The notes: generated from the sequence alone by a model not told the origin. Counted from the first letter of the stretch, positions 1 to 35,954 are shown. The stretch is 35,954 bases of DNA from a candidate division WOR-3 bacterium (GCA_026418155.1 JAOABV010000012.1:1-35954), one strand, 5' to 3'. Made by a program: numbers and translations.

Positions 1-292
1 TTTTACATACTCCACACAGAATGCCGAGAAAGACTGGCAGTTGAGATGTTTCGCTACCGCTCAACATGACAAACAAAGTGACTTTTTGTATATTTTAACC
101 TGTCATTCTGAGCCTTCTTCTCCTATGTCATTCTGAGCATAGCGAAGAATCCTAACCGCCAAAAAATATTTACAATTTAAGATTTTGAATCAAATGATAT
201 CTCAGCATATCCGACCTGCTTAAATAAAAATGACCCGTTGGATGATTTTTATGCGTTCAGTGTCATTTTTTAAGAACTATCGCATTTTATTC
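1..292. other. Intergenic region with REP-like repeats, no gene seen
   Basis: No open frame that looks like a gene is seen here. The stretch holds three degenerate copies of a short repeat (listed separately) followed by plain AT-rich sequence leading to the promoter of the pilus operon. Confidence 0.6.
43..152. repeat. REP-like repeat cluster, three degenerate copies
   Basis: Copy C at 126-152 reads TGTCATTCTGAG then CATAGCGAAGAATCC. Copy B starts with the same 12 bases at 101-112 and then diverges. Copy A at 43-71 is a degenerate inverted version ending in CATGACA. The word TGTCATTCTGAG...AGCGAAGAATC resembles a family of short intergenic repeats seen in many bacterial genomes; that link is from memory. 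Two direct copies and one inverted copy could fold into a cruciform or hairpin. Confidence 0.55.
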
Positions 293-320
293 TTGACATA
301 GCCATTTTTATATGTATAAT
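293..320 (+). promoter_or_regulatory. Consensus sigma-70 promoter of the pilus operon
   Basis: TTGACA at 293-298, a 16-base spacer and TATAAT at 315-320: a perfect match to both hexamers. It lies about 95 bases before the first pseudopilin start at 416, and all genes from 416 to 9398 are on this strand. Confidence 0.8.
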
Positions 321-415
321 TTAATTATAAGAATAAAGTTTGGCATCAATAATTTGATTTTCATAAAGGTATAGTTATGTTAAACAGCCAAAATCAAATA
401 CCAAAGTAGGATATA

Positions 416-1015
416 ATGAGCGGTAATGAGTTCTCGTCATTAAGGAATAAAAGGAATAATATGAAAAACTTGAATAAGGTTATTAAAACTAAGCGACAAA
501 GTGATGATAAAGGGATTACTATTATCGAACTTTTAGTTGTGATATTTATTATTGGTGTCTTTCTTTCCTTTTTTATACCGACAATGACTTCCCGGATTAG
601 TAATAACGCTCGGGTAAATACTACCCGTCAGGAAATGGAACAGATAAGAAAAGCCATTGTGGGAAATCCGGATTTGGTTAGTGGTGGTGAACTTACTGAT
701 GTGGGATTTAAAGGCGATATGGGAAGATTGCCCCGCCATTTAATTGAACTGGCAACGCGTCGACCTGACACCACTTTATTCAATTATCCTAATAAGGAAT
801 CTTTGCCGATTTGGGACCCTTGGACAAAACATGGTTGGAAAGGACCCTATCTACGAGATGACGGTCAACAAGGCTTTATGAAGGATGCCTGGGGTGAGTA
901 TTATCAATTTTTCGTAGATACTAACGGCGACACGATTGGGTTAAAAAGTCCGGGAATTGATGGCGAATGGGATGCGCCTGGAACAGTCGGCGATGATATT
1001 AAAGTCTTATTTTGA
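416..1015 (+). CDS. GspG-like major pseudopilin
   Basis: Type II secretion/type IV pilin-like protein, 199 residues, with a class III leader: cleavage after Gly33 (KG|ITIIELLVV) and the conserved Glu at position 5 of the mature protein (Glu38), followed by a hydrophobic helix. The C-terminal half has the GspG pattern: DAWG..Y, then a loop SPGIDGEWDAPGT..DDI that matches the calcium-binding loop of major pseudopilins. It shares GNPDL...GDMG.LP and W.GPY...DAWG with the next two genes, so the three are paralogues. An in-frame ATG at 461 has a better Shine-Dalgarno (AAGGA, 5-base spacing) and would give a more usual 18-residue leader, so the true start may be 461. First gene of the operon. Confidence 0.88.
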   Translation: MSGNEFSSLRNKRNNMKNLNKVIKTKRQSDDKGITIIELLVVIFIIGVFLSFFIPTMTSRISNNARVNTTRQEMEQIRKAIVGNPDLVSGGELTDVGFKGDMGRLPRHLIELATRRPDTTLFNYPNKESLPIWDPWTKHGWKGPYLRDDGQQGFMKDAWGEYYQFFVDTNGDTIGLKSPGIDGEWDAPGTVGDDIKVLF

Positions 1016-1076
1016 TTTATGCTCATGATGCCAAAGCGACTTATTATAATAAGGGGATTGTAAAAAATATAAATTT

Positions 1077-1952
1077 ATGTTTAACCCACTAAAATATCTC
1101 AGAAACTTATTGCCCAGAAGATTTTTCCAAGAATTTGGTGCTTCAAAGTTTCATAATCTTTATAAGAAGAAGATAGAAAATAATAATCGCGGCATTCTCC
1201 TTATTGAGTTGTTATTTGTGATTATGATTATGGGACTTTTGATTGCCGGTGCAGTAAGAACCTGGGATGTAACAATTCAACAAACAAGATTTAACCAAAC
1301 TGTTAAAGAACTTGAAGAATTATCAATGGCAATTGTGGGAAATCCTAATTTTTACACTGAAGGAAAACGGACTGACTTTGGTTATGTCGGCGATATGGGA
1401 AGTTTGCCAGATAGTTTAGCCGATTTGGTCCGAGCACCGAGTGGCGCAATTACTTGGCGAGGACCATATGTGAAAGTAAAGTTTAATGAAAATTTAGATG
1501 ATTACTTGAAAGATGCCTGGGGAGATTATTATATATATAACCGGGAAAGTCTTTTCATCCGTAGTTACGGCGGTGGCACTATTCTAACACCCCAGACTTG
1601 GATCACAAGAAGGTTCGCCCGAGACTCAATCAGCCTTATAAGAAATATTGTGCAAGGCAGAGTTACGGATTTATTAAATAATCCTCCAGGGGCAGGTATC
1701 GATACCCTTTTTCTTTTAGTAGGAATTACCTATCCGATTAATAATGGAACTTCAATGGCAACCCAAATACGACATCCTAATGCACAAGGCAATTATACTT
1801 TAACTGATATTCCTCAAGGTAATCATCTAATGTTTTGTTTATATGATACTACGCCCAGTTTGGCCGATACTACGGATTATGTAGAAAAATATGGTTGTAT
1901 TTATCCAGGAATAATTAACGAAGTAAATTTTCGATTGACCGTGGGATTTTAG
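1077..1952 (+). CDS. Pseudopilin with carboxypeptidase-like C-terminal domain
   Basis: 291 residues. Prepilin cleavage site after Gly39 (NRG|ILLIELLFVIM, Glu44 = E5), then the paralogous core GNPNF...YVGDMGSLPDSL...W.GPY...DAWGDYY. Unlike GspG it continues for about 100 residues with what looks like a beta-sandwich: GRVTD near residue 196 and GNYTLTDIPQGNHL near 255, the pattern of carboxypeptidase regulatory-like (CarboxypepD_reg) domains. The leader of 39 residues is unusually long for a prepilin and no good Shine-Dalgarno sits before the ATG, so the start is uncertain. Possibly a minor pseudopilin at the filament tip presenting an adhesive or cargo-binding domain; that role is inference. 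Confidence 0.8.
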   Translation: MFNPLKYLRNLLPRRFFQEFGASKFHNLYKKKIENNNRGILLIELLFVIMIMGLLIAGAVRTWDVTIQQTRFNQTVKELEELSMAIVGNPNFYTEGKRTDFGYVGDMGSLPDSLADLVRAPSGAITWRGPYVKVKFNENLDDYLKDAWGDYYIYNRESLFIRSYGGGTILTPQTWITRRFARDSISLIRNIVQGRVTDLLNNPPGAGIDTLFLLVGITYPINNGTSMATQIRHPNAQGNYTLTDIPQGNHLMFCLYDTTPSLADTTDYVEKYGCIYPGIINEVNFRLTVGF

Positions 1953-1955
1953 AAT

Positions 1956-3116
1956 ATGAACTCACGCTACAATAAACAATTAAAAGGTATTTATCAGATA
2001 TTGAACTCCGATAAAGGTGTTACACTAATGGAATTGCTGGTGGTGATTTTGATAATTGCCCTATTAGGTGCAGTCGCGTTTCGGACCATTGATGCTACAA
2101 CCAATCAATCCCGGTTTGAGGCAACAAGAAAAGAAATGTTGGAATTAGTTAAAGGCATTATCGGCAATCCCGATTTATTATCTGATGGCGTGAGAATCAA
2201 TTTTGGTTATGTCGGTGATATGGGAAAATTGCCCGATAGTTTATCAGCATTATTTTTACCTGAAGGCGACAATTGGAAAGGGCCTTATGTGTCTGGTCGT
2301 TTTAGTGAAGACCAAAAAGGCTGGTTAACCGATGCTTGGGGACAACCTTATGAATATGACAAAGCAAACCTTTTGATTAGAAGCACAGGTGGTCGACAAA
2401 CGCTAACCGCAAAAATTATTGATGATACTAATGATTTGTTTAACAATTCTATAAGTGGTGTGATTACAGATATTACCGGCGGACCGCCTGTCGAATTAGC
2501 CAACAAAATACTTATTCGCCTTATAGTGCCAAGAGATGGTATTTTAGTCACTGAGACAACTCGACCCCGACGAGATGGATTTTATGAGTTTTCTTCTGTT
2601 CCGATTGGTTATCATTTGATGGTTGTAAAAAAAGAATTTGGTACTCAAGATAGTATTATTAGAATGGTATCAGTTCCACCGCGTTCCAAGATTGTTGCCG
2701 ATTTTCGATTTGCCTCAGGATTTCGAGATAACTTGAAATATGTTGAAGGTAGTGCTAGTGCGTGGGGTGATTCATTAAATTGTATTGGATTTAGTGTTTT
2801 TAATAGTGGTGAGGCTGTTACGCTCGATTCTTTAGTCGTTATCCTTTTAGATACCACAGCATTTTATGAAAGTGTTAATTTTCAAGGAAGTGAAGTCTGG
2901 AATTATGCAGCAAGTGTCCCGCCAAGACGAGCCGGTAAAAATGATGTGGTTGCATTAAATCCGGCACCGACAATCAATACTAATAGCGTCGCGCGCTTTG
3001 ATTTAATGAATTTTAAGAATCATCAAATAAATATTTATGCACCAACAGTGGTGATGTCCGGTATCAAAATCGCAATTAAATTTAGCGACGGCTCAATTGT
3101 TGAATTCACACCATAA
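1956..3116 (+). CDS. Pseudopilin with two extra C-terminal beta-domains
   Basis: 386 residues, starting 3 nt after the stop of the previous gene. Leader cleaved after Gly21 (DKG|VTLMELLVVILII, Glu26 = E5). The core GNPDLL...GYVGDMGKLPDSL...W.GPY...DAWGQPYEY is shared with the two genes upstream. Residues ~165-250 resemble a carboxypeptidase regulatory-like domain (ISGVITDITGG... DGFYEFSSVPIGYHLMV), and ~255-386 look like a second Ig-like beta domain ending in IAIKFSDGSIVEFTP. Pseudopilins of this size are typically minor, tip-located subunits (GspK/PilX-like in position, not in sequence). Function beyond pseudopilin is not known. Confidence 0.8.
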   Translation: MNSRYNKQLKGIYQILNSDKGVTLMELLVVILIIALLGAVAFRTIDATTNQSRFEATRKEMLELVKGIIGNPDLLSDGVRINFGYVGDMGKLPDSLSALFLPEGDNWKGPYVSGRFSEDQKGWLTDAWGQPYEYDKANLLIRSTGGRQTLTAKIIDDTNDLFNNSISGVITDITGGPPVELANKILIRLIVPRDGILVTETTRPRRDGFYEFSSVPIGYHLMVVKKEFGTQDSIIRMVSVPPRSKIVADFRFASGFRDNLKYVEGSASAWGDSLNCIGFSVFNSGEAVTLDSLVVILLDTTAFYESVNFQGSEVWNYAASVPPRRAGKNDVVALNPAPTINTNSVARFDLMNFKNHQINIYAPTVVMSGIKIAIKFSDGSIVEFTP

Positions 3117-3189
3117 ATATATAAAAATTACTATGGAATGTAGTGCTAACTCAATAATTGAATTTATCCAGATTGAATGTCAATATAGG

Positions 3190-3244
3190 ATATAACGGAA
3201 GTGTATAATATTTTGTGTAAATTTAGAATTGATATGTTCAAAAT
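3190..3244 (+). repeat. Interspersed repeat, copy 1
   Basis: Core GTGTATAATATTTTGTGTAA followed by ATTTAGAATTGATATGTT. It matches 12219-12273 on the opposite strand at 51 of 55 positions by eye, and 35077-35118 more loosely. All three lie between genes. Contains a TATAAT word, but no -35 box at a suitable distance. Confidence 0.75.
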
Positions 3245-3339
3245 AAAGGTATATTTCCTTAATGATACAGAAGAACTCACCTGTAAAAAAATAATTTTAC
3301 TATTGAAATTATCAAATAAATTTATACAATATAGCGTTT

Positions 3340-3510
3340 ATGATAAATGTTCGAAAATTGATTAATCCTAAGATGATAAATATTGCTAAGGACAAAAGGG
3401 AATGTCTTAAAACTACTATGTTTTTGAGACGCCAAAAGAAACTTTATCCGACTGATGAAAGTAAAAAGATAAAAAGTAAATTATGTCAATTATCTGTAGC
3501 GATAATTTAA
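3340..3510 (+). CDS. Possible small basic protein upstream of pilM
   Basis: Open frame of 56 codons, MINVRKLINPKM at the start and SKLCQLSVAII at the end, rich in Lys and Arg, with its stop 18 nt before the TTG of pilM. A second in-frame ATG lies at 3373. No clear Shine-Dalgarno and no recognisable family. In DNA this AT-rich a frame of this length can occur by chance, so it may be noise or the relic of a gene. Confidence 0.22.
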   Translation: MINVRKLINPKMINIAKDKRECLKTTMFLRRQKKLYPTDESKKIKSKLCQLSVAII

Positions 3511-3528
3511 TAAGATTGGAGGCAAAAA

Positions 3529-5136
3529 TTGGATGTTAAGAATTTATTAGGTTCAGGTAGTAACGAAATTTTATCTATCGATATCGGCTCTTCAGCAGTA
3601 AAATATGTTAAATCAATAAGAGGCCGCATTTTTGATTATGGCGTTAGAGATATTGCTGAGATATTTGACATTCCCTCTATTTTGAAAGAATTAACCAAAG
3701 AAACCACACCTTCTCAAGTATATAGTTTTGTTTCTGGTCCAGCCGTAAGTATTCGTCAAGCAACTTTTCCCCGAATGTCTCCCAAAGAGTTAAAAGAGGC
3801 GATACTATTGAGATTAGAAAAATATTCGCCTTTTACCATTGAAGAATCAATTTTAGATTTTAGAGTTCTTTCTGATATTAAAGAAGCCGGTGTGGTCAAA
3901 GATAATGTGATGGTAGTTTCAGTTCGGCGCGATGTTATCTCAGAACATATTGCAACCTTCCGAAAAGCCGGTTTAGAGCCAACTGCGATATCAGTAGTGC
4001 CATTTGCTTTAGCAAGTGCAGTTCGAAGATTCGGTAGATTGCGTCCCAATGAGACCGTTATGGTAATAGATATCGGTGCCCAGTTTAGTAATATTATTTT
4101 CATTCGTAATCAAAAATTAGATTTTGCCCGGTCCCTGACAATTGCCGGTAATGCAATCACTGAAGCAATGACCGTCGCAATTATGACGGAAGATGGTGAA
4201 TTGTCATTAGGTATTAGTGAAGCCGAAGAGATTAAGAAGCAATATGGTATTCCTTCGGAAAATTCTACCGAAAAATTGCCTTCAGGTATCGGTGTCAAAC
4301 ATTTATTGACACTACAACAACCGGTTTTAGAAAGATTTCGGGCAGAACTACTTCGGAGTATCGATTACTATCGACGGGAATTTGCTGTAGCTAAAATCGA
4401 CCGCTTACTAATTTGTGGTGGCGGCGCCTTACTGAAAAATCTTGACAAGTATCTTGAATCTAATCTTGGGCTTCCCACTGAAGTATTTGACCCCTTTCGA
4501 AGTCACAATTTATACTTACGCAATCGTCCTTTTACCGAAGGGTTAGGTGTAAAATTAGTTGCGGTATTAGGATTAGTTTTTGAATATCCCGCAATAGAAC
4601 TGTTGCCATCAGAAATTAAATCCCGCCGGATTCAACGCCGTGACGCTAAAATTGTCACAGGCTTATTTTTATTAATTATTCCGCTTCTTATTGTCCTTAA
4701 TATCATTTTTGCTTTCCAAACGACAACGAAAAAGAGAAATGTTGAATACTATAAAAGAAAATTAAAAGCCTTCGAAATGGTTAATACCGAATATTTGGAA
4801 TTAAAAGCCGATGTTGCCGAATTAGAAGCAAAACATAAGTCATTACAAGGTATTGTCGGCGGTGAAAGCAAAGCAGTGCCAGTTTTGCGCCAATTGAGTT
4901 ATTTAGTTCCGGAAAATATTCAATTGAAAACTTTATCCCTGACTACACAAAAGGGAATAAATTTCACCGGCACAGTTTCAGGACAACCATTCCTTTTAGA
5001 TTTAGATTTGACTCAGTTTATGATGCAATTAGAAGCGTCACCCTATTTTAAGAATGTTAAATTAGTAAGCAAAACACGAACTTTACTTCAGGGCGAAACA
5101 GTTTTAGATTTTGAAATAAATTGTCAACCCCAATAA
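3529..5136 (+). CDS. pilM: PilM-PilN fusion, pilus inner-membrane assembly protein
   Basis: 535 residues. Residues 1-350 are PilM, an actin-like cytoplasmic ATPase: phosphate-1 loop DIGSSAVK (18-25), phosphate-2 loop VIDIGAQFSN (179-188), adenosine motif CGGGALLKN (296-304). The rest is PilN: AIELLPSEIKSRR (355-367), a variant of the INLLP motif with which separate PilN binds PilM, then one membrane helix (~374-396), a coiled coil (~402-440) and a periplasmic domain. Usually these are two genes of ~350 and ~180 residues; here they are one reading frame with the binding motif kept at the junction. Start is TTG, supported by GGAGG six bases upstream (3518-3522). Couples cytoplasmic and periplasmic parts of the pilus alignment complex. 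Confidence 0.9.
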   Translation: MDVKNLLGSGSNEILSIDIGSSAVKYVKSIRGRIFDYGVRDIAEIFDIPSILKELTKETTPSQVYSFVSGPAVSIRQATFPRMSPKELKEAILLRLEKYSPFTIEESILDFRVLSDIKEAGVVKDNVMVVSVRRDVISEHIATFRKAGLEPTAISVVPFALASAVRRFGRLRPNETVMVIDIGAQFSNIIFIRNQKLDFARSLTIAGNAITEAMTVAIMTEDGELSLGISEAEEIKKQYGIPSENSTEKLPSGIGVKHLLTLQQPVLERFRAELLRSIDYYRREFAVAKIDRLLICGGGALLKNLDKYLESNLGLPTEVFDPFRSHNLYLRNRPFTEGLGVKLVAVLGLVFEYPAIELLPSEIKSRRIQRRDAKIVTGLFLLIIPLLIVLNIIFAFQTTTKKRNVEYYKRKLKAFEMVNTEYLELKADVAELEAKHKSLQGIVGGESKAVPVLRQLSYLVPENIQLKTLSLTTQKGINFTGTVSGQPFLLDLDLTQFMMQLEASPYFKNVKLVSKTRTLLQGETVLDFEINCQPQ

Positions 5137-5140
5137 TTAT

Positions 5141-5179
5141 ATGAGCAATACTAAATCTGAGATAGCTGAGGAGGCGTAA
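5141..5179 (+). other. 12-codon mini-frame overlapping the pilO start
   Basis: ATG at 5141 opens MSNTKSEIAEEA and stops at TAATG, sharing one base with the pilO ATG at 5179. Its last codons contain GAGGAGG, the pilO ribosome binding site. It could couple translation of pilM and pilO or be coincidence. Confidence 0.2.
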
Positions 5180-5754
5180 TGGAATTTTTGCAACGACGAG
5201 TTTTACTCATCGGTAGCGTGATCTTGGTTGTGATTATAATATTTTTTGTAATATTCTTGTATCGACCTCATTTTGCGCGACGCGCAAAAATTGAAGAACA
5301 AATTACTGAACTAAAAAAGCAATTGAAAGAATATGAGGCAATGGTAAAGGATATTGACCGATTACGCAAACAGGTCGTAAGTTTAGAAGATGCCCGCGCA
5401 GAATTTATGGCGAAGGTTGCCCCGCGCACAGAATTGCTGACAATCGTGCGCCAATTGATTAAATTGGCCGAACCTTACCAATTAGTATTTGTCGAAATTC
5501 ATCCTCCGGGCTTAGATACCTTGAATTATACCGAGCGTCCAGAAACACCGGTGTCGCCTGTTCCTTTTGTTATTACGGTCCAAGGACGCTACATTGAAAT
5601 TGGTCGGTTTTTGGAAAAACTCCGAGAGTTTCCCTATTATCTTCGAACTCCGGAGTTTGAAATTATTGGTAAAGATGAAATTCGTCCAATGGTCGAAGCC
5701 AAAATTTTAGTAAATCTGTATGCCTCAAGTTTAATTACTGCAAGCAAGTTATGA
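5179..5754 (+). CDS. pilO: PilO, pilus inner-membrane alignment protein
   Basis: 191 residues. Short cytoplasmic end, membrane helix (~8-28), coiled coil (~33-75, EEQITELKKQLKEYEAMV), then a ferredoxin-like periplasmic domain with PFVITVQGRYIEIGRFLEKL, the usual PilO signature (GxYxxlgxFlexl). PilO pairs with PilN and links to PilP and the secretin. The position between the PilMN fusion and the PilP-like genes is the standard pilMNOPQ order. Ribosome binding site GAGGAGG lies a few bases upstream. Length is near the family norm. Confidence 0.9.
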   Translation: MEFLQRRVLLIGSVILVVIIIFFVIFLYRPHFARRAKIEEQITELKKQLKEYEAMVKDIDRLRKQVVSLEDARAEFMAKVAPRTELLTIVRQLIKLAEPYQLVFVEIHPPGLDTLNYTERPETPVSPVPFVITVQGRYIEIGRFLEKLREFPYYLRTPEFEIIGKDEIRPMVEAKILVNLYASSLITASKL

Positions 5755-5782
5755 GCCAAATAATTTACATAGTAATGGTGTT

Positions 5783-5816
5783 AGAATAAATTTATGAGAA
5801 GAATAAATTTATGAGA
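5783..5816 (+). repeat. 17-bp perfect tandem duplication spanning a start codon
   Basis: AGAATAAATTTATGAGA at 5783-5799 is repeated exactly at 5800-5816. Each unit carries an ATG. The upstream ATG (5794) is out of frame and gives a six-codon frame ending in ATGA at the real start (5811). Confidence 0.9.
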
Positions 5817-6341
5817 CGCATAATTCTTTTTATTGTTTTAGGTGTGTTAGTAATCTTTGCTTTCACTAGATTATTTTCGCGGCCTAAGCCCACAGGTGGC
5901 ACAAAGAAAAAATCTTCATCTGATACTTTAGCAGTTCGGTCTCGGCGCGGGAAAACCGCCGGACAAATTAAGACGAAAACCAAAGAAGAACTGCGCGAGG
6001 AAAAAAGACGCGCCCAAAGAGCAGAAAGAGCTCGGCTAAGAGAATTAAGACGAAGACAACGAGAACTGGAAAGAATGCGTCGCCTGAGCCGAAGAAAAAG
6101 ACGAATTCGTTCTAAAAGAGCAAAACAAATTTATGTCTTACGGGCAATAATGAAGATCGACTCAGAGAAATATGCACTAATCGATACAAGACGGATGACA
6201 ATCGGCGAAGAAATTTCCGGTCGCAAAATTGTGGAAATCGGCGATGACCGAATTGTCATTGAAGAATTCGGTCGAAGACGAGAAGTCCGAATGGGCGAAT
6301 CAATATTACCCTCGGTGCTGACGCAAAAACGTAGACGGTAG
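5811..6341 (+). CDS. PilP/GspC-like protein with arginine-rich linker
   Basis: 176 residues: N-terminal membrane helix (~3-21, IILFIVLGVLVIFAFTRLF), an Arg/Lys/Glu-rich helical stretch (~48-106, with RERAR- and RRKRRIRSKR-like runs), and a small C-terminal beta domain (~111-170: AIMKIDSEKYALID ... GRKIVEIGDDRIVIEE). The last part matches the pattern of GspC/PilP periplasmic domains (value, effective loop, G.KIV.I..D.V.L). Both ends align with the next gene, so the two are tandem paralogues differing mainly in the linker. No clear Shine-Dalgarno; the start lies inside a 17-bp duplication. The very basic linker, expected in the periplasm, is odd. Confidence 0.7.
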   Translation: MRRIILFIVLGVLVIFAFTRLFSRPKPTGGTKKKSSSDTLAVRSRRGKTAGQIKTKTKEELREEKRRAQRAERARLRELRRRQRELERMRRLSRRKRRIRSKRAKQIYVLRAIMKIDSEKYALIDTRRMTIGEEISGRKIVEIGDDRIVIEEFGRRREVRMGESILPSVLTQKRRR

Positions 6342-6398
6342 AACATAAAGATGAAACACAATTTCATTTTCATAAATTCTTAATAAGAAAGGAGTCCC

Positions 6399-6872
6399 TT
6401 GAGACAGAGAATATTATTAATTATTTTAGGTGTTGTAATTTTAATCGCACTGTATACATTTATCTTCCGAAAACCTAATCCGACTGTAGCTCGAGCCACA
6501 GTAAAAGCAAAAGCCCAAACCAAAGAAAAGGTCGCGTCAGTTAAAGAAAAAACCAAAACTACCGCAGAAGCAGTTAAAAAAATGATTCCTCCCCTTTCAG
6601 TCAAACCTGAATCCATTGTTGTGGAAACAGAGGCGGAAAAAGGTAAATGGGGAACCGACCCATTCGCACGCGGTTGGATGTTAAGCACTGAAATTACTGA
6701 CTTGCGATTAAGGGCAATAACGCAAAGCGGAAATAAAGCCTATGCCCTAATCAATGACCAAATCTTAGAAGCCGGTGAAATGATCGCAGGTAAAAAAATT
6801 GTTGCGATTGAAAAAGACCGAGTGATTTTAGAACAAAGTGGCAGGACCTTTACCTTGATTTTAGGCGAATAA
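6399..6872 (+). CDS. PilP/GspC-like pilus assembly protein
   Basis: 157 residues. Membrane helix (~4-22), Lys/Thr/Ala-rich linker (~30-62), a KWGTDPFARGW motif (~84-94) typical of PilP-type lipoproteins and GspC relatives (DPF box), and the C-terminal domain LRLRAITQSGNKAYALIND ... AGKKIVAIEKDRVILEQ. No lipobox Cys, so membrane-anchored by a helix as in GspC rather than lipidated as in many PilP. TTG start with AAAGGAG just upstream (6388-6394). Directly before the secretin, as pilP usually is; expected to link PilNO to PilQ. Confidence 0.78.
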   Translation: MRQRILLIILGVVILIALYTFIFRKPNPTVARATVKAKAQTKEKVASVKEKTKTTAEAVKKMIPPLSVKPESIVVETEAEKGKWGTDPFARGWMLSTEITDLRLRAITQSGNKAYALINDQILEAGEMIAGKKIVAIEKDRVILEQSGRTFTLILGE

Positions 6873-6958
6873 AGATTTTAGTTCCGCAATGATATATATC
6901 AATTTGAATACCATAGATAAAGATAATAAAATTTGCAATATTACTAAAAGGAGCTCAA

Positions 6959-8557
6959 ATGAATAAAAAAATATTTATCGTGTTATTTAGCATATTTTTG
7001 TTATTTATCGGAAAATTATGCTTCGGGCAAACTACTGAAGCGCAACAAGAATTAACTTTAAAATCAATAAATTATGAATTACTTTTAGATAAAGTTCGAG
7101 TCACACTCGTGTGTAATGCAACACCTTCGGTTTCGCATTTTACCTTAGACGAACCAGAGCGGATTGTTATAGATTTATTTAATACTAAACCTACTTCTGA
7201 TATTCAGGACCAAGCAGTAAATATTTTTCCAGTTCGAAAGATTAGTGTTACCCAATGGCAAGGGACTTCGACAATTACCCGGATAACGATTGAATTGGAT
7301 AATAAAGCCGAGTATAATCTGCTACGAGAAAAAAATATGGTTGTGGTTGATGTCGATGTAAAAAAGCAACGGATTGTTGAACAACCAATTGTCGATACCG
7401 AGAAAAAGGTCTCAATGTATGTAAAAGACGCTGATATTGTTGACTTGTTGCGGATGATTGGCACTCAATTTAATATCAATATCGTGGTATCGCCAGATGT
7501 GAAATCTTCAATAACAGTCCGTTTAGATAGCGTACCAGTAATGAGTGCGATTGATGCTTTGGTCAAAGCTGCGGGCTGTAATTATGTGATGTATGAATCA
7601 GGTATTATGTTGGTGAAACCCAAGGGCCGACCAGTGCCGGGCGAATTTGATTCGAGAATTTTTGAATTGGATTATGCTGAAGCAACAGATATTAAGGATG
7701 TTCTAAAACTTGTCTTGTCTGACCGAGGAACATCAGAACTCATCTTTCGCCGAGTCGCAGACGGTGGCGGTTCGAAAAGAACCGCAGCAATTCTTGTTAC
7801 CGATTATCCGGAATATCTGGAAAAGGCTGCGGCAGTAATCGCTCAGTTAGACCAACCATCAACGCAAATTGCCATAGAAGCAAAGTTTATTGAAACAACA
7901 ATGAGCACCGATAATATGTATGGTATTGATTGGTCACTACGAACTGCGGTCACCCCTGAAGTTCCAAGACCCGGCGAAATGGCAATGCCAGTAAGATTTT
8001 ATGAATTAGTAATAGGAAAACTTTCCTTAAGTCAACTTTCATTGGCATTAGAAATTATGCAGAGCGAAGGTAAATCGAGATTAATTGCTAATCCCCGAAC
8101 TATTACGCTTGATAATCAAACCGCAGAAATAAATATGGGTATTTCGGTGCCAGTTCGTTCTTTACGAGTTGACCCAGAAACCCGAGAACGATTTTATGTT
8201 TGGTCTGAACGATTTATTCCGATAGGTCTAAAAGTCACACCACATGCGACAAGCGACGGTATGATTAATATGACAATTGAACCAAAAGTTGAAGCGATAA
8301 TTGGTTATGAAGGAACACCAGAAGACCGGCGACCGATTATCACCCGACGCGAAGCCAAAACCCAAGTTATGGTTAAAGATGGTGAAGTTGTTGTGTTAGG
8401 TGGATTAATTAAAGATGAAGAGTCAAAAGTGCGAAGTAAAGTACCAATTTTAGGCGATATTCCCATTTTAGGTAAATTATTATTCAGCCGAACCCAAATT
8501 ACAAAACAAAAGAGCGAACTGATAATTTTTATTATACCGCAAATTGTTAAAACTTAA
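6959..8557 (+). CDS. pilQ: PilQ, outer-membrane secretin
   Basis: 532 residues. Signal peptide (~1-23), AMIN domain (~32-133, peptidoglycan binding in PilQ), secretin/TonB short N-domain (~150-220, YVKDADIVDLLRMIGTQF), N1 domain (~232-300, with AAILVTDYPEYLEKAAAVI), then the secretin barrel (~303-531) with the signature VPILGDIPILGKLLF (495-509) and VVVLGGLIKDE. Forms the gated outer-membrane channel for the pilus or pseudopilus. Only one N1-type domain is seen, typical of PilQ rather than GspD with its several. Ribosome binding site AAAGGAG upstream. Confidence 0.93.
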   Translation: MNKKIFIVLFSIFLLFIGKLCFGQTTEAQQELTLKSINYELLLDKVRVTLVCNATPSVSHFTLDEPERIVIDLFNTKPTSDIQDQAVNIFPVRKISVTQWQGTSTITRITIELDNKAEYNLLREKNMVVVDVDVKKQRIVEQPIVDTEKKVSMYVKDADIVDLLRMIGTQFNINIVVSPDVKSSITVRLDSVPVMSAIDALVKAAGCNYVMYESGIMLVKPKGRPVPGEFDSRIFELDYAEATDIKDVLKLVLSDRGTSELIFRRVADGGGSKRTAAILVTDYPEYLEKAAAVIAQLDQPSTQIAIEAKFIETTMSTDNMYGIDWSLRTAVTPEVPRPGEMAMPVRFYELVIGKLSLSQLSLALEIMQSEGKSRLIANPRTITLDNQTAEINMGISVPVRSLRVDPETRERFYVWSERFIPIGLKVTPHATSDGMINMTIEPKVEAIIGYEGTPEDRRPIITRREAKTQVMVKDGEVVVLGGLIKDEESKVRSKVPILGDIPILGKLLFSRTQITKQKSELIIFIIPQIVKT

Positions 8558-8639
8558 AAATATCGCTCAAAAGATTAGGATTAGATAAAAAGTTCGACAA
8601 GCAAGTAAACTATAATCAAACACAAAACATACCTTAAAA

Positions 8640-9398
8640 TTGACAATAATTTTTTTTATCTTTGGAACTATAATTGGTAGTTTTCTTAATGTCTGCATTT
8701 ACCGAATACCGAGACATAAATCAATAATTAAACCCCGTTCATTTTGCCCTTACTGTCAGACACCAATAAGACCTTATGATAATATTCCAATTTTAAGTTA
8801 CATAATATTAAAAGGAAAATGTCGACATTGTCAAAAACCGATTTCTTGGCAGTATCCCTTGGTTGAATTTCTCACTGGAATATTATTTGTTCTGCTCTTG
8901 CTAAAATTTGGGATATCGTTTTCGATGTTGAAGTTCATTGTACTTACTTGTTTGTTAATTGTTGTAACCTTTACCGATTTATCGCATCAAATTATTCCTA
9001 ATGTAATTTCTTTACCAGGGATAGTTATCGGTATACTTTTTAATATTTCGAATTTATTTAATGTATTTATTAGCGCAATATTAGGTGCTGGTATTCTGTG
9101 GATGTTTCGTCAAGCAGGTATTTGGGTTAAGAAACAAGAGATGATGGGGTGGGGCGATATAAAATTGGCAGGAATGATTGGTGCTTTTTTAGGAATTGAG
9201 ACAGGTCTTTTAGCATTATTTTTAGGAGTCTGTCTGGGCGTTATTATTTGGACCTTGCTTATCATCATAAAGGTTAAATCACGCAGAGAATATATTCCGT
9301 TTGGCGCCTTTCTTGCCCTTGGTTCAGTAATTGCGGTTTTTTTTAGTCAACAGATAATATCGTGGTATCTGAACCTATTCAGAATCCAAAGATTATAA
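8640..9398 (+). CDS. pilD: Prepilin leader peptidase/N-methyltransferase
   Basis: 252 residues. GSFLNVCIYRIP near the N-terminus, zinc-type Cys pairs C36-x2-C39 and C61-x2-C64, and the two catalytic aspartates: D113 in FTDLSHQIIPN and D173 in GWGDIK, with several membrane helices. It cleaves after the Gly of the pseudopilin leaders in this operon and methylates the new N-terminus. Start is taken as TTG at 8640 because it places GSFLNV at the usual distance from the N-terminus, but no Shine-Dalgarno is visible, so the exact start is uncertain. Last gene of the operon; its stop is only 5 nt from the end of the convergent GYD gene. Confidence 0.93.
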   Translation: MTIIFFIFGTIIGSFLNVCIYRIPRHKSIIKPRSFCPYCQTPIRPYDNIPILSYIILKGKCRHCQKPISWQYPLVEFLTGILFVLLLLKFGISFSMLKFIVLTCLLIVVTFTDLSHQIIPNVISLPGIVIGILFNISNLFNVFISAILGAGILWMFRQAGIWVKKQEMMGWGDIKLAGMIGAFLGIETGLLALFLGVCLGVIIWTLLIIIKVKSRREYIPFGAFLALGSVIAVFFSQQIISWYLNLFRIQRL

Positions 9399-9403
9399 AT
9401 AAA

Positions 9404-9700
9404 TTAGATTTCTTTTGTTAATTCCAGAAATCGTTTATAAGGAATTGCAGTCCAGGATTCAGATTGGACAGCACCTGAAGCCAAACTAATCATCGCAACT
9501 TTTGCGGCATCTTCTTCATTGGGGGCTTCATAAATATCTAAAAAATCATAAGGTCCTAATAAGGCATAATGAGCAACAAATTTTACTTTGGGACATTTCT
9601 CTTTAATTTGTTTAAGCCAGGTTCGGCCGATTTCAAATCGGTCTTTGACTTTTTTAGTTAATTCTGGTGATAATTTTGTTAATAAAATATAAGTTGGCAT
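9404..9700 (-). CDS. GYD-domain protein
   Basis: 98 residues. MPTYILLTKLSPE, then YALLGPYDFLDIYEAPNEEDAAKVA and a C-terminal helix: the pattern of the GYD family (GxYD motif, dimeric alpha-beta barrel fold), whose biochemical role is unknown. Shine-Dalgarno AAGGAGG a few bases before the ATG. It starts 12 nt after the flavoprotein stop, so the two are co-transcribed. Confidence 0.85.
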   Translation of the reverse strand: MPTYILLTKLSPELTKKVKDRFEIGRTWLKQIKEKCPKVKFVAHYALLGPYDFLDIYEAPNEEDAAKVAMISLASGAVQSESWTAIPYKRFLELTKEI

Positions 9701-9712
9701 AGCCCCTCCTTC

Positions 9713-10300
9713 TCAGTCTTCAATAGACTGAGTTAATAATTTCCCGGTATCATAGGATACTTTTAATAATTTCTCTTTATTACTATCCGGTCGGTCCGAA
9801 TGGGTCATTTTAATTATTTTTATGATTTCTAAATTTATATCCTGACACCAAAACTTAATTGATGCTAAAGCAGGTTTTATATCCTGAGAACAATCAGCCA
9901 CCCAAATAAAAATACCTTTTTTGCGGTGTTGGATGCGCCGAATAAATTGTAATTTACCAGAACCAGATTTTTTTATTTTTGATAAGCAATTACATCGGTC
10001 AATCATCAATTTAGTTTGACTTGAAATCGTCTCATAATACGCCGGCGTCCCCAAAACGATTCCGTCAACTGTCTCAAACAGTTTATATAATTTTGTCATG
10101 CCGTCTTTATAGAAGCAGTATTGAGGAAAAGGATGCTTATCACAGGCTTGGCAGGGCTTAATAATTAAATCATTTAAGTAAATTTTGGTTGTGCTAGCTC
10201 CAGCGGATTTTGCGCCATCTAATACCTTTTGTACCAATTGGTCTGTATTTCTTCTTTTACGAGGACTGCCGACTAAACCAAGAATGCGAATTTTTTTCAT
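9713..10300 (-). CDS. NADPH-dependent FMN reductase/iron-sulfur flavoprotein family
   Basis: 195 residues. Flavodoxin-like fold: RILGLVGSPRKRRNTDQLV (5-23) is the phosphate-binding loop for FMN, GIVLGTPAYYETISSQTK (~80-97) the second FMN loop. Between them KPCQACDKHPFPQYC carries C50, C53 and C62, spacing like the cluster-binding Cys of iron-sulfur flavoproteins (Isf), though only three of the usual four Cys are obvious. Probably a redox protein of anaerobic electron transfer; the substrate is unknown. Promoter is not clear. Confidence 0.8.
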   Translation of the reverse strand: MKKIRILGLVGSPRKRRNTDQLVQKVLDGAKSAGASTTKIYLNDLIIKPCQACDKHPFPQYCFYKDGMTKLYKLFETVDGIVLGTPAYYETISSQTKLMIDRCNCLSKIKKSGSGKLQFIRRIQHRKKGIFIWVADCSQDIKPALASIKFWCQDINLEIIKIIKMTHSDRPDSNKEKLLKVSYDTGKLLTQSIED

Positions 10301-10360
10301 TTGTCTTACATCAGGCTAAAAATTAAGATTTAATACATTATCAATAATAAGATTTTTCAT

Positions 10361-11005
10361 TTATAAATATTTATAAATATCTTGAATTGTTTCTAATAAA
10401 GGAACAATACGAGCCAAAATGTTTGAATCAATATGATGTTTATGCGTAATCATTGCGGTTTGGATATCTTGTATCTTATCATCAAATTCGACTAAGGCAT
10501 TAATCAAGTCTTGGTCATCTGAACTCTGCATTACTCTTGGAATTAAATCAAGTCGGATCTGATTCACATCCCATTTGATTGTATTGTAATAATCAATCAC
10601 TGGCTGCATCAATATTTTATTATCTTGTAATAGATTTTTAATTTGTTCAGTTATATTATTTAAGGCGTCAATTACTTTCAGATTCGGCTGGTCACGATTT
10701 TCTAAGATTGCCAATATTTCTGGACAACGCGATAATGGCAAATGATTAAATAGTTCGAGGATTATATTACTGAGATGATGAGAAATTGTGCGATGTGTCA
10801 ATTCTCGGACTCGCGCCCAGCGTCTTTTTCGTTGGTTTTCAGTTAACCGGTCAACTAATAAGACCGCAACAATCACGCCGATAAACAAACCAGCCATCTC
10901 AGCCAATATATTGATAGCATAATCTTTTACATTTAATGAGAACCCTATGATAATAAAAACTAATGCTAAGACTATCAGCACTAAGATAAATAGACTATTT
11001 TTCAT
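10361..11005 (-). CDS. Membrane protein of unknown function
   Basis: 214 residues. Two predicted membrane helices at the N-terminus (~5-24 and ~33-52, AGLFIGVIVAVLLVDRL), followed by a cytoplasmic helical region (RKRRWARVRELTHRTISHHL...). I do not recognise a characterised family. It lies between the slipin and the flavoprotein on the same strand, but gaps of 380 and 60 nt make shared transcription with the slipin doubtful. Confidence 0.65.
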   Translation of the reverse strand: MKNSLFILVLIVLALVFIIIGFSLNVKDYAINILAEMAGLFIGVIVAVLLVDRLTENQRKRRWARVRELTHRTISHHLSNIILELFNHLPLSRCPEILAILENRDQPNLKVIDALNNITEQIKNLLQDNKILMQPVIDYYNTIKWDVNQIRLDLIPRVMQSSDDQDLINALVEFDDKIQDIQTAMITHKHHIDSNILARIVPLLETIQDIYKYL

Positions 11006-11385
11006 CGAGTGTTTAGATCTCCGGCAAAACTGTGATTCAACTTAATAAAGTATTTTGATAAATATACCCTGTCGACTACCAGCATATTTAATTTGATTTT
11101 TTACTATTCAGTCAAATAAGGTGTTATTATAGTTATTAATCAGGCATTGCTATTAGAAACCGTAGTCACGAACACATTGAGTAACATCACTTCTGAGTTC
11201 GTTATTATCTGTACGGACTCAAACATTATCGGCATCTGTGGATATTACAGCAATCGGTATTTTGACAATTCTTTAAGTGACATTCAAATGGAAATAAGAG
11301 AAATAGGAGGCGAGAACACAAATATTACACATAGCGGTTTTAGTTCTTAATAGAGAATAAATCTTTTCGTAAGATATGATTCAAT
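11006..11385. other. 380-nt gap between slipin and membrane protein
   Basis: A 67-codon TTG-started frame on the + strand (11147-11350) has no convincing start or family. On the - strand one frame over 11180-11300 reads peptide-like (IPIAVISTDADNV, then after a stop VRTDNNELRSDV), so a decayed gene is possible. No promoter of good quality seen. Confidence 0.35.
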
Positions 11386-12135
11386 TTAAGTTTCTTTGTC
11401 TTTCTTAATAAAAGGGGTCAATAAGTCAATTGGAATGGGAAAGATAATTGTTGAGTTTTTCTCGGTAGCGATTTCAGTTAAAGTCTGAAGGAATCTAAGT
11501 TGTACTGAGACTGGGGTTTGGGCTAAAACATTAGCTGCATCGCGTAATTTTTCTGCGGCCTGAAATTCACCATCGGCATGAATAATTTTTGCCCGGCGCT
11601 CGCGTTCGGCTTCGGCTTGACGGGCAATAGCACGACGCATTGTTTCTGGAATATCAACATGCTTTACTTCCACCATAGAAACTTTTATTCCCCAAGGGTC
11701 AGTTTGCTCATCAATGATTTTTTGTAAGCGATGATTAATCATTTCCCGTTTGCTTAATAAGTCATCTAATTCATATTCACCTAAAACACTACGAAGGGTT
11801 GTTTGAGCAATTTGGGATGTAGCATATCTATAGTCTTCAACTTCTACCACTGCTTTAGCCGGATTAAATACCCGAAAATAAGCAACTGCATTCACACTTA
11901 CGGAAACATTGTCCCGAGTGACAACATCTTGAGGTGGAACATCTAAGGTTATGACCCGTAAACTGATTTTTACCATTCGGTCAATAAAAGGAATGAGAAT
12001 AATTAACCCAGGACCTTTAACTCCAATGAGTCGACCTAATCGAAAGATAACACCGCGTTCATATTCGCGCAAGATTTTTATCATTGAAGAAATGATTATT
12101 AAGATAATGATTACTAAAATAATAATTGAATACAT
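11386..12135 (-). CDS. Slipin (stomatin/SPFH-domain membrane protein)
   Basis: 249 residues. N-terminal membrane helix (~1-20), then the SPFH/band 7 domain: [56 protein letters not shown] and the C-terminal coiled region [19 protein letters not shown] typical of slipins. These scaffold membrane microdomains; bacterial homologues often pair with an NfeD protease, which is not adjacent here. Shine-Dalgarno AGGAG five bases before the ATG. Its promoter lies at 12211-12183. Confidence 0.92.
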
Positions 12136-12182
12136 TTCGACTCCTATCTTTTTAATGGCTATTAAGCATTTTTAGTTTTAAT

Positions 12183-12211
12183 ATTTTAATGCAATTGATT
12201 ATCCCTGTCAA
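12183..12211 (-). promoter_or_regulatory. Promoter of the slipin gene
   Basis: Read on the minus strand: TTGACA (12211-12206), 17-base spacer, TAAAAT (12188-12183), 47 bases before the slipin ATG. It sits directly beside a copy of the interspersed repeat. Confidence 0.65.
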
Positions 12212-12218
12212 TTGATAA

Positions 12219-12273
12219 ATTTTTAACATATCAAGTCTAAATTTACACAAAATATTATACACTACCGTTTTAT
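12219..12273 (-). repeat. Interspersed repeat, copy 2
   Basis: Reverse-complement match of 3190-3244 at 51 of 55 positions by eye. It lies just upstream of the slipin promoter, in the same orientation as that gene. Confidence 0.75.
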
Positions 12274-12316
12274 GGATATGTTTTATTTTTTAATAGACAT
12301 CAAACATTGTAAGGCA

Positions 12317-12352
12317 AAGTTTCTATGGAAAAAGAATTCGTTCCAGAAACTT
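12317..12352. other. Inverted repeat downstream of the MerR gene
   Basis: AAGTTTCT (12317-12324) and AGAAACTT (12345-12352) with inner GGAA/TTCC, giving a 12-bp stem with a 2-nt bulge and a 10-nt loop. It lacks a T-run on either strand, so it is not a classical terminator, but it may stabilise or end the gpsA/merR transcript. Confidence 0.45.
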
Positions 12353-12410
12353 GTTGCGACCGATTCTTACTGTATTGCAAACTTTAGGTTTAATCAGGAA
12401 ATTGTTATAT

Positions 12411-12734
12411 TTAAGGCTGTTCTAAGATATTTTTGATAAGCAATAATTCTTTTTGAATCCATAAGAGCGTTTCTTGAATTTTTCTTTTAGGCTGGGCTTC
12501 AGAACTTGTGGCTAATTTGCGTTTAATGCCAGAGAGTGTAAGTTTTTCTTGATTGCGGAAATGTTTTATTAGTAAAATTTTTTCAATGTCCTCTTCGGAA
12601 AAGATACGACGGCCGGCAGAATTTTTGGGTAATTGGATTCTAAATTGTTTCACCCAAAATTTTAGGGTTGGAATTGAGACCTTGGTGCGATTTGACACTT
12701 GCTTGAAAGTGTAATACTTTTTCTCCAAATTCAT
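12411..12734 (-). CDS. Small MerR-family transcriptional regulator
   Basis: 107 residues. Winged helix-turn-helix of the MerR type: YYTFKQVSNRTKVSIPTLKFWVKQF (residues ~7-31), wing SAGRRIFSEEDIEKILLIKHF, then a short helix. There is no effector domain, so it is closest to the short MerR/HTH proteins often found near housekeeping genes. Strong Shine-Dalgarno AAGGAG. An inverted repeat over its likely -10 region suggests self-regulation. It follows gpsA by 89 nt on the same strand. Confidence 0.85.
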   Translation of the reverse strand: MNLEKKYYTFKQVSNRTKVSIPTLKFWVKQFRIQLPKNSAGRRIFSEEDIEKILLIKHFRNQEKLTLSGIKRKLATSSEAQPKRKIQETLLWIQKELLLIKNILEQP

Positions 12735-12750
12735 AAAAACTCCTTGTGTT

Positions 12751-12780
12751 AAAAGTATAAAAGCTATAACTAATACTTTT
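12751..12780 (-). promoter_or_regulatory. Putative operator/promoter of the MerR gene
   Basis: AAAAGTAT (12751-12758) and ATACTTTT (12773-12780) form a perfect 8-bp inverted repeat with a 14-nt spacer. One arm overlaps TATACT (12759-12754, minus strand), a plausible -10. No good -35 is seen, as is common for activator- or MerR-controlled promoters. Confidence 0.45.
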
Positions 12781-12823
12781 TATGATATCTTTGCTTCATC
12801 AACATTTGTTTTGTTATTTTCGG

Positions 12824-13840
12824 TTATTCAGATTCTGATTTTAAGGGTCGGCTCATTAATCGACCAATACTTTCTTTTATAATTGTCTCAATAGTCCTAT
12901 CTTTGATTGGCTGAGAAAGAATTGTAAATACTTCATTAATCACCGGAAGGTCTAAATGCATTTTTGTACTGAGATTTTTTGCCGAAGTTGCGGTTGCAAT
13001 ACCTTCAGCAACACCGGTTAAAGAATTGATGAGCGAAGAAATCGGTATACCTTGGCCAAGTTTTTCACCAATATAGCGGTTGCGAGAATATGGTGAATAG
13101 GAAGTAACGATTAAGTCACCTATACCGGCAAGTCCGGCAAATGTCATTGGGTTAGCATTCATTGCAATACCTAAGCGAGTCATTTCTGCCAAACCCCGTG
13201 TCAAAAGTGCCGCTTTAGCATTTTCGCCTAATTGAAGACCGTCACAAATTCCTGCAGCAATCGCAATGACATTTTTGATTGAACCACCTAACTCAGTGCC
13301 AACTACATCTGATTGAGTATAACAGCGTAAGTTTTCATAAGAAAACAGTTGCTGAATTCGGAGGGCAATATCCTGATGGGATGAAGCGACTACTAATGAA
13401 GCCGGTAATCCTAAAGCAATTTCATAAGGAATCCCTGGACCAGCAAGAACCGCAATTTTAGCATCGGGAAAGAACTCTTTAATAATTTCGGACATTCGCT
13501 TATAAGTCTGGTTTTCAATTCCTTTAATTGCACTTACCCAAATAACTCGGTTATCAATGCGAGTAGCAAAAAATTTTGTCAGCACATTTCGTAAGGCTTG
13601 AGATGGAACGGCTAAAACAATAATTTCGACTGAGGCCAACACTTCTTCTAAATTATTGGTTATCGTAATATTTGAAGGTATGGTAATAGTATCAGGTAAA
13701 TCTGGCAGCGTTCTTTGACGGATAATTTTTTCATAACGTTCAGCAGATGCTTCCCACATAGTAATTTGGTGGTTTTTACGATTTAAGATTAAAGCCAAAG
13801 TTGTTGCCCAGCGACCAGCACCAATAAAGGATATGTTCAT
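12824..13840 (-). CDS. gpsA: NAD(P)-dependent glycerol-3-phosphate dehydrogenase
   Basis: 338 residues, normal for the family. Reduces dihydroxyacetone phosphate to sn-glycerol 3-phosphate for phospholipid synthesis, in the cytosol. Rossmann motif FIGAGRWATTLA (5-16), VSAIKGIE with Lys106, VLAGPGIPYEIA (131-142), and the catalytic Lys189 region GGSIKNVIAIAAGICDG (185-201), followed by GENAKAALLTRGLAEM. Its ATG overlaps the plsY stop as ATGA, so translation is coupled with the enzyme that uses its product. Confidence 0.96.
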   Translation of the reverse strand: MNISFIGAGRWATTLALILNRKNHQITMWEASAERYEKIIRQRTLPDLPDTITIPSNITITNNLEEVLASVEIIVLAVPSQALRNVLTKFFATRIDNRVIWVSAIKGIENQTYKRMSEIIKEFFPDAKIAVLAGPGIPYEIALGLPASLVVASSHQDIALRIQQLFSYENLRCYTQSDVVGTELGGSIKNVIAIAAGICDGLQLGENAKAALLTRGLAEMTRLGIAMNANPMTFAGLAGIGDLIVTSYSPYSRNRYIGEKLGQGIPISSLINSLTGVAEGIATATSAKNLSTKMHLDLPVINEVFTILSQPIKDRTIETIIKESIGRLMSRPLKSESE

Positions 13841-14472
13841 TGCGGTATCTTCTTGCGTAGAGAAAATTTCGGCTCGGTTTTACTGAGCAATCGTCTAAAA
13901 TTAGTCCGATGGCTGATAATAATTAATAAAGAGATAGAGATAAGGCTAAAGAAAAGTTTTGTGTTATCTGAATATAAGATTAATGTCGTAATGGGCAAAG
14001 AAAGGGCAAAAGAGACCGATGCCAATGAAACATATGAGAAACTAAAAAAGATAACAACAAATATGATAATGCCGACAAATAAGACTAAAGGTTTTAAGGC
14101 AAGAAGTGCGCCAATGGTGGTTGCAACACCTTTACCACCTTTGAAACGCAAAAAAGGGGTGAAAATATGTCCTAAGACTGTGCCCAGGGCAACAATTGCA
14201 GGTATCAATTCGAAATTATTAGCAAAATAAGTTGGCAAAAAGCCTTTGGCAACATCCAAAATTAAAACCGGCACCGCATATAAAGGACCTAATGCACGGT
14301 AGACATTAGTAAAACCAATATTTTTACTGCCGTATCTTCGAATATCAATTTTTTTCAATCGACTAATAAGAAACCCAAAAGGAATGCTGCCAATTAAATA
14401 ACCGATGATAAGTGAAACAAAATATATTGGAAAAATGCTGTTGCCAATAGGAAATAGAATAATCAGAGGCAT
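13837..14472 (-). CDS. plsY: Glycerol-3-phosphate acyltransferase PlsY
   Basis: 211 residues, multi-pass membrane protein. Transfers acyl from acyl-phosphate to glycerol 3-phosphate. Motifs: GSIPFGFLISR near residue 28, YGSKNIGFTNVYRALG (a variant of the usual SGNxGATN motif, Ala replaced by Phe and Gly by Lys), and FKGGKGVATTIGALLAL. Upstream of gpsA with a 4-nt overlap. No clear Shine-Dalgarno at the chosen ATG, so the start is approximate. Confidence 0.95.
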   Translation of the reverse strand: MPLIILFPIGNSIFPIYFVSLIIGYLIGSIPFGFLISRLKKIDIRRYGSKNIGFTNVYRALGPLYAVPVLILDVAKGFLPTYFANNFELIPAIVALGTVLGHIFTPFLRFKGGKGVATTIGALLALKPLVLFVGIIIFVVIFFSFSYVSLASVSFALSLPITTLILYSDNTKLFFSLISISLLIIISHRTNFRRLLSKTEPKFSLRKKIPQ

Positions 14473-14559
14473 AAGCTATGAGTAATTAAATTTAATAATC
14501 CATTTAATTATAAGAGATTATTTGTATCTTAAATATCATTTGGTTATCTATATTACTTT

Positions 14560-14588
14560 AGAATAATTAAAACAATAATGGTTGTCAA
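14560..14588 (-). promoter_or_regulatory. Promoter of plsY-gpsA
   Basis: On the minus strand TTGACA (14588-14583), 17-base spacer, TATTCT (14565-14560), about 90 bases before the plsY ATG. Confidence 0.55.
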
Positions 14589-14740
14589 TGGAGAATTCAG
14601 TGACATCTCGGAAAAAGTGCTACTCGAATCACAAGATGATACAGTCTCAGAATTTCAAAAGAACTTTTATGAAAGTTTTTGTAACAAGATATAAGAAGAT
14701 AGCAATAATTAATATTGTGATGATTAAAACATTAGGCAGG

Positions 14741-14798
14741 GGGCTAGGGTAGGGCTAACCCAGCCCAGACCGATTGTTAGTATTTTGCTAATACTGAT
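14741..14798. other. Two adjacent stem-loops, possible structured RNA
   Basis: Stem-loop 1: GGGCT (14741-14745) with AGCCC (14762-14766) and GGGT (14747-14750) with ACCC (14758-14761), 7-nt loop. Stem-loop 2: GTTAGTATT (14776-14784) with AATACTGAT (14790-14798), 5-nt loop, with two G-T pairs. The G+C-rich first stem stands out from its AT-rich surroundings. No T-run follows, so not a simple terminator. Confidence 0.4.
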
Positions 14799-15021
14799 TT
14801 GGCTCATAAACCGCATAGAAGGTCGCATACCGGTTATTGTCAGTTGCTTATCTAAATACCTTACAGTCTTTATTCTTATAAGTTTATGCATTTATATCGT
14901 TTCTTGTTTAATAGGTTATTTGGGGAATGATTTGAGAGGAAATCTGAAGTTGTAACAGATAGGAATCATCTCAGAACCTTAGTGTCAATAAAATTTATTT
15001 GGAGCCTTCAGAAAAAATCCA

Positions 15022-15216
15022 TTGAAGCCATTGTTGGTACAGAAAAATTATAAGAAACATTCAATATTTTCGATACTTCCAGTAACAAAATTGATTTTCG
15101 CAGAATTATTTTATTTAGTTTATCTGAGCGATAATGTGATAGTAAAAATTAAAATTCAAAATGGAAATAGAATAAATATATCTTTATATTTGATAATATG
15201 CGATAATATGACATAA
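15022..15216 (+). CDS. Doubtful 64-residue protein sharing a repeat with 16717-16878
   Basis: TTG-started frame, no Shine-Dalgarno. Its segment SILPVTKLIFAELF corresponds, in the same reading frame, to TTLPRIKLNFAEFL of the small frame on the other side of pilT; the DNA matches at 28 of 34 positions. The shared frame is the only support for coding; otherwise it looks like AT-rich noise or a decayed gene. Confidence 0.2.
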   Translation: MKPLLVQKNYKKHSIFSILPVTKLIFAELFYLVYLSDNVIVKIKIQNGNRINISLYLIICDNMT

Positions 15217-15474
15217 ATCATTTTCTTTTATTAAATGAAGTTGAAAAATTTTTGATACTCTATAATTTTTGATTTACCTAAAAGTGATGCTGTTTTAATC
15301 AAAATATATTTGGAATCAATCTTCTATTTGTTAAATAAAAATCTGTCTTAGATGAGATTAAATTTGCTCATTATTAAGAGAAAAAGTTCAATATAAATTG
15401 TAAAAGTTAAAATAATAAAAATTATCAAATATAACTAAATTTTTGACTATAAATTGGAAAAAAACAGAGCGGAA

Positions 15475-16581
15475 TTAGGCTTTTCGGCTTTTAATACCAA
15501 ATTCAACCATTTCTCGTAATGCCCGTGGGTCAAAGGCATTGGCTAATGCGGTGTCAAAAGTAATTTTGCCGGCTCGATAATGTTCAGCCAGCGCCATATC
15601 AAAAGTACAACTACCTTCGGAAATGCTGGAATGAATTGCAGATTGAAGGTGTTCGATTTTGCGTTCGCGGATGAGGTTTCTTACTGCTGGAGTTGCAACC
15701 ATAATTTCAAAAGTTCCGATGCGACCTCTTCCGGTAGCACGTGGCAATAACCGTTGGGCAAATATGGCTAAAATCGAAATTGAAAATTGGATTCGAATCT
15801 GGTCCCGAATCTCCGGCGGAAAGACATCAATAAATCGAGTAACAGTTTCGGCAGCATTGGTTGTATGAAGGGTTCCAATAACCAAATGGCCAGATTCCGC
15901 TGCCCAAATTGTGGCTTCAGCAGTGGCTACATCTCTGATTTCGGCAACTAAAATTACATTCGGATTAGACCGTAACCCTTTCATAATGGCTTCGCGAAAA
16001 GAAGGAACATCAACACCAACCTCTCTTTGGGTAACAAGTCCTTTTTTATGCTGATGGATAAATTCAATCGGGTCCTCAATTGTCAAGACATGCCGGGGAC
16101 TTTCTAAAATATAATCGACAAAAGTTGCCTGGGTTGTGGTTTTACCAGAACCAGTTGGTCCAGTAACTAAAATTAAACCATGAGGTCGGTCAAGCAATGC
16201 TTTTATTCGGGGAATTTGATGAGGTAAAAATCCAATCTCCTCAAAGGGCAAAATCTTGTTGGGAATGAGCCGAAGGGCTAAGCCATAATATCCTTTTTGG
16301 CGATAAATTGCAACTCGGAAACGAGCAAGGTCCTTGTAATTTAAGGCAAAATCAGCACCTCCATCTTCAGTGATGATATCTTTTAATTGAGGAGCATTTT
16401 TTATGGTAATGTCTTTGAATCGTTCTGTAATCTCCGGTGTTAATACTTCTTTTCTTTCCATGGGATGAAGGATACCATCGATACGAAGAGTCGGTGGCCG
16501 GCCGACAGTTAAGTGAAGGTCCGACGCATTGCGTCTAATACATTCTTCTAATAATTCTTCAAAATAATCAATATCACTCAT
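15475..16581 (-). CDS. pilT: PilT, twitching motility/pilus retraction ATPase
   Basis: 368 residues. N-terminal PAS-like domain (ASDLHLTVGRPPTLRIDG, 19-36), then the RecA-like ATPase: Walker A GPTGSGKT (141-148), Asp box TIEDPIEF (167-174), Walker B VILVAEIRD (209-217) and His box HLVIGTLHT (232-240). The C-terminal part holds the PilT hallmark VRNLIRE (300-306; usually AIRNLIRE). The Walker B block reads AEIRDVAT instead of the more common GEMRDLET, a mild divergence. Powers disassembly of the filament built by the operon at 416-9398. Located alone, with its own perfect promoter. No Shine-Dalgarno is evident. Confidence 0.95.
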   Translation of the reverse strand: MSDIDYFEELLEECIRRNASDLHLTVGRPPTLRIDGILHPMERKEVLTPEITERFKDITIKNAPQLKDIITEDGGADFALNYKDLARFRVAIYRQKGYYGLALRLIPNKILPFEEIGFLPHQIPRIKALLDRPHGLILVTGPTGSGKTTTQATFVDYILESPRHVLTIEDPIEFIHQHKKGLVTQREVGVDVPSFREAIMKGLRSNPNVILVAEIRDVATAEATIWAAESGHLVIGTLHTTNAAETVTRFIDVFPPEIRDQIRIQFSISILAIFAQRLLPRATGRGRIGTFEIMVATPAVRNLIRERKIEHLQSAIHSSISEGSCTFDMALAEHYRAGKITFDTALANAFDPRALREMVEFGIKSRKA

Positions 16582-16629
16582 AAAATTTATTGCTATTCAA
16601 AAAATATCACTAACTTATTATTTTATTAA

Positions 16630-16657
16630 ATTATATAATATAAATAAAGAATGTCAA
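16630..16657 (-). promoter_or_regulatory. Consensus promoter of pilT
   Basis: On the minus strand TTGACA (16657-16652), 16-base spacer, TATAAT (16635-16630): perfect in both hexamers, 48 bases before the pilT ATG. Confidence 0.8.
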
Positions 16658-16716
16658 GAATTTTATACGCAAAGTTCTGAAAAGAGTTACTTAAACCATT
16701 TGCGGTAACACCACAT

Positions 16717-16878
16717 ATGGAAGAAACCGCAGATAAAATAAGAAAATATTTAGCATCTTCAATTTATTCAATAGTAAGAATTGACTTTGTCAGGGTTCTC
16801 ACTACACTTCCAAGAATAAAATTAAATTTCGCAGAATTTCTATCCTATAACTGCAGATTGAGGCATATCGAATTTTAA
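16717..16878 (+). CDS. Possible 53-residue protein
   Basis: ATG-started frame, MEETADKIRKYLASS at the start and RLRHIEF at the end, with balanced amino-acid use. Its middle, TTLPRIKLNFAEFL, has an in-frame counterpart in the frame at 15022-15216 on the other side of pilT. No Shine-Dalgarno or promoter seen; unknown family. Could be a relic of a duplicated gene. Confidence 0.28.
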   Translation: MEETADKIRKYLASSIYSIVRIDFVRVLTTLPRIKLNFAEFLSYNCRLRHIEF

Positions 16879-17031
16879 CATTGAAAACATTTTGTATTTT
16901 TGCTAAACATTATACGGATTTATCAAACATTTTACTCGGGAATTATTTTGCATAATGATTCAATCACAAGAAAATTTCCTCATATGGTTTTATGTGTTTG
17001 AAAATATTTTGGGATATGCTTATGCCAATGT

Positions 17032-18222
17032 TTATAAAATGACCTCTGGGGTATTCTGATGTCGTCTTAAAATGTCGTCTGCTAATCTCTCTAATGCTTT
17101 GAAATCATCGGTTTTGGGGTAACCTTTAATCAGGATTGGCTCAATTAGTTCTATTTTTAAGTTATTCGTCAGGCTCGTAATTATTTCAAGCATTTTTCCA
17201 CCCCAACCGTAAGAACCAATCACTGAGATAAATTTTAATTTTGGTCTTAAAAGATTAGTTAGATAGACCGCATATAGCACTTCAGGATGCGGACCAGTTA
17301 AGACTGTTGGCGAACCAATAACAACGGTTGCTGTGTCAACTAATGCCATTGCTAATTCGCCAATATCCGTTTCAATAAGATTAAATGGTTTTACAGTAAT
17401 ATTTCGTTCAATTAATGCATTTACGAAATAGTCGATCATTTTTCGAGTTGAACCATGCATCGAGACAAAAGGAATTACTACTTCATTTTTAACCTTATCC
17501 GACACCCATTCTTTATAAGCATTCAAGATAAACTCGGGATTATGATAAACAGGACCGTGGCTTGGTGCAATCATTTCAATTTTTAAGTTTTCTATCTTCT
17601 CTAAATGTTTGGCAATATGCGAACGAAATGGCATCATTATTTCAGCATAATATCTTTTTGCTGAAGCATAGACTTTTGCAGTATCAGTTGCATATAAATC
17701 GCTTGTGGCCAGATGGGAACCGAATAAATCGCACGGAAAGAGAATTTTATCTTCTCTTAAATAAGAAAGAATTGTCTCAGGCCAGTGAACCCAAGGTGCG
17801 TAGATAAATTCAATAGTTTTATTACCGAGTGAAATTATTTGTCGGTCATCAATGGTCATAATCCGATGTTCGGGGATTAAAAGTAAATCCATCAGCATTG
17901 TTTTACCTTTTGGACTCGTAACAACTTGGGCTGAAGGATAAAGTTCTAAAACTCTGGGGATCGCACCTGAATGGTCTTGTTCCGCATGATGGGAGATTAT
18001 ATAGTCGATGTGTTTAATATTGAGTGCTCTTAAATTATTGATAAACTCTTGCTCTTGTCTGGGGTCAGAAGAATCAATTAAACAAGTCTTATCTTTACCT
18101 TTTATAAAATAAGCATTATAACTTGTGCCATCCGGTAAAGGAATCAACTCATCAAATAATCTTCGGTCCCAATCAATCGTTCCGATGGCATAAATATCTG
18201 GTTTAATTATTCTAATCGGCAT
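17032..18222 (-). CDS. fprA: Flavodiiron protein (A-type flavoprotein, O2/NO reductase)
   Basis: 396 residues. Reduces O2 to water or NO to N2O with electrons from rubredoxin, in the cytosol. The beta-lactamase-like domain (1-245) keeps all di-iron ligands: H79-x-E81-x-D83-H84 (SHHAEQDH), H146 (PWVHW), D165 (FPCDLF) and H222 (PSHGPV). The flavodoxin domain (~248-396) has the FMN loop SMHGSTRKM (254-262). The ATG overlaps the stop of the upstream hrb gene in TAATG, and AAGGA lies upstream, so the two are translationally coupled. This fprA-hrb pairing is the arrangement known from Moorella. Last gene of a four-gene operon. Confidence 0.95.
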   Translation of the reverse strand: MPIRIIKPDIYAIGTIDWDRRLFDELIPLPDGTSYNAYFIKGKDKTCLIDSSDPRQEQEFINNLRALNIKHIDYIISHHAEQDHSGAIPRVLELYPSAQVVTSPKGKTMLMDLLLIPEHRIMTIDDRQIISLGNKTIEFIYAPWVHWPETILSYLREDKILFPCDLFGSHLATSDLYATDTAKVYASAKRYYAEIMMPFRSHIAKHLEKIENLKIEMIAPSHGPVYHNPEFILNAYKEWVSDKVKNEVVIPFVSMHGSTRKMIDYFVNALIERNITVKPFNLIETDIGELAMALVDTATVVIGSPTVLTGPHPEVLYAVYLTNLLRPKLKFISVIGSYGWGGKMLEIITSLTNNLKIELIEPILIKGYPKTDDFKALERLADDILRRHQNTPEVIL

Positions 18223-18920
18223 TATGCTTCCTTTTCAAATTGGTCTTTGGTGGCGCCACAGAGTGGACAAACCCAATCATCCGGCAAGGCGGAAAAAGGA
18301 GTGCCGGGTTTTATCCCAGATTCTGGGTCGCCTTTTTCTGGGTCATAAATATAACCACAGACAGTACAAATATATTTATCCATTGTTTTCACCTCTTTTT
18401 CGGTTTGTTGGTTAGTTTCTTTAATATAAGTTGGTGCGGTTTTAGGTGATTTGCCTCTTTTTATTTGATGATAATATGCATAGGTCATCGGTTCAGCATC
18501 TTTGAGTATTTCCGCATCAACAATTTTCCCAATAAACAAAGTATGGGTTCCAATATCCAAACTATTTATAACTTCTGCTTCGAGATAACCAATCGTATTA
18601 TCAAGCACTATCGGTGCTTGGGTCTTACCAATTTTATATTTAGTATCTTGAAATTTATCAATATCACGACCGGACTTAAAACCGAATTTTCCAATTAAAG
18701 TCATCGGCGTATCTTGTTCTAAAATTGAAATCGTAAAAGTTTTACTATCTTGAATGTACTCATGAGTCAGATTCAGTTTATTAATACAAATTCCGATAAT
18801 TGGTGGTTCTGAAGTTAACTGGCTGGCAACATTAGCAATCTGGCCATTAAATTTTCCGTTCTTTTGAGAACTGATTATGTATAAGCCGTAACTAATTTTA
18901 TGGAAAGTATTTAAATTCAT
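18222..18920 (-). CDS. hrb: High-molecular-weight rubredoxin (flavin reductase-rubredoxin fusion)
   Basis: 232 residues. Residues 1-~160 are a flavin reductase-like FMN-binding domain ([35 protein letters not shown]); residues 180-232 are a complete rubredoxin with iron ligands C185-x2-C188 ([10 protein letters not shown]) and C218-x2-C221 (CPLCGA). In Moorella the homologous Hrb passes electrons from NADH to FprA. The linker ([13 protein letters not shown]) encodes AGAGGT seven bases before an in-frame ATG at 18383, so free rubredoxin may also be made. Coupled to fprA by TAATG. Confidence 0.95.
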
Positions 18921-18974
18921 TTTCCTAATATTTTATGTTATGTTGTATATAATATTCCAAGTAATCAACAATCT

Positions 18975-20168
18975 TTAACTCCATTCTAAAAGTCTTCTTT
19001 CACCTTCAATTTTTTTAATGTCTGTTATATCCTGACTAACCTCTAAACAGCCTAAATATTTGCCTTCTTTACGAATTGCAAAATAGCGGATATAGATTAA
19101 CCGATTGTTAAGGTTAATCCAGAATTCTGCTGTATCTCGTTTGCCATTGCGAAAATTTTCTAAGATCTGATTAACAATATGAACGCTCTTTTGGGGATGA
19201 CAATTTTGAACTTTTCGTCCAATTACTGCTTTGGTTCTGGGAAAAATCCGTTCTTTGGTTTGACTAAAATATCTCACGGTATCTTCAGCATCAACAAAGG
19301 TGATATCAATCGGTAATGTGTTTAATAGTGTTTCCAATTCATCTTTTGAAAAACTTCCGGTTTCAAATGTTATTATATCTTTATCCTTTAATTCAGCACT
19401 AACTTTTTTATCTTCGCCGATTGGCGTTTTTGCAGATTCCGGGGTGAAGCAACAATAACCTAACTCGTCAAATTCTTTTCTTATCTCTTTCCATTCATTT
19501 TCAGTAATGACTTTAAGTCCCGTGGGAAACAGAATGTTATTTTCTTTGTAAAAATGGTTAGAGAGCATTTCAACTAAAGACAACGCATTTTCTTTTAACT
19601 GTTGGCAGAAGTCTTTGAAATCAAGATTTAATCGATTATCAGTGATGTGATAAATGTTTTTCTTTATTCCACGAATCTTATCGTGCTCTTGCCACATAAT
19701 TGCTGGTGGTTGGGTAATGCCATGTTTTTCTAAATAAGGAAATAAGACATTCTCTTCTCGGAGATAATGGCTTTCTGAGTCCTTCAGATGTTTTATAATA
19801 TGTTGTAAATGTTCTAACTCTTTATCACTTTTGATTCTTTCAGCAATACTTTTTAAGCTTTCGGCATTCTGTAATAATATCTTATGTTCTTCCATTAGAA
19901 TATGAATTGGGTGTCCTGCTGGTGATGTGATTTGCTCTTTTTCTAAAGATTCCTTAAATAAAGCAATATGGATATCACACAACTTTTGAATTTCTTTTGG
20001 GGGTAGTCCTTCTTTAATCAGTTCTTCTTCAATCTGGGCAACTTCTTCTGGAGATGTATCTTGAAGAATATTCTGGAATTCTTGTTTGATTTTTATTGGG
20101 TTTTCGCCACAATGCAACCTTTTTATGATGTCTTTGAGAATATCTTTTTTATTAGTTTTTCCGCTCAT
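18975..20168 (-). CDS. DUF438-hemerythrin-PAS protein
   Basis: 397 residues in three parts: DUF438 (~5-78, DIIKRLHCGENPIKIKQEF), a hemerythrin-like four-helix domain (~88-215) with candidate di-iron ligands H95, H134, E138, H162, H205 and E209 (motifs HYLREENVLFPYLE and HFYKENNILFP), and a C-terminal PAS domain (~278-390, ITFVDAEDTVRYFSQT ... GCLEVSQDITDIK). There is no kinase or DNA-binding part. Such proteins are thought to sense or bind O2 or NO; that is family-level inference. Its ATG overlaps the upstream stop as ATGA, with GGAGG before it. Confidence 0.9.
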   Translation of the reverse strand: MSGKTNKKDILKDIIKRLHCGENPIKIKQEFQNILQDTSPEEVAQIEEELIKEGLPPKEIQKLCDIHIALFKESLEKEQITSPAGHPIHILMEEHKILLQNAESLKSIAERIKSDKELEHLQHIIKHLKDSESHYLREENVLFPYLEKHGITQPPAIMWQEHDKIRGIKKNIYHITDNRLNLDFKDFCQQLKENALSLVEMLSNHFYKENNILFPTGLKVITENEWKEIRKEFDELGYCCFTPESAKTPIGEDKKVSAELKDKDIITFETGSFSKDELETLLNTLPIDITFVDAEDTVRYFSQTKERIFPRTKAVIGRKVQNCHPQKSVHIVNQILENFRNGKRDTAEFWINLNNRLIYIRYFAIRKEGKYLGCLEVSQDITDIKKIEGERRLLEWS

Positions 20169-20815
20169 TCCGCCTCCAACACATGTTTTATTTTTTCAAC
20201 AAATACTGGTTCAGGAACCAAACCCTCAAATTGGACAGTGTCATTAAGCACGGTTTTCGGTACTGCATAGACATTATATTTATGAGCCAGATGCGGAAAC
20301 TCGCTGGCTTCAATCATTTCCGCAGTAATATAAGAGCTTTCCATGGCCACTTTATGAGCAAGTTGCACCATTGGCGCACAGTAAGGACATGTTAGGGTAA
20401 CAAATACCTGGATTTTTATCGGTTTATTGACATTTCTCAATATCTTTTTTGATTCAGCCGATAAACCAGACTCTCGATGGGAGACAATTTTTATTGCCTC
20501 AATGAGCGAAGTGAATTCATAACCAAAAGGAATACCGTAAAAATAAATTCCATAATCATCGCGGTCACTCTGAACAATCGTGGCAGGAATTTTATCAACT
20601 TTATATTTGTCTGCGATATTTTTGTCTAAAGTAAAGTTATAAATTTCCAAAGAAATTTTCTCTGAAAGATTTGCAATCTGTTCCATTAATCTTCGATTTT
20701 CCTCGCAATACTGACATTCCAATTCTTGAGTAAAGACAATCAGTTTTACTTTACCAGTAAGATATTCAAATTCTTTTTTTACTTGATTTAATATTGCATC
20801 ATTTAATATAGGCAT
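20165..20815 (-). CDS. Protein disulfide oxidoreductase with two thioredoxin folds
   Basis: 216 residues. Two tandem thioredoxin-like units: the first with CQYC (C34, C37), the second with CPYC (C143, C146), each followed by a cis-proline site (KIPATIV, AVPKTVL). This is the PDO/glutaredoxin-like family common in thermophiles and anaerobes. An open frame extends nine residues further upstream, but ATG at 20815 has AGGAG six bases before it and gives the family's normal N-terminus. First gene of the operon, 90 nt after a perfect promoter; it may reduce protein thiols or peroxiredoxin partners during oxidative or nitrosative stress. Confidence 0.88.
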   Translation of the reverse strand: MPILNDAILNQVKKEFEYLTGKVKLIVFTQELECQYCEENRRLMEQIANLSEKISLEIYNFTLDKNIADKYKVDKIPATIVQSDRDDYGIYFYGIPFGYEFTSLIEAIKIVSHRESGLSAESKKILRNVNKPIKIQVFVTLTCPYCAPMVQLAHKVAMESSYITAEMIEASEFPHLAHKYNVYAVPKTVLNDTVQFEGLVPEPVFVEKIKHVLEAE

Positions 20816-20904
20816 AATTACTCCTAACAATAAAAAACACAAATAGTTCTTGCATCTGTTTAATTAATTAGACATTATAAATTAATAAACGATTCTAACA
20901 AATA

Positions 20905-20932
20905 ATTATAATGGAAATAGGAAAAATGTCAA
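20905..20932 (-). promoter_or_regulatory. Consensus promoter of the O2/NO defence operon
   Basis: On the minus strand TTGACA (20932-20927), 16-base spacer, TATAAT (20910-20905), perfect in both hexamers; about 90 bases before the ATG at 20815. No obvious operator dyad overlaps it. Confidence 0.82.
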
Positions 20933-21124
20933 AAGTTTTGGAAAATGAACTTGGGGTGGATTGTGTTAAATAAAATAACTACTTTTATTTACTTTTTAAT
21001 TTGATATTTTTGAGTAGGAACATAAAATAAAATCAGTTGAATATTTTCAAGAGTAATTTTTAGCAATTTATTTAATAAAATAATAGTTTTCTCCTTTTTA
21101 TGCCTTAATACGAAAGAAAAAACA

Positions 21125-21153
21125 TTGACAATTATTAAATTTTTCATTAAGAT
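21125..21153 (+). promoter_or_regulatory. Promoter of the surface-protein operon
   Basis: TTGACA (21125-21130), 17-base spacer, TAAGAT (21148-21153). It would give a 5' leader of about 120 nt before the lipoprotein ATG. Confidence 0.5.
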
Positions 21154-21180
21154 ATGTGTAATTAATGAGTTTTAGTATTA

Positions 21181-21275
21181 GCAGCGGTAAATACAGCACT
21201 AACACCCGCAAGGGTTATCAATTATCTTTTTATTGCACCGAACTAACCCACGGTCAAAATGACCGGGTAGGAGGA
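21181..21275 (+). promoter_or_regulatory. Structured 5' leader, possible attenuator or riboswitch
   Basis: Hairpin ACCC-GCAA-GGGT (21204-21215) has a GNRA tetraloop; hairpin CGGTCA-AAA-TGACCG (21251-21265) ends three bases before the AGGAGG (21269-21274) of the lipoprotein gene. GGGTTA (21212-21217) could instead pair with TAACCC (21244-21249), and CC of the latter with GG at 21266-21267, so mutually exclusive folds are possible. CGGT (21185-21188) with ACCG (21237-21240) could close an outer helix. I cannot assign it to a known riboswitch class. Confidence 0.45.
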
Positions 21276-21278
21276 TAA

Positions 21279-22292
21279 ATGATACAATACAAATCTCCTA
21301 TATTGTTGTTTCTTATCTTGTGCGTCGGATTATTTATAATAGGATGCGGACGAATGCCACCTGAACCTTACTGGACCTGGACTAAAGAAGATTCGACCGC
21401 AATCCAGACTATTGTTAATGCTTGGCGCGATACATTTAAAACTACTTTTGAAGATACCGTGATAAATATTACATATTATTTGGAAGGTGACCGCGACACT
21501 TTGCGAAAAATTATGAGACGAGATCTAAGAAGTTTTTGGATGATTCCTCATTACTGGCCCAGAGCATTTAGACATAATGTATCTAATTATCAGATGGTCG
21601 ATAGTTTCATCGCAGTTAAAGACACAACTGTAATGGTCCGCCTTATGGAAAAAATGACCGGTAAAATTATCATCTATACTGATTCTTTTACTCAATATCT
21701 TCGCGATACCAATATTGCTAATAATATCTATCCGGTTTATGCGACGACATTCTCTTATGGCGACTCAGTTATAGAGAACGAATTTAAGGCAGTTTCAGTA
21801 AGACATTTGCATTTTGATAAAAAGAGCGGGAATTGGGAATTGAAAAAGATAACTGGCGGAGCACGAATTTTCTCACCAACAGAGCAAGATTACGAACCTT
21901 ATTTAGGACTATGCACGCTACGAACTAGAACTAAGACTTACCCAATATTTCTAAGGCCAGATACACTCAAATATGGGATTCAACGACTTTATGAACTGGA
22001 TAGTGTAATGAATTTCCCAATTTCGGATTCAAATAGTTTTACCGTAAGGTTATTTCCTTATGAAGCAACTGCAACAAATTACTTAGGTTATTCTCCAAGA
22101 ATTGGCTTGATATTCTTACACCACAAGGGTAAAAGGTATGATATGCGAATTCCATATGCGACACAATTGTCCCTTCCTTTCACTTTAGGATGGAATTCAG
22201 TGATTATTGAAATTGTGCCATGGGAACGGCTTTTTACTCGTAGCGGTTATAACTCGTTTATGTGGTCATTGCCCATAAAAATCAAACCTTAA
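21279..22292 (+). CDS. Lipoprotein of unknown function
   Basis: 337 residues. Type II signal peptide with lipobox FIIGC (Cys23) after a hydrophobic stretch (~8-22). The rest is soluble: WTWTKEDSTAIQTIVNAWRDTF, a middle region rich in beta-strand-like segments, and an acidic/aromatic C-terminus. No family recognised. First gene of the operon leading to the TonB receptor, with a strong AGGAGG; the 9-nt gap to the next gene implies co-translation. Possibly a surface or periplasmic partner of that receptor (inference from position). Confidence 0.8.
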   Translation: MIQYKSPILLFLILCVGLFIIGCGRMPPEPYWTWTKEDSTAIQTIVNAWRDTFKTTFEDTVINITYYLEGDRDTLRKIMRRDLRSFWMIPHYWPRAFRHNVSNYQMVDSFIAVKDTTVMVRLMEKMTGKIIIYTDSFTQYLRDTNIANNIYPVYATTFSYGDSVIENEFKAVSVRHLHFDKKSGNWELKKITGGARIFSPTEQDYEPYLGLCTLRTRTKTYPIFLRPDTLKYGIQRLYELDSVMNFPISDSNSFTVRLFPYEATATNYLGYSPRIGLIFLHHKGKRYDMRIPYATQLSLPFTLGWNSVIIEIVPWERLFTRSGYNSFMWSLPIKIKP

Positions 22293-22304
22293 CAGGAGGC
22301 GATG

Positions 22305-25241
22305 ATGAAAATTAAATATCAAACAAATATTAAAAATACATTCCGCTTGCCGCTTGCCCGTTTTGGGCATTCCGCTCTTCGCTTTTTTGCGATTTGCGGG
22401 TTACTGTTAGCGGTTAGCGGTTTATTTGCGGGTGAAACAGGTCGGATAATCGGAAGAGTTACCGATGCTCAGACCGGTGAAGCCTTAGCCGGGGTTAATG
22501 TGATTGTTGAAGGCACTGAACTTGGTGCTGCAACTGATGCTGATGGAAGATACCTTATCACTAACGTACCACCGCGAAAACATAATGTGACCGCATCATA
22601 TATCGGTTATGAGCCGATGACCGTAAAAGATGTTATGGTTATTATTGACCAAACCACGACAGTAGATTTTAAGTTAAAACCAACTGTAATTGCAATTGAT
22701 AAACCAGTTATTGTTCAAGCCGAAAGAGAAATGGTCATTAGGACGGCTGTTGCTACTACACGAACTGCTTCAGCTGAAGAGTTTAATCGCCTGCCGGTAA
22801 ATGCCCTGACTCAATTGGTAGGTCTTCAGGCAGGTGTTAGGCAAGATGAGACTCGCGGTTGGACTCATATTCGTGGCGGTAGATATGATGATGTCTCTTA
22901 TTTGATTGATGGTGTTGCCGCACGAGATGCGATTTATGGTGTGCTTTGGTCAAGTCCTAAACCAACTACAGAAGCAATTCAAGAAGTAATAGTTATTACC
23001 GGTAGTTTTGACCCGGAATATGGTGAAGCAATGTCTGGTATTGTTCAAGCGGTAACTAAAGAAGGTGGTACTAAAACGAGTTCTAAAATTAAATATACCA
23101 CAGATGAGATGTTTCCTAACGATGATTTGAATTTTGGCTATAATCAGTTACAATGGACCCTGGGCGGACCAATTCCAATGTATAACCGGATGCGTTATTT
23201 TATCTCAACTCAATATCTTAAGACTGATGATTCTCGAGATGCTCAATACAAACTTCCGGCACCAAGAGGCGAATATGCGATTGAAGGTAAATTAACTTAT
23301 AATTTGCCCAAGTCTTTTCCTTTAACCCGCGAAGGATTAAAATTGACGGTTGATGCTCATCATTCAGTCTATCAATGGCAAGCATATAGTCATGCCTGGA
23401 AGTATTGGCAGCAAGGATTGCACGCTAACCGAGTGCGTTCTTATAAAGCGAATTTCCATTTGAATCATATGTTATCACCCAAAGTCGTCTGGACCTTAAA
23501 AACCGGTGCATTTAATACTGCTCTACTCCGAGCACCACGAGATTTTGAACTTGAAGCCGAAGATACTAAAGGATTTTGGGGCGCTTTACGCAAATCAGGA
23601 ATTTGGGACCGTTATCTATTTTTAGGCGAAGACTGGGTTTTTAAAAATCCGCGCGGACTTTCAATAAAAGAGGCTCTGCTCAACTTATATCAAGGTTATA
23701 AGCCAGGTACTGTAAGTGATACGGTAAAATATCAGACGAAAATCAATGGTAGAGATACAACTTTATATCTTGCTGGATATAAACCGTTAGGCTATTATGC
23801 TGAAGATTATACAATGAATAACCCTTATGGTGTTTATGGGCTATTTGTTGGTGAAGGATACTCTTATTTCCATTACCGCTCTACCCAGACAAAATATATC
23901 AAAGGTGATATTTCTTATACGCCCAATAAGATTCATGAATTAAAAACTGGTTTTGATTTAACCCAATATCGATTACAAGAGTTTACCAATTCAATGCCTT
24001 ATGACCCGAACCCTTTCTGGGAAAGTTATGATGCCAAACCATTAACTTTTGCGGCATATATTCAGGACCGAGCGGATTTTGAAGATTTGGTGATTAGAGG
24101 CGGTGTGCGATTTGATTATCTTGATACCAAAGCGAAACATCGGGTATTTCCTGAAAGTATTGGTGGTTCGGAACGAATTCGTGACTCAATGATACCGGTG
24201 AAGAAAAAATTACGATTATCTCCCCGTCTTGGTATCTCTTATCCAATAACTGAACGTATCAAATTCCGATTTTCTTATGGTCATTTCTTTAAGAACCCAA
24301 CATTTGGCGATGTTTATTCATCATCTGAATTTACTGCTTTAGACATTACTCGTCGACCAAATTTAATTGCCGGCAATACTGATTTGTCCGCAGAAAAAAC
24401 GATTGCCTATGAGATGGGATTTGATGCTCAATTGTCAGATATTTTTGCTTTTGACTTGACAACTTTTTATAAAGATGTATTCGATTTGTCCGGCACAAGA
24501 CAGGTTCAATCAATTCCATCTTACCGGATGTATTATAATGTTGAATATGCGAGGGTTTTGGGTACTGAAGCAACTTTTACCAAACAATTAAGTGATTATT
24601 GGCGGGCATCAGCATCTTATACTTATCAAATTGCCAAAGGCACAGCTTCCACTGCTTATGCCGAATATATGCGTGGTTATGCAGTTCAAATTGATTACCC
24701 CTTAGACCATGATATGCGACACTCAGCAAGCTTAGACTTCTCTTTAAATTTCCCATCAGATTTTGTGTTCATCCCACTGCGAGATTTTGAAGGCTCAATA
24801 TTAAGTCGCTATAATTCAGGCTTACCTTATACACCAACCGATATTCGTGGTACAAGAATTGCTGACGAAAATTCCGCGCGTATGCCCGGCTCATTTACCA
24901 TTGATTCCCGGCTCAACAAATCTATAAAGATTGGAAATTTAAATATGAGTCTTTTCTGTGATATCTATAACCTATTAAATGCCGAAATTGTTCAACAGGT
25001 GTTTACCGCAACCGGAAGTCCTTCGGACCGCGGCCGAAGATTTTCCGTTGGCGAATTTTCTTTTGGCTGGCGTATTGGTGACCCATATTACCACCCAGCC
25101 CGAGATTTTAATCACGATGGCTATCTAACTCAATATGAAATGTATAAGTCCTATCTTGATGCTTATAATGACCGATTTTCAATTCCAACTTATTACGGCC
25201 CACCACGAAAAATTAGATTCGGCATAAGTCTTGGAATTTAA
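22305..25241 (+). CDS. TonB-dependent receptor with carboxypeptidase-like N-domain
   Basis: 978 residues. Signal peptide ending near GLFAG, a carboxypeptidase regulatory-like domain (~45-128: GRIIGRVTDAQTGEALAGVNVIVEG ... DGRYLITNVPP), plug domain (~150-255: GVRQDETRGWTHIRGGRYDDVSYLIDGV ... EYGEAMSGIVQAVTKEGG) and a long outer-membrane barrel ending in IRFGISLGI. This is the architecture of SusC/OmpA-type surface receptors. Two ATGs (22302, 22305) follow GGAGGCG; the second has the better spacing. Signal-peptide codons include short direct repeats. Substrate unknown; the barrel may form a complex with neighbours. Confidence 0.9.
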   Translation: MKIKYQTNIKNTFRLPLARFGHSALRFFAICGLLLAVSGLFAGETGRIIGRVTDAQTGEALAGVNVIVEGTELGAATDADGRYLITNVPPRKHNVTASYIGYEPMTVKDVMVIIDQTTTVDFKLKPTVIAIDKPVIVQAEREMVIRTAVATTRTASAEEFNRLPVNALTQLVGLQAGVRQDETRGWTHIRGGRYDDVSYLIDGVAARDAIYGVLWSSPKPTTEAIQEVIVITGSFDPEYGEAMSGIVQAVTKEGGTKTSSKIKYTTDEMFPNDDLNFGYNQLQWTLGGPIPMYNRMRYFISTQYLKTDDSRDAQYKLPAPRGEYAIEGKLTYNLPKSFPLTREGLKLTVDAHHSVYQWQAYSHAWKYWQQGLHANRVRSYKANFHLNHMLSPKVVWTLKTGAFNTALLRAPRDFELEAEDTKGFWGALRKSGIWDRYLFLGEDWVFKNPRGLSIKEALLNLYQGYKPGTVSDTVKYQTKINGRDTTLYLAGYKPLGYYAEDYTMNNPYGVYGLFVGEGYSYFHYRSTQTKYIKGDISYTPNKIHELKTGFDLTQYRLQEFTNSMPYDPNPFWESYDAKPLTFAAYIQDRADFEDLVIRGGVRFDYLDTKAKHRVFPESIGGSERIRDSMIPVKKKLRLSPRLGISYPITERIKFRFSYGHFFKNPTFGDVYSSSEFTALDITRRPNLIAGNTDLSAEKTIAYEMGFDAQLSDIFAFDLTTFYKDVFDLSGTRQVQSIPSYRMYYNVEYARVLGTEATFTKQLSDYWRASASYTYQIAKGTASTAYAEYMRGYAVQIDYPLDHDMRHSASLDFSLNFPSDFVFIPLRDFEGSILSRYNSGLPYTPTDIRGTRIADENSARMPGSFTIDSRLNKSIKIGNLNMSLFCDIYNLLNAEIVQQVFTATGSPSDRGRRFSVGEFSFGWRIGDPYYHPARDFNHDGYLTQYEMYKSYLDAYNDRFSIPTYYGPPRKIRFGISLGI

Positions 25242-25256
25242 GACACAGGAGGAGCT

Positions 25257-28200
25257 ATGATGACAAGAAAATTCAAAAATTTTAAAATTGGAAGATTAAT
25301 ATTTTATCTTATAATCTGTAATCTTTTAATCTTACAATTGGTAGATGCACGTTCTTTAACTCGTCCACCGCGCACACGTCGGATTTGGGATAAGAAATGG
25401 TTGGATATTAATCGCTGGCGGTGTCCCTTTTATAATGATGGAAGATATGCGTATGATGAAGCAACTACTGATGGCGCTGGTCGCTGGCCTTATCCTTATG
25501 AGAATACTTATATTTTTGGTGCTGGTCCTTGGGTTGGTGCAATTATTGGCGGTGATACTTTAGTGACAGTCGGTTATAATCCCAATACGGCAAGAGGTGA
25601 GTTTTATCCAACTCCAGCCAAGACTTGGGAACAAGGCACAGGCGATGCTCGTGACCGCATCTATAAGTTTCCTAACGACTGGCCACCACCTTTCGATGCC
25701 ACTAAATATGATGTAACGCCTAGGGTGCTAAGAATCGATACCACACAAATACCACCAGAGACCACATATTACACATTAGTTCCTACAAAGAATTTTTCTT
25801 TACAGGATATGTGGTGTGTCTATTGTGATTTGTCGCCAGACTATCATACTGCACCTGGTCGTCCTTTAGGTATTGAAGTCTATCAAACTATTTATGCTTG
25901 GAATTATACGAGTAATCAAGATATATTCTTTATTATCTACCGAGTAAAAAATGTTTCAGGCGATACACTGAAAAAAATGATTCTTGGTGCGTGTATGGAC
26001 CCGGATGTTGGAATGTATAATGATGATATGGTCGGTTTAATAAAAGAATTGTGTTTAGAAGGTGATACGATACCCGTGCGCAATGTTGGTTTTGTTGGCG
26101 ATGACGATAATATTGAAACACCCCGTCCCCCTTATTGGCAAGCAGGAACGCCGGGCGTGGTTGCTTATAAGTTTTTAGAGAGTCCAAGAAAACCTGATGG
26201 AACTTTAATTGGGATGTCGGCATTTAAGAAATTTACAATTGACATTGACCCAATGAAAGACGTTGACCAGTACAAAACATTAGCCGGTTATGATTATCGA
26301 ACAGGTATCTATTCGCCTTATGACTCAATCGATTTACAACCTGCTGACAAACGATTTATCCAGTGTACAGGTCCTTTTGATTTAGCTCCCGAGTCAGTTG
26401 CAACGATAATTGTTGCGGCGATAGCTGCACCATACGGTTCTGAGGGAGAATCATGGATTAACCGAGATACAACGGATTTGAAACCATTATATAAATTAGC
26501 AAAAGAAGCACAGTTTATCTATGATAACAATTGGTTATTGCCTGGTCCCCCTGTGGCATCCAATGTAACACTTATTCCTATGGACAATAAAATTAGAATC
26601 GTCTGGGATGATTTACCAGAGAGAACACCTGATCCATATTATGTTGAAGTAGCCGGCAAACCAGGAGCACCTGGTTATGACCCAGCATACAGAGCGTATG
26701 ATTTTGAGGGTTACAAAATCTACAAATCAACCGATGGTGTAAATTGGGAATTGCTAGCACATTGCGATTTAGTCAACGGTATCAAGTTCCAAATTGTTAC
26801 AGAGACCGTCATTCGTGGTGATATTAAAGAAGTGAATACCAAAATTTATGCTGAAGATACGATTACTCAGCCTGGTATGGTCACTAAAGCCAACGATTAT
26901 CGAACATTTTATTCCTTAGAAGACAAAAAAGTAACAAATGGATTTACTTATTATTATCGGGTTGCAGGGTATGATTTCAATTTCCAAACTAAAGACACTT
27001 TAACTGGTAGAATTGATACAATCAGTTTTGAATCTAATCCGACACCGGTTTCGATTAAACCGAGATGGGAAGCACCTAATTATGATACATCATTTGTTAG
27101 AATTATACGGGTTATAGGTGATACAGTGAATCCTGGTGTACGATGTAGTACAGTAATTGTTATACCTTATGCAGTAACACCGGAGACTTTGAGGATTCGA
27201 TTTGCTGGGCCTCAATATGCCGGCATGGAAAATCGGGCAGTCTATCAGTATACAGTTGATAAAGACACAACAATCAAAGTAATCTCTAACAATTGTACCA
27301 CTTATCAACGCATTACTAAAAATGTTTTTGGTCCATTTAAGTTCTATTACGATATTATTGAAGGTGCCAAAAAGATGAGACAAAAATGCCCGGCAATTGG
27401 TGGAACCGAAATTATCTTCGCTTGCTCAATACCGGTCCCAACTAAATATTTTGATACCGTGTATCCGACAATCGGCTCATATCCTAAAGAAATTCTTTAT
27501 CCGATATCAGGAACTGTGCGAAGAGCATTATGGGCATTTCGTGGCTCGGACTATAAAATCAAATGGAAAGTTGTTAATGGTAAAAGAACTTGTGAAATTT
27601 ATGACGTAACTAATAATGTTGAAGTACCGAAAACACGATTTGTAAACAGGGTTGGAAATGATTCTTTGGCTAATGGTTGGAATTTTGCAACAGACTTAAC
27701 TATAGGCCCACCATCAGATACTTTAGAACCAACTCATAAGGTTATTTATATTTGTGGTGGATTTTTTGCACTTAATTACGACCGAGCAACTAATACTCGA
27801 CAAGCAATTGGTAATCTTATTGACTCAATTCAGGATGGTGATGAATGGTTTGTTAAAGGACATAAGGGATTTGGAACCTCGCCATATCATAATCTTTTCT
27901 ATTTGATTGGCGACCGATTAGAGATTGACCGGACTCCTAATAAATATAAACTTAATGTCAAAGTTGTGCCTAATCCTTATATTGTGACCAATGATTGGGA
28001 AACGCATCAACTGGAACGCAAAATTGCTTTTATCAAGTTACCAGCAGAATGCACAATCCGTATCTTTACAGTTGCCGGTGATTTAGTAAAGGTGATACAA
28101 CACAAAGACACGCGTACTACAAAGACTAGTGCCGATGACAAGCTACAACCATTGGAATTGGGAGGAACTGAGTATTGGAATTTATTAAACGAACATGACC

Positions 28201-28283
28201 AATTGGTATCAGCCGGAATTTATATCTTCCATATTGAATCTGATATTGGCGAGCAAATTGGAAAATTTGCAATTATCCGATAA
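25257..28283 (+). CDS. Large secreted protein with FN3-like and FlgD-like domains
   Basis: 1008 residues. Signal peptide (~1-31, ICNLLILQLVDA). A long N-terminal region (~32-430) of unknown fold, an FN3-like region (~433-600: PPVASNVTLIPMDNKIRIVW ... GYKIYKSTDGVNWELL ... FTYYYRVAGYDF), then ~100 C-terminal residues of FlgD Ig-like/type IX sorting-like form: KVVPNPYIVTND, CTIRIFTVAGDLVKVI, EYWNLLNEHDQLVSAGIYIF. Such tails target proteins to the surface in Bacteroidota; whether that machinery exists here is open. Shine-Dalgarno GGAGG four bases before the first of two ATGs. Between the TonB receptor and PorV. Confidence 0.8.
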   Translation: MMTRKFKNFKIGRLIFYLIICNLLILQLVDARSLTRPPRTRRIWDKKWLDINRWRCPFYNDGRYAYDEATTDGAGRWPYPYENTYIFGAGPWVGAIIGGDTLVTVGYNPNTARGEFYPTPAKTWEQGTGDARDRIYKFPNDWPPPFDATKYDVTPRVLRIDTTQIPPETTYYTLVPTKNFSLQDMWCVYCDLSPDYHTAPGRPLGIEVYQTIYAWNYTSNQDIFFIIYRVKNVSGDTLKKMILGACMDPDVGMYNDDMVGLIKELCLEGDTIPVRNVGFVGDDDNIETPRPPYWQAGTPGVVAYKFLESPRKPDGTLIGMSAFKKFTIDIDPMKDVDQYKTLAGYDYRTGIYSPYDSIDLQPADKRFIQCTGPFDLAPESVATIIVAAIAAPYGSEGESWINRDTTDLKPLYKLAKEAQFIYDNNWLLPGPPVASNVTLIPMDNKIRIVWDDLPERTPDPYYVEVAGKPGAPGYDPAYRAYDFEGYKIYKSTDGVNWELLAHCDLVNGIKFQIVTETVIRGDIKEVNTKIYAEDTITQPGMVTKANDYRTFYSLEDKKVTNGFTYYYRVAGYDFNFQTKDTLTGRIDTISFESNPTPVSIKPRWEAPNYDTSFVRIIRVIGDTVNPGVRCSTVIVIPYAVTPETLRIRFAGPQYAGMENRAVYQYTVDKDTTIKVISNNCTTYQRITKNVFGPFKFYYDIIEGAKKMRQKCPAIGGTEIIFACSIPVPTKYFDTVYPTIGSYPKEILYPISGTVRRALWAFRGSDYKIKWKVVNGKRTCEIYDVTNNVEVPKTRFVNRVGNDSLANGWNFATDLTIGPPSDTLEPTHKVIYICGGFFALNYDRATNTRQAIGNLIDSIQDGDEWFVKGHKGFGTSPYHNLFYLIGDRLEIDRTPNKYKLNVKVVPNPYIVTNDWETHQLERKIAFIKLPAECTIRIFTVAGDLVKVIQHKDTRTTKTSADDKLQPLELGGTEYWNLLNEHDQLVSAGIYIFHIESDIGEQIGKFAIIR

Positions 28284-28306
28284 GGTCAACGACCATGGAG
28301 GCAATA

Positions 28307-29380
28307 ATGACGATTCAAAGATTCAAAGATTCGAAGATTCCAAGATTGATGTTATGTCTTGTAATCTGTAATCTACTAATTTTCTCATTAACGGCGATAT
28401 ATGCGGATGTTAAGTTTTCAAAAGTAGGAACAACCAGTGCTCAGTTCTTAAAAATTAGCGTTGGTCGCGCATCTGGAATGGGCGATGCTTTTGTGGCAAT
28501 TGCTGATGACGCTTCGGCTACTTATTTTAATCCCGCCGGTCTTTCACAAATTAGTAAACGCGAAGGATTGTTCAGTCATATTAATTGGATTGCCGACCTT
28601 AATCATGACTATATTTCAATGGCTCTACCAACAAAATTAGGAACGATTGCCTTTTCCGCAACGGCACTTACAATGGGTGATATGGAGCGATTAATGATTG
28701 ATAATCCTAAGACCACGGTCCGAGAAGATACAGCAACTGGTTTATATTTTAGTGCAGCGGATTTATCATTGGCAGTTTCTTACGGTCGCCAAATAACGGA
28801 TAAACTTTCTTTCGGCTTTTCTACGAAAGCAATCTCGCAATCTATCTGGAACATGAGTGCAACAGGCGCAGCATTTGACTTTGGTCTTTTTTATAATACC
28901 GGCTATAGAAGTTTGCGATTAGGTGCAGTGATTACTAATTTTGGAACTGCGATGTCTTTTTCTGGTTTAGGCCTTGAATTCCAAGATACAACGCTTAAAA
29001 CAAAACCGCGCGCAGTCTACAAAACGACGCCAACTACTTTACCGACAACTTTCCGTTTTGGTATTGCTTATAATTTTATTGAAACTCCTAATGATATACT
29101 GACAATGGCATTAGATTTGGTTCATCCTAATGATATTAATGAAACGGTAAATGTTGGTCTGGAATATGCATACAAAAAATTGTTATTCTTGCGGACAGGA
29201 TATATTCTAAATACAGACCTTGAATATGCCAAAGCACTTAAATATTCAACTGGATTATCGGCAGGTGCTGGAGTTAAATTCGATTTGAAATCAGGAATGA
29301 ATTTACGACTTGACTATTGTTATCGTGATATGGGATGGTTAAAAGGTGCACATCGCTTGATACTCGGAATCGGATTTTAA
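28307..29380 (+). CDS. PorV/PorQ-family outer-membrane protein
   Basis: 357 residues. Signal peptide (~1-32), then the PorV N-terminal block TSAQFLKISVGRASGMGDAFVAIADDASATYFNPAGLSQ split by conserved Gly/Asn-Pro-Ala-Gly, and a beta-barrel of the FadL/OMPP1 type ending in HRLILGIGF (C-terminal Phe). PorV in Bacteroidota shuttles type IX cargo from the translocon to the attachment complex. The track of an upstream ATG at 28295 is discounted: GGAGG (28297-28301) lies inside that extension, five bases before ATG 28307. Last gene before a strong terminator. Confidence 0.88.
   Translation: MTIQRFKDSKIPRLMLCLVICNLLIFSLTAIYADVKFSKVGTTSAQFLKISVGRASGMGDAFVAIADDASATYFNPAGLSQISKREGLFSHINWIADLNHDYISMALPTKLGTIAFSATALTMGDMERLMIDNPKTTVREDTATGLYFSAADLSLAVSYGRQITDKLSFGFSTKAISQSIWNMSATGAAFDFGLFYNTGYRSLRLGAVITNFGTAMSFSGLGLEFQDTTLKTKPRAVYKTTPTTLPTTFRFGIAYNFIETPNDILTMALDLVHPNDINETVNVGLEYAYKKLLFLRTGYILNTDLEYAKALKYSTGLSAGAGVKFDLKSGMNLRLDYCYRDMGWLKGAHRLILGIGF
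28312..28348 (+). repeat. 8-bp tandem repeat in the PorV signal-peptide codons
   Basis: GATTCAAA twice, then GATTCGAA, GATTCCAA and GATTG: four to five units of an 8-bp repeat, out of step with codons, coding IQRFKDSKIPRL. The start of the 25257 gene has related DNA. Confidence 0.6.
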
Positions 29381-29406
29381 TTTATAATTTTTTTTTAAAT
29401 ATACAC

Positions 29407-29442
29407 GGGGCATTCGATTTGGATACGGATGCCCCTTTTTTT
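29407..29442 (+). terminator. Rho-independent terminator after the surface operon
   Basis: GGGGCATTCG (29407-29416) pairs with CGGATGCCCC (29426-29435): 10-bp stem with one G-T pair, 9-nt loop, then seven T (29436-29442). The next base begins the ATG of the peptidase gene. Confidence 0.88.
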
Positions 29443-31683
29443 ATGATGACGACGACTTACAAAAAAAGAAACAATGCAATTTCACAGATTGGCATAAGTT
29501 CGTTTTCTAAATTGATATTTCTCGCAGTAATCTTGTGTAATTTTGTGGTTAAAAATTCGGCGGCTTTGGATTGGACAGTAATGGTCTATATGTGCGCAGA
29601 TAATGGAATGAATTATCAAAGTTATGACGACCTAAATGAAATGAAAGAAGTTGGTTCTTCGGAAAGAGTAAAAATTATTGTTCAAGTTGATAATTTAGCT
29701 GGTGATATTCAGCCATATGGTCGTAGATGTGTGATTAATCAAAATCAAATTGTTCAATTGGAAAATTTAGGCGAAATTGATATGGCTGACCCACAAGCTT
29801 TAATCGAATTTGTGCGGTTCGGCTATCGTTACTTTAATGCTCAGAAATATCTTTTGATTCTCTGGGACCACGGCAACGGCTGGCCTATTGGTTATTATCC
29901 GTCATCAAAAGATAAGGCAGTTATTTATGACGAATCGCATAATAATTGGATGGGAGTTGCTGATGGTGAATTAAACTATGCTGTTAAAGAAATTAAAAAA
30001 ATTCTTCGCAAAAATGTCGCTATTCTTGGTTTTGATGCCTGTCTCATGGGAATGGCAGAAGTTGCTGGTGAAATTGCCGAAGGCGTTGATTATATGTTTG
30101 CTTCCGAAGAAGTTTTGCCTTATGATGGATTACCCTATAATGATTTAATATCTTATCTTATCCAAAATCCCAATATTTCGGCAAAGGATTTAGCTCCTAA
30201 TATGGTTTCAATTGCTACTAATTCTTATAACAACGGGTCACAGGGTCGTGAAGAATGCACATTTTCCGCAATTGATCTAAAACAATTTGATGCGGCCCAC
30301 AATAAATTTTCATCATCACTTACAATATTGTCGCGATATGCCAAGACACCAGAAATGAGACAAGCAAGAAATTCGGTGCAAACTTTTGCGATTGAATGCG
30401 ACTCATATCCAGCAGGACCAAATGATGATTACATTGATTTAATCGATTTTTTAGAATTGAGTATTAATGCGGTCACAAATGCTAATGATAAAACTGAATG
30501 TCAAAAGGCGATTGATTTATTTAAAAAATCAGTTGTGGCTAAAGGTTATGTCGGAAATTATCTTGCTCGAGCAAAAGGGATTGCAGTCTGGTTTCCTGAT
30601 AACTATATTGCATTCAAACATCAGTATTTAGATTATCAAAATTTACAATGGCAAAAAAATGTCAATTGGCTTTATTTTCTCAATAATTTTTATGGGATAG
30701 ATGACATTAAACCAAGTTCGGTTAATCTTATCCGTTCTTCAATTGGTGGCAAAAATGATTTTCGGTTGATGTGGAACAAAAGTCATGATTTGGCGCCAGT
30801 GAGATATGACTTACTACAAATAAATAGTATTGAACAAATCTTTGAGGATAATTGCGATAGTTTTTCATCTTGGCTTAATGATGGATTTGTATTATCATCA
30901 TTATATAATTATCCAAGAACTTGTTTTTATACAGGAATCGGAAATAATGTAAGTATTAAGTTAACAATAAAAGACTCAGTCAATTTAACTGAAGCGGGTT
31001 TTCTGTCTTTCTTAACCCACTATTATACTGAAGAAAACTATTGCAATAATAGTATTAAGCGCGATGTATTTTATGTTGAAGTTTCAGAAGATGGTAATAA
31101 TTATTTACCAATAGATTCTTTTTATGGAAAGAATATAGGTTGGACCGAACATCGTTATCTGTTGCCACAATCTGATTATCTTTGGATCAGATTTCGGTAT
31201 ACAACTGACGGAACTTATCCTGATAGTGGAGTGTTTATTGATAATATAAAAATCTATAAATTTAGTGATTTTCGGAGAATAGGTGAAAATCTTGAAGATA
31301 CCTTTTTATATCTATTTAATATGCCCCAAGATAAGTATTATTATATGATTCAGCCTATAGATTCTTTTGGCAATATTGGATTTTTAAGTTCAGCGCAAGA
31401 AGTATTAATTGAAAACTATTGTGAACCTTTTTCTTTACCGTCGCCTTTTTTTACTGACTGTAATATCTACTGTGATTTTCCTGCGGACCAAGAGCCGAGT
31501 CTTTATATTTATACTTTATCGGGTGAATTGATTAAGAAATTTACTTATGACGATTTTATTGGCAATGTAGTTTATTGGAATGGAAAGAATGAATCTGGTA
31601 AAGAAATTGCCAGTGGATTGTATTTAGTTTTACTTAAAGGTAAAAACTTTACTCGGGTCGGAAAAATTGCTAAAGTAAAATAA
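29443..31683 (+). CDS. Secreted clostripain-family (C11) cysteine peptidase
   Basis: 746 residues. Signal peptide (~18-42, SKLIFLAVILCNFVVKNSAA), C11 peptidase domain (~43-400) with WTVMVYMCADNGM, catalytic His143 (LWDHGNGW) and Cys200 (GFDACLMGMAEVAGEI). Then a jelly-roll/MAM-like region (~470-620) and a C-terminal FlgD/type IX-like tail (~670-746: LYIYTLSGELIKKF ... VYWNGKNESGKEIASGLYLVLL). ATG 29443 is chosen because the frame upstream is inside PorV and its terminator; a second ATG follows at 29446. No Shine-Dalgarno exists: the start abuts the terminator T-run. A likely cargo of the PorV-linked export route; arginine-type cleavage specificity is typical of clostripain but not proven here. 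Confidence 0.88.
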   Translation: MMTTTYKKRNNAISQIGISSFSKLIFLAVILCNFVVKNSAALDWTVMVYMCADNGMNYQSYDDLNEMKEVGSSERVKIIVQVDNLAGDIQPYGRRCVINQNQIVQLENLGEIDMADPQALIEFVRFGYRYFNAQKYLLILWDHGNGWPIGYYPSSKDKAVIYDESHNNWMGVADGELNYAVKEIKKILRKNVAILGFDACLMGMAEVAGEIAEGVDYMFASEEVLPYDGLPYNDLISYLIQNPNISAKDLAPNMVSIATNSYNNGSQGREECTFSAIDLKQFDAAHNKFSSSLTILSRYAKTPEMRQARNSVQTFAIECDSYPAGPNDDYIDLIDFLELSINAVTNANDKTECQKAIDLFKKSVVAKGYVGNYLARAKGIAVWFPDNYIAFKHQYLDYQNLQWQKNVNWLYFLNNFYGIDDIKPSSVNLIRSSIGGKNDFRLMWNKSHDLAPVRYDLLQINSIEQIFEDNCDSFSSWLNDGFVLSSLYNYPRTCFYTGIGNNVSIKLTIKDSVNLTEAGFLSFLTHYYTEENYCNNSIKRDVFYVEVSEDGNNYLPIDSFYGKNIGWTEHRYLLPQSDYLWIRFRYTTDGTYPDSGVFIDNIKIYKFSDFRRIGENLEDTFLYLFNMPQDKYYYMIQPIDSFGNIGFLSSAQEVLIENYCEPFSLPSPFFTDCNIYCDFPADQEPSLYIYTLSGELIKKFTYDDFIGNVVYWNGKNESGKEIASGLYLVLLKGKNFTRVGKIAKVK

Positions 31684-31705
31684 AAAGGATAAAATTAAAG
31701 TTAAC

Positions 31706-32893
31706 TCAATATATTCTCTTTATTTTTATTCCAGAATAGTAATGTTTTAAAATTTTGTAGTAAGAAATATTTTCTCGAGCCATGGCTAAAGCACCATATT
31801 GACACATTCCAATACCATGCCCCCAACCATTTCCTAAAATCTGCACGGTATCTTTCTGAATTTTTAAATTGAATAAAGTTGATTTGAGATTAAACATTTT
31901 GCGAACTTGTTCACCCGGCACTTTATATTCTCTATCTATAGTGAATTTAATGTATTCAACTCTTTTGGTAACTTTATTGATTTCTATTTTGGGTTGGATT
32001 TGAGTTTTAAATGGCACTTTGGTTGCTGATAAAAGACTATCGAGGAATATTGCTAAAGAAATTTTCACAGTCCATTCAAAATGAGGCGAGTCTTTACAAT
32101 AGGGTTTATGATGTTGAGAATGTCGAGGAGCATCAATAATCGAGACTAAATAAGGGTATCTACCATTAGCAGTCCTTCCACCACAACAAGCATGATATTG
32201 AGTAAATGCCGGTTCATCCTTAAATGTCACGATTTCTCCCCGAGTTGCTTGAACAGCTTTAATTATCGATGGGTATTCTCGCTCTTTTCCTCGGTACTCC
32301 TGGTCATAAAGATACGAAGCATATAAATCAAAATCCTTTCTTTTGCCCATAAGTGCCATTGTGTAACTTCGAGCACAGACTGCTTGGGCTTTGATTGCTT
32401 CAAACTCATTTTCCTTAGCCATGCCAATTTCACAACTGACGACACCATATAAATACTCTTCAATTGGCAGAATATTGATTGCAGTTAAATTGTATTTAAC
32501 GGCAAATCGATGTGCTACTTTGTTACTAATAACAATTTTTCTCCGATACCGGCTCATGGTTTGTCGATTTTTCCCAACGATAATATCATTGTCGCTCTCA
32601 ATAAAAATTTTATCAGGACTATAGAGTAATTTCTCCTTTGTCTTATCTCGAAAGGCAACTAAATTTTCTGCTGAAGAGGTAACTGCAATCAAAGTTTTAT
32701 TATCCAATTTTAATATTCTATCTTGTCCCGAAATGGTATAAACCGAGGCGCCAGATATAAAGATTGTATCTGTATCCCATAAGATTGCAACTGCAACTTT
32801 GGGTTCTTCAACAAGTTTAGACGGGCGGATAAGTAAACAACAATTAATTGAGAGACATATTAATAATCCAAAGAGTAGAAAGATTTTACCCAT
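31706..32893 (-). CDS. SpoIID/LytB-domain protein
   Basis: 395 residues. N-terminal hydrophobic segment (~3-20) as signal or anchor, then the SpoIID/LytB domain: NILPIEEYLYGVVSCEIG (~140-157, candidate catalytic Glu155), AIKAQAVCARSYTMA, YHACCGGRTANG and NGWGHGIGMCQYGALAMA. SpoIID in sporeformers is a lytic transglycosylase acting on denuded peptidoglycan; in non-sporeformers such proteins are thought to remodel the wall. ATG at 32893 is preferred to an upstream TTG at 32926 because it places the signal sequence at the N-terminus, but neither has a good Shine-Dalgarno. Follows the ABC permease by 43 nt; its stop is 22 nt from that of the convergent peptidase. Confidence 0.88.
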   Translation of the reverse strand: MGKIFLLFGLLICLSINCCLLIRPSKLVEEPKVAVAILWDTDTIFISGASVYTISGQDRILKLDNKTLIAVTSSAENLVAFRDKTKEKLLYSPDKIFIESDNDIIVGKNRQTMSRYRRKIVISNKVAHRFAVKYNLTAINILPIEEYLYGVVSCEIGMAKENEFEAIKAQAVCARSYTMALMGKRKDFDLYASYLYDQEYRGKEREYPSIIKAVQATRGEIVTFKDEPAFTQYHACCGGRTANGRYPYLVSIIDAPRHSQHHKPYCKDSPHFEWTVKISLAIFLDSLLSATKVPFKTQIQPKIEINKVTKRVEYIKFTIDREYKVPGEQVRKMFNLKSTLFNLKIQKDTVQILGNGWGHGIGMCQYGALAMARENISYYKILKHYYSGIKIKRIY

Positions 32894-32936
32894 ATTACCC
32901 AGAGGTAAACTTCCAGGTAGAATCAATACTGCATAT

Positions 32937-34199
32937 CTATCTTCTAATTTTCAGTTTTGCCGTCAGAATTAAGTCAGAAGAAAACAGTTTCGCTGCAATT
33001 ATTGTTATAATCACGGCAAATATAATCATATAGGCAAATCCGCCAATAATTAAAGATGTTTGATTAAAAAACAATGCTTGCGGAATTATAAAGGGATAAG
33101 TGAAAGGAATCATATATAAAATTATCTTTAAGACTACGGAAATGGAATTGATATCTAAAAGTATAGTAATAAAATAGGGGAAGATAACCAAAAGATTAAT
33201 GGGGGTTATTACTACCTGTGCTTGTTTGGCATCTGTTGCAAAGATTGATAGTAAGGTGGCTAAACTTGCGGCACAGATAATTGCTAAGAATAAAGATGTT
33301 GCCAAGACCAAATATAAAGTGGTCTGGCTCGGTCCGATATTAACCATGGTTTTTATTGCGGATGCAGTTGGCGTATTGATGCGTGACATCGGTGTCAGAT
33401 AAAATTTTATTCCAAGAAGAAATACTCCTGAAAGCAAAATTGCAACTATTCCTGCGCCGAGCATCTTTCCAATCAAGATTTGCAGTCGGCTGATGGGAAA
33501 AGTTAAAAGGGTTTCCAAGGTTTTATTTTCTTTCTCTTGGCCCATCGCGGCTGCAATCATCTGACTAATATAAATTATTACCATTAACAAAATTACAGGG
33601 ATAAAGACATTTTGAACCCTGATGGTATTTTTAATCTGGATAGGATTTGCTAAAAAAGTTTGATTTTTTAGATTAACATAATCTGTAATATTTAACGGAC
33701 GCTTAATCGTGGCAATGGGAGCATCTTTATTATATTGTCTGATAATTCGAACACCAAGACTCTCATTTACAATATTCATTGCTGACTTCACTTGAGCCAC
33801 GCCGATATCAGAAAAAGGCGACAAACTATTTATTAAAGTATATATTGATATTTGGGGATGCTGTAAAGAATTATATTTCAGTTCTAAACTTTCTGGTAAA
33901 ATTAAAACTACATTAATATTTGTCTGCTGTGCTTGCTTTAATAAAAAATCAATATTGCCAATTGATTGGTTAATGATTAAATTTTGTTGCTTGAGTATAT
34001 TTATTATATAATTAGAGGTGGCACTTTGGTCAAAATCAGCCACTAAAATCGGTTTCGGGGTTGTAGATTTTTTATATTCCCGTGTCATCATCCGGCCAAT
34101 AAAGGCAAAAAACAGTACCATTACGACAATCGGAACTAACAGTGCGGTTGTCAGTAATTCTTTTATTTCCTTTCTAACTAAGACTAAAATGGCTCTCAT
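32937..34199 (-). CDS. ABC-2 type transporter permease
   Basis: 420 residues. NatB/ABC-2 layout: N-terminal helix (~14-36, LLTTALLVPIVVMVLFFAFI), a large extracytoplasmic domain (~50-195), then about five membrane helices, with GQEKENKTLETLLTFPISRLQILIGK (~215-240), the cytoplasmic coupling segment characteristic of NatB-like exporters (EKERxTxExLLxxPxxxxxIxxGK). Pairs with the ATPase just upstream, 83 nt away. Substrate unknown; Na+, drugs or a lipid/peptide are options. Confidence 0.9.
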   Translation of the reverse strand: MRAILVLVRKEIKELLTTALLVPIVVMVLFFAFIGRMMTREYKKSTTPKPILVADFDQSATSNYIINILKQQNLIINQSIGNIDFLLKQAQQTNINVVLILPESLELKYNSLQHPQISIYTLINSLSPFSDIGVAQVKSAMNIVNESLGVRIIRQYNKDAPIATIKRPLNITDYVNLKNQTFLANPIQIKNTIRVQNVFIPVILLMVIIYISQMIAAAMGQEKENKTLETLLTFPISRLQILIGKMLGAGIVAILLSGVFLLGIKFYLTPMSRINTPTASAIKTMVNIGPSQTTLYLVLATSLFLAIICAASLATLLSIFATDAKQAQVVITPINLLVIFPYFITILLDINSISVVLKIILYMIPFTYPFIIPQALFFNQTSLIIGGFAYMIIFAVIITIIAAKLFSSDLILTAKLKIRR

Positions 34200-34282
34200 T
34201 ATGTTATATGTCCAAGATTATTATTCTCATAATCGGATTAACGATATAGCCACAATCCCTTATTTTGATTAGAAGTTTCTTC

Positions 34283-35005
34283 TCATTGAGCGACTCCAAA
34301 GAATATCTCTTCTAAGTTTCGGGCTCGATATTTATCTTTTAGTTCCGAAACTTTGCCGGTTTCAATAATTTTACCTTGTTTAAGCAAAGCAACCCGGTCA
34401 GATAAAAATTCTACTTCAAGCATATTATGTGAAGATAACAAGACCGTGCCACCTGCTTTGACAAACTGCTTAATAATTTGCCTGATTTCTAAGGAATTTA
34501 ATACATCTAAACCAACAGTGGGTTCATCTAAAATTGCTAATTGGGGGTTCGTCATTAATGCCCGGGCTAAAAGTAATTTTCGGGCCATGCCTTTACTGTA
34601 AGTTTTGACTTTATCTTTTATCCTCTCGCCCAGATTAGCGAAACTTATTGCACGGTCCAAAAAGTTAATTCTTTCTTTTGAATTTGCCGAGTATAAGTCA
34701 GCAACGAATTTTAGATAATCGAACCCGGTTAAATTTTTATAGGCGCCGGCTTCTTCAGGTAAATAACTGATTAACTTTCTAACTTCGGAATCTTGTTTTA
34801 CGACATCAAAGTCAAAAATTTTTGCTGAGCCCTGGTCGGGTTTTAATAGGGTTGACAAGATTCTTAAGGTTGTTGTTTTTCCTGAACCGTTTGGTCCAAT
34901 CAGACCAAAAATTTCACCTTGATTGATTTCAAATGAAATACTATCCAAAGCGATAAGTGAATCATAACTTTTAGTCAGGCTATTTACAATACAGGCTTTG
35001 CTCAT
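34283..35005 (-). CDS. ABC transporter ATP-binding protein
   Basis: 240 residues. Walker A GPNGSGKT (37-44), Q-loop replaced by SYLPEEAG region (~80-87, as in NatA types with PEE), signature YSKGMARK (136-143), Walker B LAILDEP (156-162), D-loop GLD and switch His193 (LSSHN). NatA-like partner of the following permease. A frame extends 23 residues upstream to a TTG, but that stretch contains the -35 and -10 of the promoter, so MSKACIV at 35005 is the real start. No clear Shine-Dalgarno; the leader is ~22 nt. Confidence 0.92.
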   Translation of the reverse strand: MSKACIVNSLTKSYDSLIALDSISFEINQGEIFGLIGPNGSGKTTTLRILSTLLKPDQGSAKIFDFDVVKQDSEVRKLISYLPEEAGAYKNLTGFDYLKFVADLYSANSKERINFLDRAISFANLGERIKDKVKTYSKGMARKLLLARALMTNPQLAILDEPTVGLDVLNSLEIRQIIKQFVKAGGTVLLSSHNMLEVEFLSDRVALLKQGKIIETGKVSELKDKYRARNLEEIFFGVAQ

Positions 35006-35033
35006 CTTGTTTACTTTATTTAGTTTTGGATTT

Positions 35034-35061
35034 AGTATAGAGATAATGTATGCTTTGTCAA
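35034..35061 (-). promoter_or_regulatory. Promoter of the ABC transporter operon
   Basis: On the minus strand TTGACA (35061-35056), 16-base spacer, TATACT (35039-35034); start of transcription would be near 35027, 22 bases before the ATG at 35005. Confidence 0.72.
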
Positions 35062-35076
35062 TCATTTTATGCAATA

Positions 35077-35118
35077 GGTAATGTATAATACTTTTATAAA
35101 TTTAGAATTGATAGGTTA
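35077..35118 (+). repeat. Interspersed repeat, copy 3 (diverged)
   Basis: Shares TGTATAATA and TAAATTTAGAATTGATA with copy 1 (3190-3244), with a 1-nt length difference between them and several changes. It lies just upstream of the ABC operon promoter, in the opposite orientation to that operon. Confidence 0.6.
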
Positions 35119-35508
35119 GAGCAAAAGTACTTGATTAAAACTTAGCTACAAAACATCAAATTTATAAGTGTAAAAATTTAGAGATAACGGCACAACTAAA
35201 TTTGTAAAAGTTTTATTTGATAAAATTGTTTTATGGACATAAGATTTTATCAGTGGAATCAATTTATGTCGGATGAAACTTTTGATAGCAATAAAAAGAC
35301 AAAAGAAGATATTTTTTGATTTTTGAAGAGATTTTGATTGTATTTCATTTCTCTTATTAATCATTTTGCTTGACCGACAAAATAGACATTCTTATTTTAG
35401 CACAATACAGCACACTGGTTTATATTACCTACTTTTTTTGATAATGACAAGGTTAACTAATTGCGTAGGTCGAATAAGACGCAAATTTATGAAAATTTAG
35501 AACTTCGA

Positions 35509-35604
35509 AAATGTTATAAGAAATATTATAAGATGTATAATAAGAAATATAATAAGAAATGTTATAAGAAATATTATAAGAAATATTATAAGAAATATAA
35601 ATTG
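35509..35604 (+). repeat. 12-bp AT-rich tandem array
   Basis: Eight consecutive 12-base units, consensus AAATATTATAAG, with variants AAATGTTATAAG, ATGTATAATAAG and AAATATAATAAG; the last unit is degenerate. In the + frame from a TTG at 35461 each unit reads KYYK or KCYK, giving a 49-codon open frame that ends at 35608. Confidence 0.88.
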
Positions 35605-35721
35605 TTATAAGAAATATAAATTAGACAGAAGAATAAAATAGGGAGATGTAATCAAATCTTGGGGATAATCGGAAATAAAGTATTTTATAAGTATAATAAA
35701 TTTTGTGGAAAATTGGAGTAA

Positions 35722-35877
35722 GGTATTTTTAATAGGTACAATAAAAGCGCCAGCACCAAACAAACCACAGGTCCGTTTGACCGAGAAGACAAAAGATTAG
35801 GCGACTATATCTGCTATCCTATTGATTATCGTACGGTTAAATCATTCGGCTACTTAAAGGACAATCCAAATATCTGA
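35722..35877 (+). pseudogene. Coding-like fragment without a start codon
   Basis: About 51 open codons ending TGA at 35875-35877, with much more varied composition than its AT-rich surroundings: TKQTTGPFDREDKRLGDY, then ICYPIDYRTVKSFGYLKD. There is no ATG, GTG or TTG start in frame; an ATT follows a GGAG-like site. Best read as the 3' remnant of a gene of unknown family, or an element brought in with the adjoining repeats. Confidence 0.35.
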
Positions 35878-35894
35878 AGATTAGGCGGTCAGAA

Positions 35895-35954
35895 GGGTAT
35901 GCCGGCGGGTTGCCGAGGGGTATGCCCCCCGGCCTGCCCCCTGGCTTGCCGACC
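35895..35954 (+). repeat. GC-rich ~12-bp tandem repeat at the window edge
   Basis: TGCC recurs at 35900, 35911, 35923, 35935 and 35947, a period of 11-12 bases, in units such as GGGTATGCCCCC and CGGCCTGCCCCC. One + frame reads GGLPRGMPPGLPPGLPT, a G-L/M-P-x repeat. Base composition is opposite to the rest of the window. It continues past the end. Confidence 0.7.

Follow-up and report, generated by a model that had tools for sequence, protein, structure and literature searches.

The five-gene operon analysed here is best read as a cargo-carrier-receptor cassette making use of a type IX-like export system whose own genes lie elsewhere in the genome, a reading to which a probability of roughly 0.6 is assigned. 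It lies in a 35,954-nucleotide stretch of DNA (the window; contig C12) from a candidate division WOR-3 bacterium, whose genome comprises 1.74 Mb in 122 contigs and is 95% complete. The genes encode, in order, a lipoprotein (LIPO), a TonB-dependent receptor (TBDR), a 1008-residue protein (P1008), a PorV/PorQ-family barrel and a C11 clostripain-type peptidase (Table 1). This arrangement had been described in an earlier note on the window and is borne out, and Pfam and profile searches confirm the families of the receptor, the PorV-family barrel and the peptidase. The same note had suggested that the cassette is a reduced or variant export module, an interpretation that is not supported, given that a canonical PorV is encoded elsewhere, that the translocon and sortase stand on other contigs, and that the cassette is found repeatedly together with a TBDR and, in a sister copy, with ExbBD-TonB. 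Such recurrence makes the cassette look like a unit for uptake that relies on the export system.

Table 1. Features of the operon and its upstream region, with positions counted from the first letter of the window.
Feature	Position	Strand	Basis or remark
Possible promoter TTGACA-17-TAAGAT, upstream of the operon	21125..21153	+	Consensus scan only, 10/12; not evidence of function
LIPO, 337-aa lipoprotein, first gene of the operon	21279..22292	+	Lipobox LFIIGC
TBDR, 979 aa, CarboxypepD_reg + plug + barrel	22302..25241	+	Pfam PF13620/PF13715/PF07715/PF00593
P1008, 1008 aa, hydrophobic, Sec-signal-like N-terminus; body without known domain	25257..28283	+	
P1008 C-terminal sorting-type domain (KVVPNPYIV ... 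GIYIFHIESDIGEQIGKFAIIR), Lys1003 invariant	27933..28280	+	hhalign
PorV/PorQ-family barrel, 361 aa	28295..29380, start probably 28307	+	NF033709
C11 clostripain-type peptidase with C-terminal sorting-type tail	29335..31683, start probably ~29443-29446	+	PF03415

All five reading frames lie on the plus strand at the positions listed and are separated by short gaps. A GGAGG Shine-Dalgarno-like motif precedes the starts of LIPO, TBDR and P1008, and GGAGG also stands ahead of the codon that is probably the true start of the PorV gene; with this start and that of the peptidase gene revised as in Table 1, no overlap between the two genes is needed. On the minus strand, a perfect TTGACA-16-TATAAT match at 20905-20932 (consensus scan only) points towards divergent thioredoxin/hemerythrin genes. 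Positions 416-8557 of the window hold type IV pilus-type genes, namely two N_methyl pilins, PilM/PilN, PilO and a secretin with an AMIN domain.

By gene content, the outer-membrane components of a type IX-like export system are present in this WOR-3 genome. SprA is a 1927-residue protein on contig C43 that scores 432 bits on TIGR04189 (cut-off 200), and a PDB search with its profile recovers SprA of Flavobacterium johnsoniae (E 7e-84). Matches to SprA were obtained in 118 of 120 WOR-3 genomes, 109 of them above the cut-off, and in all 21 genomes of the order that were searched. Among the SprA loci whose gene tables were examined, the gene mostly stands behind what are taken, by eye from the protein starts, to be folD, a polyprenyl synthetase gene and dxs; some contigs end sooner. 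The PorU sortase reaches 449 bits on NF033707 (cut-off 420), TIGR04183 type A tails give 83 matches in the genome, 82 of them above the cut-off, and eleven C25 peptidase matches were counted. The suggestion of a type IX-like route outside Bacteroidota, which hinged on finding SprA and PorU, is supported by the presence of both together with the 82 tails. A literature search found no description of such a system in WOR-3, and two papers on WOR-3 make no mention of secretion, which is not proof that none exists.

The P1008 family is present in 115 of the 120 genomes of the phylum, and of the 115 sampled genomes with P1008, 113 also have SprA, both being near universal. Among high-quality genomes, SprA is found in 88/88 and P1008 in 87/88. 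The remaining two sampled genomes, G037 and G065, have P1008 and gave no SprA match. They could be cited, along with the placement of cargo, carrier and peptidase side by side, for a cassette that by itself forms a reduced export route, with PorV and TBDR carrying P1008 outward without SprA. However, these genomes are only 77% and 87% complete, against the near-complete co-occurrence in the high-quality set, the cassette holds no recognisable translocation pore, and SprA and PorU are encoded in the window's own genome, all of which makes a stand-alone route very improbable.

The barrel of the window scores 195 bits on NF033709, the PorV/PorQ family model (cut-off 90). No PorP/SprF model matched it, and pairing of the window genes in the PorP/SprF or type B manner was rejected for want of a profile match. 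The canonical PorV is a separate gene beside what is presumably purA, named by eye, and PorU, PorV and purA are adjacent in relatives; the canonical protein passed the PorV_fam model and scored 115 bits on the T9SS_OM_PorV equivalog (cut-off 250). PorV-family matches occur at ten places in the genome. In the PorV tree, cassette PorVs are grouped (90/88) apart from the canonical PorVs (100/99), and the PorVs of another ExbB locus form a group of their own (100/100). The window-type group receives 97/90, and five rows of the sister group, all from the same order, receive 99/97; L100 and L102, sister-group rows from another class, fall elsewhere, and the PorV of Rhodothermus marinus sits on a long branch and was not placed. 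By these groupings, the window PorV belongs to the cassette group and is distinct from the canonical PorV.

P1008 has no Pfam domain match, and its profile gave no clear match in the PDB. Its tail matched TIGR04183 neither in the protein search nor in the genome search of contig C12, and the tail of the C11 peptidase reached 13.5 bits (E 0.055) on this model, below the cut-off of 23. The tails were compared by profile-profile alignment (hhalign) with 16 CTD segments (15 distinct) taken from this genome and with eight control segments. The P1008 tail profile, built from 18 tails, matched these CTDs at 94% (E about 1e-8; 95% with a 10-member set), the C11 tail matched them at 98% (E 6e-13), and the controls gave 0.12% or less. 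On this profile similarity, both window tails are homologous to the type A tails of the same genome; as both fall below the TIGR04183 cut-off, their class is type A-like, not certified type A. The tails that the earlier note had called FlgD-like are real on both proteins, although the likeness is remote, with no Pfam hit in P1008 and the low score of the C11 tail. Conservation of the tails is about equal to that of the remainder of the proteins, which makes this comparison uninformative. The lysine K1003 of P1008 is invariant in 18 members; it was compared with the near-invariant CTD lysine that contacts PorV (PMC10994853) and is counted in favour of the export reading.

A P1008 paralogue on contig C41 (L084:3-2837) aligns along P1008 and carries a TIGR04183 tail of 38 bits at the same position. 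No PorV gene lies directly downstream of it, and its upstream side and start are cut by the contig end. An ordinary tail on a protein without an adjoining PorV agrees with a pairing of P1008 and its carrier, as suggested by this single case examined closely. In two other loci (L091:14331-15716 and L092:14334-15803), short proteins consist of the N-terminal region of P1008 alone plus a TIGR04183 tail barely above the cut-off, and their genes are convergent to a PorV-like gene.

These data also bear on whether the genes form an ordinary TonB uptake operon, in which the barrel would be a FadL-type porin or scaffold, the Ig-like tails periplasmic or structural, and P1008 not exported via SprA. Such an operon would agree with tails below the TIGR04183 cut-off and with the weaker likeness of the window barrel to BamG (24 bits) and, in Pfam, to FadL/Toluene_X, BamG being a FadL homologue that serves as a scaffold for surface lipoproteins in the BAM complex of Bacteroidota (PMC12578637). 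Nevertheless, the sole sequence relative of the barrel in the PDB, and hence its nearest solved one, is PorV from the SprA complex of F. johnsoniae (E 2e-14). In profile comparison, both tails are similar to CTDs of the genome, the C41 paralogue bears a recognised tail where P1008 has its own, and P1008 accompanies SprA in nearly all sampled genomes, though both are near universal. An operon of this kind is therefore considered unlikely.

The order LIPO, TBDR, P1008, PorV and C11 protease is kept in several families across the order and so does not reflect chance. In nearly all cassettes LIPO stands upstream of TBDR. Of 25 full-length P1008 genes, R. marinus included, all 24 with a readable upstream side have a TBDR gene immediately before them, and a PorV gene follows immediately in 22 of the 24 loci where this could be tested (the exceptions being the C41 paralogue and L090), in a sample of best matches to the window protein that favours conserved arrangements. 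The TBDR-P1008-PorV core recurs in other classes and on plasmid pRMAR01 of R. marinus (NC_013502.1). The window's genome holds a sister cassette (contig C21) that, like those of relatives, has exbB-exbD-exbD-tonB in front. The trees of TBDR and P1008 each set the window-type group on one side of a branch (SH-aLRT 99 for TBDR and 98 for P1008), and they do the same for the sister group (100 in both). As the TBDR, P1008 and PorV trees each separate the window-type group, the pattern fits joint inheritance of the trio.

The lipobox cysteine of LIPO (C23) is invariant in 14 relatives; a Pfam search assigned the protein to no family, and its profile gave no clear match in the PDB. The CarboxypepD_reg, plug and barrel domains of TBDR are recognised in Pfam at E 5e-27 to 4e-5, and the PDB entries matched by its profile include FepA/Cir-type receptors and RagA; on the SusC-type model TIGR04056 it scores 70.3 bits, below the cut-off of 368. 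No SusD family was found in any operon protein with Pfam and curated profiles for a SusD/RagB-type lid lipoprotein, so that a lid role for P1008 is an analogy. An Rfam search for a riboswitch as a clue to the TBDR substrate found no element. The C11 peptidase matches the clostripain family PF03415 at E 9e-47, and H179 (HGNGW motif) and C236 (DACLM motif) are invariant in 10 orthologues.

As a customer of the export system, the cassette would probably work as follows. P1008 and the C11 protease would pass the inner membrane via Sec and leave through SprA in the outer membrane, and P1008 would be collected by the PorV encoded directly downstream. It would stay on the surface with its own PorV beside TBDR, as an outer subunit acting as a lid or capture module, much as RagB or SusD does for RagA or SusC. 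As in the RagAB case, P1008 and LIPO may serve TBDR on the outside, where the C11 protease would release material (peptides) that the receptor imports. Import would be energised by TonB, for which the ExbB-ExbD-ExbD-TonB genes before the sister cassette are the only clear module of the window's genome. A dedicated carrier role is proposed for the cassette PorV by analogy with the type B shuttles of F. johnsoniae, in which dedicated PorP/SprF proteins are encoded directly downstream of their cargo (PMC12618676). The putative pairing is drawn from gene order rather than from a predicted complex, both structure predictions being poor. That of the window PorV has a pLDDT of 32 and is unusable, and that of the P1008 tail alone has a pLDDT of 50 and weak Foldseek matches only; the fourth of these is the NucA CTD in a T9SS complex (8glk_D, E 0.22) and is not relied on.

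The motor components give a less complete picture. For GldK (TIGR03525, cut-off 350), matches were obtained in 6 of 21 genomes with a best score of 99.6 bits and no orthologue; they are probably generic FGE-type proteins, because the model also matches Bacillus subtilis and other controls. GldL, GldM and GldN were each found in 0 of 21 genomes, and as these models matched nothing in any control genome either, their absence carries less weight and a divergent motor may have been missed. Of the PorK/N and PorL/M homologues that the earlier note had proposed to search for, no orthologue of PorK was found; PorL, PorM and PorN gave no match where the controls were silent too. With no recognisable GldKLMN, the energy for release from SprA would come from another source.

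The only two MotA/ExbB/TolQ genes of the window's genome belong to a Tol-Pal-like locus and to the sister cassette. The former (L127:6785-12329, contig C16) holds TonB_2, ExbD, ExbB, TPR and OmpA genes, with a serpin gene about 0.6 kb beyond. Several relatives outside the window's family have a second, conserved ExbB locus (L138:3439-12258 in G006:C3; similarly L137 and L139-L144), which encodes a FlgD-Ig protein, a PorV-like barrel with a CHU_C/FlgD domain, an 837-residue TPR protein, ExbB, one or more ExbD proteins, TonB and a FlgD-Ig+OmpA protein. In its gene content, this locus resembles an envelope-spanning energy module and is a candidate substitute for the motor; the searches did not recover it from the window's own genome or family.

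Carrier release has been deduced to be an energy-requiring step (PMC10994853). It is conceivable, therefore, that ExbBD-TonB and TBDR are themselves the motor of a type IX-like system, replacing GldLM and the GldKN ring, with TonB-linked complexes pulling loaded carriers off SprA. The unrecognised GldKLMN, the two loci to which the ExbB-type genes of this genome are confined and the further ExbBD-TonB set beside a PorV-like barrel in several relatives would all suit this arrangement. Since TonB is normally used by TBDRs for import, since the second ExbB-PorV locus was not found in the window's own family, and since the silent GldL/GldM/GldN models leave room for a divergent motor, it is rated quite unlikely. 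A broader proposal is tentative and doubtful as a whole: type IX-like export in WOR-3 without GldKLMN, in which another ion-driven module, of ExbBD-TonB or Tol type, would release loaded carriers from SprA and cargo-specific PorV carriers would serve type A-like tails.

Type IX secretion is, in textbooks, a system of Bacteroidota only. Recent papers still describe it as exclusive to that phylum (PMC12618676) and to the Bacteroidetes-Chlorobi-Fibrobacteres group (PMC12421860). SprA in 118/120 WOR-3 genomes, together with PorU, PorV and tails in the window's genome, moves the known range of the system. The genome shares with the Bacteroidota T9SS an SprA, a PorU above its cut-off, a PorV-family carrier, many type A tails and, in relatives, the PorU-PorV adjacency. 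It differs in the length of SprA (1927 residues against 2403 in F. johnsoniae), in its host phylum, and in that a GldK orthologue was not found and GldL, GldM and GldN were not found with models that lack a positive control. If the motor were truly missing, it would become possible to ask what belongs to the export machine proper and what is a Bacteroidota addition.

In Porphyromonas gingivalis, gingipains are T9SS cargo. The window operon resembles RagAB/SusCD in its TBDR with a CarboxypepD_reg domain, its co-encoded lipoprotein and putative surface partner, and a protease, predicted to be secreted, nearby; unlike them, it has no SusD/RagB lid, and the partner P1008 has a sorting-type tail and a PorV. 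With type B cargo and its PorP/SprF shuttle in F. johnsoniae (PMC12618676), it shares a carrier gene directly downstream of a putative CTD client, whereas its carrier is of the PorV family and the P1008 tail is type A-like, with no type B match. A parallel in gene order outside the phylum is offered by the R. marinus plasmid.

The pRMAR01 cassette (L135:7874-15016), annotated as TonB-dependent receptor, hypothetical protein and PorV/PorQ family protein, has in the same order a TBDR, a P1008-like protein of 1132 residues with the same tail design and a PorV/PorQ protein. It differs from that of the window in being plasmid-borne, in having an upstream FG-GAP protein with a TIGR04183 tail in place of LIPO, and in that no C11 protease is annotated behind it. 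The cassette stands beside CRISPR genes, and its host is a cultured organism (strain DSM 4252). WOR-3 itself has a cultured strain, sy37 (PMC12285271). The shared TBDR-P1008-PorV design would provide a simple test case, in cultured organisms, for PorV-family proteins as dedicated carriers.
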